Shown: piece by piece, positions 1 to 64,000 of the stretch | Position numbering within the stretch: the first letter of the stretch is position 1 | Layout of the letters: each line of letters begins with the position of its first letter | Origin: Chloroflexota bacterium | GTDB lineage: Bacteria; Chloroflexota; Dehalococcoidia; Lucifugimonadales; Lucifugimonadaceae | Length of the DNA stretch: 64,000 nt | NCBI GenBank assembly: GCA_027624075.1 | Contig: JAQBUH010000001.1 | Location: forward strand, 149,150 to 213,149 | Direction: 5' to 3' | Notes under the pieces: generated by a model | The model's database searches: none | The model's input: only the letters and a program-made list of their open reading frames with translations | Told to the model about the DNA's origin: nothing | Made by a program: the position numbers and the translations under genes

Positions 1-1
1 G

Positions 2-631
2 CTCAGCTTCTGGGACTACAACGACGTTGCGCCCGCCTACTTTGCGGCAGCGGAGATCGCGGCCACAGACCCGAAGGTTGGCGTCATTGTGCTTGAGGTT
101 GCGAGGCCAGACTTCCCCGTCGCTGACCGCTCAAAGTTTGCTGACTCAGACATTCGCGCCGCAGCGAAGGGTCTCTACGTCATAAAGGACTTCGATCCTG
201 GCAAGCCGAGGCACGGATACGTCGTCACCCAGGGATCAAGCTCAACGGTGAACCTGGTGAACACGCTGCCGAAGCTGGCCGAGGCGGGAGTCAACGTTAA
301 GGTCATCGCCTGCATCAGCGAAGAGCTGTTCGCCCGGCAGCCTAAGGCTTACCAGGACTCTGTGCTTCCCCCCGGATCACGCAGCGACATGATGGTTGTG
401 AGCACAGGGACGCAGCGCGTGATGCCGTTGGCCAACGTTGGCCCGATGACAGCGGAGTACTCGATGTTCTCGGACTGGGACAACCAGTGGCTGAGCGGCG
501 GGACCGAGGCGGACGTCATCGCCGAGGCTCACCTCGACGCCAACTCGATCTTCGCCGGGATCTCCCGGTTTGCGAAAGAGCGGGACACCCGCCTGAAGAG
601 GCAAAGAGACCAGCTGGCCGGGCTGAAGTAA
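2..631 (+). CDS. Transketolase, C-terminal part (5' truncated by window edge)
   Basis: The reading frame is open to the left edge, so the GTG at 89 in the ORF track is probably internal. The visible ~209 residues match the end of a transketolase-type enzyme: the last part of the pyrimidine-binding domain, then the C-terminal domain with ELFARQPKAYQDSVLPP, typical of the family where the third domain begins. Transketolases move two-carbon ketol units between sugar phosphates using thiamine diphosphate in the cytoplasm. The C-terminal domain looks slightly unusual because the STGTQRVMPLANVGPMTAEY stretch does not follow the usual transketolase wording, so a related ketolase or pyruvate-dehydrogenase-like enzyme is possible. 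The catalytic and cofactor regions lie outside the window. It converges on typA. Confidence 0.7.
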   Translation, partial: LSFWDYNDVAPAYFAAAEIAATDPKVGVIVLEVARPDFPVADRSKFADSDIRAAAKGLYVIKDFDPGKPRHGYVVTQGSSSTVNLVNTLPKLAEAGVNVKVIACISEELFARQPKAYQDSVLPPGSRSDMMVVSTGTQRVMPLANVGPMTAEYSMFSDWDNQWLSGGTEADVIAEAHLDANSIFAGISRFAKERDTRLKRQRDQLAGLK

Positions 632-646
632 GAGTTTCAAAGCAGG

Positions 647-670
647 GGTCGGCGGCGAAAACCGCCGGCC
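647..670 (+). terminator. GC hairpin after transketolase-like gene
   Basis: GGTCGGCGG and CCGCCGGCC form a 9-bp stem with one G-T pair around a CGAAAA loop, 16 bases after the stop codon. No T-run follows, so this is a weak or Rho-dependent-like terminator between convergent genes. Confidence 0.35.
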
Positions 671-745
671 CATGGCATTCTTGCGAAGTCCGGGAGCTGT
701 GACCGGTCTGCGTCACGAGCTCACGGGACCTCGGTGAATCGCGGC

Positions 746-2581
<1,836 letters not shown>

Positions 2582-2889
2582 GGCGCCTTCCAACTGGGCC
2601 GTTGCGCGAAACGATCCGGGCAAGAAATCTCCCGGATCGAACTGGCTCTACTCAGGATGTTCTGCGTCGCGCCTTCAAACGGCGGCGACTATTGTTACTC
2701 AATTGAGATTACCACCGTTCCACGTGAAAGAGACTGTGCGTGCACAGAGGTTTGCGAGGCGGCTAGAATCGCCTGCTGAGCGGATTCAAAACCTGTTTGC
2801 CATCCTGAGGCACGTTGCGTCCCATGACCTTCGCCGCCGGCGCCTTCGCACCGGCCATGCGGCGAGACGCAATCTGAGGAGCGAGAAGA
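2582..2889. other. Divergent intergenic region typA / cupin
   Basis: About 308 bases without a credible gene. It must hold promoters for both typA (minus) and the cupin gene (plus). The one clear symmetric element is the 10-bp palindrome CTCAATTGAG at 2699-2708, inside a locally AT-richer patch. I could not place convincing -35/-10 pairs. Confidence 0.4.
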
Positions 2890-3240
2890 ATGTACTTTTA
2901 CGATGAGAGCGAAGTGGACAGGCGTGAGCTCTTGCCGGGCGTTCAAGCACGGCTGATCTGGGGCGAAAAGATCATGATGGGGATTATCGACATTGATCCC
3001 GGCGCCATTGTCCCGGCGCACAGCCATCCGCATGAACAGTGCGGCCGCGTGTTGCGGGGCGGCGCCTGGTTCACGGTCGGCGGCCAGAAAAAGCTGCTAC
3101 AGGCTGGCGATCACTACGTCATTCCAGGGAACGTGGAACACCTTGTGGAGGCGACGTCTGACGGCTGTCAGGCGCTGGACATCTGGTCGCCAATCCGTGA
3201 GGAGTACATCACGGGCAACGTGCGGTTTTTCTCTGATTGA
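2890..3240 (+). CDS. Small single-domain cupin protein
   Basis: A 116-residue protein made of one cupin barrel. Motif 1 is seen as AHSHPHEQ followed by VLRGGAWFTVGG, motif 2 as AGDHYVIPGNVEHLVEA. The histidines and glutamate can bind one metal ion. Small cupins of this type include sugar isomerases, dioxygenases and sensors of small ligands; the sequence alone does not tell which. The ATG at 2890 is preceded by GAGGAGCGAGAAGA, a strong ribosome-binding site. It is monocistronic and is followed by a GC hairpin at 3281-3313. Its neighbour on the other strand is nickel SOD, but no functional link can be shown. Confidence 0.8.
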   Translation: MYFYDESEVDRRELLPGVQARLIWGEKIMMGIIDIDPGAIVPAHSHPHEQCGRVLRGGAWFTVGGQKKLLQAGDHYVIPGNVEHLVEATSDGCQALDIWSPIREEYITGNVRFFSD

Positions 3241-3280
3241 CCGCCTGCCGGCATCGATTAAAGGCATCGCAAAATAAGCA

Positions 3281-3313
3281 GGCCCGGACGCCTTTTTCGG
3301 GCATGTCCGGGCC
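3281..3313. terminator. Bidirectional hairpin terminator between cupin and sodN
   Basis: Perfect 9-bp inverted repeat GGCCCGGAC / GTCCGGGCC with a 15-base loop, in the 132-base gap between two convergent genes. There is no long T-run, but its position fits a shared terminator. Confidence 0.55.
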
Positions 3314-3372
3314 TTGCATAATTAGCCAACTTGTCGAAGTTGCGAAGCCGTTACGGCTCGCCGGCGCTCTAT

Positions 3373-3801
3373 CTAGCGCTTCGACTCCGCAAAGAGTTTG
3401 CCGATCTCCTCAAGCGCCGCCTTGAACTCCTGAGCCTTCGCCATGTCAACGTGCTGCTTCACGTAACTGCCGAGTTTGCAGGCGTTCCAGACCTTCTGGT
3501 GGAGGTCCGGCCACTTCGCAGCATGCTCCGGCTTGAAATAGTCGGTCCAGATGACCAGAATGTCGTCCTTGGCCTTCGTGGCGTGCTCTTCCTTCACAAG
3601 CACGTAACGGGCGAAGGAGTTGTGCTCTTCCACGCTGGACGGCGTTCCAATGCCCTGGATCAGCTCGGTCATCCGTATTACCGTCTGAGCGGCCTGGATA
3701 GCGTCCCGGGGGTCGTATATTCCGCAGGGGATGTCACAATGGGCGTCTGCCACGCCAATCGGGAGGATCCGGTCAGCGAACCTCTTGATGTTCAGGATCA
3801 T
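3373..3801 (-). CDS. sodN: Nickel superoxide dismutase precursor
   Basis: A 142-residue nickel-type superoxide dismutase, which converts superoxide to oxygen and hydrogen peroxide in the cytoplasm. The diagnostic nickel hook HCDIPCGIYDP is present; in the family His1, Cys2 and Cys6 of the mature enzyme bind Ni after a propeptide is removed. Here that cut would fall after the first 20 residues (MILNIKRF...VADA). The rest follows the four-helix family pattern, including WTDYFKPEHAAKWPDLHQKV. The ORF track starts 47 codons earlier; the ATG at 3801 is preferred because AAGGAG lies just upstream and it gives the expected propeptide. It is divergent from the maturation protease gene. Confidence 0.96.
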   Translation of the reverse strand: MILNIKRFADRILPIGVADAHCDIPCGIYDPRDAIQAAQTVIRMTELIQGIGTPSSVEEHNSFARYVLVKEEHATKAKDDILVIWTDYFKPEHAAKWPDLHQKVWNACKLGSYVKQHVDMAKAQEFKAALEEIGKLFAESKR

Positions 3802-3952
3802 TCGGGACTCCTTATTAAAATGAATGTGCTGTCTGTTGCAGGCCGAACGCGCTGCACGTGTCTGAGAGCCGGCTCGTAGACCGGATGAGACCTGATCGGC
3901 CTCGGGTGAGCCCGGTAAATCTATCACGAATGTGCGGCGCAATCAGCCCTCG

Positions 3953-4408
3953 ATGAACATGATCGACAGAGTTCTGAACCTACTGTTCGCACAGATCGTC
4001 CGCATCAGTGGATCGAGCATGGAGCCGGCATTGCCGGACGGCTCATGGGTGCTTGTAAACCGGCGTGCCTTCCGGCGGCCACAGAGGCCCGCCCGGTTTG
4101 ACATTGTCCGGCTGGAGGACCCGGCGCAGCCCGGCCACTGGATTAACAAACGCATCGTCGGCTTGCCAGGAGAAGAGGTGCGCCTTGATGGCGGCCGGCT
4201 GTTCGTTAACGGCCAGGAGACACCCGAGGCGCACATGGCCGGGTTGAGCAAAGAGCAGGCCAGAGACGGCGGCTATCACGAGTGGTGGCCACGCGCCGAT
4301 GAGTACGTCGTTCTCGGAGACAACCGTGGAGCGTCAACGGATAGCAGGAAGTTCGGGACGGCGCGGATCAGCTCGCTAAGAGGCAAAGTCGGCAGACGCC
4401 TGCGCTAG
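3953..4408 (+). CDS. sodX: Nickel-type SOD maturation protease (signal peptidase S26 family)
   Basis: A roughly 151-residue protein of the S24/S26 peptidase fold. The catalytic serine is in ISGSSMEPALPDG, the lysine in NKRIVGLPGEEV, and the C-terminal box is YVVLGDNRGASTDSRKFG. Proteins of this size next to sodN are the proteases that remove the Ni-SOD propeptide and expose the nickel-binding histidine. The usual arrangement is co-directional; here it is divergent, with about 150 bases between starts. The true start is uncertain: GTG at 3932, ATG at 3953 and ATG at 3959 are all in frame and none has a good ribosome-binding site. The N-terminal hydrophobic stretch VLNLLFAQIV is too short to be a firm membrane anchor. 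Confidence 0.88.
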   Translation: MNMIDRVLNLLFAQIVRISGSSMEPALPDGSWVLVNRRAFRRPQRPARFDIVRLEDPAQPGHWINKRIVGLPGEEVRLDGGRLFVNGQETPEAHMAGLSKEQARDGGYHEWWPRADEYVVLGDNRGASTDSRKFGTARISSLRGKVGRRLR

Positions 4409-4435
4409 CCCGGCCCGCCAATCCCCTGTCCAGTG

Positions 4436-5194
4436 CTACCCGTCCCGCCGCCTCTTCCTGGGTTTCGTCTCGCTTTCGGTAAACGGTATTGCCCCCGCTT
4501 TCCGCCTGTCCTCCGCTGTTCCGAACACCACGACGTATGCGATTCCAGCCAGTACTGCGCCAGCGACCGGACCCGCCCAGTAGACCCAGTGATCGTCCCA
4601 TATTCCATGTATCAGGGCCGGCCCAAAGCTGCGAGCCGGGTTCATTGATGCGCCCGTGAGCGGGAACGCGATGAAGTGATCGAGCGCGATTACGCCGCCA
4701 ATGGCGAGGGGCGCCAGTACGGCGTTCCCTCTCTTATCGATGGCCGTTGCGAATATCACGAAGACAAGGAAGAACGTGAGTATCACCTCGAGGACGAAGC
4801 CGTTGCCCGTGCCTATACTCGGTGAGACGGTCTGCAGCCCGAGGTTGGCTGACTGGTATGCGATGCCGTCCAGCGCGACCATCGCCAGCGCCGCGCCGCC
4901 AAGTTGGGCGACGATGTACATAACCGATTTGATCAGCCCGATATTGCCGGTGATCAGGGCGGCGATAGTCACAGCCGGATTGAGGTGCGCTCCGGAGATT
5001 CTGCCGACCGCGATCACGCCAACCGAGATTCCGAGGCCGTGGGCCAGAGCGATCAGCAGCAACTGAGGTCCGGCGATTCCGCCAAGCTGTCCGAACGCGC
5101 CGATTGCTCCCACACCGACGAACACGAACATGAACGTGGCGATGAGCTCCGCCGCCATCGCGCGCAGGTTGTCCCGGTCCGAAAGGTCCCTCAT
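4436..5194 (-). CDS. Aquaporin (MIP family channel)
   Basis: A 252-residue integral membrane channel of the major intrinsic protein family for water or small neutral solutes. Both signature boxes are present: AHLNPAVTIAAL in the first half and ASMNPARSFGPAL in the second. The latter contains the arginine of the selectivity filter. Six hydrophobic segments are evident. The C-terminal tail is basic (ESETKPRKRRRDG) and cytoplasmic by topology. The absence of an obvious glycerol-facilitator insert favours an AqpZ-like water channel. The stop lies 27 bases from the stop of the convergent sodX. The gene appears to stand alone. Confidence 0.92.
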   Translation of the reverse strand: MRDLSDRDNLRAMAAELIATFMFVFVGVGAIGAFGQLGGIAGPQLLLIALAHGLGISVGVIAVGRISGAHLNPAVTIAALITGNIGLIKSVMYIVAQLGGAALAMVALDGIAYQSANLGLQTVSPSIGTGNGFVLEVILTFFLVFVIFATAIDKRGNAVLAPLAIGGVIALDHFIAFPLTGASMNPARSFGPALIHGIWDDHWVYWAGPVAGAVLAGIAYVVVFGTAEDRRKAGAIPFTESETKPRKRRRDG

Positions 5195-5325
5195 CTGTTC
5201 AGCTCCCGTCGCGTATCTTCAACTAGCGTGGTTTTAAGGTTTCGGTGTCTGTCAGGCAGTCAGCCGCAGGTCGTGGCGCAGGCGCGAAAACACCCTGCGC
5301 CGTTCCGGCTCACGAATCGCTAATT

Positions 5326-6315
5326 CTACCGGTTGCGGTCAAGCCAGCGTGCCGCGTCCAGCGCAAAATAGGTGATCAGGAGATCGGCCCCGGCGCGTCT
5401 TATCGCAACCAGCACCTCAAGCGCAGACGTCTCCTCATCGATCCAGCCGTTCGCGGCAGCCGCCTTGATCGCGGCATACTCACCGCTGACGTTGTATGCG
5501 GCGAGTGGCAGGTCGAACCGGTCAGCAGCCCGTCTGATGATGTCGAGGTACGCCAGCGCCGGCTTTACCATGATGAAATCTGCGCCCTCGGCGATATCTG
5601 CCTCGATCTCCGCCATCGCCTCGTCCGACTGCGTCGGCGACATCTGGTAGCTCTTGCGGTCGCCAAACTGCGGCGCTGAGTCTACCGCGGCGCGGAACGG
5701 TCCGTAGAAGCTGGACGCGTATTTGGCGGAATATCCCATCACCTTTGTCGCCGGGAATCCCGCGTCGCGCAGCCCCGCCTTGATCGCCGCGACCTGCCCG
5801 TCCATCATCGCCGATGGCGCAACGATATCTGCGCCTGCCTCGGCGTGTGACACAGCGGCCGCCGCGAGCAGTGGCAGCGTGGCGTCGTTGTCGACCTGCC
5901 CTTCCGGCGTCACCAGTCCGCAGTGACCGTGATCGGTGTACTCGCACAGGCAGACATCTGTAATTACGGTGATAGCGGGATTGGCTTTCTTGATCTCACG
6001 AACGGCACGCTGGACGGCTTCATTCGGGTCACTCGCAGCGCTGCCGCTGGCGTCTTTACGCTCGGGGAGACCGAACAGCAGGACCTTGTCGACCCCCAGC
6101 TCAAGCGCCTCCTGCGCCTTTTCGACCGCTACATCGACAGACATCTGGTACTGGCCGGGCATCGGCGCAACCGGCTGCCTGACTCCCTTGCCGGGCATCA
6201 CGAACATCGGATAGATCATCTGAGAGACGTCGATACTGGTTTCGGCGTTCTTGAGTCTCGCCTCAGCCGTTTCACGCAGTGGCCTTAGACGTGTAAATCT
6301 GAGCTCGCCGCTCAT
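5326..6315 (-). CDS. hemB: Porphobilinogen synthase (delta-aminolevulinate dehydratase)
   Basis: A 329-residue enzyme that joins two 5-aminolevulinate molecules to give porphobilinogen. The Schiff-base lysine is in FIMVKPALAYLD, the second active-site lysine in GYSAKYASSFYGPF. The cysteines in DVCLCEYTDHGHCG match the zinc-binding triad, so this is a zinc-dependent form. It is the last gene of the tetrapyrrole operon. Its ATG overlaps the stop of cobA-hemD by 4 bases (ATGA), a sign of translational coupling. Confidence 0.97.
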   Translation of the reverse strand: MSGELRFTRLRPLRETAEARLKNAETSIDVSQMIYPMFVMPGKGVRQPVAPMPGQYQMSVDVAVEKAQEALELGVDKVLLFGLPERKDASGSAASDPNEAVQRAVREIKKANPAITVITDVCLCEYTDHGHCGLVTPEGQVDNDATLPLLAAAAVSHAEAGADIVAPSAMMDGQVAAIKAGLRDAGFPATKVMGYSAKYASSFYGPFRAAVDSAPQFGDRKSYQMSPTQSDEAMAEIEADIAEGADFIMVKPALAYLDIIRRAADRFDLPLAAYNVSGEYAAIKAAAANGWIDEETSALEVLVAIRRAGADLLITYFALDAARWLDRNR

Positions 6316-7850
6316 AGCCGCGCTCCGGGTAACGTTCCGGCAAGAGCCGCAGTGACTATCGCCTCAACCAGGCCGTCAATCGTCTGTGTCCTGGCCATCA
6401 GATCTACCTCAATCCCGTTGGCTCTTGCCGCTTCAGCGGTGACCGGGCCGATGCACGCCACCGTCGATTGGTTGACCGCCGTAACGTCTCCACCAAGCAG
6501 CTTCACCAGATTCTCAACGGAAGACGAACTGGTGAACGTCGTCACATCGACGCCGCCCATATATGCCGCCCTTGCCTGGTCCCCGGACGTCTCTGCCATG
6601 TGCGTCTCATATGCGACCACAGAGTCGACCGCAACTCCAAGTTCCCGCAGACCGGTCACCAGTGACTCTCTGCCGATAGCAGACCTCGGGAAAAGCACCC
6701 GGTTTGGGAGCGGGTTGAGCGCCCGGAAACTGTCCAGCAACGCGTCCGCGTCGAACATCTCAGGCACCATATCTGCGCTCAGGCCGATCTCTTCCAGCGC
6801 GTGGCTCGTCGCCGGGCCTACCACAGCAATCTTGACCCCGCCAAACGCGCGGCCGTCCAGTCCGGCCGCCCTGACGCTCCGCCACAGACCGTCGACTGCG
6901 TTTGCGGACGTGAAGGTGACCCAGTCATAACGATCAAGCGACTTCGCCGCCGTGTCCAGTTCCGCCGTGTCCGCGACAGGGACTATGTCGATGACGGGGA
7001 CCTGGATTGTCCTCGCCCCATGTGACTCAAGTTGTTCTGCGAGACGGCTCGCCTGGGACCGCGCACGGGTGATGAGCACACTGAGGCCGAACAGGGGCCG
7101 AGTGTCGAACCACGCGAGCCTGTCACGCAGTGACGAGACCTTGCCAACGACCAGTATCACCGGCGCGCCGATTCCCGCCGCCTTACCCTTCTCGACTATG
7201 TCCTCGATCGAGCCCGTGACAGTTCTCTGCATCGGCGTCGTGCCCCACTGGACGAGAGCCGCGGGCGTCTCCGGCGAGATGCCGTTGCCGATCAACGTGC
7301 TCACTATCTGTGGCATACTTTTCCAGCCCATCACAAACGCTAATGTCCCGCCGACGCGCGCAAGCGCACCCCAGTCCAGCGTCGAATCCGGCTTATCCGG
7401 GTCCTCGCTCCCTGTCACCACCGTAAATGACGCGGCCATCCCGCGCTGTGTGATCGGAATGCCCGCGTAGGCGGCGGCGGCGATGGGGGAAGTGATTCCG
7501 GGCACGACCTCCCATGGAAGTCCGGCCTCAGCCAACGCAAGCGCCTCTTCTCCGCCGCGACCGAACACGAAGGGGTCGCCGCCCTTGAGGCGGCAAACAG
7601 ACCTTCCCTCGGAGCTCAGGCGCACAAGCTCAGAGTTGATCTCCTCCTGGCTCATGCGGTGATCGCCCCGCCGTTTTCCCGCATCGATCAACTCTGCGCC
7701 ATCTTTAGCCTCTTTTAGGAGGCTCTCAGAAGCCAGCCGATCGTAGACCACCGCGTCCGCTGTGCGAAGAATATTCAGCCCGCGAACGGTTATCAGGCCG
7801 GGGTCACCGGGTCCAGCTCCCACGAGATACACAGTGCCTGGGTGCGTCAT
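6312..7850 (-). CDS. cobA-hemD: Fused uroporphyrinogen-III C-methyltransferase / uroporphyrinogen-III synthase
   Basis: A 512-residue two-domain protein. Residues 1 to about 245 are a SAM-dependent uroporphyrinogen-III methyltransferase (YLVGAGPGDPGLITVRG near the start, then CRLKGGDPFVFGRGGEE), making precorrin-2. Residues from about 255 to the end are uroporphyrinogen-III synthase (HemD), with the weakly conserved two-lobed pattern including VTFTSANAVDGLW and FTSSSSVENL. The fusion makes uroporphyrinogen III and methylates it in one polypeptide, pushing flux toward siroheme. It overlaps hemC upstream and hemB downstream by 4 bases each. Such fusions are known from Firmicutes and Chloroflexota. 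Confidence 0.95.
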   Translation of the reverse strand: MTHPGTVYLVGAGPGDPGLITVRGLNILRTADAVVYDRLASESLLKEAKDGAELIDAGKRRGDHRMSQEEINSELVRLSSEGRSVCRLKGGDPFVFGRGGEEALALAEAGLPWEVVPGITSPIAAAAYAGIPITQRGMAASFTVVTGSEDPDKPDSTLDWGALARVGGTLAFVMGWKSMPQIVSTLIGNGISPETPAALVQWGTTPMQRTVTGSIEDIVEKGKAAGIGAPVILVVGKVSSLRDRLAWFDTRPLFGLSVLITRARSQASRLAEQLESHGARTIQVPVIDIVPVADTAELDTAAKSLDRYDWVTFTSANAVDGLWRSVRAAGLDGRAFGGVKIAVVGPATSHALEEIGLSADMVPEMFDADALLDSFRALNPLPNRVLFPRSAIGRESLVTGLRELGVAVDSVVAYETHMAETSGDQARAAYMGGVDVTTFTSSSSVENLVKLLGGDVTAVNQSTVACIGPVTAEAARANGIEVDLMARTQTIDGLVEAIVTAALAGTLPGARL

Positions 7851-8779
7851 CCTGCGCTGCCCGTCTCCGGTGAGAGTAATTCGCCTGCGCCGGCCTTCAG
7901 CAGTTCGTCCGCCAGTTCGAGTGCGAGCTTCACGCTGTCTCCAGCCGCTCCCTCACGCTTGCCACGAATCACGCGGCTTCCGTCAGGCGCTGCGGCAAAG
8001 GCGTGCATCGATATCCCGCCATCGCGGACTTGAGCGTGGGCGGAGACAGGCGCAGAGCATCCGCCTTCGACAGCCGCAAGGAAAGCACGCTCTGCGTCGA
8101 CGGCAACTCGGGTCTCTTCGTGCTGTAGCGGCCGCACCAGTCTCGCAACCTCTTCGTCCTTCGCCCGCACCTCGATTGCAAGCGCGCCCTGGCCGACGGC
8201 GGCCACGAAGTCCCAGCATTTCAGATACTCGGTGATCCTGTGTTTAAGGTCGAGCCTGATCAGTCCGGCAGCCGCCAGGACCACCGCTTCCGGCCCGTCA
8301 GCCGCGTCAAGTTTTGCAAGTCTCGTCGGCACGTTTCCGCGTACCGGCTCGACAATAAGGTCAGGCCTCCGGTCGAGCAGGAGCGCTTTTCGCCGTGCGC
8401 TGCCTGTGCCGACACGCGCGCCTCGTGGCATGTCCATCAGGCCTGAGCCGTCTCGACTCACGACCACATCACGCGGGTCTTCACGGTAGGGAACGGCGGC
8501 TATCTCAAATTCTGGCCCGAGCGTCGAAGGCATGTCTTTCAGACTGTGGACGGCAATGTCGATCTCGCCACGAGTCAGCGCGTTCTCCAGTTCCGAAACG
8601 AAGACGCCGTAGCCTACGTTCGCAATGGGCGTTGACTGGTCGCGGTCACCGCGCGTAGTGATGACCGCGGCTTCAAACCGGGTATCGGGATTAGCCTTCC
8701 TGAGCGACGCGATGACGAGGCCGGCCTGAGCCAGAGCCAGGTCGCTGCCCCTGGTGCCCACTCTGATGATCTTGCTCAT
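7847..8779 (-). CDS. hemC: Porphobilinogen deaminase (hydroxymethylbilane synthase)
   Basis: A 310-residue enzyme that polymerises four porphobilinogens into hydroxymethylbilane. The N-terminal signature RVGTRGSDLALAQAG and AVHSLKDMPS are present. The cysteine that carries the dipyrromethane cofactor is in AVEGGCSAPVSAHA. The ORF track begins at 8857, but the ATG at 8779 (MSKIIRVGTRGS) gives the usual family N-terminus. The 3' end overlaps cobA-hemD by 4 bases; upstream, 17 bases separate it from the Met8-like gene. Confidence 0.97.
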   Translation of the reverse strand: MSKIIRVGTRGSDLALAQAGLVIASLRKANPDTRFEAAVITTRGDRDQSTPIANVGYGVFVSELENALTRGEIDIAVHSLKDMPSTLGPEFEIAAVPYREDPRDVVVSRDGSGLMDMPRGARVGTGSARRKALLLDRRPDLIVEPVRGNVPTRLAKLDAADGPEAVVLAAAGLIRLDLKHRITEYLKCWDFVAAVGQGALAIEVRAKDEEVARLVRPLQHEETRVAVDAERAFLAAVEGGCSAPVSAHAQVRDGGISMHAFAAAPDGSRVIRGKREGAAGDSVKLALELADELLKAGAGELLSPETGSAG

Positions 8780-8796
8780 TAGTCTCCGTCCGGAGC

Positions 8797-9504
8797 CTAG
8801 TGTGGCGCCGGGGTTTCGATCCGCTGGCAAGAGCCGAACGGCGCGCAGGACTTGCACGCCACGCTTTCCAGCCCGGCGATCAGATCATTCTGCGCCTTTG
8901 CCGCGTCACCGTGCTCCGCCTCATCCAGCCACGCCGGAGTCATGAATGTCTGCCACTTCTCCGGACACATCACAAGTCCGCGTCCACGGACGCTTTTACG
9001 TGTGTCAGCGAGTACGGGACCGACATTGGCCCAGCGCAGGCAGTTGCAGGTGTCTGCCGTCATCTCTTCGCGCAGCCGGCGTGCCAGCGCGGGCGAACTC
9101 CCGGCGGTGCTGACCGCAATGGTGACCCCGTTGCGCTGTATCAGCGCCGGGGCGATGAACGTGCAGAGCGGAGTCACATCCATGACGTTGAGCAGAACGT
9201 TGCGCTCTTTCGCCTCAGCGGAGATCGCCTTGTTGATATCGGAGCTTGAGGTGTCTGCGACTATCGCTATCCAGGCGCCTGCGAGATCGCCCGGCTCATA
9301 CCGGCGCCTGACCCACTCGATATCCCCGCGTGCGGCCATCTCTTTCAGTTGCGGCGAAGTGTCTTCTGCAGGGCTAAAGAGCCGGACGGCCGCGCCGCAA
9401 TCACGCAGGTACTGCACCTTGCGCTGTCCCTCATGCGCGTCGCCGCCAAACACGAGGCCCTGCCGGTCTTTAACGTCCAGAAATATCCCGTAATAGCGTG
9501 GCAA
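8797..9504 (-). CDS. Precorrin-2 dehydrogenase / siroheme synthase N-domain-like protein with Cys-rich tail
   Basis: A 235-residue protein related to the NAD-binding N-terminal module of CysG and to Met8, which oxidises precorrin-2 to sirohydrochlorin and may insert iron. The Rossmann-like part covers about residues 1-110 (GLVFGGDAHEGQRKVQYLRD, then AIVADTSSSDINKAI). The family stretch ITIAVSTAGSSPALARRLREE is recognisable. The C-terminal third is unusual. It has several cysteines (TCNCLRW, VMCPEKW, ACKSCAPFGSC) rather than the ordinary helical dimerisation tail, which suggests a metal or cluster site. The start is TTG at 9504, with GAGGAA eight bases upstream. Its place between the decarboxylase gene and hemC supports a siroheme-branch role. 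Confidence 0.85.
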   Translation of the reverse strand: MPRYYGIFLDVKDRQGLVFGGDAHEGQRKVQYLRDCGAAVRLFSPAEDTSPQLKEMAARGDIEWVRRRYEPGDLAGAWIAIVADTSSSDINKAISAEAKERNVLLNVMDVTPLCTFIAPALIQRNGVTIAVSTAGSSPALARRLREEMTADTCNCLRWANVGPVLADTRKSVRGRGLVMCPEKWQTFMTPAWLDEAEHGDAAKAQNDLIAGLESVACKSCAPFGSCQRIETPAPH

Positions 9505-9551
9505 TCCCGGTTCCTCGTAAATGTGCGCCGGCCCAGTGATCTGGGAGGCTC

Positions 9552-10625
9552 TCAGACCTTAAGCGCCTCAAGTCCGTCGAGGCTGAACTCATCCTCGACG
9601 AAATAGCGGACCCTGGTTTTCTTGTATTCCCGGGTGCTGTAGAGGAGCAGACGGTCGTGGAGACCTGTCTTGGTCTCGATATCCTGGGCTATCTCCTCAC
9701 ACTCGGCCTCGGTGGTGGCGTGGACCATCGTAAAGTGTGAGTAGTCCCAGTCTTCGTAGGTCGGCCGCTGGTAGCAGTGAGTGACTGCCGGCGATTTCGC
9801 CATGATCTCACCGACCTCTTGCGCCCGCTCCTCCGGCACCTTCCAAACGATCATAGCGTTGGCGTTGAACCCGGCTCTGCGGTGATACAGCACAGCGCTG
9901 TAGCGCCGCATCAGCCGCCTGTCGACCATGGCGGCGCCGTAGTCGAACAGCTCGTCAACCGTCATGCCGAGGCGCTCGGCCATAGGATCGAACGGCCTGC
10001 TCTCGAGAGGGAGGTCGTCCTGGAGTTCCTTGATGAATGCGACGTCCAGGTCAGACAGCTCCTGTGCCTGGTTCCAGCCTTCGCCGGGTTTGGTCGAAGC
10101 TCCGTTCGTTGTGGAGCCGGGTCCATCAGGCACAAAGTAAGTCCGTGCGTCCGAGACCTTTTTCTCCATGTCAAAGTTGACGCCGATCTTGAAGAACCTG
10201 ATCGTCGGAAGCAGACGTGTCGCCTCTGCTCCGGTGACGCGCCCGAGGGTTGCCACGTCGTCAGGGATCGATCTGCCGGGTGGCACTGCGAGGGTGAACC
10301 ACAGGTTAAATTGGCCCACGCGTGCGTAGTTGTGGCTGATCCCCGGATGCCTGTTCAGGAACTGCGCCGCCGCATCCAGCTTATCTGCCGGAAAGCGCAT
10401 TGCAACGAGGGTAGAGGTGTAGCCAAGCCGCCGAGTGTCGAATATCGCTCCAACCTGCCGGACGACATTCTTCTTCTTGAGCACACCAACGCGGTCGAAC
10501 ACCTCTTGCTCGCTGAGCCCGGCTTTATCACCAATCGCTTTCCACGGCTCTCGGACCAGCGGGAAATCCGATTGGAGGATGTTCAGAATCTTCCTGTCAA
10601 TGGAATCGAACTCAGACTGAGGCAT
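9552..10625 (-). CDS. Siroheme decarboxylase, AhbA-AhbB (NirD/L-type) fusion of two Lrp/AsnC-like domains
   Basis: About 357 residues with two repeated units. Each has a winged helix followed by an Lrp/AsnC-type domain. Unit 1 begins FDSIDRKILNILQSDFPL, unit 2 begins LSDLDVAFIKELQDDLPL. Proteins of this family decarboxylate siroheme to didecarboxysiroheme, in the alternative heme pathway (AhbA/AhbB) or on the way to heme d1 (NirD/L/G/H). The second unit has the B-type pattern (LMRRYSAVLYHRRAGFNANA, HCYQRP, TREYKKTRVRYF). The position at the head of a hem operon, with the siroheme-making enzymes downstream, supports this over a transcription-factor role. I chose the ATG at 10625; the ORF-track start at 10688 would sit almost at a possible -10 element. 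Confidence 0.88.
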   Translation of the reverse strand: MPQSEFDSIDRKILNILQSDFPLVREPWKAIGDKAGLSEQEVFDRVGVLKKKNVVRQVGAIFDTRRLGYTSTLVAMRFPADKLDAAAQFLNRHPGISHNYARVGQFNLWFTLAVPPGRSIPDDVATLGRVTGAEATRLLPTIRFFKIGVNFDMEKKVSDARTYFVPDGPGSTTNGASTKPGEGWNQAQELSDLDVAFIKELQDDLPLESRPFDPMAERLGMTVDELFDYGAAMVDRRLMRRYSAVLYHRRAGFNANAMIVWKVPEERAQEVGEIMAKSPAVTHCYQRPTYEDWDYSHFTMVHATTEAECEEIAQDIETKTGLHDRLLLYSTREYKKTRVRYFVEDEFSLDGLEALKV

Positions 10626-10697
10626 GAGCGTAGCCGGGTATTCTCCGCCTCCGGGCCTGCCGGAGGGCACGTGGATGATGGGGCTCAACCAGCGAAT

Positions 10698-10733
10698 TGT
10701 ATACGGAGAGAGGTTGATCGGACCGGCTGATCA
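10698..10733 (-). promoter_or_regulatory. Candidate promoter/operator for the tetrapyrrole operon
   Basis: Minus-strand TATACA (10703-10698) could be a -10 element about 70 bases before the decarboxylase ATG. Just upstream lies the interrupted palindrome TGATC-N9-GATCA (10715-10733), which overlaps where the -35 should be. No good -35 is seen, so an activator-dependent promoter is possible. This is pattern-based only. Confidence 0.25.
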
Positions 10734-10803
10734 GCCCGCATATCGGTGTTTTGCCGGTGAACGCCACCATTGCCCGCGAATATGCCGCTGCCATGCGTTG
10801 CAG

Positions 10804-11769
10804 TCACCGCCGGGAGGCAGCCCATGACTCGATTGCCTGCCGGGAACTGTGCTCTGGCTTCCAGCCAAGCTCCGAGGCGATCTTGTCTATCGACACGAGC
10901 CACGGGTACCGGATGAACGACAGGCCGGCAGACGGCGAGCGCCGCTGCAGCCTGAGCTTCCAGGTGAGGTCGATGACTCCTTTGAGCAACGGCGCGGGCG
11001 CCGGCACAACCTTCCCGCCGGCGATCTTCACCATCGATCTCCAACTTACGGTGCCGCTCCCTGCGATGTTGTAGATCCCTCGTGAGCCTTGCTTGAGCAC
11101 AGCGTCAATCGCTGACGCGTAGTCGTCGACGTGCAGGAACTGCATGTCCGGGTTTGCCCCGGCGGGCGCAGGCAAGAAACGCATCCTGAGTGAATCCGTG
11201 ATGAAGTTACTTGCTCCCGGTCCCATCACGACGCAGCCGCGCAGTATCGAAACGGCGCAGTCTGGATGCTCAACTCCGTATCGTGTCAGCAGCTTTTCCG
11301 CCTCAACCTTATGCTCTGAATAGCTGAACCCGGTCACCGGGTTCACAGGGTCGGTCTCCTTGAACGGCTCAGTGAAGCCAGGGTGGGCGCCGTAGACGGT
11401 GCTGCTGCTGAGATACACGATCTGGCGCACTCCGGCCTTCGAGCAGGCGTTCAGTAGCCGCTCCGTTGCGTCTACGTTCACATCGCGTGCTCCGGATGCG
11501 TCACGGGCGTGACGCTGTGGCCGCAACTGAAAGGCGAGGTGAATGACGGTGTCGATATCGTAGCCGGCGAGGAGGTCATCCACCGGCTCCCTGATATCGC
11601 GTATCACGGAGACGAAACGGCGCGTCTCTCCCGCTGGTCCCAGGCTTTGCCTGGTGTCAACCGCAACTGCTAAAGACGTTTCGTCCATGGCTGTGACGCG
11701 GTCGAGAGTCGCCTCGCCAAGGAACCCGGCGGAACCCGTTATCAGGACATGCCTTTTCGAGTCAGTCAC
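10804..11769 (-). CDS. NAD-dependent epimerase/dehydratase (extended SDR)
   Basis: About 321 residues with an N-terminal Rossmann motif LITGSAGFLGEA and the active-site pair YSEHK (YxxxK) after STVYGAHPG. These mark the extended short-chain dehydrogenase family that modifies nucleotide sugars or other oxidised substrates. The substrate cannot be named. The ORF track starts at 11799. I prefer the GTG at 11769, which overlaps the upstream stop by 8 bases and has GAGG six bases ahead; this also gives a normal N-terminus (TDSKRHVLITG). It is the last gene of the long minus-strand run that begins with hopanoid genes. Confidence 0.82.
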   Translation of the reverse strand: MTDSKRHVLITGSAGFLGEATLDRVTAMDETSLAVAVDTRQSLGPAGETRRFVSVIRDIREPVDDLLAGYDIDTVIHLAFQLRPQRHARDASGARDVNVDATERLLNACSKAGVRQIVYLSSSTVYGAHPGFTEPFKETDPVNPVTGFSYSEHKVEAEKLLTRYGVEHPDCAVSILRGCVVMGPGASNFITDSLRMRFLPAPAGANPDMQFLHVDDYASAIDAVLKQGSRGIYNIAGSGTVSWRSMVKIAGGKVVPAPAPLLKGVIDLTWKLRLQRRSPSAGLSFIRYPWLVSIDKIASELGWKPEHSSRQAIESWAASRR

Positions 11770-12133
11770 CCTTAACCTCATCGGTGAAGTCGAAGCCAAT
11801 CTTGCCGAAGCCCGGCACTATAAACCCCATCCAGACTTTGTGTGGCCCGTGGGCGAGCTGCGCGCCGTTGATCGTTATGGCAATTGAGCGGTTCATCTTC
11901 AGGCCAAACGTCGTCTGGTCTGTCACGTTATCGAACGTGATGTCCTGTCCATCCTGGTGAAACGAGGATGCGGTCATCGCAACCTCCTGATCGTCGACCC
12001 TCAGCGGCAGCATCCCTTTTGCGTAGCCGGAGCCGAGCGAATTCTTCAGGGTGAAGCTCCAGCCGGAGCCGGTATTTTGCAGACTCCCCTTTACATAGAG
12101 CCTCCGCAGAATGAACGCTGGAACTCCCGGCAT
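11762..12133 (-). CDS. Unknown 123-residue protein
   Basis: I do not recognise the family. The ORF-track version (204 residues) starts inside the aldolase gene in another frame and its first 81 residues look like shadow sequence. The ATG at 12133 has AGGAG five bases upstream and begins MPGVPAFILRRLYVKGSL. The protein has no signal peptide or membrane span and is rich in beta-type alternation, ending in a stretch with GPHKVWMGFIVPGFGKIGF. It could be a small lipid- or ligand-binding barrel. It sits 65 bases after the class II aldolase gene and is coupled to the downstream epimerase by an 8-base overlap, so it is probably co-translated. Confidence 0.7.
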   Translation of the reverse strand: MPGVPAFILRRLYVKGSLQNTGSGWSFTLKNSLGSGYAKGMLPLRVDDQEVAMTASSFHQDGQDITFDNVTDQTTFGLKMNRSIAITINGAQLAHGPHKVWMGFIVPGFGKIGFDFTDEVKGD

Positions 12134-12198
12134 ATTTACTCCTGACCACCCGGCGCGAACAAGCGCTGCGTTCGATAAGCCGTTTGAAGGCTGGAATT

Positions 12199-12873
12199 CT
12201 AGTCGGTTCCCGCGAGGCCTGACCGCATCAAATAGACCTGGCGCTCCGCATCTACCGCAAACTCTGGCAACTCCGTCGCTCCGCCAATCGTCTCCGCGTG
12301 GACATAGATCTGGGCAACCCGCTCGACAAGGACCGCCACCCGCATCGCCTCGGCGAGCGTCGGCGCGACGGCGCACATTCCGTGATTCCGGAGCAGCACC
12401 GCTCGCCGGTCGCCAAGGGCCTCAACTCCGGCGGCGGCCAGCTCAGGCGTTCCCGGAAAGCCGTAGTCAGCGACCTCGATCGGGCCGCCAATGTATACCA
12501 CCATTTCATCAACTATCGGCGGGATATGAGTTGACGTGACTGCGGCGACGCTGGCAAACAACGAATGTGTGTGTACGATCGCGTTCACGTCCGGACGGTT
12601 GCGGTAGATGCCAAGATGAAGCAGAGACTCGGTGGACGGCACCAACTCGGCGCCGACCGGCTCAAGCTCTCCATCGACCACGACGAGCCCGGCCGCGTCC
12701 AGCAGGTCGTAGGTGACTCCGGCCGGTGTGATCAGGTAGCGCTCGTCACCGCCCTCGAAAGGAAGCCTCAACGAGACGTTCCCACTCGATCCGGAGACGA
12801 GCCCGCGGCTGTCGAGTTCTCGAACGGCTGCGATCAGCGTCTCTCTCTCGATCTCGTAAAGCGGTGCTGGCAT
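12199..12873 (-). CDS. Class II aldolase/adducin family protein
   Basis: A 224-residue member of the fuculose-phosphate aldolase/adducin fold. Metal-binding histidines are seen in AIVHTHSLFASV and LLRNHGMCAVAPT, and the family SGNVSLR segment lies near residue 30. Family members cleave or decarboxylate phosphorylated sugars or sugar acids (fuculose-1-P, ribulose-5-P epimerase AraD, 3-oxo-tetronate-4-P). An FGGY kinase and a 2-hydroxyacid dehydrogenase lie just upstream, so a kinase-then-aldolase sequence on a sugar-like substrate is a reasonable inference. The specific substrate is unknown. Confidence 0.88.
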   Translation of the reverse strand: MPAPLYEIERETLIAAVRELDSRGLVSGSSGNVSLRLPFEGGDERYLITPAGVTYDLLDAAGLVVVDGELEPVGAELVPSTESLLHLGIYRNRPDVNAIVHTHSLFASVAAVTSTHIPPIVDEMVVYIGGPIEVADYGFPGTPELAAAGVEALGDRRAVLLRNHGMCAVAPTLAEAMRVAVLVERVAQIYVHAETIGGATELPEFAVDAERQVYLMRSGLAGTD

Positions 12874-12947
12874 CTGTGTCTAAGCTCCAACCGGATGGTG
12901 GCAGCGTGAAACCGTAGCACGGCTGACCTCAAACCGGCACTTGCCGG

Positions 12948-14465
12948 CTAAAGTTCGATGTCTGTGAGCATTCGCTCACGCGCGCGCCAGGCGTGGTAGA
13001 GGTCGTCATACTCGGCGCCAATCGCAGATTCCGCCGTCTGCACCCTTAGCTCGTGCCTGCGCCGCTCCGTCAAGTCGAATATTTCCCCGTCGCCTGCCCC
13101 TGAAGCCGCGATAGACAGCGCGCCAAGTATGGTGCTCTCTCCCGACCTTGAGAAGCCTACCGCTCCTCCGAGTACCGAGGTGAGGATGTTCCGGAAGGTG
13201 CGAGAGCGTGTCATGCCGCCACCTGCGGCGAACCACCTCGACGGACCACCGAACATCGCCAGCCGGTCTGCGTTGTACCGGATTGCGAACGCAAAATTCT
13301 CGAGCGCGGCACGTGCCAGAGTCGCGCGGTCGGGCGGCTCGAACGATAGAGGCACGGGGAAAAATATCCCTCCACTACGCATGCCGATGTTCGACATGTG
13401 GGTGAATGACGGCCCCAGATATCCGGCTGCGCCGTTGGCGCCCGGCTCAATGCGCGCCGCCTGCCGGTCAAGCCGCTCCATCGCCTTCTCGGGGTCTTCG
13501 CCCTGGCAGATCAGCGAGACCAGCCAGTGGTACGCTCCGCCCATCTCCCCCGCGTTGCCCTCGACGGTCCACGCGCCAGGCAGCACATGACGACCTGTCC
13601 ACATTGCGTGGGTGCTATCGAAAAGCGGGAGGTTTGTCACTCTCTGGACAGCCGCGCTCCAGCCCGCGATCACGCCTGACGTCTCTGGCTCAGAGACACC
13701 GAGTCCGGCAAGTCCCACCTGGGAGTCTGGGCCGGCTGCGATCACGGGCGTTCCGGGAGATAGTCCCATGGCGCGCGCCACCGTTGTGACCAGCTTTCCA
13801 ACGACCGATCCGGACGGGCATGTCGGAGGCAGGTCGATTTCGTCGAGGCCGGCGTATGACGCCAGCCCGGTCGCAGGCGCTCCAGTCGCAACGAGCCCCA
13901 GTCCGGACTCGCACGCCAGCGCCGACTCCATCAGCAGAATGCCGGTCATCCGGAACGCCAGCCAGTCGGCCAGCCCGGAGACCGTTCGCAGATTCTCGTA
14001 CGATTCCGGCCGCTCCTGTTTGAGCCACAGCATGCGTGCCCACGCCGTAAGCATTGCGGGGCCGTGGCCGGTCATCTGCCACAGCATATTGCCGGCGTCG
14101 GCGTCGATCTGGCCGCCCTGGAAAACCCCGCGCATGTCCCTGTTCGGCCCTGAGTACAGCTCCTTACCGTCGTGGCCGTACATCACAAGGCCGAGCCGCT
14201 GACTGGTGACGGCGACGGACCTGACCTGATCGCCCGCGATCCCGGCGTCGCGCAGAGCCTTCTTCGACGCCTCGCCAACCGATTTCCACGCGGTCTCAGG
14301 GGAGAACTCGAGCGCCGTGTCGGGTCCGTCTTCCGGGCGCGTGTACTTGACCGGAATGCGCACAATCGAGAGTGGCTGGCCTGTCGCGGGGCCAACCGCT
14401 GCCCTGATGTGACTGCTCCCGAAGTCGATTGCCATGTACAGCGGCCGGGGCTTACGTGATGCCAC
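12948..14465 (-). CDS. FGGY-family carbohydrate kinase
   Basis: About 505 residues in two actin-like ATPase domains. The N-terminal phosphate motif is MAIDFGSSHIRAAVG; the hinge and second domain include TPVIAAGPDSQVGLAGLG, and later AAGGGMTRSRTFRNIL. FGGY kinases phosphorylate glycerol, xylulose, ribulose, fuculose, erythritol or AI-2. The general wording is closest, by eye, to LsrK/xylulokinase-like members, but the substrate is not determined. I moved the start from 14489 to the GTG at 14465, which has GGGAGAG upstream and overlaps the dehydrogenase gene by 14 bases. It probably acts with the flanking dehydrogenase and aldolase. Confidence 0.88.
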   Translation of the reverse strand: MASRKPRPLYMAIDFGSSHIRAAVGPATGQPLSIVRIPVKYTRPEDGPDTALEFSPETAWKSVGEASKKALRDAGIAGDQVRSVAVTSQRLGLVMYGHDGKELYSGPNRDMRGVFQGGQIDADAGNMLWQMTGHGPAMLTAWARMLWLKQERPESYENLRTVSGLADWLAFRMTGILLMESALACESGLGLVATGAPATGLASYAGLDEIDLPPTCPSGSVVGKLVTTVARAMGLSPGTPVIAAGPDSQVGLAGLGVSEPETSGVIAGWSAAVQRVTNLPLFDSTHAMWTGRHVLPGAWTVEGNAGEMGGAYHWLVSLICQGEDPEKAMERLDRQAARIEPGANGAAGYLGPSFTHMSNIGMRSGGIFFPVPLSFEPPDRATLARAALENFAFAIRYNADRLAMFGGPSRWFAAGGGMTRSRTFRNILTSVLGGAVGFSRSGESTILGALSIAASGAGDGEIFDLTERRRHELRVQTAESAIGAEYDDLYHAWRARERMLTDIEL

Positions 14466-15459
14466 GGCGTCTCTCCCATACCTCGTCATTGACGATGTTT
14501 ATAGGTCGCTCTCCGCGCGAAAACCGGATCAGGTCTCCAGCCACCGCGGCGGAGTGGCGGATGATCGTGTCTTCAGTGGCGCCGCCGATGTGCGGAGTGA
14601 GCACCATGTTTGGCAGTGCAAGAAGCGGGCTTGCCGGGTCGACAGGATGGCTGGAAAAGATGTCGATGCCGGCCGCGGCGAGATGGCCCGTTGAGAGAGC
14701 GTTTATCATCGCCTCCTCGTCAACGAGTTCAGCCGACGCCGTGTTCACCAGGACCGCTCCATGCTTCATCAAGCCGACCCTGCGTTCGTCGATCAGAGCT
14801 GAGCCATCTTCGGCTGGCGGGGCATGCAGCGTCACAAAGTCGGACGACTCAAGCAGGAAGTCCAGGTCTGTCCAGGTGACTTTGTAGCCGCTCGACTGCG
14901 CCGGGCTGACGAACGGGTCGTAACCGAGTACGTTCATGCCAAAGGCATTGCACAGCCCGGCCACTCTCCGGCCGATAGCGCCAAGACCGATCACACCTGC
15001 GATTTTGCCGCCAAGCTCTGTCCCGCGCAGGTCGCGATATGGCGCTGTCGGCGATTCCCACCGGCGTTCCCGCACGTATCGGTCTGCCTCCACAATCCGC
15101 CTGCAAGCCGTCAGCATCAGCGCGATCGTCAACTCTGAGACGGCTGCGGCGTTCCTGCCGGGAGTGTTTACGACAACGACTCCGCGCTCAGTGGCGGCGT
15201 CAACATCGATCTGGTTTAGAGCAGAGCGGCAAATGCCTGCCAGCCTCAGGCCGGGCGCGGCGTCGAAAGTCTCTGAAAACAGGAAGTCTGCCTCGACGAT
15301 GACGGCGTCAAATGACTCGCGTTCCAGCCGGTGACCCAACTCTTCCGGGTCGTGGAGATCGCCCGACTCAAGCCAGCTTTCGTGGACAGGCTCAATGCCG
15401 GCGTTCTTTAGTTCCGACAGCGATGCTTCCGCGAACGGAGCAAGTATGAGGGCGCGCAT
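14452..15459 (-). CDS. D-isomer-specific 2-hydroxyacid dehydrogenase
   Basis: A 335-residue NAD(P)-dependent dehydrogenase of the phosphoglycerate dehydrogenase type. It has the Rossmann motif GVIGLGAIGRRVAG, the conserved arginine region (LAGICRSALNQID) and the catalytic histidine in LTPHIGGATEDTI. There is no ACT or other regulatory tail, so a general 2-ketoacid/2-hydroxyacid substrate is likely. Its ATG lies 18 bases after the stop of hpnE, which makes it the bridge between the hopanoid genes and the kinase/aldolase genes. A second family member is found at 59803-60798. Confidence 0.9.
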   Translation of the reverse strand: MRALILAPFAEASLSELKNAGIEPVHESWLESGDLHDPEELGHRLERESFDAVIVEADFLFSETFDAAPGLRLAGICRSALNQIDVDAATERGVVVVNTPGRNAAAVSELTIALMLTACRRIVEADRYVRERRWESPTAPYRDLRGTELGGKIAGVIGLGAIGRRVAGLCNAFGMNVLGYDPFVSPAQSSGYKVTWTDLDFLLESSDFVTLHAPPAEDGSALIDERRVGLMKHGAVLVNTASAELVDEEAMINALSTGHLAAAGIDIFSSHPVDPASPLLALPNMVLTPHIGGATEDTIIRHSAAVAGDLIRFSRGERPINIVNDEVWERRRGIT

Positions 15460-15477
15460 GTGAGGTGAGTATGAGCC

Positions 15478-16857
15478 TCAGGAGCCGTTTGCGGACAGGT
15501 GTTTCACAACCGCTTCTGCCGCAAGGTTGCCGCTGCGGACGGCGCTCTCCATCGTTGACGGCCAGCCGGTGCGAGTCCAGTCACCTGCCAGGAACAGCCC
15601 CGGAACCGGCGTTTCCTGCGGCAAACGGTATTTCTCCGCCCCCGGCACAACGCGGAATGTGGCGTCGAGCATTTTGACCGTGATGAACCGGGTCACCTCT
15701 GCGTTTGCGGCCTCGGGAAACACCCTGGCCATCTCGGCGACGAAGATCTCTCTAAGCTCGGCCTTTGACCGGTCTTTCCACTGCCATGCGCCGCTCAGCG
15801 ATATCGCAATGTGCTGTCCCTGTCCGTCCGGCTCGGTCTCTTTTTCATGCATCCGGGTCACGTTGAACACCCACTGCAACGGACTGTCGAGCACAGCGAC
15901 GAACCTGTCTTCGAGGACAGGCCTGTCGTACCAGATGTGAACGCCGACAATTGGCGCTGTCTCGATACTTGCCGCGGGAGCAAAAAAACCGGCGTCGTCA
16001 TGCTCCGGTGGCAGAACGGCCAGCAGAGCAGAAGGCGGGAGGGCGACCACGACCGCGTCCGACCGGATGACCTCTCCCGACTCAAGCCTGACGCCTGTGG
16101 CGCGCCCGTTCGCGAATAAGACCTGTGCAACGTCCGCGGACGTCTCCACTCTCCCGTCATTGCGGGAGATGAAGCTCGCCGCAGATTCGCCCGCAAGGCG
16201 AGAGAGGCCGACCACCGGATAGCCGATCGCCGCTTTCGATGGCGCGCCTAGCAAGGCGGTCTGAAACAGCATCAGGCCGGCGTCCGCGCTGACGTCCTTA
16301 ATGTCGTCGTTGAGGCCTGGCAGGACGATCAGGTTCCAGAAACGGGAAATCGTCTCGTCGCTCTGCCCGTGCCTCCGGAGCCATGAGTCAAATGTCTCGT
16401 CCTCCAGCGGACCGCCGGGCCTGCGCCGTGCAAGCCTGATCCGCAACATGCCGTAGAGAAGCCTGAGCCTCCCAACAAGAGACACATGTCCGTATCCGAT
16501 CAGGGCAGGGAGGTTTGCCGCGGAGCCGGGGATCCAGGACGAGGCGCGGAGCCACGACGTCTCTCCGTTCCTGATCACCCTCGCCTCCAGGCGGCCAGGC
16601 ATCCTCACGTTGCCCCAGGCCCCGATGTCGTGCAGGAACTGCGTATAGGCTGAGCATGCGCCAACGAATACGTGCTGGCCGTTATCGACTTCGACTCCGG
16701 TTTCAGGGTCATCGAACGAAAACGCGCGGCCTCCCAGGAACGGACGCTTTTCGAGCAAGGTGATTCGGTAGCCGCGCCTCGAAAGGTCAACCCCAGCGGC
16801 CAGCCCTGCCAGGCCGCCTCCGATGATGACGACACTTTTCGGTGTTTCGGTGCTCAT
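15478..16857 (-). CDS. hpnE: Hydroxysqualene dehydroxylase (squalene-associated FAD-dependent desaturase)
   Basis: About 459 residues of the phytoene-desaturase-like amine oxidase superfamily. The FAD-binding motif VVIIGGGLAGLAAG is followed by LEKRPFLGGRAFSFDD, and the C-terminal FAD contact is PGLFLAGDWTRTGWPSTMESA. In the HpnCDE route this enzyme reduces hydroxysqualene to squalene. Its position directly after hpnD supports the assignment over a carotenoid desaturase. I use the ATG at 16857 (MSTETPKS). The ORF-track ATG at 16926 would overlap hpnD by 37 bases. Confidence 0.93.
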   Translation of the reverse strand: MSTETPKSVVIIGGGLAGLAAGVDLSRRGYRITLLEKRPFLGGRAFSFDDPETGVEVDNGQHVFVGACSAYTQFLHDIGAWGNVRMPGRLEARVIRNGETSWLRASSWIPGSAANLPALIGYGHVSLVGRLRLLYGMLRIRLARRRPGGPLEDETFDSWLRRHGQSDETISRFWNLIVLPGLNDDIKDVSADAGLMLFQTALLGAPSKAAIGYPVVGLSRLAGESAASFISRNDGRVETSADVAQVLFANGRATGVRLESGEVIRSDAVVVALPPSALLAVLPPEHDDAGFFAPAASIETAPIVGVHIWYDRPVLEDRFVAVLDSPLQWVFNVTRMHEKETEPDGQGQHIAISLSGAWQWKDRSKAELREIFVAEMARVFPEAANAEVTRFITVKMLDATFRVVPGAEKYRLPQETPVPGLFLAGDWTRTGWPSTMESAVRSGNLAAEAVVKHLSANGS

Positions 16858-16889
16858 TCTGAATGGCAGGCCAATCGAGCCGGCGCCGG

Positions 16890-17795
16890 CTAGTAGGGCA
16901 GGAAGGAGAGCCGGCTCCGGAGCCACAGTCGTGCCGCGAGAGTGAACTTGGCTCTCTTGCTGAGGCTGACCTTTCGCGACATGACGTCGTAGTCGGCGTC
17001 TTCGATCTTATCCAGGATGGCCATGTATACCTCGGCCATGGCCTGCGGGCAGGCGCGTGACCTGCGGTCGAGCAGCGGGAACAGTCTGTTGCCTCTATCG
17101 AAGTAGTTTCTGGCGCGCTTCACCTGGAACTTGATCAACTCGCGGAAGCGGTCGTTGACCTCGCCATCAACCAGTTCTGCTTCTGAGTAACCGAACCGCT
17201 CGATGTCGTCCATCGGCAGATAGATACGGCCGTTCGCCGCATCCTCGGCAACATCCCTGATCACATTCGTAAGCTGCATTGCAATCCCCAGGTCAACGGC
17301 ATAGCCAACCGCTTTTTCATCCTCGTATCCGCAGACCTCGATGCAAACGAGTCCGACGGCGCTGGCAACCTTCTTGCAATACTCGACCAGCTCGTCAAAG
17401 TTCGCATAGCGGGAGCGCGTCAGGTCCATCTCGCAGCCCTCGATCACAGCTGCGTAGTGAGACCTGCCGATTCCGAAGCGTTGCTGCGAGTCAGCGAGGG
17501 CGGTCCAGATGACGCCGGACTCCCCACCTTCGTACGCCTCTGCCAGTTTCACCTTCACGTTCGCGAGCTCTACCGCAGGGTCTCCGGCACGGTCAGGCTC
17601 GTCGACGATGTCGTCACACAGGCGACAGAAAGCGTAGGTCGCGTAGATGGCCTGCCGTTTTTCCAGCGGAAGAGTCAGGAACGCGTAATAGAAGTTAGAG
17701 GAAGCGTCGCGCGTCATCCTGGCGCACGCCTCGTATGCGTCCCTCAACTCCCGCTCTGAGTGCCGCGTCGGCGAGGTTTCTACAGTTGATGTCAA
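16890..17795 (-). CDS. hpnD: Presqualene diphosphate synthase
   Basis: A 301-residue trans-isoprenyl diphosphate synthase of the squalene/phytoene synthase family. Aspartate-rich motifs are in AFCRLCDDIVDEPDR and NVIRDVAEDAANGRIYLP. In the HpnCDE pathway HpnD condenses two farnesyl diphosphates to presqualene diphosphate. The paired paralogue (hpnC) lies just upstream and hpnE just downstream, which separates it from a phytoene synthase. The start is TTG at 17795 with no strong ribosome-binding site; it lies 39 bases after the hpnC stop. Confidence 0.93.
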   Translation of the reverse strand: MTSTVETSPTRHSERELRDAYEACARMTRDASSNFYYAFLTLPLEKRQAIYATYAFCRLCDDIVDEPDRAGDPAVELANVKVKLAEAYEGGESGVIWTALADSQQRFGIGRSHYAAVIEGCEMDLTRSRYANFDELVEYCKKVASAVGLVCIEVCGYEDEKAVGYAVDLGIAMQLTNVIRDVAEDAANGRIYLPMDDIERFGYSEAELVDGEVNDRFRELIKFQVKRARNYFDRGNRLFPLLDRRSRACPQAMAEVYMAILDKIEDADYDVMSRKVSLSKRAKFTLAARLWLRSRLSFLPY

Positions 17796-17834
17796 TTGTT
17801 ATGTCCGAATATGCCGGTCTCGGCCCTTGAACAG

Positions 17835-18791
17835 TCAACGCCCCGCCGGCCTAAACAGTCTTGGCGGAAGCGGTTGCATGCCAAGCCGACTGCGAGTATA
17901 GGCCGAAATGAGGAGGTTTAGCTTTGTGAACTTTGAAACCTGCGGGCGTTTCGCCAGCACATCATAGTCCAGCTTCTCGATTGCCCGGAGGACAGTCAGT
18001 CCGCCGCCAGTGAATAGCGCAATATCGATCCTGGCGGCGCCGTCCACGCTTTGGACCAGTTCATACCCTTTGATGAACAGCTCCCTCGTGCGGTCCACCT
18101 GGAAACGCATCAGGCGCCGGAACTCCGGAGTCGCGCTGCGTTGTTCGATCATCTCCTCCGTGACGCCGAACCGGTCCATCTCGTCCGCTGGCAAGTAGAC
18201 CCGGCCCATCTCGAAGTCCCGGTAAACGTCCTGCCAGAAGTTGGCAAGCTGCAAGGCTGTGCAGGTGCTGTCTGCAAGGGCTCGAAGCGCAGGATCCCTG
18301 TACCCGAACATATAGAGGACTAGATGGCCGACAGGGTTTGCGGAATGGTCGCAGTAGTCCAGCAGTTCCGCATAGTCAGGGTGCTTCAGAAGGTGCTGGT
18401 CGCGCCTGTTCGCCTCGATCAACCTATCGAACGGCTCGCGCGGAATGTCGAACCGCATGATCGTGTCCTGCAGAGCCAAAAAGAAAGGGTGAGCGGGAGT
18501 TCCGTCGTAACACAGGCCAAGCTGCCTCTCCCACTCGCTCAGCAGTTCCAGCCGGTCTCCGGCCGCCTCATCTCCCAGGTCGTCCACGCCCCGGCAGAAG
18601 GCGTACACAGAGTAGAAGTGTCTGCGTAGCTCGCGAGGGATCAGCCGGGTCCCGACGGAGAAGTTCTCGTAGTGGGTCTTTGCAAGCTGCTCGCAGTGAG
18701 CGAACGCCTCTGCAACCTGCTCAGAAGTTCCGGGAGCGGACACCATTTCTGGCCCGGGAAGAGTTGCGCCGCCGCCGGCTGAGGTCTGCAT
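17835..18791 (-). CDS. hpnC: Hydroxysqualene synthase (HpnC)
   Basis: About 318 residues, a paralogue of hpnD in the same fold. The two aspartate motifs appear as YAFCRGVDDLGDEAAGD and LANFWQDVYRDFEMGRVYLP. In the known pathway HpnC turns presqualene diphosphate into hydroxysqualene. The ORF track begins at a GTG (18812). The ATG at 18791 is preferred because GAGGAG lies nine bases upstream. The N-terminal 25 residues are low-complexity and probably disordered. Confidence 0.93.
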   Translation of the reverse strand: MQTSAGGGATLPGPEMVSAPGTSEQVAEAFAHCEQLAKTHYENFSVGTRLIPRELRRHFYSVYAFCRGVDDLGDEAAGDRLELLSEWERQLGLCYDGTPAHPFFLALQDTIMRFDIPREPFDRLIEANRRDQHLLKHPDYAELLDYCDHSANPVGHLVLYMFGYRDPALRALADSTCTALQLANFWQDVYRDFEMGRVYLPADEMDRFGVTEEMIEQRSATPEFRRLMRFQVDRTRELFIKGYELVQSVDGAARIDIALFTGGGLTVLRAIEKLDYDVLAKRPQVSKFTKLNLLISAYTRSRLGMQPLPPRLFRPAGR

Positions 18792-18833
18792 GGCGTACGG
18801 CTCCTCAATCACACGCTGTTGAGCGCGTGACGG

Positions 18834-19355
18834 TCAGGCGAGGCCTGTCACCTGGACGGCGATTTTACGGGGCTTCGGCTCATCCAGCTCAACTACCAAT
18901 ATGCGCTGGAACTCTCCGAGCAAAACGCGCCCGTCAATGACTGGAACAGTCTCGTTGGTGCCAAGGACCATGTGTTGGCAGTGGGCGTGGCCGTTCGGAC
19001 ATTCGTTGGGCCGGACGCTTACTGTGCGGATGGCAAAGTCGTTGTGCCCGTAGTACATATCTTTCGGGGCCATGCGGTCCAGGAAGTGCTCCATGTCTGT
19101 CAGGAGCAGTGGCTCGTTCTCATTGATGATCACCGAGCATGTGGTGTGGGTGCTATGAATAATCACCTGGCCGCTGGATACACCTGACTCTGTCACGAGT
19201 TCAACAACCTTATCCGTGACATCCACGAAGTCGGGCGCGTCCCTAGTCTCAACAGACAGTATCCTGCTGAACACTCTCCACTCGCTCCCGGTTACAAGAC
19301 CCCCGGGAGTAGCACCGTTGAGAACGCTGATTCGACCGGCTTCGACAGCCGACAT
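18834..19355 (-). CDS. YjbQ/UPF0047 family protein
   Basis: About 173 residues of the YjbQ family. Conserved parts are IIHSTHTTCSVIINENEP, the histidine-rich HAHCQHMVLGTNETVPV and a closing LLGEFQRILVVELDEP. Members fold as a small barrel with a metal-like site and have been reported to show a side thiamin-phosphate synthase activity; the true role is unsettled. It lies inside the hopanoid operon, 43 bases after the cyclase gene and 42 bases before hpnC (19 to the ORF-track TTG), which may point to a role in phosphate or prenyl chemistry. Start choice is uncertain: TTG at 19379 and ATG at 19355 are both possible. Confidence 0.85.
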   Translation of the reverse strand: MSAVEAGRISVLNGATPGGLVTGSEWRVFSRILSVETRDAPDFVDVTDKVVELVTESGVSSGQVIIHSTHTTCSVIINENEPLLLTDMEHFLDRMAPKDMYYGHNDFAIRTVSVRPNECPNGHAHCQHMVLGTNETVPVIDGRVLLGEFQRILVVELDEPKPRKIAVQVTGLA

Positions 19356-19398
19356 CGCAGCCGCGTTGACCCTCTGCAAGCTCAGTTACCCCCTGCAA

Positions 19399-21474
19399 TC
19401 AACTTACGGAGACCATACTGACACCCCCGCCACTATTCCGTGCGCGATATCGCCCCAGCGCCAGCAGTGGCCAGTAAATTCGATACATATGGTACTTGAT
19501 CATGAACCCGGCAGGCAGTTCAACCGGTAGCAGGTCCTTTTCGGACGTTTCCATGCTTTTGAACCGCCTGTTTCCGACTCCGTATCCGGGGAAGCCCGTC
19601 GCAGTATACTGCGGCTCGTCCCAAGCGCCATCTGGACGCTGTGACATTACAAGGTAATTAACCCCTTTAGCCACTGCCTCGCTATCCACCCTGCCCGCCG
19701 CTATTAGCGCCAGTAAAGCCCATCCAGTCTGGGACGCCGTGCTGTCACCTTTCCCCCTCAGCCTGGGGTCTGCGTAAGAGGCACACGTCTCACCCCAGCC
19801 GCCGTCCGGGTTCTGGTGAGATACTACCCAATCCGCCGCTTTTTGAACATCCGGACCGGACATGTCGAATCCGATCGCCTCCAGACCGGGCAGCACTGCG
19901 CCCGTCCCGTAAAGATAGTTGACTCCCCACCTGCCGAACCAGGCTCCGTCAGGCTCCTGCTCCTCCCAGATGTACTTTACGGCCCGTCTTATCTCCGGCG
20001 AGTCAACCGGCCGGCCGAGCACTCCGAGAGCTTCCAGAATGTGTGCTGTGACGTCGACGCTCGGAGGATCGATCACCTCTCCGAAATCGAAGAACGGTAG
20101 TTTCACAGTGATCCGGCTCGTGTTGTCCCTGTCAAACGAACCCCACCCGCCGTTGGTGCTCTGCATCGCCATCAGCCAGCGCGTCCCCGCGTTCACAGCG
20201 CTGTCGCGGCCTGCCAGATCAGACACCTGGCCCCGGCCAATTGCGAGCAACACCTCGGCCACGTCATCGGTGTCCGGATACGAGTTGTTGTCGAACTCGA
20301 ATGCCCATCCTGCCGGCTCTACCGATGGGAGCTTGATCTGCCAGTCGCCAGGCTCCCGGATCTGGCGCGACACGAGCCAGTCCGAGGCACGCACGATGGC
20401 CGGGTCGTCACTGCTTATCCCGGACTCGAGCATAGCGTTGACCGTTAGGGCGGTGTCCCAGACAGGAGATATGCACGCTTGCAAACGCCATGTGTCCTCT
20501 GTGTCGCCAATTCCGAACCCCTCGAACCCGGCCAGACCTTGCCGCATTACGGGGTGGTCGACATCGTATCCCAACTGACGCAGAGCAATCAGCGAGTAGA
20601 CCCACGGAGGTTGAATGCCACCCCACGACCCGTCTTTCTCCTGGTGCTGGACGATCCACTCTTCAACGCGCCTTCTCGCAGGTCCGCGCAGTGGCTTGAA
20701 GGGAAACCTCTCACCTGTATGGAGCATCCGGTCAGCGATGTACACGAACCAGTCCGGCGTCAGCGCGGAGGGAGGCGGAAGCGAGTAGTCGGTATTCTTT
20801 TTGCCGTCCGGGAACAGCTCGTCGATGGCCTGCTCAGGCGGAAGTGGGTAAGTAGGGTTTTCGGAAAGGATGATCGTCATCGGAACCACAGTGGCGCGGG
20901 TCCAACTGGCGAACGAGTAGATGTTGAACGGCGCCCAGCCGGGGACGAACATGATCTCGGGGGGCAGGTAAGGAGTGCCTCTCCACTCCCACTGGCCCAT
21001 CATCGCCAGCCAGATCTTCGTGAAGACACGCGTCTTCGGCACGCCTCCGAGGGAAAGTATGAACTCCCGCGCACGGCGCATCTGCGGCGAGTCAACGTCA
21101 ACACCTGCGATCTTTAACGCCGTGTAGCACTCGGCCGACGTGCTCAGGTCACCTGGCCCGCCGTAGTACAGGCTCCATCCGCCATCCTCGCCCTGTCTTC
21201 GCTCGATATGGTTGGCGATCCTGCGGTTCCGTTCGGAGTCCTGGACGCCGAGGATGTGGGTAAGGAAAATGTACTCCGCCTCCATCGTGGGATTGGACTC
21301 CAGCTCCCCCCACCACCAGCCGTCTGCGTGCTGAATGTCTCGCAGCATCTCATGCGTGCGGTTGATGGCGACGTCGAGTGAAGCCGGTCGCCGCCCATCA
21401 GGCCGGCCTGCGAATCGGCCTGCCCGCACCTGTGGCAGTTCAGCGGACCTGGTTTCCTGGGCGATGTCACTCAC
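19399..21474 (-). CDS. shc: Squalene-hopene cyclase
   Basis: About 691 residues of the class II triterpene cyclase family, a monotopic membrane protein that folds squalene into hopene/hopanol. The proton-donating DxDD motif is DTDD in NNSYPDTDDVAEVL. Several QW repeats are visible (GGWSLYYGG, GSWGGIQPPW, GGWGSFDRDN, GAWFGRWGVNYLYG, GGWGETCASY, GAWDEPQY). The length fits the family. The ORF-track ATG at 21528 overlaps hpnA by 58 bases. The GTG at 21474 overlaps its stop by 4 bases (GTGA) and is the likelier coupled start. This is also called hpnF in hopanoid loci. Confidence 0.96.
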   Translation of the reverse strand: MSDIAQETRSAELPQVRAGRFAGRPDGRRPASLDVAINRTHEMLRDIQHADGWWWGELESNPTMEAEYIFLTHILGVQDSERNRRIANHIERRQGEDGGWSLYYGGPGDLSTSAECYTALKIAGVDVDSPQMRRAREFILSLGGVPKTRVFTKIWLAMMGQWEWRGTPYLPPEIMFVPGWAPFNIYSFASWTRATVVPMTIILSENPTYPLPPEQAIDELFPDGKKNTDYSLPPPSALTPDWFVYIADRMLHTGERFPFKPLRGPARRRVEEWIVQHQEKDGSWGGIQPPWVYSLIALRQLGYDVDHPVMRQGLAGFEGFGIGDTEDTWRLQACISPVWDTALTVNAMLESGISSDDPAIVRASDWLVSRQIREPGDWQIKLPSVEPAGWAFEFDNNSYPDTDDVAEVLLAIGRGQVSDLAGRDSAVNAGTRWLMAMQSTNGGWGSFDRDNTSRITVKLPFFDFGEVIDPPSVDVTAHILEALGVLGRPVDSPEIRRAVKYIWEEQEPDGAWFGRWGVNYLYGTGAVLPGLEAIGFDMSGPDVQKAADWVVSHQNPDGGWGETCASYADPRLRGKGDSTASQTGWALLALIAAGRVDSEAVAKGVNYLVMSQRPDGAWDEPQYTATGFPGYGVGNRRFKSMETSEKDLLPVELPAGFMIKYHMYRIYWPLLALGRYRARNSGGGVSMVSVS

Positions 21475-22526
21475 GGCCTGATACTTGCCTTGTCCGCTCG
21501 CTCTTGTGTGCCCGTCCAGGCCGGCCACGTCGGCCTGGCCTTTGTGTAGCCGTTTCTGGCGAACCAGTCAGCCGCGCGATGCAGAGACTCTGCGGCGGGC
21601 CGTTGTGGCAGCCCAAGTTCTATCACAGCTTTGGAGCAATCGACGAACATAGGATGACGCGCCACCTGCAGCCCTTCGACCGGGATGAACGGCTCTCTCC
21701 GGAGAATCCGCCCCTCGATGAGCGTGTCTATTGCGCCTGCGAAGAGGGCGACTTTGTGCGGCACTCGCACAGGCCGCCGACCCAGTCCCGTCACCTCGCC
21801 CAGCAGATCGTAAATACCGCGCAGCGTGACGTTCTCCGACCCCAGGATGTAACGCTCACCCGCTCGTCCTTTTTCGAACGCCAGCAGGTGGCCCTCTGCC
21901 ACATCGCTAACGTCGCAAACGTTCAGGCCGGTATCAACGTAACCGGGAAACCGCCGGTTCAGAAACTCAATCACGATGCGCCCTGTCGGCGTAGGTCGGG
22001 CGTCTCGGGGGCCAAAAGGCGCGGTGGGATTGACTATCACCACCTCAAACCCATGGCCGTTGAGCGACAACGCAGCCTGCTCGGCGAGCAGCTTTGAGCG
22101 CTTGTAATGTCCGGGCAGCTCGTCGATGGACGCAACTGCCGCTTCGTCCGCAAGCCTGCCTTTGCCGGGCCACTTCAGAGTTGCGACTGTGCTTGTGACG
22201 ACGGCCCTGCTAACACCTGCCGCTCTCGCTTCCCGCAACAACATCGCGGTGCCGTCAACGTTCGTGCGGTACGTTTCAGCCGGGTCAGGGTGCCAGTATG
22301 AATAGACGGCTGCGACGTGAAAGAGGCCGTCTATCCCGCGTACAGCCTCTTTGACCGACACCGGGTCCGTCACGTCGCCGGGCAGTACCTCGATCGACGG
22401 ATCAGCCGGTAGCCGCTTCTCACTGCCCGGCCGCACTAGCGCACGCACCGTGTGCCCTCGCCGGACCAGCCTGCGCGCTACCGCAGACCCGATAAAGCCG
22501 GTGGCGCCCGTAACCAGGTACTTCAT
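21471..22526 (-). CDS. hpnA: Hopanoid-associated sugar epimerase
   Basis: A 351-residue extended SDR. It has LVTGATGFIGSAVARRL at the N-terminus, the YKRSK active-site pair and an FNP-type stretch (IVNPTAPFGPRD). This arrangement, together with position in a hopanoid operon, identifies HpnA, a putative NAD-dependent epimerase/dehydratase whose exact substrate is not established. The ATG overlaps the hpnG stop by 4 bases and its own stop overlaps the cyclase start, so the three are translationally coupled. Confidence 0.9.
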   Translation of the reverse strand: MKYLVTGATGFIGSAVARRLVRRGHTVRALVRPGSEKRLPADPSIEVLPGDVTDPVSVKEAVRGIDGLFHVAAVYSYWHPDPAETYRTNVDGTAMLLREARAAGVSRAVVTSTVATLKWPGKGRLADEAAVASIDELPGHYKRSKLLAEQAALSLNGHGFEVVIVNPTAPFGPRDARPTPTGRIVIEFLNRRFPGYVDTGLNVCDVSDVAEGHLLAFEKGRAGERYILGSENVTLRGIYDLLGEVTGLGRRPVRVPHKVALFAGAIDTLIEGRILRREPFIPVEGLQVARHPMFVDCSKAVIELGLPQRPAAESLHRAADWFARNGYTKARPTWPAWTGTQERADKASIRP

Positions 22527-23365
22527 GACGTTTCGCGCCCTGCGCTTACCTGTCCGGCCGTTCCCTGCAATGCCATCTCGCCGGATACGTTAACCGCGGC
22601 GGAGAACTCCAAGAAGAATCCAGTCATCGAGCGCCGGGCGCGCGCCGCCGCTCTTGCCAGGCGGGTGAGCGCCGCAAAGTCCTTCGGATGCTGGGCAAGG
22701 TGCTTGATCACAGGCAATACTCGTCCTCCGGACGGCGCCTGGCCAATCTGGCCAACCAGGTTCGGAAGGTCCATCTCGACGGTGTCTACGATCGCCCGGA
22801 GCGCAATGAACGGGATGCCGGCATCGTAGGCGACTTCGCAGACCATGAAGCTTTCCATGTCCACGCAGGCGCCGAGCAGTTCCCTGCCGATCCAGCGCTT
22901 CATTCCGGCCGTTTTTGCAATGGTTGGCAGGTTGATTATGGGTCCCTGCTCGAAGTCGATGCCGGCTACTTCGACGGCATTTCTAGCTGCGGCAAGCAGG
23001 CCCCTGTCCGGAGTCAGCGGGTCCCCGAGCTGCTCTGCGTCCCAGTAGAACGGTGACCCGTCCAGGCGGTACAGAGTCGTGGCCAGGACAAGGTCGCCAG
23101 CCTGTAGCGTGTCCAATGTGCCGCCGCCGAAACCCAGGGATACAACGGCTGTTGGCTTGAACTCGTCGAGCGCCCATCGTGTGGCGCGAGTCGCCCTCTC
23201 CCTGCCGGCGCCGGTCAGCACAACACCTACATCGAAAGGGTGCGACTCCGGCCCGCTCCGGGAACGAAAGGCAACAACTCCTTCCAGAGCCTGCACGGAA
23301 TCGAAGGTGGCGGTGTGCAGTATCCCGTTGACCTCTTCAGACAGTGCGGCGATCAGAAGTAGCAT
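22523..23365 (-). CDS. hpnG: Hopanoid nucleoside phosphorylase (HpnG-like)
   Basis: A 280-residue protein of the PNP/UDP phosphorylase fold (LLIAALSEEVNGI, VSLGFGGGTLDTLQAGDLVL, VDMESFMVCEVAYDAGIPFIA). HpnG removes adenine from adenosylhopane to give phosphoribosylhopane, the second step in making C35 side chains. The methionine/glutamate pair in VDMES is the usual ribose-binding site of the family. It is located between hpnH and hpnA. The C-terminal tail after about residue 245 is not conserved by eye. Confidence 0.88.
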   Translation of the reverse strand: MLLLIAALSEEVNGILHTATFDSVQALEGVVAFRSRSGPESHPFDVGVVLTGAGRERATRATRWALDEFKPTAVVSLGFGGGTLDTLQAGDLVLATTLYRLDGSPFYWDAEQLGDPLTPDRGLLAAARNAVEVAGIDFEQGPIINLPTIAKTAGMKRWIGRELLGACVDMESFMVCEVAYDAGIPFIALRAIVDTVEMDLPNLVGQIGQAPSGGRVLPVIKHLAQHPKDFAALTRLARAAARARRSMTGFFLEFSAAVNVSGEMALQGTAGQVSAGRETS

Positions 23366-23412
23366 GACGGTGTCCGCGCCGGGGCCGGAGGCGGCTCGGC
23401 CGGCGATCGCCT

Positions 23413-24453
23413 CTAACCTGCGGTGATTCCGCCTTTTACGACAGCGCCTGAGCGTATGAGCTTCGCCGCTGCCCGTGGGCTGGACATAGCCTCGAAAATG
23501 GTCGTCGACTCAAAGCCGCAGTGCATCATGCAGTTGGCGCAGCGCGGGTCCTTTTCCGGGCTGCCGTACTTGTCCCACACCTCGTCCGCCATCAGGTCGT
23601 CAAGGTCCTGGGTGTGGCCGTCTGCAAGCGGGTAGCAGGGGTTGCGCCACCCCATGATGGTGTATGTCGGGTTGGTCCACGCGGTGCATGACTTGTACGT
23701 CCGCTCGCCACGCAGGAACTGCAGGTAGAGCGGGTTGTTGTAGAGACGGATCTTCTTCGTCTTCTCCGGATCGAGAACTTCCTTGAAGATATTTATCGCC
23801 TGCTGCTTCTTCAAGAAGAGCTGTTGGTTCGGCACGGTCTCATAGTCGTAGCCAGCCGTAACCATCGCTCCCTCGAACCCCATCTCCGTGGTCTTCTCCC
23901 ACAGCGTGTGGAGATCATCTGCGTCTGATCCTGTGAAGAGAGTCGTATTGCTACAGACCCTGTAACCCTTCTCAATGGCCTTCTCAGCCATCTTTATCGC
24001 GATCTGGTAGACGCCCTTGCGAGAGACCGCAACGTCATGCCGGTCACCTGTTCCATCCAGGTGGATGACCCATGCGAAATACTTGGAGGCAGGGATGCTC
24101 TGCATCATCTTGCCCATGGTCAGACCGTTGGTGCAGACGTACACGAACTTCTTGCGTGCGACGAGTTTTTCGACGAGCTCCGGCAGGTGGGGCCAGATGG
24201 TCGGCTCGCCGCCGGCGATAGAGACGACCGGCGTGTTCGCCTCATCGACGGCCTTCATGCACTCTTCGACGGTCAGTTGACGGTGGATAACAGACTCGTA
24301 CTCACGAATCCGGCCACAGCCTTCGCACGCCAGGTTGCACGCCTCGAGCGGCTCAAGCATCGTCACCAGGGGGAACCGCTTCCGTCTCCTGACGAACTTG
24401 TTGTAGAAGAGATACCAGCCAACTTTGACCGCCAACTCTTTTGGCCTGGCCAT
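23413..24453 (-). CDS. hpnH: Adenosylhopane synthase, radical SAM (HpnH)
   Basis: A 346-residue radical SAM enzyme. The cluster motif CxxxCxxC is in EACNLACEGCGRI. VSIAGGEPTIWPHLPEL follows as the SAM-binding GGEP motif, and the C-terminal extension includes CANCMMHCGFE, typical of HpnH. The enzyme adds 5'-deoxyadenosine to diploptene to make adenosylhopane. The ATG at 24453 (MARPKELAVKVGWYLFYN) has AAGGAG ten bases upstream; the ORF-track start 48 codons earlier overlaps the prenyl synthase gene. It depends on Fe-S supply, for which the suf operon is in the same window. Confidence 0.95.
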   Translation of the reverse strand: MARPKELAVKVGWYLFYNKFVRRRKRFPLVTMLEPLEACNLACEGCGRIREYESVIHRQLTVEECMKAVDEANTPVVSIAGGEPTIWPHLPELVEKLVARKKFVYVCTNGLTMGKMMQSIPASKYFAWVIHLDGTGDRHDVAVSRKGVYQIAIKMAEKAIEKGYRVCSNTTLFTGSDADDLHTLWEKTTEMGFEGAMVTAGYDYETVPNQQLFLKKQQAINIFKEVLDPEKTKKIRLYNNPLYLQFLRGERTYKSCTAWTNPTYTIMGWRNPCYPLADGHTQDLDDLMADEVWDKYGSPEKDPRCANCMMHCGFESTTIFEAMSSPRAAAKLIRSGAVVKGGITAG

Positions 24454-24526
24454 AGCGTCTCGTCTCCTTGTTAAGTCAAGCTCCGACAGTGGCGGCTTTG
24501 CGGGGACTGGCAGGGAACGGATGCCT

Positions 24527-25591
24527 TCAACTCGTCCTGACCAGCAGAAACTCGCCCAGGTCTTCCAGGTCCCTCGCCGTGTCTCCGGCAAGTTCAAGAG
24601 ACTGTATCACGCTCTTCGCATGCCGCCACCGGTCATCCGCCAGCGCCTGACAGAACTCCTGTGTCCGCAGGTCCTCCATCACCTGGAGCGCGTCCTCTAC
24701 GTCGCGACCGTCGAGCTGGCTTTTCGCGAAGATCTCCGTGATGCGTTTTTTCGCAGGGCCGGTCGCCATGCCAAGCGCGTGCACCGCCGGGAGCGCCTTC
24801 TTCTTGCGTTCGATGTCCGCGCCGACGGGCTTGCCAGTCTCCTGGCTTCCCCAGACGCCTAATATATCGTCCCTGATCTGGAATATACGGCCCAGCTCGT
24901 GTCCCATCGACCGCAGCCCGTTCGATAGCGCTCTGTCCGGGCCGTCCGGCCGTCCGACCAGCGACCCGAGGAATATCGCCGTCTCAATAAGGGCGCCGGT
25001 CTTGCGCTCGATCATGTCGAGATACTGCTCAACGGTCACTGAGTCGAGCGACTCGAACTGAATGTCGAGATACTGGCCTTCCATCATCCTGAGGTAGCTC
25101 GCAGCGAGCGCGTGTTGTGTCTCCAGCACAACCTCTACGCTAATTCCATGGTCGATGAGCCGCTCAAGCGAGCGATCAGCGATCTTCAGCATTGCGTTAC
25201 CAGAGACGATGGCGGTCGGCTCACCCCAAACGGCCCATACAGTCGGCCTGTGATGCCTGATCCTGTCCTGGTCTTCGAGGTCGTCATGTATCAGGGAGAA
25301 GTTGTGTACATACTCGAGCGAGACGGCGACCGGCATCGCCCGCTCAGGCCGTCCGCCTGCCGCTTCGGCTGCAAGGAGCGCCAGGGTCGGGCGCAGGCGC
25401 TTGCCACCGGAGCCGCCTGAGCCGGCCGGCCGTGAGCCATCTTGCTCCGTCCAGCCCATGTAGTAGCTGTGCGTCTGGTACAGGGGAAGCGAAAGACCGT
25501 CCAGCTCCGCCCTGAGCGCGACGTCAATCATCTCCTGATAGCGCGCAAAGAAGGCGGGAAGCTCTGCGGAGCGCGTCTCGTTGGGAGTCAT
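24527..25591 (-). CDS. Polyprenyl (farnesyl/geranylgeranyl) diphosphate synthase
   Basis: About 354 residues of the trans-prenyl diphosphate synthase family. The first aspartate-rich motif is LIHDDLEDQDRIRHHRPT. The second is IRDDILGVWGSQE, where the last Asp of DDxxD is replaced by Gly as in many actinobacterial and archaeal members. It supplies C15 or C20 allylic diphosphate; as the first gene of the hopanoid operon, farnesyl diphosphate for squalene is the likely product. The ORF track starts at a TTG (25597). The ATG at 25591 two codons later is as good, with no clear ribosome-binding site for either. Confidence 0.9.
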   Translation of the reverse strand: MTPNETRSAELPAFFARYQEMIDVALRAELDGLSLPLYQTHSYYMGWTEQDGSRPAGSGGSGGKRLRPTLALLAAEAAGGRPERAMPVAVSLEYVHNFSLIHDDLEDQDRIRHHRPTVWAVWGEPTAIVSGNAMLKIADRSLERLIDHGISVEVVLETQHALAASYLRMMEGQYLDIQFESLDSVTVEQYLDMIERKTGALIETAIFLGSLVGRPDGPDRALSNGLRSMGHELGRIFQIRDDILGVWGSQETGKPVGADIERKKKALPAVHALGMATGPAKKRITEIFAKSQLDGRDVEDALQVMEDLRTQEFCQALADDRWRHAKSVIQSLELAGDTARDLEDLGEFLLVRTS

Positions 25592-25637
25592 GCTCAATGG
25601 TTGTTCTATTGAACTCCAGATGCGATTCGCGATCGCC

Positions 25638-25647
25638 GTGATATCAC
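25638..25647. promoter_or_regulatory. Palindrome upstream of the hopanoid operon
   Basis: Perfect 10-bp palindrome GTGATATCAC, 47 bases before the first gene of the hopanoid operon. It could be an operator or simply sequence chance; no matching second copy was found near it. Confidence 0.25.
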
Positions 25648-25649
25648 CA

Positions 25650-25688
25650 GCGTGCCCGAACAGCGTGCCCGAACAGCGTGCCCGAACA
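25650..25688. repeat. Three perfect tandem copies of a 13-bp unit
   Basis: GCGTGCCCGAACA is repeated three times without mismatch, in the leader between the hopanoid operon and the hsp20 terminator. Perfect copies point to recent slippage-type expansion. Confidence 0.9.
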
Positions 25689-25808
25689 GCAGCTTACGCC
25701 CGCGGTCGCTCTGAGCAAAACCATTTGCGAGCCTCTGAGGCGCCAGAATCGCATGCGGCTCGCGATCTGAGAGAGCGCCAGGGCCACAATACTGCCTCCG
25801 CCTGCGAT

Positions 25809-25850
25809 AAAAAGGGGCCGGCTGGAAAGAAACCTCTCCCGCCGGCCCCT
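25809..25850 (-). terminator. Rho-independent terminator of hsp20
   Basis: Perfect 9-bp stem GGGGCCGGC / GCCGGCCCC with an 18-base loop. Read on the minus strand it is followed by TTTTT, as expected for an intrinsic terminator. It lies about 30 bases after the TAG that closes hsp20 in its restored frame. Confidence 0.85.
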
Positions 25851-25880
25851 TGTCTGATCTTTGCGGCGCTCGCGAGCCAG

Positions 25881-26311
25881 CTACGGCGCTGAGATTGCAA
25901 CCTTCCGCGCCTTCTTCTCCTCGAGCCTGGGAAGCCGCACAGTGAGTACGCCGTCCTTGTAAGTGGAACTCGCATTCTCCGAATCGACCGTCTCCGGCAG
26001 GCGCACCGCCCGGAAAAAGGACCCCGTCCTCCGCTCCCTGAGAAGGTTCCAGCGTCTTCACGCTCGCCATCTGCCGAAACCTCGGCCCTGATTGTCAGGA
26101 CGTTCTCCTCGATGGTCACGTCGACCTTCTCCCTCTCGACGCCAGGCAGGGACGCCTTCACAACCACGTCGTCTCCACTGCGGGTCACGTCAAGCGGAAT
26201 GCTCCATGCCTCCTGCGTCTCAGGAAGGCCGCCATTGCTGCGCCACAACCTGTTGAACATGTCGTCGAACCGCCTGAAATCAGCGAACGGACTCCATCTC
26301 TCGATAGCCAT
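25881..26311 (-). pseudogene. hsp20: Hsp20/alpha-crystallin small heat-shock protein, frameshifted
   Basis: The N-terminal part reads in frame from the ATG at 26311 (MAIERWSPFADFRRFDDMFN) through VVKASLPGVEREKVDVTIEE. It then leaves the family frame near 26047-26070. The expected C-terminal half is present in the next frame: FFRAVRLPETVDSENASS, KDGVLTVRLPRLEEKKA and a stop at 25881-25883. Restoring one base around 26055 would give about 143 residues, the normal size. No stop or further damage is seen and codon use is normal, so either a sequencing/assembly deletion or a very recent mutation is likely. The ORF track shows two unrelated-looking long frames here. It is divergent from dnaJ, and small Hsp proteins hold unfolding clients in an ATP-independent way. 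Confidence 0.85.
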
Positions 26312-26391
26312 GAAATCATCTCCTTGTTACCTGCCGCGTCACCTGTCGTGCTGGCGAGTGCGGCGCGAGGTCACCGGACACAACCTTAACA

Positions 26392-26404
26392 TTCATAGTA
26401 TGAA
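26392..26404. promoter_or_regulatory. Palindrome 1 in hsp20-dnaJ promoter region
   Basis: TTCATA-G-TATGAA is a perfect inverted repeat 81 bases upstream of hsp20. It is AT-rich in an otherwise GC-rich window, typical of an operator or promoter core. Confidence 0.5.
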
Positions 26405-26407
26405 ATC

Positions 26408-26424
26408 TGATAAGATACTTATCA
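26408..26424. promoter_or_regulatory. Palindrome 2 in hsp20-dnaJ promoter region
   Basis: TGATAAG-ATA-CTTATCA is a perfect inverted repeat, starting four bases after palindrome 1. It is 80 bases upstream of dnaJ and could bind the MerR-family HspR-like regulator encoded two genes away. It is not the actinobacterial HAIR consensus as I recall it, so another regulator is possible. Confidence 0.5.
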
Positions 26425-26503
26425 AATGATCTCTTTGCACCATATGTAGTAAACTTGCATCAAACCCATTACCGGACTAGATACCGGACGAAAGGCGACA
26501 CGG

Positions 26504-27442
26504 TTGGCTCAGGACCACTACAAAGTACTTGGTGTCTCACGTAGCGCCTCTGAAAAAGAGATCAGGAGCGCCTACAGGAAACTTGCGCGCCAGTTGCATC
26601 CGGACCTGAACCCGGATGACGCCGCCGCGTCCGAGCGGTTCAAGCGGCTCAACGAGGCGAACGACGTCTTGAGCGACGCGAAGAAGCGCAAGGACTATGA
26701 CGAGTTTGGTGAGAACTGGAAACACGCAGACGAGTTGCGTAACGCGGGAGCGTCCGCTTTCGCCAATCGTGCCAGTCGTTCCAGTGGCGCCAGTGGCCCC
26801 GGCGGGTACCAGGGCGGCAGTTCGCTCTTCGACCTGTTCACGTCTGGAAACGGCGGGTCATCGACGTTCGATCCGTTCAGCGGCAGGGCGCGGTCACGGC
26901 CAATGACATCGCAGATCGAAGGCAGCGTCGATGTGTCGCTGGAAGATGCGTTCCACGGCGCAACAAGGCGAGTCACCCTGAGCAGTCCTTCAGGCTCCCG
27001 GACCCTGGAAGTCACCGTCCCGGCAGGAATAAAGGACGGCGCAAAGATCAGGCTCAACCCTGACCCGCACACAGAGGTCCTGCTCAGTGTCAAGGTATTG
27101 CCGCACCGCAGGTTCACAAGGACCGGGGATGATCTTGTGACGGAGGTCCCGCTTAGCTACATCGACGCCGTGCTCGGTGGCGAGACTGAAGTCCCTACTC
27201 TCACCGGCCGTATAGCGCTGACCATTCCCGCGGGCACGCAGAACGGGCGGTCTTTCCGGATACCCGGCAAGGGGATGCCGAAAAGAGGGGAAGGCGCGTT
27301 CGGCGACCTGGTTGCCCGAGTCAAGGTCCGCCTTCCTGAGACGGTAACGGAAGAGCATAAACGCCTATTTGAGCAGCTGCGAGATATCGAGCGGCCGGCG
27401 GCTGCCGCGTCCGCCCGGTCCGCAACGCAGGAAGAGAGGTAG
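26504..27442 (+). CDS. dnaJ: DnaJ-family co-chaperone (CbpA-like, no zinc finger)
   Basis: A 312-residue type II J-protein. The J domain covers residues 3-70 (HYKVLGVSRSASEKEIRSAY, then LHPDLNPDD with the HPD motif that stimulates DnaK). A Gly/Ser-rich linker follows (about 85-130), and then the two beta-barrel client-binding domains with GTQNGRSFRIPGKGMPKRG. The cysteine zinc-finger repeats of classical DnaJ are absent, as in CbpA. The start is TTG at 26504, with AAAGG upstream. It is the first gene of a dnaJ-hspR-clpC operon; no dnaK or grpE is in the window. Confidence 0.93.
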   Translation: MAQDHYKVLGVSRSASEKEIRSAYRKLARQLHPDLNPDDAAASERFKRLNEANDVLSDAKKRKDYDEFGENWKHADELRNAGASAFANRASRSSGASGPGGYQGGSSLFDLFTSGNGGSSTFDPFSGRARSRPMTSQIEGSVDVSLEDAFHGATRRVTLSSPSGSRTLEVTVPAGIKDGAKIRLNPDPHTEVLLSVKVLPHRRFTRTGDDLVTEVPLSYIDAVLGGETEVPTLTGRIALTIPAGTQNGRSFRIPGKGMPKRGEGAFGDLVARVKVRLPETVTEEHKRLFEQLRDIERPAAAASARSATQEER

Positions 27443-27445
27443 TCG

Positions 27446-27799
27446 ATGTCATTCGGACGAGACGAGCCTGTCTTCGCAATTGGAATCGTTGCCAGGAGAG
27501 TTGGAGTTCATCAGCAGACGCTCCGCAACTACGAGCGTTGGGGTCTGGTGGCGCCGAACAGGTCTGGCGGCGGCACAAGGTACTACTCAGTCAGGGACAT
27601 TGAGCGGATCGAGAAGATCAGGGAGTGGATAGATGTCCTGGGAATCAACAGGGCGGGCGTTGAGGTTATGACAAGGCTGCTCCGCCGCATTGCGGAGCTG
27701 GAGCAGGAAGTAAGGGACCTGAAGATTGACGCCGTTAAGAGCAGGCCTGGGCCTGAGCGGCTGCCGGGAGTTGGTCTGGAGCCAGATGTTGAGCTTTAG
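27446..27799 (+). CDS. hspR: MerR-family regulator, HspR-like
   Basis: A 117-residue DNA-binding protein. The winged-helix part (residues 8-75) has [20 protein letters not shown] and [18 protein letters not shown], close to HspR, the heat-shock repressor that uses DnaK as co-repressor. A coiled-coil tail follows ([16 protein letters not shown]) for dimerisation. It starts three bases after the dnaJ stop. By analogy it should repress this operon and perhaps hsp20; the palindromes at 26392-26424 are candidate targets. Confidence 0.88.
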
Positions 27800-27855
27800 T
27801 CCGGGCTCCAGACGGGTGTTTAAGGTCAGCTAACGAAGAAGCTGGAGAAGAGAAA

Positions 27856-30344
<2,489 letters not shown>

Positions 30345-30371
30345 CCGATGAGCGGCTAACAGGTTTTGGTG

Positions 30372-30407
30372 GGAGGCCGCAGGGTGTGTCAACGCCGGCG
30401 GCCTTCC
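30372..30407 (+). terminator. Possible terminator after clpC
   Basis: GGAGGCCGC and GCGGCC-TTCC pair across a 17-base loop, 27 bases after the clpC stop. The next T-run (CTTTTTAC) is some 10-15 bases further on, so efficiency is uncertain. Confidence 0.4.
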
Positions 30408-30537
30408 GCTTCTTCAACCTTTTTACGGCCTCAGGCGCCGCAAAGAGTCTCGCGGGACGTGCAACCACCACCTCGGCAACACCGCTCGACGGCCTTCGGC
30501 TCTACTGGCAGGGACTGGCGTGCCATAAGATGCATGT

Positions 30538-31227
30538 GTGACTGTAGATCAACCTGAATCGAACATACCTGAATCGAACATACAGGCAAGTGCACAATCG
30601 CTTGAGTCTGGATTAGAACTTGCCGCGGGTGCTCTGGCTTCGCGCAAAACAAACCTGATCACAGACATGTTTAACAGACGGCCTCGGCTGTTTCAGACCA
30701 TTGTCTGGACTGTGGTCGTCGGCTCCATCGTTACTGGGACTGTGATGTTTTTTGCGGGGTGGTTGGAGCCGCACGATGTCGGGTACAGCGGCGTCTTCCT
30801 CATAAACCTCATCGGCTCAGCGTCTGTGATCATTCCGGTCCCCGGACTGGCAGCCGTCTGTGCCGCCGCGGCCCCGAACGTGGGACTCAACATGGTCGGC
30901 ATCGGACTGCTTGGCGGAACCGGGGCGACGATTGGAGAGATCACCGGATACCTCGCCGGATACGGCGGACATTCATTTGTACAGCGGTCTCGCTACTACG
31001 ACCGGGTGCAGCGTCTCGTCATACGGCGAGGAGCGTTTGCGCTCTTTGTGCTGGCTGTGCTGCCCATGCCACTCTTCGACGTGGCCGGTATCGCCGCAGG
31101 CTCCCTCGGCTACCCGGTGCGCAGGTTCCTGATTTGGGTGTTTTTCGGCAAGATCATTAAGTCCATCGGCACCGCGTACGCCTGTCAGCAGAGCATAGAC
31201 TGGTTCACAGATCTGGTGGGACTGTAG
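30538..31227 (+). CDS. VTT/SNARE-associated (DedA-like) membrane protein, copy 1
   Basis: A 229-residue membrane protein with about five hydrophobic segments. The core has IIPVPGLAAVCAAAAPNVG, the re-entrant-like GEITGYLAGYGGHSF and the VLPMPLFDVAGIAAGSLGY stretch, all typical of the VTT/DedA fold involved in lipid or undecaprenyl phosphate movement. The specific role is unknown. The first 40 residues are variable and hold a 15-bp tandem duplication (PESNIPESNIQ). The start is uncertain: GTG at 30538 or the ATG at 30667 (MFNRRPRLFQ). A paralogue follows 57 bases downstream. Confidence 0.82.
   Translation: MTVDQPESNIPESNIQASAQSLESGLELAAGALASRKTNLITDMFNRRPRLFQTIVWTVVVGSIVTGTVMFFAGWLEPHDVGYSGVFLINLIGSASVIIPVPGLAAVCAAAAPNVGLNMVGIGLLGGTGATIGEITGYLAGYGGHSFVQRSRYYDRVQRLVIRRGAFALFVLAVLPMPLFDVAGIAAGSLGYPVRRFLIWVFFGKIIKSIGTAYACQQSIDWFTDLVGL
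30553..30582 (+). repeat. 15-bp tandem duplication in copy 1 N-terminus
   Basis: CCTGAATCGAACATA occurs twice in a row and in frame, so it duplicates five residues (PESNI) without breaking the gene. It may also lie in leader if the start at 30667 is the real one. Confidence 0.9.
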
Positions 31228-31284
31228 CCTCACCCGCCGAACATTGAACGCTCTGCATTCTGCCTGGCCGGACCGGAACACCCG

Positions 31285-31908
31285 ATGAATAGTTCCAGTG
31301 ACACCTCTGTGGCTGAAACCCCCGCACAACTGAGACCGTGGCAACGCTGGGTCGTCGAGCGGCAGGACCTGCTGACTCGTGCCGTGCCGCTTGCCATCGT
31401 GCTCGGCTTCATCACAGCCGGGATAGTCCTGTGGGCAACAGGAAGGTTTGAGGTTGAGCGCGTCGGATACGGCGGAGTCTGGTTCTTTGCATTCATCGGC
31501 GCCGCCTCCATCTTCGTGCCCATCCCGGGACTGGCCGCCGTCTGCATCGCCGCCGCGCCTGCGGTCGGCCTGAACCCGCTCATCATCGGACTGGTCGCCG
31601 GCTCCGCAGAGGCGCTAGGTGAGTTGGCAGGCTACCTCGCCGGACTGGGCGGCCGCGGATTCCTGGCGCGCAACAGGTTCTATCCCAGGTTCCGGGAACT
31701 ACTCATCCGCAGGGGAGGTCTGATCCTGTTCTTTGCCAGCATCGTTCCCAACCCGCTGTTTGACGTAATGGGCATCGCCGCCGGGAGCATCCTGTATCCG
31801 GTTAAAAAATTCCTGCTCTACATCTTTGTGGCGAAGACCATCAAATCCACAGGTGTCGCCTACGCATGCTTATGGGGCGTTACCTGGATCGAGGACCTGG
31901 CGCGTTGA
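31285..31908 (+). CDS. VTT/SNARE-associated (DedA-like) membrane protein, copy 2
   Basis: A 207-residue paralogue of the preceding gene, sharing FVPIPGLAAVCIAAAPAVG, GELAGYLAGLGGRGF and SIVPNPLFDVMGIAAGS. The variable N-terminus is shorter. It likely has the same membrane-lipid-related fold. The ATG is at 31285. Its stop is two bases from the ispDF ATG, so it may be transcribed with ispDF and cysS. The presence of two diverged copies suggests different substrates or a heteromeric pair. Confidence 0.83.
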   Translation: MNSSSDTSVAETPAQLRPWQRWVVERQDLLTRAVPLAIVLGFITAGIVLWATGRFEVERVGYGGVWFFAFIGAASIFVPIPGLAAVCIAAAPAVGLNPLIIGLVAGSAEALGELAGYLAGLGGRGFLARNRFYPRFRELLIRRGGLILFFASIVPNPLFDVMGIAAGSILYPVKKFLLYIFVAKTIKSTGVAYACLWGVTWIEDLAR

Positions 31909-31910
31909 GT

Positions 31911-33101
31911 ATGGATGCCCGGAGTGTGGGCGCTATTGTCCTTGCGGCCGGCTCAAGCTCGCGGATGAGCGGGACGGACAAGCAACTGATGTTGCTCCGG
32001 GGCTACCCCGTGCTAATCCACTCCCTCAGGGTGCTGGAAGACTGTGATCAGGTCGACGCGGTCTGCGTCGTGTTCTCCGAAGGCAATATCGGACCCGGGA
32101 AAGCCGCCATTGCCGCCGCGGGGCTGGGCAAAGTGGTAGCCGCGATCACCGGCGGAGTGCGCCGCCAGGATTCGGTCCGCGCAGGGCTGGGAGCACTGGA
32201 TGCGGCAGGGACTGAGTCCGGCTGGCTGCTTGTCCACGACGGCGCCAGGCCGTTTATCGACCAGTACATGATCGCTCGCGGTCTCGAAGCTGCCCGGCAG
32301 ACCGGCGCAGCCGTTGCCGCCGTCTCTCTAAAAGACACAGTGAAGCAGGTCAAAGGAGACACCGTTGTCGCCACGCCCGATCGCGCCTCGCTGAGACTCA
32401 TCCAGACGCCACAGGTGTTCAGGACGGCGCTGCTCACCGCCGCGCACGCCGCTGTAACCGCAGACGTGACAGACGATGCGTCGATGGTCGAGCAGAACGG
32501 TGGCAGCGTTTCAGTCTTCGAAGGCGACTACGAGAACATCAAGATCACCACTCCGGGCGACATGACGCTCGCCGAGGCGATCTACGACCGGCGCAGCGGC
32601 CAGCCGCGAGATGGTGTCATGAGGCGCTGGGGGACCGGTTTCGACGGACACGCGCTGGTCCCAGGCGGACCGCTTCGTCTCGGCGGCGTCGAGATACCGT
32701 TCGATATGAGACTGGAAGGCCACTCAGACGGAGACGCGCTGTTGCACGCCATCACATCAGCGTTACTCGGGGCTGCGGGTCTCGGCGACATAGGTTCTAA
32801 CTTTCCATCCTCCGACCCGGCTCTCGCAGGCATCGACAGCCTTGAGCTCCTCGCCAGGGCGCTGGGAATGGCGCGGGCCGCTGGTTGGGAACCGGAGCAC
32901 CTGGATGCTACTATCATCGCCCAGCGGCCACGCCTTTCGGGATATGTGGCAGCCATTTCAGACCGTATTGCCAGCGCGACCGGGCTCGACCGATCTGCCG
33001 TGAACATCAAGGTGACCTCTACCGACAATGTCGGCGCCATTGGTGAGGGTCGGGGCATCGCCGCGCAGGCCGTCGCAACCCTTCGAACAACCCGCCGTTA
33101 G
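31911..33101 (+). CDS. ispDF: Bifunctional IspD-IspF (MEP pathway)
   Basis: A 396-residue fusion. Residues 1-225 are the 2-C-methylerythritol 4-phosphate cytidylyltransferase (IVLAAGSSSRMSGTDKQ, VHDGARPFI). Residues from about 235 are the 2,4-cyclodiphosphate synthase (GTGFDGHAL with Asp and His metal ligands, EGHSDGDALLHAITSALLG, NIKVTSTDNVGAIGEGRG). It carries out two nonconsecutive steps to IPP/DMAPP that feed the hopanoid genes. I moved the start from 31866 to ATG 31911, because the upstream version overlaps copy 2 of the membrane protein. A TTG at 31905 would also be possible. Confidence 0.96.
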   Translation: MDARSVGAIVLAAGSSSRMSGTDKQLMLLRGYPVLIHSLRVLEDCDQVDAVCVVFSEGNIGPGKAAIAAAGLGKVVAAITGGVRRQDSVRAGLGALDAAGTESGWLLVHDGARPFIDQYMIARGLEAARQTGAAVAAVSLKDTVKQVKGDTVVATPDRASLRLIQTPQVFRTALLTAAHAAVTADVTDDASMVEQNGGSVSVFEGDYENIKITTPGDMTLAEAIYDRRSGQPRDGVMRRWGTGFDGHALVPGGPLRLGGVEIPFDMRLEGHSDGDALLHAITSALLGAAGLGDIGSNFPSSDPALAGIDSLELLARALGMARAAGWEPEHLDATIIAQRPRLSGYVAAISDRIASATGLDRSAVNIKVTSTDNVGAIGEGRGIAAQAVATLRTTRR

Positions 33102-33133
33102 AGCATGGCCCCACGCCTGCAGATCAGACCAGA

Positions 33134-34504
33134 ATGCGCCTGTATAACTCAATGACCCGCACCCGAGAGGAGTTTACGCCGCTTGGCGACGAGGTCCTCA
33201 TGTATGTCTGTGGGGTCACAACCTACGACCGGCCTCACATGGGTCACGCGCTGAGCAGCATCGTATTCGATGTGCTCCACCGCTACCTGGAATACCGTGG
33301 CTTCAAGGTCCGCCGCGTCCAGAACTTCACAGACATCGATGACAAGATCATCAACCGGGCCAAGAGGGATGGTCTGACGTCCGAGGAGGTCGCAGAGGCC
33401 AACTTGCAGGCGTTCTTTGATGACATGGACGCGCTCAACGTGCGCCGCGCCACAGTGCATCCACGGGCGACAGAAGAGGTGCCTGAGATCATCGGCATGA
33501 TCTCGACGCTGCTGGACATGGGCGCCGCGTATGAGGCGAAGGGCTCGGTCTACTTCCGCGTCAGGTCGGACCCGGACTACGGCAAGCTGAGCGGCAGGAG
33601 CATCGACGAGATGCTCGAGGGGACTCGCTTCGATGTGGAGGAGAGCAAGGAGGACGCGGCCGATTTCGTGCTCTGGAAGGCCTCAAAAGAGGGCGAGCCT
33701 GCGTGGGACAGCCCCTGGGGCAAGGGACGCCCGGGATGGCACATCGAGTGTTCGGCGATGGCGAACCATCACCTCGGCAAGCAGATCGACATCCACGGCG
33801 GCGGGCTAGACCTGATCTTTCCGCACCATGAGAACGAACTTGCGCAGACAGAGACAGCCCTCGGTGTTGACCCGTTCGTCCAGTTCTGGATGCACAACGG
33901 CCTGCTCCGGCGCGCCGGCGACGAGGCAATGAGTAAGTCGCTCGGCAACGTCGTCAATGTGCAGGACGTCCTGAAGACTAACTCGCCTGACGCCATCCGG
34001 CTCTGGGTGTTGCAAAGCCACTATCGCAGCCCCTCCGTGTTGACCGAGACCAGCATCGACCGGGCGGAAACTGCGCTAAAGACGCTTAGAGCCGCGCACA
34101 CGATTAAGCCACATTCGTCAGGCGAAAGTTTCGACGCGCCCGGATTCCGGGACCGGTTCACGCAGGCGATGGACGACGACCTGAACACTCCGCGGGCTAT
34201 CGCCGTCATGTTTGACCTGAGTCACGCAATCAACCGCGCTCACGATTCGGGAGAGGATGTTTCGCCGGGCCAGCAGGTGCTGATGGAGTTGGCGTCTGTG
34301 CTTGGCCTGACACTGGATGAGCCGCATGTGCCCGTGCGGGAAGACGGCGTCGATGAGGCAGAGATCGAACGCCTCATCGAGGAGCGGACAAGAGCGCGCT
34401 CAGAGAAGCGTTGGGCGGACGCAGACGCCGTCAGGGACACGTTGCGGGAAGCCGGGATCGCCATAACGGACGGACCAGGCGGCACGACCTGGTCGAGGGT
34501 TTAG
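33134..34504 (+). CDS. cysS: Cysteinyl-tRNA synthetase
   Basis: A 456-residue class I aminoacyl-tRNA synthetase. The HIGH-type motif is in YDRPHMGHALSS and the KMSKS-type in AMSKSLGNVV. Zinc ligands are seen in YVCGVTTYD and further on in HIECSAMANHHLG and IFPHHENELAQ. The C-terminal DALR/anticodon region is a little shorter than in E. coli. It joins cysteine to tRNA-Cys. It lies 32 bases after ispDF, the same order seen in several Chloroflexota and Firmicutes. Confidence 0.96.
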   Translation: MRLYNSMTRTREEFTPLGDEVLMYVCGVTTYDRPHMGHALSSIVFDVLHRYLEYRGFKVRRVQNFTDIDDKIINRAKRDGLTSEEVAEANLQAFFDDMDALNVRRATVHPRATEEVPEIIGMISTLLDMGAAYEAKGSVYFRVRSDPDYGKLSGRSIDEMLEGTRFDVEESKEDAADFVLWKASKEGEPAWDSPWGKGRPGWHIECSAMANHHLGKQIDIHGGGLDLIFPHHENELAQTETALGVDPFVQFWMHNGLLRRAGDEAMSKSLGNVVNVQDVLKTNSPDAIRLWVLQSHYRSPSVLTETSIDRAETALKTLRAAHTIKPHSSGESFDAPGFRDRFTQAMDDDLNTPRAIAVMFDLSHAINRAHDSGEDVSPGQQVLMELASVLGLTLDEPHVPVREDGVDEAEIERLIEERTRARSEKRWADADAVRDTLREAGIAITDGPGGTTWSRV

Positions 34505-34528
34505 CCGGGGTTTAGCCGGGGTTTAGCT
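34498..34528. repeat. 11-bp tandem repeat at the cysS stop
   Basis: GGTTTAGCCGG is repeated two full times and then partially (GGTTTAGC). The first copy contains the cysS stop codon. One of three 11-bp-period repeats in this window. Confidence 0.85.
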
Positions 34529-34697
34529 GTAACTGGCATCCAATCGCCGGATCGCCAGGGGAGCGTCTGCGCTTGCTGGCCGCGGTCAAAGGGTTCTATA
34601 CCTGGCGGGATGCGCTTTGATGGTCTACCGGTGGCTAACCTGAAAGCCGTGCAACTAATCGGCGAGAAGTGAGATCTGCTTCCCGGTTATGCGCGGG

Positions 34698-34919
34698 CTA
34701 TCCGGCGACCCGCACATTGATGATCGCAACGGCAATCCAGACCACCGCTATCACGATCGTGGCGCGGAACAGCATGCGCTCAATGCCGCGCCGTGAGCGG
34801 AATGTGCTCTCAGCCTGACCGAAGATCTGCCCGGCGTTGCCGCGGACCTGCAGCAGCAGCACGCCGATCAGCGAGAGGCTGAGAAGGAGCAGGACTATTG
34901 TGAAGGCGGTATTGCTCAT
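34698..34919 (-). CDS. secG: Preprotein translocase subunit SecG
   Basis: A 73-residue protein with two hydrophobic helices: FTIVLLLLSLSLIGVLLLQ and the C-terminal ATIVIAVVWIAVAII. They are separated by a polar loop with GQAESTFRSRRGIERML, the SecG family pattern. It is the small third subunit of the SecYEG channel. The ORF-track start at 35063 adds 48 non-conserved residues. The ATG at 34919 has GGAG seven bases upstream and gives the right size. Confidence 0.9.
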   Translation of the reverse strand: MSNTAFTIVLLLLSLSLIGVLLLQVRGNAGQIFGQAESTFRSRRGIERMLFRATIVIAVVWIAVAIINVRVAG

Positions 34920-35088
34920 CGAATCTCCGGAGAAGGCGGGCCGGTCTCTTTTTCGGACTCTGGGCCGGGGGACAGCGGTTTTAGTCAGACTACTGTAACG
35001 CCTCAGGCATCGAAACGGCACTGCCCGAGCCGCGCCGTTGCCGCGCTGTTTGCCTCCGGCCACCGAGCCGCTCGACGGCAGCAGAGGT

Positions 35089-36588
35089 CTAACTCTCGGG
35101 CGGATCAGCCTTCATCGACTCCAGCTTCTCTCCCAGCATCTTCAGCACCATTGGCGGGTCGGCCTGGCCCTTCGTCTCCTTCATCACCTGACCCATCAAG
35201 AACCGCACGGCCGTCTCCTTGCCGCTCATGTAGTCATCTACGGCATTGCGGTTTGCGGCGATCGCTCTGTCAATGGCAGGTTCCAGCGACGATGTGTCGC
35301 TGACCATTCCGAGACCTCGCTCAGCGATGATCCGCTCCGGGTCTCCGCCGGTCCTCCACATCTCCTCAAACACCTGCTTGGCCGTGTTGCTGTTGATCTC
35401 CCGCTTTACGGATTTTCCTATCAGCGCAGCCAGGGCCTGGGGCTGAATTCGCGTCTCCGCGACGTCTGTTACGGACTCGGCGTTCATCAGACGGGCCATC
35501 TCCCCGTTGAGCCAGTTCACCACCTCTTTCGCAAACGCGGCGCGCTCGTCCGGGCTGTTCGTTGGCCCAACGGCTATCACGGCCTCGAAGTAGTCCGCAG
35601 TTGAGCGGGTTGAGATGATCAGCCTGGCATCATATTCGGAGAGGCCGAACTCGCTCATAAAGCGGGACTTGCGCTGGGCGGGCAGCTCAGGGAGCATCAA
35701 CCGGACCTCCTCCACCCACTCTCTGCTCACCACAATTGGAGGGATGTCCGGCTCGGGGAAGTAGCGATAGTCGTTCGCCTCCTCCTTGCTGCGCTGGACC
35801 ACGGTCTTGCCGGTTCCGTCGTTCCAGCCACGCGTCTCCTGGACGATGCGTTCCCCGGCCTCGATGGCCCGAATCTGCCGCTCGATCTCATGCTCGACGG
35901 CCCTTGCCACCGCCGAGACCCGGTTCATGTTCTTGACTTCCACCTTTGTGCCCAGTGCCTCAGTGCCCTTCGGCCGGACGCTGATGTTGGCGTCGCAACG
36001 GAATGAGCCTTCCTCCATGTTCGCCGTGCCAACGCCGATGTAACGGATGATCGACTGCAGCGACTCGATGTACGCGACCACATCCTCAGCGCTGCGCAGA
36101 TCAGGCTCGGTCACAATTTCCATGAGCGGGACGCCGGCGCGGTTCACGTCCATCAGAGCGTAACCCGTTTTGCCGTTCAGCCCATCGACGTGCACCAGCT
36201 TCGCCACATCCTCTTCCATGTGTACCCGGTTGACGCGGACCGTGTGCCGAAGGTCTCCGGGCAACTCGAGATGTCCGTTGAAGCAGATCGGCTGGTCAAA
36301 CTGCGAAATCTGGTAGCCCTTCAGCAGGTCAGGGTAGTTGTACTGCTTGCGGTCGAACTTCGTGACCTCGGCGATGCTGCAGTTAAGCGCCAGCCCGATC
36401 ATGATTGCGCTTTCGACCGCCTTGCGGTTTACGACCGGAAGAGTCCCTGGCAGCGCAAGGCTGACAGGATCGACGATAGTGTTCGGCTCTGCTGACTGGT
36501 AGTCGGCGCTGGAGACGCTGAACATCTTGCTGTTCGTGTTCAGTTGAACGTGTGTCTCTATTCCGATAACTGCTTCGTATTCGGTCAT
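35089..36588 (-). CDS. gatB: Aspartyl/glutamyl-tRNA amidotransferase subunit B
   Basis: A 499-residue GatB, which phosphorylates mischarged Glu-tRNA-Gln or Asp-tRNA-Asn and passes it ammonia from GatA. The family N-terminus EYEAVIGIETHVQLNTNSKM, the LMDVNRAGVPLMEIVTEPD and RCDANISVRPKG regions and the C-terminal YqeY-like tail domain are all visible. gatA and gatC are not in the window. It shares no overlap with secG (169 bases). The start codon is preceded by a three-copy 11-bp repeat rather than a Shine-Dalgarno. Confidence 0.96.
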   Translation of the reverse strand: MTEYEAVIGIETHVQLNTNSKMFSVSSADYQSAEPNTIVDPVSLALPGTLPVVNRKAVESAIMIGLALNCSIAEVTKFDRKQYNYPDLLKGYQISQFDQPICFNGHLELPGDLRHTVRVNRVHMEEDVAKLVHVDGLNGKTGYALMDVNRAGVPLMEIVTEPDLRSAEDVVAYIESLQSIIRYIGVGTANMEEGSFRCDANISVRPKGTEALGTKVEVKNMNRVSAVARAVEHEIERQIRAIEAGERIVQETRGWNDGTGKTVVQRSKEEANDYRYFPEPDIPPIVVSREWVEEVRLMLPELPAQRKSRFMSEFGLSEYDARLIISTRSTADYFEAVIAVGPTNSPDERAAFAKEVVNWLNGEMARLMNAESVTDVAETRIQPQALAALIGKSVKREINSNTAKQVFEEMWRTGGDPERIIAERGLGMVSDTSSLEPAIDRAIAANRNAVDDYMSGKETAVRFLMGQVMKETKGQADPPMVLKMLGEKLESMKADPPES

Positions 36589-36592
36589 GGAT

Positions 36593-36626
36593 GGTCCAGT
36601 TGGGGTCCAGTTGGGGTCCAGTTGGG
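36593..36626. repeat. 11-bp tandem repeat in gatB leader
   Basis: GGTCCAGTTGG is repeated three times in a row, ending four bases upstream of the gatB ATG. It replaces the place where the ribosome-binding site would be; on the gatB strand the repeat reads CCAACTGGACC. Confidence 0.85.
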
Positions 36627-36764
36627 GTATTGAGAGTTGAGTGCTCGCCGGGACGGGCTAAACGGAGGAATGCCAGTGCCGCTGTTCCAATTCTGCCACG
36701 CCCGCAGCCCGCAGGCACACATGGCGGCGTGCCAATGCATATTCTCGGCCCGCGTTGGCGCTGT

Positions 36765-37409
36765 CTACCGCTCCCATGCGCCCTGGCCGATCAGCGGCAC
36801 AAACCGTACGTAATCCAGCCGTTTAGCCGATGTGCCTGTGCTGGTCCGCTCAACCACAACAAGCTGCTGCTCGTCCCGTTCACCGACCGGTATGACAAGT
36901 CTCGCCCCGACATTGAGCTGTTGGACGAGCTGCTCCGGTATCACCGGAGAGGCTGCCCCGACGATTATGCCGTCATATGGCGACCCGGCGGGCCATCCGA
37001 GTTCGTCTCCAGCCGCCAGGACCTCGACATTCCGGTACCCAAGGTCTTCCAGTTGCCTCGCCGCCGCGTCCTTGAGTGTCTTGATGCGTTCGACGCTGAC
37101 CACACGGCGAACAAGCAGGGAAAGCACTGCCGCCTGGTATCCGGAGCCTGTGCCGACGTCGAGGATGGTGTCACCAGGCTCCGGCTCGAGTTGATCGATC
37201 ATGCGCCCTACGAGCGAGGGCTGTGAGATGGTCTGGCCATCGCCAATTGGGAGCGACTCGTCGAGCCACGCCCAGCGGCTGAGGCCCGGCAGGACGAACC
37301 GGTCGCGGGGGACGCGCATGATCGCGCCGGCCACCAGTTCCGAAACCCCGGTGAACTTCAGCCGGGACCGCAGGCCCTCACGCGCCTTGCTGATGTCGTA
37401 GGCAACCAC
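36765..37409 (-). CDS. pcm: Protein-L-isoaspartate O-methyltransferase
   Basis: A 214-residue SAM-dependent methyltransferase. Motif I is ILDVGTGSGYQAAVLSLL and the family post-motifs include SQPSLVGRMIDQLEP before it and YDGIIVGAASPVIPEQLVQQL after it. It repairs isoaspartyl residues in aged proteins in the cytoplasm. The start is GTG at 37409. It sits alone, divergent from the suf operon with a 418-base gap. Confidence 0.92.
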   Translation of the reverse strand: MVAYDISKAREGLRSRLKFTGVSELVAGAIMRVPRDRFVLPGLSRWAWLDESLPIGDGQTISQPSLVGRMIDQLEPEPGDTILDVGTGSGYQAAVLSLLVRRVVSVERIKTLKDAAARQLEDLGYRNVEVLAAGDELGWPAGSPYDGIIVGAASPVIPEQLVQQLNVGARLVIPVGERDEQQLVVVERTSTGTSAKRLDYVRFVPLIGQGAWER

Positions 37410-37728
37410 TGTCTCGTTATCCCGTCCAACCGGCCACTTGTCACGCGTTCGCGGCCTCGCTCAAGAGGATTCACAGGGCAATCCCGCGGGCAATCCCAGG
37501 CCGGGCCGGTAACCGGAGCATATCCCCGCGTTGTCCCTGCCGGTAGCTTGCAGCCTGTCCATTCCGTGAGGAAGGGCAGGCGCGCTGGCAGGCCGCACTC
37601 CGACCTGCCGTGACCCGGACTTTTTTCCGCCAATTGCCGCCATTAGCCTCACGAAACCCGGCCCAATGCACGCTCAAACACCGCTCCATCGCACTGACAC
37701 CAGCTTCGGTTCGTAGCGACGAAATTCG
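37410..37728. other. Intergenic region between pcm and suf operon
   Basis: About 320 bases with no gene I would accept; the minus-strand ORFs here (37358-37824 group) lack family features. It contains a partial 12-bp direct repeat (GGGCAATCCC twice near 37476-37497). The suf promoter lies at its right end. Confidence 0.4.
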
Positions 37729-37757
37729 TTGACTGCCCCGGCCCCCACCCATAGAAT
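37729..37757 (+). promoter_or_regulatory. Sigma70-type promoter of the suf operon
   Basis: TTGACT, a 17-base spacer, and TAGAAT form a near-consensus promoter. Transcription would begin near 37764, about 65 bases before sufB. The spacing and both boxes are the best promoter match seen in the window. Confidence 0.75.
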
Positions 37758-37760
37758 TGA

Positions 37761-37785
37761 ATACCTGACCAAATGAGTCAGGAAT
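37761..37785 (+). promoter_or_regulatory. IscR type-1-like operator at the suf start site
   Basis: ATACCTGAC-CAAATGA-GTCAGGAAT has CCTGAC/GTCAGG as perfect arms. Compared with the E. coli IscR type 1 consensus as I recall it (ATASYYGAC then GTCRRSTAT halves), it agrees at about 22 of 25 positions. It overlaps the likely start site, where an Rrf2 repressor would block transcription. Confidence 0.6.
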
Positions 37786-37827
37786 ACCTTCGCTCAAACG
37801 AACTTGGCCGTCAGGCAGGTCCATTGC

Positions 37828-39303
37828 ATGACCACTTCATCGAAACAACCTCAGAAGATCTCCCGGAATACCGACCTTTCTGACCAGGAGTACAGGTGGG
37901 GTTTCGTCACAGACGTGGACGCCGACATGGCCCCAAAGGGCCTGAGCGAGGACGTCGTCCGGTTCATCTCAGCCCGCAAGAGCGAGCCGGAGTGGCTCCT
38001 TGAGTGGCGGCTGAAGGCGTACAGGCACTGGCTCACGCTACAGGCCAGCGATGCCGAGCCGAAGTGGGCGAAGGTGAAGTACCCGCCAATCGACTACCAG
38101 GACATGTTCTACTACTCGGCGCCAAAGAGGGCCGAGGACGCTCCGCAAAGCCTGGATGAGGTGGACCCCGAACTGCTTGAGGCGTTCGAGAAGCTTGGCG
38201 TGCCGCTGCATGAGAGGGAGAAGCTGGCGGGGGTCGCGGTTGACGCCGTTTTCGACAGCGTCTCCGTCGCCACGACGTTCGCCGCCAAGCTCGAGGAGCT
38301 CGGGATAATCTTCTGCTCGTTCAGTGAGGCGGTGAAGAACCATCCCGACCTCGTCCGGAAGCACCTGGGCAGCGTCGTCCCATACACAGACAACTTCTTC
38401 GCCACGCTGAACTCGGCTGTATTCAGCGACGGCTCATTCGCCTATGTCCCGCCCGGGGTCAGGTGCCCGATCGAGCTGATGACCTACTTCCGCATCAACA
38501 CAGAAGGCTCAGGCCAGTTCGAGCGCACGCTGATCATCGCCGATAAGGGCGCCTTCGTCAGCTACCTCGAGGGGTGCACGGCGCCGATCAGGCGTACAAG
38601 CCAACTCCACGCGGCGGTCGTCGAGCTTGTGGCGCTGGACGACTCCGAGATCAAGTACTCGACTGTCCAGAACTGGTTCCCGGGAACGAAGGAAGGCGTT
38701 GGCGGCGTCTACAACTTCGTCACCAAGCGCGGCAGGGCAGACCGGGCGGCAAAGATCTCATGGACGCAGGTTGAGACCGGGTCCGCCATCACATGGAAGT
38801 ACCCGAGCGTCATCCTGCGCGGCGATAACTCGGTCGGTGAGTTCTACTCGGTGGCGTTGACCAACAACTACCAGCAGGCAGACACCGGCACAAAGATGAT
38901 CCACATCGGCAAGAACACGAAGAGCACCATCGTCGCGAAGGGCATATCAGCCGGTCACGGTCAGAACACCTATCGCGGCCAGGTCAAGATCATGCCGGGC
39001 GCCGAAAACGCCACGAACCACACACAGTGCGACTCGCTTCTGATTGGCGATAAATGCGGCGCGCACACGGTGCCTTACATCGAAGTGCAGAACCCAACGG
39101 CCCGGCTTGAGCACGAGGCATCGACTTCAAAGGTCAGCGACGACCAGCTCTTCTACCTGATGCAGCGAGGCATCTCCGATGAGGAGGCGCACCACATGAT
39201 CATCACTGGCTGGAGCCGTGACGTTATCAAAGAGCTGCCTTTCGAATTTGCGATGGAGGCAAGCCAGCTGCTTAAGGTTTCGCTGGAAGGCGCGGTCGGC
39301 TAA
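37828..39303 (+). CDS. sufB: Fe-S cluster scaffold SufB
   Basis: A 491-residue SufB, the core scaffold on which new [Fe-S] clusters form with SufC and SufD. The family right-handed beta-helix region and the conserved Cys/His area ([19 protein letters not shown] near the C-terminal half) are present. The ORF track begins at a TTG (37804). I prefer the ATG at 37828 ([12 protein letters not shown]), with AGGCAGG in front. It is the first gene of sufBCD-(Rieske)-SU. Confidence 0.96.
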
Positions 39304-39357
39304 CGAGCGGCTAACTTACACAGACCGGGACGAATTGGACCGAGGCCAGGAACAGAG

Positions 39358-40140
39358 ATGCTAGAAGTTACCAACCTTCACGCCCGCGTAGTCGATGCCG
39401 AAGACGGTGAAATCCTCAAGGGGTTGAACCTTACGGTCAAGTCCGGCGAGATCCACGCCATCATGGGCCCGAACGGCAGTGGAAAGAGCACGTTCGCCAA
39501 TGTGCTGGCAGGACGGCCTGACTACGAGGTTACGGAGGGAGATATCAAGCTCGATGGCGAGAGCATCCTCGAGACGCCGCCTAACGAGCGAGCCCACAAG
39601 GGCATCTTCCTGGCGTTCCAGTACCCTGCGGAGATCCCGGGTGTGCGGCCGTGGCAGTTCATGAAGGCTGCGCTCGATTCCCGCAACGAGGCGCACGGCG
39701 AAAAGAAGCTGAGCGTCCGCGAGTTCTCGAAGCTATTTGACTCAAAGGTCGCCGAGGTCAAGATCAATCCTGACCTGATGAAGCGCTCATTGAATGAAGG
39801 TTTCTCGGGCGGCGAGAAAAAGCGCAATGAAATGCTGCAACTCGCCATCCTGGAGCCTCGGCTTGCGGTCCTGGACGAAACCGACTCCGGGCTTGATGTC
39901 GACGCAATGGGGATCGTTGCGAATGCGGTAAACGCCCTGCGGTCTCCCGAACGCTCTTTCATCATCGTCACCCACTACGTCCGGCTGCTCCACCACATCA
40001 CGCCAGACATCGTGCATGTCCTGGCAGACGGCCGGCTTGTCGAGACAGGCGGCCCCGAACTGGCTGAAGAGGTGGAGCGAGAGGGCTACAAGAGGTTCCT
40101 TTCCGGGCAAGAGGCGGAGCCCGCGCCCGCAGGCGCTTGA
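39358..40140 (+). CDS. sufC: Fe-S assembly ATPase SufC
   Basis: A 260-residue ABC-type ATPase. It has Walker A GPNGSGKST, the family variant of the signature FSGGEKKRNE, and Walker B LAVLDETDSGLD. SufC binds SufB and SufD and drives cluster assembly. It lies 54 bases after sufB. The C-terminus (EAEPAPAGA) is a short low-complexity tail. Confidence 0.97.
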   Translation: MLEVTNLHARVVDAEDGEILKGLNLTVKSGEIHAIMGPNGSGKSTFANVLAGRPDYEVTEGDIKLDGESILETPPNERAHKGIFLAFQYPAEIPGVRPWQFMKAALDSRNEAHGEKKLSVREFSKLFDSKVAEVKINPDLMKRSLNEGFSGGEKKRNEMLQLAILEPRLAVLDETDSGLDVDAMGIVANAVNALRSPERSFIIVTHYVRLLHHITPDIVHVLADGRLVETGGPELAEEVEREGYKRFLSGQEAEPAPAGA

Positions 40141-40147
40141 GTCACAT

Positions 40148-41503
40148 ATGACAACCGCAGCAGCACCATCACCAACTATCGCAAGCTACGCCCGCGACTT
40201 CGATGAGCTAAAGAAGTCGCGGGGTGGCGACGCCTCGCCGTTGCTGGCTTCCCTGCGCGAGCGGGCCTGGAGCGAGTTCGAGCGGCTGGGCTTTCCAACA
40301 ACACGGCGCGGCAACGAGCTCTGGAAGTACACGGACCTGCGACGCCTCGACTCGGAGGCGTTCACACGCGTGTCTGCGGACAGTATCGGCGATATCACCG
40401 CTGAAACTATTAGAGAGCGGTCGCCCTGGAGCGACGATTGGCACACAGCGGTTGTCATTGATGGCCAGTTCGTGTCTGCCTTGAGCCGGAACCTGTCTGT
40501 CGAAGGTCTGTCGATATCGGAGCTAGTGCAATCTGCGGCCGATGATGGGCAGAGTGTTGATCTGGCGCTCGGAAAGCTTGCGGTGATAGAGGGCAACCCG
40601 TTCGTTGCGCTGAACACCGCCCTGTTCGAGTCCGGCGTACTGATATGCGTCGCAGACGGCGCTGAAATCGAACGTCCGGTGCATGTTCTGAACCTGTTCA
40701 CGGACGGCGCTGACAACCGGGCCTTCTACCCGCGCACGCTGCTGCAGGCCGGCGCCAACTCGAATGTCACCGTCATCGAGAGCTTCGTGAGCCTGGGCGC
40801 TGGTCCGCAGCTGGTCGCTCCCGTGTTTGAGATCGCCCTGGGAAGCGGCTCGCACGTGCGGCACTGCCGCGTTCAACTGGAGAACGACAGGTCGGTCCAT
40901 CTCGGAACAACGCGGGTAGATCTTCCCGCCAACTCCGAGTTCAACTCGACGACCTTTGCCACGGGTCCTGCGATCGGCCGCAATGACGTCCACACGCGGT
41001 TGTCAGGAGAAGGCGCCGCATGCACGCTCCACGGCCTCTACATCACGAACGGCTCATCGCACCAGGACAACGAGATAAGCACCACGCATGAGAAGCCGCA
41101 CGGCACAAGCCACCAGTACTACAAAGGAATCCTTGCCGGGAAGTCACGGGCCGTGTTCAGCGGCAAGGTCCTTGTTAAACCCGGCGCGATGAAGACGGTG
41201 GCTCAGCAGAAGGACCTCAACCTCCTGCTTTCTCGCGGCGTCGAGATCGACACAAAGCCGAGTCTCGAAATCTACGCAGATGATGTTAAGTGTGCGCACG
41301 GCGCAACCGCGGGGCACGTTGACCCGAACATGCTCTTCTACCTGCTTTCACGAGGCGTGAGCCACCATGAAGCCGCCAAAATGCTGATCATCGGCTTCGC
41401 GTCTGAGATTGTCGACGAATTCGAGCCCGCGCCGCTCAGGGAGTACCTGTACCGGAAGCTTGAGCAGATCGTTCCGGAGCTAGAGTCAGAAGGAATCCTG
41501 TAG
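40148..41503 (+). CDS. sufD: Fe-S assembly protein SufD
   Basis: A 451-residue partner of SufB with the same beta-helix fold. Characteristic parts are RRGNELWKYTDLRRLD near the N-terminus and KCAHGATAGHVDPNMLFYLL near the C-terminus. The ORF-track start at 40016 lies inside sufC in another frame; the ATG at 40148 is seven bases after the sufC stop. It is probably needed for iron delivery to the SufBCD complex. Confidence 0.95.
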   Translation: MTTAAAPSPTIASYARDFDELKKSRGGDASPLLASLRERAWSEFERLGFPTTRRGNELWKYTDLRRLDSEAFTRVSADSIGDITAETIRERSPWSDDWHTAVVIDGQFVSALSRNLSVEGLSISELVQSAADDGQSVDLALGKLAVIEGNPFVALNTALFESGVLICVADGAEIERPVHVLNLFTDGADNRAFYPRTLLQAGANSNVTVIESFVSLGAGPQLVAPVFEIALGSGSHVRHCRVQLENDRSVHLGTTRVDLPANSEFNSTTFATGPAIGRNDVHTRLSGEGAACTLHGLYITNGSSHQDNEISTTHEKPHGTSHQYYKGILAGKSRAVFSGKVLVKPGAMKTVAQQKDLNLLLSRGVEIDTKPSLEIYADDVKCAHGATAGHVDPNMLFYLLSRGVSHHEAAKMLIIGFASEIVDEFEPAPLREYLYRKLEQIVPELESEGIL

Positions 41504-41505
41504 CC

Positions 41506-41826
41506 ATGGATGACGTTGAGTACTTTGCGGTAGCCACGCGTGACGATATTGAGCCTGGTGAGGTGTTTGTCTCGGTAGTCGAGGGAACGCCCGTGGCGAT
41601 CTGCAACGTAGACGGCGTGTTCTATGCGATAAAGGACGCTTGCACACACGATGGCTCTTCGTTTGACACGACAGACCTCGAAGGACCGGAAATATTCTGC
41701 CCTCGCCACGGCGCTGTGTTCAACGTGATCACTGGAGAAGTGCTCGGCGCTCCTGCGACCGTTCCAGTCCCAACTTTTCCAGTGCGCATGAACGGAGACA
41801 CCATCGAGGTCGGACTGGAGCTATAG
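41506..41826 (+). CDS. Rieske-type [2Fe-2S] ferredoxin
   Basis: A 106-residue soluble Rieske protein. The cluster motifs are DACTHDGSS and FCPRHGAVF (CxH then CxxH, 16 residues between). This is the small-subunit/NirD-like ferredoxin class. It starts two bases after the sufD stop, as in many suf operons, and may pass electrons for assembly or for a partner oxygenase. No signal peptide. Confidence 0.92.
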   Translation: MDDVEYFAVATRDDIEPGEVFVSVVEGTPVAICNVDGVFYAIKDACTHDGSSFDTTDLEGPEIFCPRHGAVFNVITGEVLGAPATVPVPTFPVRMNGDTIEVGLEL

Positions 41827-41875
41827 CGTTTCGGCGCCGTGATTCGCGGATCATCGAAGCGCCGGTCTGTCTTAG

Positions 41876-41908
41876 CACTGGCTAAACACTGGCAGAGCAC
41901 TGGCCAAC
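41876..41908. repeat. 11-bp-period repeat in the gap before sufS
   Basis: CACTGGC starts at 41876, 41887 and 41898, exactly 11 bases apart. The other bases of each unit have diverged (CTAAA, AGAG, CAAC follow). It is the third 11-bp-period array of the window and sits in the 201-base gap between the Rieske gene and sufS. Confidence 0.6.
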
Positions 41909-42027
41909 CACCGGAATCCCCAGATATGTCGAATGCGAACACATGCCGATGCCTGCCTGGACCGCTCTCAGGCCCTCTCCACCCTCTTCCGGATTTGCCC
42001 CCTCGCCACTGCGACAGAGATCACTGA

Positions 42028-43257
42028 ATGACACTGGATGTACAAAAGATTCGGGCAGACTTCCCGATCCTCAGCCGCAAAATCGGCAAGCATCCGCTCG
42101 TCTATCTCGACAACGCAGCCACCTCGCAGAAGCCGCGCCAGGTCATCGACGCCCTGGTCGACTATTACACCCGCTACAACGCCAACGTGCATCGCGGGGT
42201 ACACACCCTTTCTATTGAGGCGACCGAGGCATTCGAGGCTGCGCGGGCGAAAGTGGCAAAATTCATCGGCGCCGCCAATCCAGAGTCGATCATATGGACG
42301 CGCAACATCTCTGAGGCGATCAACCTGGTCGCCTACTCGTGGGGTGACACGAACGTCAAGCCTGGCGATGAGATCGTCATCACTGCCATGGAGCACCACT
42401 CGGGCATCGTGCCGTGGCAGCAACTGGCTGCGCGGTCCGGCGCAACCCTCAAGATCATTCCCCGGACTGAGGAAGGCCGCCTCAACATGGATGCGGCGGA
42501 GCGGCTGATCACTCGCAAGACGAAGATCGTCGCCGCTGTGCAGATGTCATCGGTGCTCGGAACAGTCATCGACGTGAAGGCCATCGGCAGGCTCGCTCAC
42601 GACAACGGCGCCCTGATGCTGGTCGATGGAGCGCAGAGCGCGCCGCATTTGCCTGTTGATGTTGAGGAGTTGGGCTGCGACTTCTTCGGGCTGTCCGCGC
42701 ACAAGATGCTGGGGCCGACAGGGATTGGCGTGCTCTACGGCCGGCCGGAGGTCCTTGAGGCGATGCCTCCATGGATGTTCGGCGGCGACATGATTCTTGC
42801 CGTCAGCTACGAGGATGCCTCGTGGAATGACCTGCCGTACAAGTTCGAGGCGGGGACTCCGAACATTGCGGACGCCATCGCAACCGGCGCCGCCGTCGAC
42901 TACCTGGCCGCGCTCGGCATGGACAATGTGCGCTCTCATGAGATTGAACTCACGGGTTACGCGCTTGACCGCTTCGCAGAGCTGGAACGTGTCCGGCTGC
43001 TTGGGCCCCGTGATAACGCGGACCGCGGAGGCATTATCTCCTTCGTACACGACACCATTCACCCTCACGACCTCGGCACCGCGCTCGATCAAATGGGAAT
43101 CGCCATACGGACCGGGCACCACTGCGCCATGCCCCTTGTGCGCAGCTACGAAGTCGTCGCCGCGGCGCGGGCCAGTTTCTACATTTACAACACGCCATCG
43201 GAAGTGGACGCGTTGATCGACGGGATAAAAGCTACAGAGAGGTATTTCCTCAAATGA
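42028..43257 (+). CDS. sufS: Cysteine desulfurase SufS
   Basis: A 409-residue PLP enzyme of the class V aminotransferase fold. The PLP lysine is in LSAHKMLGPTGIG, the active cysteine in RTGHHCAMPLV. It removes sulfur from cysteine and passes it to SufU. It begins after a 201-base gap, yet the operon order suggests co-transcription. Its TGA overlaps the sufU ATG (ATGA). Confidence 0.96.
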   Translation: MTLDVQKIRADFPILSRKIGKHPLVYLDNAATSQKPRQVIDALVDYYTRYNANVHRGVHTLSIEATEAFEAARAKVAKFIGAANPESIIWTRNISEAINLVAYSWGDTNVKPGDEIVITAMEHHSGIVPWQQLAARSGATLKIIPRTEEGRLNMDAAERLITRKTKIVAAVQMSSVLGTVIDVKAIGRLAHDNGALMLVDGAQSAPHLPVDVEELGCDFFGLSAHKMLGPTGIGVLYGRPEVLEAMPPWMFGGDMILAVSYEDASWNDLPYKFEAGTPNIADAIATGAAVDYLAALGMDNVRSHEIELTGYALDRFAELERVRLLGPRDNADRGGIISFVHDTIHPHDLGTALDQMGIAIRTGHHCAMPLVRSYEVVAAARASFYIYNTPSEVDALIDGIKATERYFLK

Positions 43258-43715
43258 CGGGTGGAACCTCAGGGCTGGACGATCTCGATGAGTTGTACGA
43301 GAGCATCATCCTGGATCATTACCGCAACCCGCGCCATACGGAGCCGCTTGAACACCCGGACGTCGACGTCGAGGCCAATAACCCGTTCTGCGGAGATGAG
43401 ATCCACATCCAGCTCGAACTGGACGGGGACACGGTGACGGGCGTCAGCGTGTCAGGTCGCGGCTGCGCCATCAGTCAATCCTCGGCGTCGCTTCTATCGG
43501 AGATGCTTGAGGACAAGAACGCGGCCGACGCGCTTGAGTTTGTGACCCTGGTCCGCAGAATGATGCGGGGAGACACACTCACCGAAGAGGAAAAGGACAT
43601 TCTCGGTGATGTCGCCGCTCTTGAGGGCGTGAAGCGGTTCCCGGTCCGGATCAAGTGCGCGCTGCTCTCATGGACAGCGCTTGAAGACTCACTGGTTAAC
43701 CGCGCCGGCACGTAG
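43254..43715 (+). CDS. sufU: SufU sulfur-relay protein
   Basis: A 153-residue SufU/IscU-type protein. The three conserved cysteines are in NPFCGDEI, GRGCAISQSSASLLSEM and IKCALLSW. The roughly 20-residue insert between the second and third is typical of SufU as opposed to IscU. It accepts sulfur from SufS (zinc-dependent sulfurtransferase). Coupled to sufS by a 4-base overlap and last in the operon. Confidence 0.93.
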   Translation: MTGGTSGLDDLDELYESIILDHYRNPRHTEPLEHPDVDVEANNPFCGDEIHIQLELDGDTVTGVSVSGRGCAISQSSASLLSEMLEDKNAADALEFVTLVRRMMRGDTLTEEEKDILGDVAALEGVKRFPVRIKCALLSWTALEDSLVNRAGT

Positions 43716-43746
43716 AGTCGCCTTGCCCGGCAGGCGGCACAGCTCC

Positions 43747-45444
43747 CTATTCCCGTTTTAGCCACACACGTCTCAGGAAATCACTACTCGCGCCGGAGGT
43801 GTCTGGAACGAGGCCCTGAACGGTCGGCCGCCACATCCACTGTGCCACACCGGTCCCCGGATAGAACCGGTGGACGCCACTCATGATCGCGTCCTGTATC
43901 TGGAGCAGCAGCCTCCCGCGCTCCACAGGATCGTTCTCGACCGCCTGCTGTTCGATCAGGGCGTCCAGCTCTGGCGTCGAGAAGCCGGTCGTGTTCCAGG
44001 GCCCTTCGGAGTGGTAGACGCCGAAGAGTTGGCCGCTCAGGCTCGATACCGGCGGAGGCGCGCCGACGAAGATGTCGTAGTCGCCGCCTATCCAGACGTT
44101 CTCTGCGAACAGTCTCGTAGTTACGCGGACTACTTCCGCCGCCAGTCCGAGTGAGTTCAGGGCGCCGGCAAGGGACTCGGCGGTCTGCGCAAACCTGTCC
44201 GAACCCTGCGCCTCACCGAACTCCCCGACGATAATCGTCAGCCGGTCCGAAGGCGTTAGCCCCGCGCCGTTCAGAAGCCGGTTCGCGGCGTCCGTGTCTC
44301 CGAACATATCTGCATAAAGGCCGTCGAAGTCGGCAGTCCAGTCCGGGTGCGGCAGGTTCAGTCCCACAGACGGCTCAAGCTCGCCACCCCAGATGTCCGT
44401 TAGCGCAGCCTCGAGGTCCCAGGCAAGAAGGACGGCCTGCCGGACTGCGAGCGCGTCCAGGGGTCGGCGGGAGGTGTTCAACGCCAGCTCCACCCCTGTC
44501 CCCGGCCGCGTCATGGTCAGCGTCTGCAACTCTGGGAATCGATCTGTGGCGGACTTGACCTCTTCGAGCGTTGACTGATCCATGTCGAGGATGCCGGACC
44601 GCACGCCCGCTGCGCGCGTCGAGTCCTGCGCTATGAACTGCATACTGAGACCGTCGAGATACGGCAGTCCTGCCTCGTAATAGTCCCGGTTGGCCTCGAA
44701 CGTGGCGCCCGCGGTTGAAGTCTCCTCCAGGACCCAGGGCCCGCTGCCAATCGTCGGGCCGTTGAAAAGATTTCCGTTGAGTTGGACCACCTCTTCGGCC
44801 ACGACCACGGAGTGTCCGTCAGCCAATCTTTCGAAGAACTCGGCGTCCGGGGCATGGAGACGGATGCGCAGCCGGGTTTCGTCGAACGCGGCCACTTCCT
44901 GGATGTTTGCGAGTATCTCGGCGTTCGGCCATCCTGGCTTCATCTGCCTCTGGTAGCTGAATACCACGTCCTGCGCAGTCACTCGCCGGCCGTTAACCGG
45001 CGCGACATCAGGCCAGAATGCGTCTTCGCGCATCTTGAACTCAAACTCGAGCGGCCCGGTCTGTTTCCATGACTCGCACAGATCGCACTCCGGGATGCGG
45101 GAAGGCGCCGGGACTCCGGGTCCGGCCTGGTACCTGAACAGCCGGCTGTACGCTATGCCTGCGCCCCATGTCGCCAGCACGTTTGAGACAGACTGGTGAA
45201 CGTCCTGGTGAGGAGGCGCCTCCTTGATGGCGAAGCGGAGGATGCCGCCGCGTGAGAGTCCGGCAGGCGGCGCCGGGGTCGCAGTTGGAGCAGGGACGGG
45301 GGTTGCGGTTGGCGTTACCAGGCTCGCAGTAGCCGTAGGCAGAGGCGTGGGAGCACCGGGTCCGCCACAGGCAAGCAGCGCGATCTGCAGGCTGAACGCG
45401 ATCAGAAGAGCGATATAACCGCGGGTGCGGGCGGAATGAGTCAA
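43747..45444 (-). CDS. ABC-type peptide/nickel-family substrate-binding lipoprotein
   Basis: A 565-residue family 5 solute-binding protein. It has a lipoprotein signal at the N-terminus (hydrophobic stretch then LLACGG, the cysteine being the lipid site). A low-complexity TPAP-rich linker follows. The binding domain includes the family motif around ESWKQTGPLEFEFKMRE and DVVFSYQRQMKP. The ligand cannot be told; oligopeptides, nickel and glycosides all use this fold. No permease or ATPase genes are adjacent, so it is an orphan here. The start is TTG at 45444 with no good ribosome-binding site. Confidence 0.85.
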   Translation of the reverse strand: MTHSARTRGYIALLIAFSLQIALLACGGPGAPTPLPTATASLVTPTATPVPAPTATPAPPAGLSRGGILRFAIKEAPPHQDVHQSVSNVLATWGAGIAYSRLFRYQAGPGVPAPSRIPECDLCESWKQTGPLEFEFKMREDAFWPDVAPVNGRRVTAQDVVFSYQRQMKPGWPNAEILANIQEVAAFDETRLRIRLHAPDAEFFERLADGHSVVVAEEVVQLNGNLFNGPTIGSGPWVLEETSTAGATFEANRDYYEAGLPYLDGLSMQFIAQDSTRAAGVRSGILDMDQSTLEEVKSATDRFPELQTLTMTRPGTGVELALNTSRRPLDALAVRQAVLLAWDLEAALTDIWGGELEPSVGLNLPHPDWTADFDGLYADMFGDTDAANRLLNGAGLTPSDRLTIIVGEFGEAQGSDRFAQTAESLAGALNSLGLAAEVVRVTTRLFAENVWIGGDYDIFVGAPPPVSSLSGQLFGVYHSEGPWNTTGFSTPELDALIEQQAVENDPVERGRLLLQIQDAIMSGVHRFYPGTGVAQWMWRPTVQGLVPDTSGASSDFLRRVWLKRE

Positions 45445-45684
45445 GGGAGATCGGTCTGGCGGGTCCGGGCTGTAGAGTTCAGGCTAACGTTCAGGGGTCG
45501 GGTCACTCACAACTTTACGTTGAATCCCTCGGCGGGAGACCCACAGACAGCCGTTCGCGGCCGTCAATATCTACCTTTTTCCGTACTTACCCCCAAGCCA
45601 GCCAGACCGCTCGCCGGTATGTTAGGTGTACCCGCCGCTTGAATAGCACCCCGCAATGCAATCTCTCCAGGGAGGGATCGTATC

Positions 45685-48024
45685 TTGGCATTGCGGCCTC
45701 TTTGCGACCGAGTTTTCGGTCAAGTTCGAGGCGCCTATCCGGTCCTCGGTAGTCGGATACCGCGCAACAGGGTAGTTAGGTCGGCGACGCTTGTCGCCGC
45801 GTACACAGGCGCGTTCGTTCCACTATCGCAACTCCCAGGGGCAGCCGCCCAGTTCGTGTCGATAGTCCCCGTCGCAATAATCGCCTCGTGGCTGGGTCTC
45901 CGGAGTGGCCTGCTGGCCGCTCTGCTGTTCATCCCTCTGTTGGCAGCACTTTCAGTTGTGTTCCAGGGACAGTCCTGGACATACCTCCTGTTCGAAGGGC
46001 GTCCGGCGGCGCTGCTTTCGCTCATCGCCATGGCCGCGGTCGCCGGGCACGCACGTGATCTCAGATCGCGGCTTGATGAGCAACTGGTCAATAGCGACTC
46101 CGTATTGCTCAAGGTGGACCGCCTGGCGAATGACCGGGCGCACCTGATCTCCCTCGGGATCGAGCTGGCCGACGCGCACTCTGTCACTGAGGTCCACCAG
46201 GTTGTGGACTCACTGATCAAGCGTCGAATCGCGGTGGACCGTATCGCCATAACAGATATCGACAGGGACGCCCGCACCGTAACCATCACGCACGTCAGCG
46301 GCGCCGTCGTCGCTGGATTCGGAGTCGGTGACAGATTTGAACTCGATGACGAGTGGATGAAACGGATCGACCTCCATCGCTCTGCCATGGGTGACACCGA
46401 ATTCACATTGCCATCCGACCAGAATGAAAACTGGCGAGCGGCGGGGTTCAAGTCAACTCTCAGAGTGCCTCTCCGGACACGCGATAGTGTTACAGGCTAT
46501 CTGGCCGTGCTGGCCTACCGGCCGGACGCTTTCAGCGATTCAGACAGCCAACTCCTTCTGTCCGTCGCACAGCATGTGGCTCCGCACGTGCGTGCGGCCT
46601 CGCTTTTAGACGCAAGCATCAAAGAGGCCGGGCTCAGACGGGCACAGAGTGAAGTCGCACGGGCGATGTCCATGAATGCCGGACTCGACACGCTCTGTGG
46701 AGTCGCCGGTATCCAGATAGAGGCGCTGCTGAGTTTCGATCTCGGATTTATCGCCGAGGCTCAGCAGGGCATGGACACGCTTAAGGTCAGGCACACCTTT
46801 GGGAAGCGCTCTGCGATCATCGCCAAAGACAGGAGCTTCGCGTGGGACCCTGACTTCGTAAATCTGGACGACGACGTCAGGTACTGGGACCTGGGGAAGC
46901 TCGAAATAGGAGACGGCGTCTATCCCTTCTCTATCTTTGCGGCAGAAGGGTTCAAGTCCGTAGCCATGGTGACGTTGATGACGGAGGGCGAGCCTATCGG
47001 GTGGCTGGTCATGGCAAGTGCCAGCAGATCGCTGGATGGCGAGTACACGTCCCAGTTGATGCGGGGCATCGGATCACACCTCGCAAACGCAATGGTCAAG
47101 GGGCGGGTCGAGACAGAACAGAAACGATTGCTGGAGCAGCTGGCGGCGCAGAACTCGGAGCTGCGGGCAGCGCGCGCCAGGCTCCTTGAGTCTGAGAATG
47201 AGGTCAAGAAGCAAAACAAGGAGCTCCAGCGGGCCAACGAGGCTAAGAACACGTTCCTGTCATCCGTAAGTCACGAGCTGAAAACGCCCCTCGCAATCAT
47301 GATCGGGTTCGCAGAGCTGCTCGGCATGAACGTGGCCGGCAACCTCAATGAGCAACAGCAAGACCAGCTGCGGATGGTAGAGCGAAATGGCCGTCACCTG
47401 GACCTGCTGGTGAGCGACCTCGTCGATGTCAGCCGCATAGAGTCTGGCAGGCTGGCTGTCAACCTCGAGCCAACCCGGCCAGGCGAGGTCCTGTTGGAGA
47501 TACTCACCGGCCTCGACTCGATAGCTGGCGAGAAGCAACAGCGCATAGTGCGGGAACTCGATTTAGCTGACGCGTGGGTGCGGGCAGACCGTGCCAGGCT
47601 CGGTCAGATCGTCACAAACCTGGTGACGAACGCCTGTAAATACTCTCCGGCCAAGTCGGACATCGTGGTCGGGGCATGCATCGATGACCATGAACTCGTC
47701 GTTGTCGTCAAAGACAGCGGCCTCGGCATCTCCAAAGAAGACCAGCAAAAGCTGTTCACGCCGTTCTTCAGATCTTCCAACGAAGAGGCGCAGAAAGAGA
47801 AGGGAACAGGACTGGGCCTGGTGATCACGCGCTCAATAGTCGAGATGCACGGCGGAACATTGCAGCTAGATTCCGACATCGGCAGAGGCACGACCATCAC
47901 CGTCCGGATGCCCGGAGTGATGGATGAGCCATATAAAGAGCCGGCGGCAAGAAAGCCCGTAGTCCGAGGATCGGTTGCCACACAATCGGTTGATAAACAG
48001 TTAGAAAAGACCGATGCAGCCTAA
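45685..48024 (+). CDS. Membrane sensor histidine kinase with GAF domains
   Basis: A 779-residue two-component kinase. The N-terminus (about 30-120) has four hydrophobic segments, probably a MASE/DUF4118-like sensor (SIVPVAIIASWLGL, LLAALLFIPLLAALSV). Two GAF-like regions follow at about 140-300 and 320-470. A coiled coil leads to the HisKA box FLSSVSHELKTPLAIMIGF, then HATPase parts NLVTNACKYSP, DSGLGIS and GTGLGLVITRSIVEMHGG. The start is TTG at 45685 with GGAGGGA in front. Two single-domain response regulators follow directly. Confidence 0.93.
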   Translation: MALRPLCDRVFGQVRGAYPVLGSRIPRNRVVRSATLVAAYTGAFVPLSQLPGAAAQFVSIVPVAIIASWLGLRSGLLAALLFIPLLAALSVVFQGQSWTYLLFEGRPAALLSLIAMAAVAGHARDLRSRLDEQLVNSDSVLLKVDRLANDRAHLISLGIELADAHSVTEVHQVVDSLIKRRIAVDRIAITDIDRDARTVTITHVSGAVVAGFGVGDRFELDDEWMKRIDLHRSAMGDTEFTLPSDQNENWRAAGFKSTLRVPLRTRDSVTGYLAVLAYRPDAFSDSDSQLLLSVAQHVAPHVRAASLLDASIKEAGLRRAQSEVARAMSMNAGLDTLCGVAGIQIEALLSFDLGFIAEAQQGMDTLKVRHTFGKRSAIIAKDRSFAWDPDFVNLDDDVRYWDLGKLEIGDGVYPFSIFAAEGFKSVAMVTLMTEGEPIGWLVMASASRSLDGEYTSQLMRGIGSHLANAMVKGRVETEQKRLLEQLAAQNSELRAARARLLESENEVKKQNKELQRANEAKNTFLSSVSHELKTPLAIMIGFAELLGMNVAGNLNEQQQDQLRMVERNGRHLDLLVSDLVDVSRIESGRLAVNLEPTRPGEVLLEILTGLDSIAGEKQQRIVRELDLADAWVRADRARLGQIVTNLVTNACKYSPAKSDIVVGACIDDHELVVVVKDSGLGISKEDQQKLFTPFFRSSNEEAQKEKGTGLGLVITRSIVEMHGGTLQLDSDIGRGTTITVRMPGVMDEPYKEPAARKPVVRGSVATQSVDKQLEKTDAA

Positions 48025-48072
48025 CCAGGCCAATCGGGCCACGGGCGGCTCCGCAACGTGGAGATGTGACAC

Positions 48073-48450
48073 ATGGCCACTGTGCTGATGGCGGACGACA
48101 ATCCGGAGATGCGCCTGTTGCTGACGAATATCCTGCAACAACAGGGTCACCTGGTGATTGAGGCCGCGGACGGGGACGATCTGCTGTTCTGGGTGAAGGA
48201 GGAGAAACCAGACGTGATCCTGGTCGATCTGCAGATGCCGAAGATGGACGGGTTCAAGGTCCTGGAGGCGCTGAAAGCCGACGACAGCGTGAAAGATATT
48301 CCGGTGATCGTGATTAGCGCCAGCCAGAACAAGGCCGATATGGCGATGGCCCATGAGCTTGGAGCTCACGGCTACATTCCGAAACCGTGGTCGGCGCACG
48401 ACCTGGCGACGAGGATCGACTGGGCACTGACGACAAGATGGGGAAGTTAG
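48073..48450 (+). CDS. Single-domain response regulator A
   Basis: A 125-residue CheY-like receiver with no output domain. The phosphate-acceptor aspartate is in VILVDLQMPKMDGF; the acidic pair is ADDN near the N-terminus and the conserved lysine is in IPKPWSAHDL. It starts 48 bases after the kinase, with GGAG upstream. The lysine is followed by PWS, a feature shared with the two other regulators in the window. Confidence 0.93.
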   Translation: MATVLMADDNPEMRLLLTNILQQQGHLVIEAADGDDLLFWVKEEKPDVILVDLQMPKMDGFKVLEALKADDSVKDIPVIVISASQNKADMAMAHELGAHGYIPKPWSAHDLATRIDWALTTRWGS

Positions 48451-48480
48451 CACTCGCAAGATCAGCGGGCTGAGGTTCAT

Positions 48481-48870
48481 GTGGACAAATTAGTGGAAAC
48501 GATACTGGTGGTCGACGATACCGCCGAGATCAGAATGCTGCTCGTGGCCACACTGCAGCAGGCTGGTTACTCGGTGGTCGAGGCCAGCGACGGCTCCGGC
48601 GTCATGAGGTGGGTTGAGGATGTGAGGCCCAGCGCCATCATCCTGGACCTTATGATGCCGGGGATAGACGGCTGGGAGACGCTGGCGCTACTGAAGTCCA
48701 GGGAAGACACGAAGATGATCCCTGTGATCATCTCATCCGCGCTGCGCGGCGACGAGGACCTCGCCAGGGCACGAAGCATGGGTGCGCATGACTATGTGAC
48801 CAAGCCGTGGTCTGCCGCCACCCTGCTGGAGCGCCTGAGGTGGGCGCTCTCAGGCAGCGCCGCAGCCTAG
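48481..48870 (+). CDS. Single-domain response regulator B
   Basis: A 129-residue receiver domain with the acceptor aspartate in AIILDLMMPGIDGW and the lysine in VTKPWSAATLL. GTG start at 48481 with TGAGG upstream. No output domain. It lies 30 bases after regulator A, so the kinase has two possible targets in the same operon. Either one may be a phosphate sink, or they may form a relay. Confidence 0.92.
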   Translation: MDKLVETILVVDDTAEIRMLLVATLQQAGYSVVEASDGSGVMRWVEDVRPSAIILDLMMPGIDGWETLALLKSREDTKMIPVIISSALRGDEDLARARSMGAHDYVTKPWSAATLLERLRWALSGSAAA

Positions 48871-48880
48871 CCTGCACGCT

Positions 48881-49810
48881 TCAGGACTCGTTATCGCGAA
48901 ACCATGCGACTGTGCTTGCGAGTCCGTCGATAAGTTCCGTCTCAGGCTGCCATCCCATGTCCCGCTTGATCTTCGCCGAGTCCAGGCTGATCTTGCCAAT
49001 GTCGCCAGAGCGAGGCGGGCCATAGTTTGCGGCCGTTCCATAACCGCACAACTCCGCAAGCATTCCAAACAGGTCATTCACGTTGGTCCCTCTGCCAGTG
49101 CCCACGTTATATGGCCCATTGCCATCCGACCCCGCCGCCATGATCAGCGCCCTCGCCACATCACCGACATAGACGTAGTCACGCTCGTCCATTCCGTCTC
49201 CGAATATGTTGACCTGCTTGTCTGCAAGCATGGCTCTTGAAAAGATCGCCACCACGCCTGCCTCTCCGTGCGGGTCCTGCCGCGGCCCGTATACGTTTGC
49301 CAGCCTGAGCGTGGTGTGCCTGATACCGAACAGCCGCTCGTACACCGGCAGGTAGACCTCTATCGAACGCTTTGAAGCGCCGTACGGGGAACCTGGGAGC
49401 GCTGGCAGGGTTTCTGGGGCTGGGAGGGTCTCTGGCTCTCCGTACATGGCGCCGCCTGTCGAGACGAAGACGAACTTCGCAGGGTCCCCGGGCGTGTTTC
49501 GAATAGCGTCGAGCACGTTCAGCGTGCCGAGGATGTTGGTCCTGGCGTCTGTGGCGGGCTCCCTGGCGGACAGCGAGACGCTGATCTGCGCGGCGGCGTG
49601 GAACACCAGGTCAGGCCGAAACTTCGAGACAACCTCGCCGATGCGCTCGTCTGCGATATTCATCTCTTCCAGGCGCGCCGACCGGCTCAGGTTGGCCTGC
49701 CTGCCCGAAGACATGTCGTCGATGGCCAGGACCTCATGCCCGTCATCGACCAGCCGGTCGACAAGGTGGGAGCCGATGAACCCGGCGCCGCCAGTCACAA
49801 TCGTTTTCAT
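48881..49810 (-). CDS. NAD-dependent UDP-glucose 4-epimerase-like protein
   Basis: About 309 residues. The extended SDR motif is TIVTGGAGFIGSHLVDRL; the active-site pair is YGASK in SPYGASKRSIEVY, and the family region LRLANVYGPRQDP follows. These features fit UDP-glucose/galactose epimerases and related nucleotide-sugar enzymes. A small in-gene duplication gives PETLPAPETLPALP before the tyrosine. I moved the start from 49879 to the ATG at 49810, which has GAGGG ten bases upstream. Confidence 0.9.
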   Translation of the reverse strand: MKTIVTGGAGFIGSHLVDRLVDDGHEVLAIDDMSSGRQANLSRSARLEEMNIADERIGEVVSKFRPDLVFHAAAQISVSLSAREPATDARTNILGTLNVLDAIRNTPGDPAKFVFVSTGGAMYGEPETLPAPETLPALPGSPYGASKRSIEVYLPVYERLFGIRHTTLRLANVYGPRQDPHGEAGVVAIFSRAMLADKQVNIFGDGMDERDYVYVGDVARALIMAAGSDGNGPYNVGTGRGTNVNDLFGMLAELCGYGTAANYGPPRSGDIGKISLDSAKIKRDMGWQPETELIDGLASTVAWFRDNES

Positions 49811-50093
49811 ATTGAATATCCCTCGATACGGGCAAATATGTGCGCGGCGGGAATCCCCCCACGCCACGCTCACGGCCATCTCCGTCGTAGTTCCAGGCTA
49901 CGTCTTGAGTGGGGACCACAGCCTTGCGGGAATCGGTCATCGTCTTGGATACAAGTGTCTCGCGTTAGTGATTCAGCGTTCGTCGGATGATGCCAGGGCT
50001 GAAAACCTGGGCGATTGAAATTATCGGCAGTCACGACATCACAATAATCGTAATGGCAGAAACTGAGCGATGCTCATTCGGCCCCTGGACGCG
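49811..50093. other. Intergenic region upstream of the galE-like gene
   Basis: About 280 bases before the carbonic-anhydrase terminator. I see no gene, RNA or clear promoter box. It should hold the promoter of the galE-like gene. Confidence 0.35.
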
Positions 50094-50126
50094 AAACGCC
50101 CGCCGTATCCAATACGGCGGGCGTTT
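50094..50126 (-). terminator. Strong terminator of the carbonic anhydrase gene
   Basis: AAACGCCCGCCGTAT / ATACGGCGGGCGTTT is a perfect 15-bp stem around a 3-base loop, 30 bases after the gene's stop. T-runs flank it on both sides, so it can stop transcription in both directions. Confidence 0.85.
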
Positions 50127-50155
50127 TAGTCTTCGTGCGGCGTTAGGTTGCGCTC

Positions 50156-51196
50156 TTACTCAGCGGCCGAGCTGTCGAGGACGATCGTCCTGCCGTTTAT
50201 CGGCTGGGTGTACCGAGCGTTGAAGAAGTAAAGGTTCTTGAACGTGTCGATGTCGGACTGGGCGATCTCAACCGGCGCAGACATCAGCAGCCACTGCACA
50301 CCCTCTGAGCAAGGCGGTGTCGTCAGCGAACCCGGGTAGCGGTACGTTGTCTGCACTTCGGGAAGCAGCTTCTCAACGTCGAAGAGCGAGTTGATCTCGA
50401 CGCTGGCGCCTTCCTCGCCCGGAAGCGAGGCCCAGATCGGGTCAAACGCATCGTTCGAGTCGCCGGGCTCCATCAGGACGCCGACAACGGCGAGGCTGCC
50501 GTCGCTAGCCTGGTGTACGAGATGGACCTCCATGGCGAACTGGTAGCCGTTGACGGTGTGTTCGCTGGGGCGGTGGAAGTGGAACTGGAGCAGGTTGTAG
50601 ACCTTGCCGGCGTGGGTCATCGTGCCGGGCGAGCCGTTGATGAAGTTCCCCTGGATCGTGTGCCCGTTATTCACCATGGCCACGCGGGCCGGAGAGTAGT
50701 CGAGCGACAGGTTCAGCAGGTCTCGCTCGACAGCCTGCCGGACGTCGATTGGAGACTGCGCTCCACCGTCTACGCAGGTGTTGAACGACTCGTGCAGGTC
50801 AGCCCATTGAACGATGCCGGCCGCACCGGTGTACTCCCAGTGAGGAGGGCCGGCGTGAGCGTCATCGCCGCCGGTGTCCGCCGCATGTGCGTCGTCAGTG
50901 GATGTCGTGGCATGTGCGTCATCGCCGCCGGTGTCCGCCGCATGTGCGTCATCGGTGGATGTCGTCGCATCTGTGCCGGCCGAAGCGTGCGAGTCAGTTG
51001 AGCTCGCCGGCGCTGCGCCGTGATCGGAGGTCGAGGACGTCGAGATGGTCACGGAGCGGGCACGCGGGGTCGAAGCCGCCTTGGCCTCACGTGCAGTGCT
51101 CGGCGCCGGATCGGTTCCGCAAGCGATGGCGATTGCGGATAGCGCAAAAAGCAACAGGGTTGCCGCAGCGCGTATTCCAGATCTTGAGTGTGACAT
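50156..51196 (-). CDS. Alpha-type carbonic anhydrase, lipoprotein with repeat linker
   Basis: About 346 residues. The N-terminus is a lipoprotein signal (LLLFALSAIAIACG). A Ser/Thr/Asp/His-rich linker of about 95 residues follows, with two 19-residue copies (TTSTDDAHAADTGGDDAHA). The alpha-carbonic anhydrase domain begins at about HWEYTGAAG; its zinc histidines are in QFHFHRPSEHTVNG and AMEVHLVHQ. It interconverts CO2 and bicarbonate outside the cytoplasmic membrane. The ORF-track start at 51253 adds 19 residues. The ATG at 51196 begins MSHSRSGIRAAATL, which gives a proper signal peptide. Confidence 0.94.
   Translation of the reverse strand: MSHSRSGIRAAATLLLFALSAIAIACGTDPAPSTAREAKAASTPRARSVTISTSSTSDHGAAPASSTDSHASAGTDATTSTDDAHAADTGGDDAHATTSTDDAHAADTGGDDAHAGPPHWEYTGAAGIVQWADLHESFNTCVDGGAQSPIDVRQAVERDLLNLSLDYSPARVAMVNNGHTIQGNFINGSPGTMTHAGKVYNLLQFHFHRPSEHTVNGYQFAMEVHLVHQASDGSLAVVGVLMEPGDSNDAFDPIWASLPGEEGASVEINSLFDVEKLLPEVQTTYRYPGSLTTPPCSEGVQWLLMSAPVEIAQSDIDTFKNLYFFNARYTQPINGRTIVLDSSAAE
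50852..50965 (-). repeat. 57-bp tandem repeat in the carbonic anhydrase linker
   Basis: Two nearly identical 57-bp copies encode TTSTDDAHAADTGGDDAHA twice. The unit is rich in Asp and His, so it may bind metal or keep the enzyme away from the membrane. Confidence 0.85.
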
Positions 51197-51517
51197 TTTT
51201 ATGAACCTAACTTGATAGCAATAAAATAGGCACGTAAGTGGTCGCAAATGCAATTGAATCTGACTGGAGAAAGCCCAACCACTGGTAAATGTGAAGTTGC
51301 GGTAGGGTGAAACGCCAAGCCGGGCTCCGTTTCACACCATGAGGTTGTCTCACCGGCCGGTTGGGCGGGCCGCCATGAGGCGGGCGAGAGCCCGGCATGA
51401 TTGAGCGTTAGAATGCGGCCGGTCCTCTTGTTCGGGGCGGCGCGGCAGCGCCAGACTGCGATCACTGCTGGGCTATCGACACACTGGCGAACATGAACTG
51501 TTCCTAAGGAGCCGCTC
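51197..51517. other. Divergent intergenic region, carbonic anhydrase / NMT1-like gene
   Basis: About 320 bases, no gene. It contains a hairpin with 8-bp arms GTGAAACG / CGTTTCAC (51307-51335) and further GC-rich complementary stretches up to 51400. It does not match TPP, cobalamin or SAM riboswitches as far as I can read. Promoters for both flanking genes should lie here. Confidence 0.35.
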
Positions 51518-52405
51518 TTGGACACGATCAACCTTATGGCGTCCCGCCACTCAGCGTTCTACAGCCCGCTTATCTCGTGTATTGCAGGCGGATTCCTTGC
51601 CAAAGAGGGGCTGGAGGGGACCTACCGGCCGGCCTCCGCCGGCGAAAACACAGGCGCCGAAGTGGCATCGGGCCGCATTGACGTCGGTCAGTCTGCGGTC
51701 TCTGGCAGTTGGGCAGCGCTCGAGCAGGGCAAAAAGCCGGCAGTGGCGAACTTCGCTCAGATAAACCGCTACGACGGCTTCATCATTGCAGCGCGGGAGC
51801 CGGACTCCTCGTTCCAGTGGTCAAAGCTGCGCGGAAAGAAGTTCTTGCACGTCCACGGCGGCCAGCCGGAGGCGATGCTCCGCTTCGGCCTCAACCGGCA
51901 GGGCATCGACCTGAGTGATCTCGACGACATCGAGTCACCCGGCGGCGACGAGATGATGCGACAGTGGCGGGCCGGCCAGGGAGACTATTTCCACGAGCAG
52001 GGCGCGTACCCTCAGCAGCTCGAGTACCTTGGCGAGGGCCATATCGTCGCGTCAGTTGGCGAGGCTGTGGGGCCGACTGCGTTTAGCAGCCTTGCGTGCC
52101 GGTGGGACTGGACAGGCTCCGATATTGCGATCCGGTTCACCGCCGCGTACAGAGCCTCACGTAACTGGGTCAATACCGCAGACCCGATGGAGGTTGCGAA
52201 GGCCGAGGCGAGTTTCTTTCCCAACATGGCGGTTGAGGCAACCGCTGCGGCAGTTGCCTACTACCAGAAACTGGGCACGTGGAGCGGTGATATCGCTATC
52301 GAGCCGGATCTCTATGAGAGCGCGCTCGATGTCTTCGCCCACTCGAGCCTGATCACCAAACGCCAAGCCTACGGCGATGTTGTGGTACCGCCTCCTGGGA
52401 GCTAG
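51518..52405 (+). CDS. NMT1/THI5-like periplasmic-binding-fold protein, no signal peptide
   Basis: A 295-residue protein of the type 2 periplasmic-binding fold, similar in plan to NMT1/THI5 and aromatic-sulfonate binding proteins (INLMASRHSAFYSPLISCIAGG, GRIDVGQSAVSG, LRGKKFLHVHGGQPEAM). The start is TTG at 51518 with AAGGAG six bases upstream, which firmly fixes it. No signal sequence is seen, so it should be cytoplasmic, which is unusual for a binding protein. No transport genes are near. It might be an enzyme-like ligand-binding or sensing protein. Conserved across residues 40-230; C-terminus PPPGS. Confidence 0.78.
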   Translation: MDTINLMASRHSAFYSPLISCIAGGFLAKEGLEGTYRPASAGENTGAEVASGRIDVGQSAVSGSWAALEQGKKPAVANFAQINRYDGFIIAAREPDSSFQWSKLRGKKFLHVHGGQPEAMLRFGLNRQGIDLSDLDDIESPGGDEMMRQWRAGQGDYFHEQGAYPQQLEYLGEGHIVASVGEAVGPTAFSSLACRWDWTGSDIAIRFTAAYRASRNWVNTADPMEVAKAEASFFPNMAVEATAAAVAYYQKLGTWSGDIAIEPDLYESALDVFAHSSLITKRQAYGDVVVPPPGS

Positions 52406-52536
52406 ACGTGGACGACTGGCCACCGGCTTGATCCCCGGAGGCGCAGCCTGTCCGGCCACCCTCAAGCCGGGTGAAGCGTCGCATGTCGCCGGGAGCGTCG
52501 GCGCCGCTGGTGAACAGGCCGGCGCCAGCGTCTAGC
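52401..52536. repeat. Nested inverted repeats between two convergent genes
   Basis: Outer arms GCTAGACG (52401-52408) and CGTCTAGC (52529-52536) include the stop codons of both genes. Inner arms CCGGCTTGA (52423-52431) and TCAAGCCGG (52462-52470) are a perfect 9-bp match. They could fold into a cruciform or act as a shared terminator; there is no T-run. Confidence 0.55.
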
Positions 52537-53089
52537 GCGGCTCGATAACGAAGTCGGCTTCCGCTGCCTGTTTATCCAGCGCTATCAGCACCGCTCGCCA
52601 TCGCGGTTCCATCTCGGGCAGGAACAGCAACGGCTTCCAGCCAAGCTTCAGATAGATGCTGATCGCAGGCAGGCGCCAGTCGTCTGTGCTCAGGTAGATG
52701 CGGCCATAACCCTCGGTGGAAAGCCTGTCAGTTGCGGCGGCCACCACAGCGGTCCCGAGTCCATTGCCGGTGTGGGCCGGGTCCGTCATCACCCACTGTA
52801 GGCTGCCTGGATCCGTGTGTCCGGCCCGGCTGTACTTTGCGGCCGCGGCAGATGCGACAACATTCCCGTACCTCCCGTGCTCTATCACGAAAAAACCACC
52901 CGGCAGTGCAGCCGTCCGCAGGTCATCAAGCCTGCTGTGTATGCCATAGACGCCGGAGAAGAGCTCCCAGTACGAGGCGCGGTCAGGCTCGGCATACTGG
53001 CGCATGGAGTATTCGGCCGGGACCGCAGTCACAGAAAGGCGCTCGCCTCCCGGGCGGACCATCTCCAGTTGCGGTTCAAGCTGTTCCAT
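52532..53089 (-). CDS. GNAT-family N-acetyltransferase
   Basis: A 185-residue acetyltransferase. The CoA-binding motif A is VMTDPAHTGNGLGTAVVAAA, followed by the beta-strand/helix pattern IYLSTDDWRLPAISIYLKLGW. Substrate unknown. The start ATG has GGAG 12 bases upstream. It is convergent with the NMT1-like gene and stands alone. Confidence 0.88.
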   Translation of the reverse strand: MEQLEPQLEMVRPGGERLSVTAVPAEYSMRQYAEPDRASYWELFSGVYGIHSRLDDLRTAALPGGFFVIEHGRYGNVVASAAAAKYSRAGHTDPGSLQWVMTDPAHTGNGLGTAVVAAATDRLSTEGYGRIYLSTDDWRLPAISIYLKLGWKPLLFLPEMEPRWRAVLIALDKQAAEADFVIEPR

Positions 53090-53397
53090 CTTCTACACGG
53101 TCTCCGGTCCCTGTTCCGGTTCTGGCGGCGGCGCATGTAGTACAAGCGCAGTGAATTATTCCCATCGCGGACATTTTCGCCGCCACCGTCTTGCATCCTT
53201 CGCGAAACGGCGCGAGCCGGATTCGTGAGCAGCAGGCAGGGGAGTTCGACACCGTCTCTCCGGCCCTCGCTCCAAGAGCGCGTGTTGTCACTGTCTCAGG
53301 AAGTCACCGGCCTCCGCGGTGGCGCCAGTGCGGACCGGAAACGGGCATCACGACGAAGCCCCTGCCGGTGGCCAGGCTCTGCGTGAGAGGCAGTGCG
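53090..53397. other. Intergenic region, GNAT / aldehyde dehydrogenase
   Basis: About 308 bases, containing the promoter of the GNAT gene and the 3' end region of the dehydrogenase gene. The long plus-strand ORF here (53191-53997) is a shadow of the dehydrogenase. I see no other feature. Confidence 0.35.
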
Positions 53398-54858
53398 TTA
53401 GGTCGCAGAGCGGTCCATGTAGATCGTCTTCATCTGCGTGAAGAACTCGATCGCCGCCTTGCCCTGCTCCCTGTTGCCGGTCGAGGACGACTTCATTCCA
53501 CCGAACGGCACCTGCGGCTCGACACCTGCGGTCTCGCCGTTGATCTTCACGATGCCCGCCTCAATGCGGTTCGCAAAGTCCATCGCAGAGTTGAGGCTGC
53601 GAGTGAACACGCCTGCGCTCAGCCCGTATTCGACGCTGTTGGCGATCTGGAGCGCCTCGTCGTAGTCGCGTGCAGGGATGATCGAAAGCACGGGCCCGAA
53701 TATCTCCTCGCACGCCACAAACGCGTCAGGCGCAACCTTTGTGATCACCGTTGGCTGAACGTAAGTGCCGCGGTCGAAGATCTTGCCGGTTGGCACGCCG
53801 CCGCCAAAGAGGACGTTTCCTCCGTCCCGGATGCCACGCTCCACCGCCGCCTTGATATTGTCCTTCGACGCCTGGTCAATGACCGGCACGACGATCGAGT
53901 CTGCGTCTGCGCCAGGACCGATCTTGAGCGCCTTCGTCTTATCGACCACGAGGTCAGTAAACTCCTCAATAATGCCTCCCACCACGATCGCCCGTGACGT
54001 GGCGGTGCACTTCTGACCGGAGTACTTCATTGCGCCTGAGACCGTAATAGTCGCAGCCTGCTCCAGATCGGCGTCAGGCAGTACGATCACCGGGTTCTTT
54101 CCGCCCATCTCCAACTGGTAGCGGTTGCCCTGTCTTGCAGACTCGACTGCTATCCCGTGGCCTACCTTCGTCGATCCGGTGAAAGAGACGGCGTTGACCG
54201 CCAGGTTCGAGACCAGTTCATTGCCAATAGCGCCTCCCGACCCGGTGACAAGGTTGAACACGCCGTTCGGCAGTCCGACCTCCGCCCACATGCGGGCGAT
54301 TAACGCCCCCAGCAGCGGGGCCGCGGACGCAGGCTTGAGCACGACTGTGTTTCCGTATACGAGCGCCGGAGCCATCTTCCAGATCGGAATGGCGAGCGGG
54401 AAGTTCCATGGTGTGATCAGGCTGACCACTCCGAGCGGCATCCGGTTTGTGTAGAGCAGGATGTTCGGATTGACGGACGGGACAACTGTGCCGACCGGGT
54501 TCGAGCCGTCAACGCCGTAGTACTGGAGCAGTGCGACCGCCCGGCCGACTTCTCCGCGGGCCTCCAGGATCGCCTTGCCTGCCTCGCGGGTTATCGCCTG
54601 GGCAAACTCTTCGGCGTGGGATTCGAGATATGACGCAGCTTTGAGCAGGTACTGGCCGCGCGCCAGCCCGGAGGTTCCGGCCCAGGCCTTTTTCGCACCG
54701 TGCGCCGCCGCAATGGCGACCTTTGCGTCTTCGGCGTTCGACTTCTGGAACTCACCGACCACGTCGCTCAAGTCAGCGGGATTGGTGCTGGGCGTGGTCT
54801 CGCCGGTCTGACCATTCACCCATGTGCCGTTGATGAAGTTCTGGTACGTAGTAGCCAT
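53398..54858 (-). CDS. Aldehyde dehydrogenase (NAD(P)-dependent)
   Basis: A 486-residue ALDH-superfamily enzyme. The general-base glutamate region is LEMGGKNPVIVLPDADLEQ and the catalytic cysteine is in SGQKCTATSR. The cofactor-binding FTGSTKVGHGIA is also clear. It oxidises an aldehyde to the acid; its likeness to succinate-semialdehyde or glyceraldehyde-3-phosphate (non-phosphorylating) types is not decisive. The ATG has AGGGAG upstream. No neighbour clearly shares its pathway. Confidence 0.93.
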   Translation of the reverse strand: MATTYQNFINGTWVNGQTGETTPSTNPADLSDVVGEFQKSNAEDAKVAIAAAHGAKKAWAGTSGLARGQYLLKAASYLESHAEEFAQAITREAGKAILEARGEVGRAVALLQYYGVDGSNPVGTVVPSVNPNILLYTNRMPLGVVSLITPWNFPLAIPIWKMAPALVYGNTVVLKPASAAPLLGALIARMWAEVGLPNGVFNLVTGSGGAIGNELVSNLAVNAVSFTGSTKVGHGIAVESARQGNRYQLEMGGKNPVIVLPDADLEQAATITVSGAMKYSGQKCTATSRAIVVGGIIEEFTDLVVDKTKALKIGPGADADSIVVPVIDQASKDNIKAAVERGIRDGGNVLFGGGVPTGKIFDRGTYVQPTVITKVAPDAFVACEEIFGPVLSIIPARDYDEALQIANSVEYGLSAGVFTRSLNSAMDFANRIEAGIVKINGETAGVEPQVPFGGMKSSSTGNREQGKAAIEFFTQMKTIYMDRSAT

Positions 54859-55164
54859 GCCGCCGCTCCCTGGTCAGGCGGCGCCTGGGGAGGGCCGCTC
54901 TGCGAGTCGTTCGAGCGGCTGAATAGCCGCGCCGATGTGTGCTGAGCCTTAACCTACCGGCTAATGCTGGCATCGGTCGCGATGAGTGTCAACGAACATC
55001 GGAGGAGTGTGGCGACTAAAGGCAGGGCGGCGGCAGGCTGAAGCGCGGTTGACTGAGAGCTGTCGCCGGCGGCGGGAGTCAGCACGCGCAGGCCGGGAGA
55101 GACTGGTCAGGTCAGGGCATCGTCAAGCGGTCACTACTTGCCATGATACGAGCGGGCGCGAAGG
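54859..55164. other. Intergenic region, aldehyde dehydrogenase / response regulator
   Basis: About 306 bases. It should contain the promoter of the dehydrogenase gene and the terminator of the kinase/regulator operon, but I could not identify either. No RNA gene or persuasive ORF seen. Confidence 0.35.
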
Positions 55165-55668
55165 CTAACTTGCCAGCGTGTTACGCCCACCCGCTCCGTG
55201 TTCCTCTTCAGCGCTGAGCCGCTCCAGCTCTGCCAGCTTCGCGTCCTCTTTGCTCTGATCGTGTTCGACCTTGCGTCTTTGCCGGGCCGAGCGCTGCTGT
55301 TCGAGCGCCGTGATAGCCCACTGCACGCGCAGCTCAACCTCGCCGTTGCTCCACGGCTTGTTGATGTAGTCCAGGGCGCCAAGGTTTCTCGCGGTGTCCA
55401 GGTCATCCGGGTGACCTTTTGCCGTGATCATGATCACGGGAATAGTTTTCGTGCGCGGGTCGTTCTTGAGCGCGCCAAGCGCCGTGAAGCCATCCACTTT
55501 TGGCATCGAAACGTCCAGCAGGATCAGGTCTGGCTGATACGAGTGAACTGCGGGCATCACCTCGCTGCCGTCTGTCGCCTGGAATACCTCGTATCCCGCG
55601 TTCTTCATAGTGCGGCTGAGCAACAGCCTGATGTCAGCGCTATCGTCTACGATCAAGATCTTTGCCAT
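55165..55668 (-). CDS. Response regulator C with short C-terminal tail
   Basis: A 167-residue protein with a receiver domain (1-120) and a charged helical tail (QQRSARQRRKVEHDQSKED) that may be a coiled coil. The acceptor aspartate is in LILLDVSMPKVDGF, the lysine in INKPWSNGEVE. No DNA-binding domain. The start ATG has GGAGAG upstream. It follows the kinase gene at 55723-57933 and forms a kinase/regulator pair. Confidence 0.92.
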   Translation of the reverse strand: MAKILIVDDSADIRLLLSRTMKNAGYEVFQATDGSEVMPAVHSYQPDLILLDVSMPKVDGFTALGALKNDPRTKTIPVIMITAKGHPDDLDTARNLGALDYINKPWSNGEVELRVQWAITALEQQRSARQRRKVEHDQSKEDAKLAELERLSAEEEHGAGGRNTLAS

Positions 55669-55722
55669 CTAACACTCTCTCCTCGCGCCACCGGTCCGTT
55701 CCTGGACCGGCGATTTGCGCAA

Positions 55723-57933
55723 CTAGTCTGCTCCCAGGTCCAACTCACTCAGGTCCCTCTCCGGCCAGAGCCTTGAGCCAGTGAACGCCGCCTGCGGCAG
55801 TTCCTCGGCCGTCACTTTCGCGGTAAGTCCGGGCAGCCAGAGCTCGATCGTTGTTCCCACGCCTGGTCTGCTCTTGAGCCTGACCTCACCGCCATGCAGT
55901 TCGGTAATGGACTTGGCGATAACGAGGCCGAGGCCGGTGCCTGGAACCGTCCTGGTGGTCTCGTTGTCAGCCCGGAAGAACGCAGTGAACAGGCTTTGCT
56001 GCTCTTCCCCCGTCATGCCAATCCCGTGGTCGACAATAGCGAGATGAAGCCGGTCGCCGTCTATCTCACAAATCAGGTTGATCTCTGTCTTTTCTGGCGA
56101 GTATTTGCATGCGTTGCTGAGGATGTTGGTGATCACCTGCGAGATGCGCGCCCGGTCGGCGTCAATCCACGTGTCGTCTTCGTTGGACTGCACGGTCAGC
56201 GTCTGGGACCTGAGTTTCAGGACGGACTGGAAGCTGGCGTGAAGGTCGGCAATCAACTTATTCACGCTGAACGGAGCAGGATTGATCTTGAACGTCCCCG
56301 CATCGAGCCGCGAGATGTCCAGGATGTCGTTGATCAAGACGTCGAGCTGATCGGCATTCTTGCGAATGATCCTGAGGGTTTCTCGACGGTCTTCCTCACT
56401 CGAGACGCCGTCCTTTGACGCCAGAAGATCGATGAAGCCGGAGATGATGGTCAACGGAGTTTTTAGCTCGTGCGAGACGGTTGACAGGAACTGCTTCCTG
56501 GCGTTGTTTGCCTCATAGAGTTGCTGGTTCTGGCGGTCGAGAGTCTCACGCAACTCCCTCTCAGCGGCGAGCATTTGCGCGTTCCTGATTGCAGGAGCGA
56601 TCTGGAGCGAAACATTCTGTGCGAGCGCAGCCTGTTCCGGCCCGAAGGCTCCGGCATCATCCGAACTGAGCATGAGCAGACCAATCAGTCGCTCCTGTAC
56701 CACAAGCGGCGCCTGGAGCCATACTCTTGACCCACGGTCGTCAACTTTTCCGGACGCACCAATCCCCAGCGGGTCAAACCCTGTCCTTTGGATTACATCG
56801 GTGAGACTGAATACGCACGGGTCGAGCCGGATGCGGTCTCCCCTGCTTCGCTCCGCCAGACCGTCCCTGGACCAGTACACGATGCTGCCAGCGCCGCCGG
56901 CACGGTAGAACGCGTCACCGTCATCAACGAGTACAACGCCAAGATGGTCATAGCTGATCAGCCTGGACAGAGAAGAGTCGACCGATTCGAAAATGGCGTG
57001 CGGCTCCTGCTCGGAGGTCACAGCCCGTCCGATCTCCGCGAGGACCGTCCGCTCCCTCACCTGGCGCTCGGATGCCCGGAAAACTGTGGCGTTGGCAATA
57101 CCCGGTGAGATCTGGGCGATCGCCTGGCGAAGCAGGTCCAGGTGATCTGCCGTGTAACGGTCCGCTTCACGAGACCTGATCGTCAACGTGCCGCTGCAGG
57201 CTGGAATGGCAGCCGTGAGACGGGATTTGTACTGGGCTCGATACTCTTCCAGCAGTCCATCCGGCTCAGACGGAGAGAGCGGCAGCAAGCTGCCTGTCTC
57301 CAGTCCCTCATGTGCATTTCCGTTAACGAACTCAATTCGCATTCGACCGGTTGGGAGGGCACTCGTCACGGTGAACCTGTCAAACTCGATAATCGATCGC
57401 AGGTCCTGCGATATTCGTCGATAGAGGCGGTTGAGGTCGAGGTCCCAGCTTGCGGCGACACCGATTGCGGAGATGGCCCTGCGTAGCTCCTCAGCTCGGC
57501 GGACCTCGCTCAGGCCTCTGCGTGCCGCTTTGAGGTCCATCCGGGCAGACCAGATAAACCCTGCCCCGAGCAGGAAAGCCCAGAGTCCGACCTCGGCAGG
57601 AGTCCACAGCAAGAATGCAGTGACTCCCGGATTCACCGGGCTGAACTCGGTGAATGCCGTTGCCGCAAAGGCTACAAACCCCGGCACCAGCAACGCCACT
57701 CGCCTGTGAGCAGAGTTGCTGGACTGGAACCGCCATGTCCGGACGCGCGTCATTGCGCGGGTGCGTCTGCCCATCGGCTCGCGTCTGGCTCGGGTCGCGG
57801 TTGCCTTGGTGACCTGGCGTTTTGTGGCCGGACTGCTGGGGTTCAATTCAGATACAGGTTCGGGAGCGAGCTTGTAGTCGGAGCTTTGAACTACCAGTAT
57901 CGACATCAGGTGGCAGAAAATAACTGTTAGCAA
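55723..57933 (-). CDS. Sensor histidine kinase with GAF domains
   Basis: A 736-residue kinase related in architecture to the one at 45685. The first 75 residues are basic and low-complexity. Two hydrophobic helices follow at about 78-130, then two GAF-like domains (about 155-295, and 310-470). The HisKA box is FLSTVSHELKTPLTIISGF, and the ATPase boxes are NILSNACKYSPEK, VDHGIGMTGEEQ and GTGLGLVIAKSITELHGG. Start unclear: ATG at 57933 or 57906; neither has a ribosome-binding site. It is divergent from the aldo/keto reductase. Confidence 0.92.
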   Translation of the reverse strand: MLTVIFCHLMSILVVQSSDYKLAPEPVSELNPSSPATKRQVTKATATRARREPMGRRTRAMTRVRTWRFQSSNSAHRRVALLVPGFVAFAATAFTEFSPVNPGVTAFLLWTPAEVGLWAFLLGAGFIWSARMDLKAARRGLSEVRRAEELRRAISAIGVAASWDLDLNRLYRRISQDLRSIIEFDRFTVTSALPTGRMRIEFVNGNAHEGLETGSLLPLSPSEPDGLLEEYRAQYKSRLTAAIPACSGTLTIRSREADRYTADHLDLLRQAIAQISPGIANATVFRASERQVRERTVLAEIGRAVTSEQEPHAIFESVDSSLSRLISYDHLGVVLVDDGDAFYRAGGAGSIVYWSRDGLAERSRGDRIRLDPCVFSLTDVIQRTGFDPLGIGASGKVDDRGSRVWLQAPLVVQERLIGLLMLSSDDAGAFGPEQAALAQNVSLQIAPAIRNAQMLAAERELRETLDRQNQQLYEANNARKQFLSTVSHELKTPLTIISGFIDLLASKDGVSSEEDRRETLRIIRKNADQLDVLINDILDISRLDAGTFKINPAPFSVNKLIADLHASFQSVLKLRSQTLTVQSNEDDTWIDADRARISQVITNILSNACKYSPEKTEINLICEIDGDRLHLAIVDHGIGMTGEEQQSLFTAFFRADNETTRTVPGTGLGLVIAKSITELHGGEVRLKSRPGVGTTIELWLPGLTAKVTAEELPQAAFTGSRLWPERDLSELDLGAD

Positions 57934-57952
57934 CCCACACGCACACTGGGGA

Positions 57953-57964
57953 AATAGGCCTATT
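57953..57964. promoter_or_regulatory. 12-bp palindrome upstream of kinase/aldo-keto reductase
   Basis: AATAGGCCTATT is a perfect palindrome 20 bases upstream of the kinase ORF start. It may be an operator for the kinase gene. Confidence 0.4.
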
Positions 57965-57975
57965 GAAGCTCAGGG

Positions 57976-57990
57976 CTCAGTTCAACTGAG
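57976..57990. promoter_or_regulatory. 15-bp palindrome upstream of kinase/aldo-keto reductase
   Basis: CTCAGTT-C-AACTGAG is perfect, 11 bases after the first palindrome. The centres of the two are about 24 bases apart, a little over two helical turns. Confidence 0.45.
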
Positions 57991-58119
57991 TTCAAGTCGT
58001 GAAATCTTCCGGGCAACTGGACGAATCGGTGACCCGGATGACCATGAAGGCCCACGCACACGTACACTTGCCTCTTCGCGGAGGCCTCAGATTGCCAGAG
58101 AGATCACCAGGAAGGCACG

Positions 58120-59040
58120 ATGACAGGCTCGCTACCGACTAGAACACTAGGGACTGACGGTCCCCAGGTCCCGGTTATCTGTTTTGGCGCGTGGCCGCTC
58201 GGCGGCGGCATGGGCGAAGTCGACGCCAGAACCGGAATCCGGACGGTGCATGCCGCGATCGACGCCGGTGTGACCTTCATAGACACTGCCGAGATGTACC
58301 GGACCAGTGAGTCAACGCTCGGGAAGGCGCTCGCAGGAAAACGGGACCAGATATTCCTTGCATCGAAACTCTCAGGCGATCACTCACGAGAGCACATTCG
58401 AGAGGCGATTGAGAACAGCCTGCGGCAACTCGGCACCGATCATCTTGACCTGTACCAGATCCACAGCCCGAAGCCGCAGTGGCCGATCGCCGAGACAATG
58501 GCCGAGTTGGTAAGGCTTCAAGAAGAGGGCAAAATACGCCACATCGGTGTATCCAACTTCAAGGCGGCAGAGACCAGGAAAGCGTCGATGCACGGGCGCA
58601 TCCAGTCATCTCAGCCGCACTACTCGATGCTCTTCCGGGAGGCGGAGCGAGACCCTCTGCCGTATTGCCGTGAGAACGGAATCGGCGTAATGGCCTACTC
58701 GCCAATCGGGCGCGGGCTGTTGACAGGCAAGTACGCCGCGTCGCACCGGTTTGGCAAAGACGACACGCGCTCCAGTCACCCCTCGCTCACGCATGAGGTC
58801 CGGGCGGCTGCCGCGGAGATCTGCGCAAGGCTCGAGCCTTTTGCAAAGGAAAACGGCTACACCATGGCTCAGCTTGCCATAGCGTGGACGCTGGCAAACC
58901 CGGCGGTGACCGCTGCCATCTGCGGCGCAAAGACACCGGAACAGGCGATCGAAAACGCCCGGGCCGGAGAGTGGCGACTCACTGAATCCGAGATGGCCGA
59001 GATAGAGACGCTGATCGAAGGGTTTTCGCCAGGTGTCTAA
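58120..59040 (+). CDS. Aldo/keto reductase
   Basis: A 306-residue NADPH-dependent TIM-barrel oxidoreductase. The tetrad is present: Asp and Tyr in FIDTAEMYRTSE, Lys in FLASKLSG, His in YQIHSPKPQWP. The C-terminal cofactor-binding stretch is AAICGAKTPEQAIENA. It reduces aldehydes or ketones; the substrate is open. The ATG has AGGAAGG upstream. Its stop overlaps the start of the methyltransferase gene by 8 bases, so they are probably co-translated. Confidence 0.93.
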   Translation: MTGSLPTRTLGTDGPQVPVICFGAWPLGGGMGEVDARTGIRTVHAAIDAGVTFIDTAEMYRTSESTLGKALAGKRDQIFLASKLSGDHSREHIREAIENSLRQLGTDHLDLYQIHSPKPQWPIAETMAELVRLQEEGKIRHIGVSNFKAAETRKASMHGRIQSSQPHYSMLFREAERDPLPYCRENGIGVMAYSPIGRGLLTGKYAASHRFGKDDTRSSHPSLTHEVRAAAAEICARLEPFAKENGYTMAQLAIAWTLANPAVTAAICGAKTPEQAIENARAGEWRLTESEMAEIETLIEGFSPGV

Positions 59041-59806
59041 GGCGAGTGCAAAGAAGGTCCACGCCCAGACAGTGGAAGGGCGCAGGGCGGTGTTGGAGGC
59101 TCTGCGTGCCAAACGGGAGATCACAAGGCTCCTCATGGCGGAAGGCATTGAGCTTGGACCCCAACTTTCCGAGGTCGTGTTCCTCGCAGGGCAGCAGGAT
59201 GTCCCGGTTGACGCCGTGTCACGCGCCGAGCTCGACCGCGTCTCCCACACAGGCAAACACCAGAGCGTTATCGCGATCGTCTCCGACCCTCGCTACTCCA
59301 GCATCGAAGAGATCATGCTTTTCGCAGACCAGCGCGGCGAGCCGCCGTTGGTAGTGGCGCTGGACGGCGTACAGGACCCGCATAATTTCGGCGCCGTCGC
59401 CAGGACGGCAGACGCGGCCGGAGCCCACGGAGTCATCATCCCGGAGCGCAGGGCGGCGGGAGTCACACCCGGCGCCGTGAGAGCCTCAGCAGGGGCGCTT
59501 GAGCACGTGCTCGTCGCTCGTGAACCCAATCTTGCACGCGCTGTGAAGTACCTCGGGCAACTCGGGCTAAAACGGGTCGGACTGGACGCTGACGGCCCGA
59601 CTCCGCTGTTTGAAACTGACCTGACCGGGCCTGTGGCGATAGTCGTTGGCTCCGAGGGGCGCGGCATGACCGATCAGGTCCGTAAAGAGTGCGATGAGCT
59701 AATCTCTATCCCCATGTATGGCGAGATAGCCTCACTGAACGCTTCCGTCAGCGCCGCAATCGTCCTGTACGAGGCGGTACGTCAGCGTGCGGGACGCTCT
59801 GGCTAA
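59033..59806 (+). CDS. rlmB: 23S rRNA 2'-O-methyltransferase RlmB-like (SpoU/TrmH family)
   Basis: A 257-residue trefoil-knot methyltransferase. The three SpoU motifs are seen: LDGVQDPHNFGAVARTADA, VAIVVGSEGRGM and IPMYGEIASLNASVSAA. An N-terminal substrate-binding domain of about 80 residues (VEGRRAVLEALRAKREI) fits RlmB, which methylates the 23S rRNA peptidyl-transferase loop. GTG start at 59033, overlapping the reductase stop by 8 bases. Other SpoU members (TrmH-like on tRNA) cannot be excluded. Confidence 0.9.
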   Translation: MSKASAKKVHAQTVEGRRAVLEALRAKREITRLLMAEGIELGPQLSEVVFLAGQQDVPVDAVSRAELDRVSHTGKHQSVIAIVSDPRYSSIEEIMLFADQRGEPPLVVALDGVQDPHNFGAVARTADAAGAHGVIIPERRAAGVTPGAVRASAGALEHVLVAREPNLARAVKYLGQLGLKRVGLDADGPTPLFETDLTGPVAIVVGSEGRGMTDQVRKECDELISIPMYGEIASLNASVSAAIVLYEAVRQRAGRSG

Positions 59807-60798
59807 GCCCTCGAAAGCCCGGTTACGACATTGACCAGTGGCTCGCCGCGACTCAGCCGGTCGATATTCTCCGCGACAACCTTTGCCCTCCTCGTCCGGG
59901 TCCCCTCTGTGGCTCCAGAGTGGTGCGGAGTCATTATCAGGTTGTCCAACTCCCAGAAAGGATGGCTCGCCGGGCGGGGCGCGTCGTCCCTGGATTTCGG
60001 ATAGTCGTACCACGTGTCTATCGCCGCGCCTGCGATCCGCCTCTCTGCCAGCGCCTCGTAGAGAGCCGTCTCGTCGATGATGTGGCCGCGTGCGGGGTTC
60101 AGGATGTACGAGGCCGGCTTCATCAACCTCAGTTCAGCATCGCCTATCAACCCTGCCGTCAGCGCGTTCAACGGCGTCGAGACCAGTACGAAGTCTGATT
60201 CCGCCATCACCCGCTCCAGTCCCGCCCGGCCCGGCTCGTATTCGATGCCTGCCGCCTCCGCCTCTGGCCGTTGCTCGGGTCTGCGGCCTGCGGCGGTCAC
60301 CTTCATGTCATATGCGGTGGCGAGCTTTGCTACACGCTTGCCAATAGCGCCCAGCCCGACAATGCCGAAGGTCCGCCCCATCAACTCACGGTAAGAGCCG
60401 TGGCGGGACGGCCACATCTCCCATGAGCCGTACCGGAAGCTCCGCTCTGACTTAAACAGCTCGTGGTCCATTGCCACCGCGCACGCCATCACCCACTCTG
60501 CAATTGGCGCCTCGTGCGCGTATGCGTTAGTGACGGCGCAGCCATCGGGGACGGCCGCAGGGTCGATGCGGTCCATTCCCGCCGCAGGAACGCAGATTGC
60601 CCGAAGCGAGTCTGACGCGGCGCCCATCTCTTGCGTGAAGTCCGTCCCAACCAGCACATCGACTCCTCTGAGCGACTCCGCCGCCGGCTTGTTGTCCGTG
60701 TAGTTTTCTACAACCCACTCCACGTTTGTCGTCACAGGGAACCACTCGCCAGGCGAGTTACCTGCCGCCGGTGTGTTGATGAGCACTCGCAAAGTCAC
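59803..60798 (-). CDS. D-2-hydroxyacid dehydrogenase, second copy
   Basis: A 331-residue NAD-dependent enzyme. The Rossmann motif is GIVGLGAIGKRVAKL; the catalytic histidine is in MTPHHSGATEGTRTRR, and an arginine-containing ILNPARGHIIDE region precedes it. I moved the start from 60921 to the GTG at 60798 because GGAGG lies six bases upstream; the first 41 residues of the longer version look like leader. Its stop overlaps the methyltransferase stop by 4 bases on the opposite strand. The substrate is unknown. Confidence 0.9.
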   Translation of the reverse strand: MTLRVLINTPAAGNSPGEWFPVTTNVEWVVENYTDNKPAAESLRGVDVLVGTDFTQEMGAASDSLRAICVPAAGMDRIDPAAVPDGCAVTNAYAHEAPIAEWVMACAVAMDHELFKSERSFRYGSWEMWPSRHGSYRELMGRTFGIVGLGAIGKRVAKLATAYDMKVTAAGRRPEQRPEAEAAGIEYEPGRAGLERVMAESDFVLVSTPLNALTAGLIGDAELRLMKPASYILNPARGHIIDETALYEALAERRIAGAAIDTWYDYPKSRDDAPRPASHPFWELDNLIMTPHHSGATEGTRTRRAKVVAENIDRLSRGEPLVNVVTGLSRA

Positions 60799-61138
60799 TG
60801 TTTGCCTCCTGGCGCTGGCTGGTCGAATCTGGGCGCGGTTCCGCTCTTCCCGGCTGGCGCTGGCCGTCTGGCGGGCTGGCTCGAGCGGAGCGTGATCACA
60901 CCATCTGTTCTGTCCATGCAACTATAATCGCGGTTTCACCCGCCGGATAAGCCACAGGGTTCTCTGACTTCTAAGTCCCCGCTCCGCCCTCCCGGCTCCG
61001 CCATGATAGTGTTCCAGGTCACGACGCCTCTGACAGCCGGCCTGTCCAGGGAACGTCCCGGCAAAAATTCTGAAAACCGTCAGCCCGCAGACGCGCTGGC
61101 TTGAGCACATGGCGTTTCGCAAACCTGGAGCACATCGA
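60799..61138. other. Divergent intergenic region, hydroxyacid dehydrogenase / SDR
   Basis: About 340 bases without a gene. TATAAT (60923-60928, plus) is a possible -10 element but lacks a clear -35. On the minus strand TTATCC-N17-TTATAG could drive the dehydrogenase. Both are weak. Confidence 0.3.
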
Positions 61139-61885
61139 ATGGGAACTCTCGACGGCAAAGTAGCGATCATCACTGGCGGCGGCACCGGCATCGGGAAGGG
61201 CATCGCAAAGGCGTTTGCGGCGGAAGGCTGCAACCTGGTGATAGCCGCCCGTAATGTTGACCGTCTCGAAGCGACCGCAGAAGAGTTGCGGCAACTTGGA
61301 GACGGCAAGGTCATTGTCAACGCTCTCGACGTGACCAACGAGCGGCAGGTGCGGGAGCTATTCGCCGTGACGATGCGGGAGTTTGACCGCCTCGACATCC
61401 TCGTCAACAACTCGGGCGCCTTCGACGGCGGCCCGCTTGAGGATCTGACGTTGGAGCAGTGGGAGCGGGTGATGGGCGTCAACGTCACAGGCCCGTTCCT
61501 GTGCTCTCGTGAGGCGTTCAAGATCATGAAGCCCGCTGGCGGAGGCAGGATCATAAACATCGGCTCAATCGCTGCTCAGCGCCCTCGTGAGCAGTCCGTG
61601 CCATACAGCACCAGCAAGAACGCGGTCTGGGGCCTGACGACGGCAACTGCCCTTGAGGGCCGTCCGTTCGGCATCGCGGTCAGTTGCCTTCACCCCGGCA
61701 ACGTGGCGGTTGAGCGGCGATCGGACGGCCGCTCGTCAACGGGCCGGGACATGGGCCCCGAGCCACTTGTCTCGACTGAGGACATGGGCCGGACCGCTCT
61801 GCTGATGGCGACACTTCCCCCGGGGACAAACATGCTGGAGGCGATAGTGCTGCCGGTCTCTCAGACGTACCTGGGCCGTGGATAG
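61139..61885 (+). CDS. Short-chain dehydrogenase/reductase
   Basis: About 248 residues, classical SDR. The NAD(P) motif is AIITGGGTGIGKGIAKAF, the structural motif NNSGAF, and the active-site YSTSK in VPYSTSKNAVWGL. The C-terminus NMLEAIVLPVSQTYLGRG is atypical. It probably oxidises or reduces an alcohol/ketone; no more can be said. I moved the start from 61109 to the ATG at 61139, which has GGAG nine bases upstream. Confidence 0.9.
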   Translation: MGTLDGKVAIITGGGTGIGKGIAKAFAAEGCNLVIAARNVDRLEATAEELRQLGDGKVIVNALDVTNERQVRELFAVTMREFDRLDILVNNSGAFDGGPLEDLTLEQWERVMGVNVTGPFLCSREAFKIMKPAGGGRIINIGSIAAQRPREQSVPYSTSKNAVWGLTTATALEGRPFGIAVSCLHPGNVAVERRSDGRSSTGRDMGPEPLVSTEDMGRTALLMATLPPGTNMLEAIVLPVSQTYLGRG

Positions 61886-62008
61886 CGACGGCAGGCCGGC
61901 AGGCCGAGCTCAGGCGAGAAACTGTTATTCCCGCCATACAGGATTCGACATTCACGTAACGCTGTCGTTGCACGTTCGTTGCTAGGTTTCGAGGACACTT
62001 GAGGGAGT

Positions 62009-64000
62009 ATGTTCCGGAGCGAGGCCTTGCGACCAACCTTTGCCGTTCTGTTGGCCATAGTGTTTTCGGCGCTTTTTGTCTTTGCGCTGCTGGTCAGCCG
62101 CGTGGTCAACACCGCCGGTGATCCGGGTGAGGTCGCGGGTCTGATCGAAGAGGCTGACCTGTACGACTTCGTCTACGACCGTCTGCTCGACGCCGCACTG
62201 TCAGATGTGACCACACGGGGTCTATCAGTCGAGACAGGGCTGGACGGATCCAAGACCATTCAGTTCGATGATCCGGCGCAGGCCCAGGCTGCCATCAAGA
62301 GCTTCATCGAGACGGTCTTCCCGAGAGAGTATGTCCAGTTGAAGGTCGAGGAAGCGCTGCGGGGAGTCATCCCGTACGCCTCCGGCCGGAGCGACGGCTT
62401 TGAGATCGACCTTGAGACGGAGCAGCGGATCGACGCTCTGCCTGAGGCCGTGCGGACCGCCGCAAGGCGTATCGGACTAGGCGATATCGTACTGACAGGG
62501 CTTGTAGTCCCCACGGTGCGAGACCTGAGCGGATCGATCACGAATGAGGCCCTGGGGATCGAGCTGACCCCGGATGAGGCTGAAGACGCCGCTCTCCGCA
62601 TCCTGCCGCCTGAGTGGATCGAAACCAGGGTCTTCTCGTTCGCAGACCAGGCAGCGCCATATTTCGCAGGCACGGAAGACAACCTCGATATTGTGATCGC
62701 GTTCACGGACCGTGTTCCGGTAACCGGACAGGTGTTGAAGGACAAGCTCAACGACGAGGACACGCTGGTGCGCCTCGTGTTCGACCAGGTGGTCGGCCCG
62801 CTGGTGGCGCAGTTCGCGGAGGACAGCGCCATCCTTGTGTTCGGCATCGAGATAACCGAGGCTGACATTCAAGAGGCAGTCGAGATCGTTGCGCCAGCCG
62901 CATGGGTCAGGGAGCAGGGTGACGGCATCATCGACGCCTTCGTCGCATGGCTGGTGGGCGCGACGGAAACACTCGAGTACACCTTCGATCTCAGCGAGCG
63001 GAAGACCGACGCAACGGTCCAGCTTGAGGAACTCGCTTTCAGGAAACTGGACGAACAGGTGACTGCGACACCGGTCTGCCAGAGCCCGGCCCAGACGGTC
63101 GGCGCGCTGAACGACGCTCTCCAGGGTGTCTTCCCCTCATGTCTCACAGCGAATGCGTCTGAGCTGCTCAATGTGATGCGTCCGCTGGTGTCAGGTGCAA
63201 TAGTTAACCTCATCAACAACAGCCTGCCTGACCAGATCACCTATTCAGAGAGGGACTTCCGGGCACAGCTTGGACCCGGCTCGCTCGACACGCTCGATAG
63301 TCTGCGTGACCTTGTGATCAACGGGTTCACATTCACAGACGATGACCTTGTCGAGATGATTGCAGGCGATAACGCAGACGCGCAGGCGCTGGCGGATGCG
63401 CGGGAGAACCTCGACATCGCCCGTGCCGGGTTTGTGTTCAACGAGACGGAGTTCACAGACAGGATGGACGCCGACCAGCTGACTGAGTTCAACAGTGTGC
63501 GTGACAGGATCCGCCTCGGTTGGACATTCCGCTGGTTTATCTTCGCCCCAGCGGTCTTGCTGCTAATTGGCGTTTCCCTCATCGGCGGGCGTGGCTGGCA
63601 GGGCAGGTTGAAGTGGGCTGGAGCTCCGGTGGCGGTTGTCGCCATTCTCTTCTTTGCGGCTATCCAGATCGGCTGGGCCTCGACGGTCTTAATTCGAGAG
63701 TCGAGTTTCCCCACCGTGAGCCTGAGCGAGCAGAAACGGGCCGACTATCCCGCGTTAGCGGCGATCATTGATGGCGATGAGCTGCAAAACATGTTTGAAC
63801 GCGTGGGCAGCGCCTGGATGTCGGGACTTGCCATTTCGGCAGTCCCATGGGCAGTCGCAGGTCTTCTGCTGTTTGGACTTGGACTGCTCTATCCGAAGTA
63901 TCGCCAACGTCTGCCTAAGTCTCTCGGCGGGCCTCGCGGCAGTCGGTTGAGACCAGCCTCATCGGCTGATCCCAGCGTCGGCCGGCTTGAGCCGGCCGGC
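62009..64000 (+). CDS. Large unknown membrane-anchored protein, 3' truncated by window edge
   Basis: The frame runs from the ATG at 62009 (GAGGGAGT just before it) to the end of the window, 664 codons without a stop. It is absent from the ORF track because that lists only closed frames. An N-terminal helix (FAVLLAIVFSALFVFALLV) is followed by about 480 residues of acidic, helix-rich sequence, presumably outside the membrane. Two further helices (FIFAPAVLLLIGVSLIG and VAVVAILFFAAIQIG) come after, and another near the end (AVPWAVAGLLLFGLGLLY). Two cysteines (PVCQSP, FPSCLT) may form a disulfide. I do not recognise the family. The several minus-strand frames here are shadows. Confidence 0.85.
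   Translation, partial: MFRSEALRPTFAVLLAIVFSALFVFALLVSRVVNTAGDPGEVAGLIEEADLYDFVYDRLLDAALSDVTTRGLSVETGLDGSKTIQFDDPAQAQAAIKSFIETVFPREYVQLKVEEALRGVIPYASGRSDGFEIDLETEQRIDALPEAVRTAARRIGLGDIVLTGLVVPTVRDLSGSITNEALGIELTPDEAEDAALRILPPEWIETRVFSFADQAAPYFAGTEDNLDIVIAFTDRVPVTGQVLKDKLNDEDTLVRLVFDQVVGPLVAQFAEDSAILVFGIEITEADIQEAVEIVAPAAWVREQGDGIIDAFVAWLVGATETLEYTFDLSERKTDATVQLEELAFRKLDEQVTATPVCQSPAQTVGALNDALQGVFPSCLTANASELLNVMRPLVSGAIVNLINNSLPDQITYSERDFRAQLGPGSLDTLDSLRDLVINGFTFTDDDLVEMIAGDNADAQALADARENLDIARAGFVFNETEFTDRMDADQLTEFNSVRDRIRLGWTFRWFIFAPAVLLLIGVSLIGGRGWQGRLKWAGAPVAVVAILFFAAIQIGWASTVLIRESSFPTVSLSEQKRADYPALAAIIDGDELQNMFERVGSAWMSGLAISAVPWAVAGLLLFGLGLLYPKYRQRLPKSLGGPRGSRLRPASSADPSVGRLEPAG

Follow-up and report, generated by a model that had tools for sequence, protein, structure and literature searches.

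Five sugar-type genes behind a hopanoid gene run in SAR202-type Chloroflexota as candidates for side-chain finishing

Among the closest described systems to the locus studied here are the gene clusters (hpnA-H, shc) for hopanoids, cholesterol-like lipids of bacteria. Their core of hpnH, hpnG, hpnA, shc, hpnC, hpnD and hpnE is shared by the window, the whole 64,000-nucleotide stretch of DNA that was analysed, which comes from a Dehalococcoidia/SAR202 metagenome-assembled genome. Some clusters also carry the tailoring genes hpnO or hpnI, hpnK and hpnJ, none of which is among the open reading frames of the window's run; a cassette of sugar-type enzymes lies downstream instead. Which enzyme completes the C5 side chain once HpnG has acted has yet to be established (PMC12583986). 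Parts of the cassette resemble other known systems. In 5-deoxyribose disposal by DrdK, DrdI and DrdA (DHAP shunt), kinase and class II aldolase genes are adjacent, as in the window, and the aldolases belong to the same family. Fucose/rhamnose-type pathways, which consist of an isomerase, an FGGY kinase and a class II aldolase, share with the cassette an FGGY kinase followed by an aldolase of the DHAP type. C-glycoside deglycosidases (CGD; DgpBC/CarBC) have a beta subunit that binds the aglycone in the known complexes.

The original prediction proposed fourteen contiguous minus-strand genes between positions 10804 and 25591, with gaps of at most 74 bases and some overlaps. All 14 reading frames were found in place, and the spacing was matched with the best starts: 73, 47, -4, -4, 19, 21 and 39 bases in the first half and 32 (or -37), 18, -14 (or 16), 74, 65 and -8 (or -20) bases in the second. 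The minus strand bears no terminator-like site in the gap that separates the dehydrogenase gene from hpnE, and the overall number of such sites did not exceed the shuffled expectation (10 versus 11.5). The supposed end of the run at 10804 was not borne out, as heme genes of the siroheme route (AhbA/B-like, precorrin-2 dehydrogenase-like and HemC) come 115 bases further on. These genes follow the run in the window's family, so that being neighbors is not in itself proof of a common function. With about 40 different genomes sharing the gene order, the arrangement is beyond chance.

The run opens, in the window as in its relatives, with a polyprenyl (farnesyl-type) diphosphate synthase gene (24527..25591; PF00348, 3e-52). 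It is followed by genes for HpnH, the radical SAM adenosylhopane synthase (23413..24453; TIGR03470, 402 bits, cut-off 225), and for an HpnG-type nucleoside phosphorylase (22523..23365), for which TIGR03468 was the best family at 4e-30, below cut-off, and in which the ribose-binding motif VDMES is intact. Next come the hopanoid-associated sugar epimerase HpnA (21471..22526; TIGR03466, 398 bits, cut-off 368) and squalene-hopene cyclase (SHC, 19399..21474, with the start at 21474 or 21528), so that the core of a C35 hopanoid cluster (shc, hpnH and hpnG) is present. HpnC (17835..18812), HpnD (16890..17795) and HpnE (15478..16857, start at 16857 or 16926) were assigned from their reading frames and the conserved order. 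Among the first nine genes, which had been expected to be hopanoid or squalene genes, that for a YjbQ/UPF0047 protein (18834..19379; PF01894, TIGR00149) is itself no known hopanoid gene; its position inside the run is conserved.

The next five genes, all on the minus strand as well, encode sugar-type enzymes as anticipated. The dehydrogenase (HADH, 14452..15459) has the D-2-hydroxyacid-dehydrogenase fold (PF02826; alignment to 1wwk). Its catalytic Arg is replaced by Ser242 and its catalytic Glu by His271, so that the set expected of a D-2-hydroxyacid dehydrogenase (NAD domain and catalytic Arg, Glu and His) is incomplete, with the fold and His290 kept. In a motif comparison of 74 sequences, each cassette HADH proved to have other residues in place of the substrate Arg and the catalytic Glu of the family, while canonical homologs (e.g. 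L120, L121) retain both.

The kinase and aldolase have intact sites. The FGGY kinase (12948..14465, start at 14465 or 14489; PF00370/PF02782) has the FGGY_N and FGGY_C domains and the catalytic Asp255, and D22 and D255 are invariant in 21 sequences. Its nearest solved structure is LsrK (5ya0, 295 bits); it scores below every equivalog cut-off, which sets it apart from the kinases of fucose/rhamnose-type pathways, and the module also lacks their isomerase, transporter and regulator. The class II aldolase (12199..12873; PF00596) retains the metal site His101/His103/His164 together with Glu82, and its best PDB match is DrdA, a 5-deoxyribulose-1-phosphate aldolase (6btd, E = 1.4e-30). The usual partners of DrdA are missing: DrdK is an MTR-kinase-type enzyme, whereas the module's kinase is of the FGGY type, and no MtnA/DrdI-type isomerase gene (mtnA) occurs in any of the seven genomes of the window's genus. 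The module further differs from the Drd system by its linkage to hopanoid genes and by the addition of the altered dehydrogenase, a CGD-beta-like protein and a short-chain dehydrogenase/reductase (SDR). A 3' fragment of mtnA inside the cassette of one genome (G008, L042 11782-12537) was considered as the missing isomerase and dropped, because it is truncated and on the opposite strand and because the window's genus has no mtnA.

The fourth gene encodes a 123-residue beta-sandwich protein (11762..12133; PF25653 7e-18, PF19906 8e-4), which has the fold of the aglycone-binding CGD beta subunit. In an AlphaFold2 model (pLDDT 88), the top 17 Foldseek matches were all CGD (E = 2.7e-6 to 8e-4), with TM scores of 0.6-0.73 to the beta subunits at about 15% identity. 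Unlike the DgpBC/CarBC systems, the window's run has neither a TIM-barrel alpha subunit (PF01261) nor a C3-oxidising oxidoreductase; a search for the alpha subunit as a neighbour found none in any cassette, although 13 PF01261 genes lie elsewhere in the genome. The last gene, which overlaps that for the 123-residue protein, encodes an extended SDR of the epimerase/dehydrogenase type (10804..11781; PF01370, 9e-35), with no equivalog family and no PDB match at 1e-15.

The cassette lies directly behind a hopanoid gene (hpnE/hpnD or SHC) in 39 of the 47 evaluable Dehalococcoidia cassettes with the 123-residue gene, while the heme genes adjoin it only in the window's family. Within the order the predicted linkage was thus upheld, and seven of the eight exceptions belong to one family. 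SHC matches (E ≤ 0.001) were found in 30 of 60 order relatives. Dependent and independent evolution were compared by Pagel's method on a tree built from RpoB for 57 relatives within the order; kinase and SHC states agree in 51 of these after correction of three truncated assemblies. Dependence was supported (LR 25.8, p = 3.6e-5), with a kinase loss rate of 12 without SHC and 0.63 with it, about 19 times faster. An independent-pairs sign test on strongly supported branches offered too few pairs for significance. In a class-wide sample (n = 245), SHC and the 123-residue protein were associated (21/47/5/172, p = 3e-9), the protein being confined mainly to SHC-positive lineages.

In five relatives without SHC, the module is seen at successive stages of decay. 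The dehydrogenase is stopped in one (G061/L085), a remnant in another (L084) and gone from G017 and L088; the aldolase is gone in two, and the kinase invariants D22/G24 are mutated in two. G013 has an intact dehydrogenase that shares a single open frame with HpnE, whereas a rearrangement has moved its aldolase, CGD-beta and SDR genes. The idea that HpnG always accompanies the cassette was dropped because the ribose motif is degenerate in second HpnG copies (L105, L109) and in four of the SHC-less relatives.

Cassettes and hopanoid genes also occur apart. The altered dehydrogenase, kinase and aldolase form a stand-alone trio in four families with neither SHC nor HpnH (f46, f71, f75, f90); these trio-only genomes, which have no hopanoids, also lack the 123-residue gene. 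The module is kept without SHC or HpnH in G128 and G254 (both f43) and in G038, and the whole cassette lies away from hpn genes in f43 and f108. The latter, another Chloroflexota family, carries the complete set of five, and the 12-18.5 kb read there contain no hpn gene. Conversely, the module is missing from families f47, f60, f61 and f84, in which HpnH and SHC are present. As many Dehalococcoidia with HpnH and SHC lack the cassette, it is no general route to bacteriohopanetetrol.

Conservation in the hopanoid run and the tendency to disappear after hopanoid loss make the five genes candidates for tail-finishing enzymes. The original prediction of a side-chain role becomes more specific through the DrdA-like aldolase and the aglycone-subunit fold, and is weakened by the stand-alone trio, by f108 and by the HpnH-positive lineages without the cassette. 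Ribosylhopane is chemically a 5-substituted 5-deoxyribose. We tentatively favor a hopanoid-coupled sugar-processing module acting downstream of HpnH and HpnG, with substrate, step order and product inferred. HpnH attaches the adenosyl group to hopane and HpnG removes adenine, leaving a pentose bonded to hopane through C5, on which the module most likely works; as a 5-deoxypentose derivative, this substrate would resemble that of the Drd system. The FGGY kinase may phosphorylate the keto (or oxidised) form of the pentose, and the aldolase would then take this phosphate as its substrate, perhaps splitting it in a retro-aldol reaction into DHAP and a C32 hopanyl aldehyde. The hydrophobic aglycone may be held by the CGD-beta-like protein, and redox steps would fall to the altered dehydrogenase and the SDR. 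No aldose-ketose isomerase was identified in the module.

A salvage route similar to a DHAP shunt but with an FGGY kinase, which would convert a soluble 5-deoxypentose or the sugar of a nucleoside (ribose, or 5-deoxyribose derived from 5'-deoxyadenosine) into DHAP and an aldehyde, strikes us as rather unlikely. It would explain the resemblance of the aldolase to DrdA, the same altered dehydrogenase in hopanoid-less trios, and a nucleoside hydrolase gene after the cassette in several families; placement beside hopanoid and heme genes could reflect by-products of their radical SAM enzymes, as the siroheme-type route also has such steps, or operon inertia. However, HpnH adds the adenosyl group and does not release 5'-deoxyadenosine (PMC12583986), and the absence of the isomerase and of a DrdK-type kinase also argues against salvage, which leaves the kinase-SHC dependence within the order, the decay after SHC loss and the distribution of the CGD-beta-like subunit unexplained.

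Loss in step with SHC, the missing alpha subunit and the lack of a transporter make it improbable that the genes, passed on by vertical descent after a chance placement behind hopanoid genes long ago, serve to degrade sugar compounds in dissolved organic matter that are C-glycoside-like or otherwise alicyclic. Such catabolism would account for the CGD-beta fold and for several neighborhoods noted by inspection: a flavoprotein dehydrogenase, a cupin and an enolase-superfamily gene near the f108 cassette, DHDPS-family and LmbE-like genes inserted in that of G038, and a more distant CGD-beta relative within a glycosidase cluster in f104. Kinase and epimerase-type genes are also common in the synthesis of sugar head groups. 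That the module builds such a group or attaches it to an already complete bacteriohopanepolyol, instead of working on the C5 chain, is nevertheless very unlikely, as the run has no glycosyltransferase or nucleotidyltransferase and a class II aldolase would be out of place in such a pathway.

The module, syntenic with hopanoid genes and evolutionarily dependent on them in an abundant ocean clade, provides named, testable candidates. It is conceivable, if a long shot, that SAR202-type Chloroflexota go beyond bacteriohopanetetrol: ribosylhopane would be isomerised or oxidised, phosphorylated and cleaved to DHAP and a C32 hopanyl aldehyde, with the lipid offered to the aldolase by the CGD-beta-like subunit, three carbons recovered and C32 hopanoids formed enzymatically. 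If the aldolase does trim the chain, marine C32 hopanoids would have a direct biological source besides degradation, and the reading of C32 hopanoid biomarkers would change.

The 14 minus-strand genes of the original prediction (10804-25591) were confirmed at their positions. Profile-based assignment gave, in run order, polyprenyl synthase, HpnH (adenosylhopane synthase), HpnG (a nucleoside phosphorylase with a ribose motif), HpnA, squalene-hopene cyclase (SHC), YjbQ/UPF0047 (18834-19379), HpnC, HpnD and HpnE, followed by a cassette of five: a D-2-hydroxyacid-dehydrogenase-fold protein (HADH, 14452-15459), an FGGY kinase (12948-14465), a class II aldolase (ALD2, 12199-12873), a 123-residue protein (11762-12133) and an extended SDR (10804-11781). 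The hpnE stop and the HADH start are 18 bases apart, and no terminator-like site was found on the minus strand of this interval. Siroheme-route heme genes (AhbA/B-type siroheme-decarboxylase-like, precorrin-2 dehydrogenase-like and HemC; 7847-10688) lie 115 bases past the SDR gene, and the run is therefore longer still than predicted. Upstream of it begin divergent plus-strand stress genes (DnaJ/CbpA-like, MerR/HspR-like and ClpB-like by eye; 26504-30344). In most hopanoid runs of the class, YjbQ/UPF0047 is conserved at this place, with SHC on one side and HpnC/HpnD on the other; we know of no role for it in hopanoid synthesis.

The nearest records that carry a name are MAGs of Chloroflexota, of Dehalococcoidia and of the SAR202 cluster. 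Gene neighbourhoods were read at genus, family, order and class level. Four of the 51 distinct Dehalococcoidia cassettes bearing the 123-residue protein gene were at contig ends, leaving 47 evaluable. The original prediction had called for a search for the five genes beside hopanoid genes in relatives, and in 39 of the 47 the cassette does lie directly behind a same-strand hpn gene; seven of the eight exceptions come from family f43 and the other is genome G038. Hopanoid-heme adjacency is limited to the window's family, and the hopanoid-cassette link has thus outlasted it.

Among 57 order relatives placed on a quick tree from part of RpoB, SHC and the kinase were both present in 21 and both absent in 27 in the uncorrected data, an agreement in 48 that rises to 51 once three assemblies truncated inside the run are corrected. 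Dependent evolution was favored over independent (LR 25.4-25.8, p ~4e-5), with kinase loss in the corrected data of ~12 without SHC versus 0.63 with SHC; a stricter pairs test had too few pairs. Across the class, 26 of 245 genomes had the 123-residue protein, and SHC was present in 21 of these 26 (p 3e-9). HpnH and SHC commonly occurred with no cassette (families f47, f60, f61 and f84).

The dehydrogenase, kinase and aldolase also occur as a trio in families f46, f71, f75 and f90, which lack the 123-residue protein gene, the SDR and hopanoid genes. In the dehydrogenase tree most stand-alone trios formed their own clade, and the f90 copy clustered with f43. All five genes, the dehydrogenase altered in the same way, are also present in family f108, which lies outside the class; no hpn genes were found near the f108 cassette within the stretches read, where SDRs and flavoproteins merely resemble HpnA and HpnE. 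The trio therefore has a use outside hopanoids, and the main rival to a hopanoid role is a soluble salvage route served by the module. In several families of the order, a nucleoside hydrolase gene (PF01156) follows the SDR (loci L040, 13316-14308; L103, 13556-14458; L097, L100, L105, L107 and L109). The G038 cassette, without SHC or HpnH (L158, 6726-9668), contains inserted genes for a DHDPS-family protein and an LmbE-like deacetylase, identified by eye, not by profile.

Five members of the window's family lack both SHC and HpnH. In G013, SHC, HpnH and HpnA are visible wrecks and the cassette is intact but rearranged. The G061 locus (L085) has one in-frame stop in the dehydrogenase, which as a single stop in a MAG may be a sequencing error. 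L084 has a remnant of the dehydrogenase, no aldolase, and a kinase with G24R; G017 has lost the dehydrogenase and SDR; L088 has lost the dehydrogenase, aldolase and SDR, and its kinase carries D22E and G24K. All of the latter four have a degenerate ribose motif in HpnG. This decay series is the pattern expected if the module lost its use along with hopanoids. A second HpnG-like copy, its ribose motif likewise degenerate, lies beside the cassette in L105 (7764-8633) and in L109 (8210-8995), from genomes with intact HpnH-HpnG-SHC elsewhere (L162, L163).

The AlphaFold2 model of the 123-residue protein (pLDDT 88) matched, below E 1e-3, exclusively beta subunits of C-glycoside deglycosidases (CGD; 17 of 17, TM 0.6-0.73). 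In these enzymes the beta subunit, a beta sandwich, contributes to aglycone binding, and the metal is located in the TIM-barrel alpha subunit (PMC8563793). We saw no gene for a CGD alpha subunit within the cassettes; elsewhere, the genome codes for 13 PF01261 proteins. In another Chloroflexota family (f145; L276, 58-1629) a relative of this domain is joined, as read by eye, to the N-terminal end of HMG-CoA reductase, another isoprenoid enzyme; this kind of fusion accounts for the Pfam name. In genome G008, a 3' fragment of an mtnA-like gene is inserted between the aldolase and CGD-beta genes (L042, 11782-12537, minus strand).

In all cassette dehydrogenases, whether hopanoid-linked or not, the N-T-S-R-G motif has its Arg replaced and the E-P motif its Glu (by Ser242 and His271 in the window), and the His is kept (His290). 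Canonical relatives (e.g., L120, L121) retain the Arg and Glu. Given these changes, HADH is probably not an ordinary 2-hydroxyacid dehydrogenase. In ALD2 the metal and Glu residues are intact, and among solved structures it best matches DrdA, the 5-deoxyribulose-1-phosphate aldolase (PMC6079011) of 5-deoxyribose disposal. The kinase keeps its catalytic Asp and is nearest to LsrK among solved structures; it passed no equivalog cut-off.

Chemically, ribosylhopane is a 5-deoxyribose substituted at position 5 and falls in the class of compounds that DrdA-type aldolases handle. The enzyme converting ribosylhopane to bacteriohopanetetrol is stated to be not established (PMC12583986), and our literature searches, which covered mainly open-access papers, found no prior description of the cassette. 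We propose that the module may process the HpnH/HpnG-derived pentose, possibly via retro-aldol cleavage. The free-standing trio would act on a soluble 5-deoxypentose, and the hopanoid-linked form would be the trio with an added subunit of the aglycone-binding type. This single account would cover the free-standing trio, the hopanoid form and the loss of the module after hopanoid loss.
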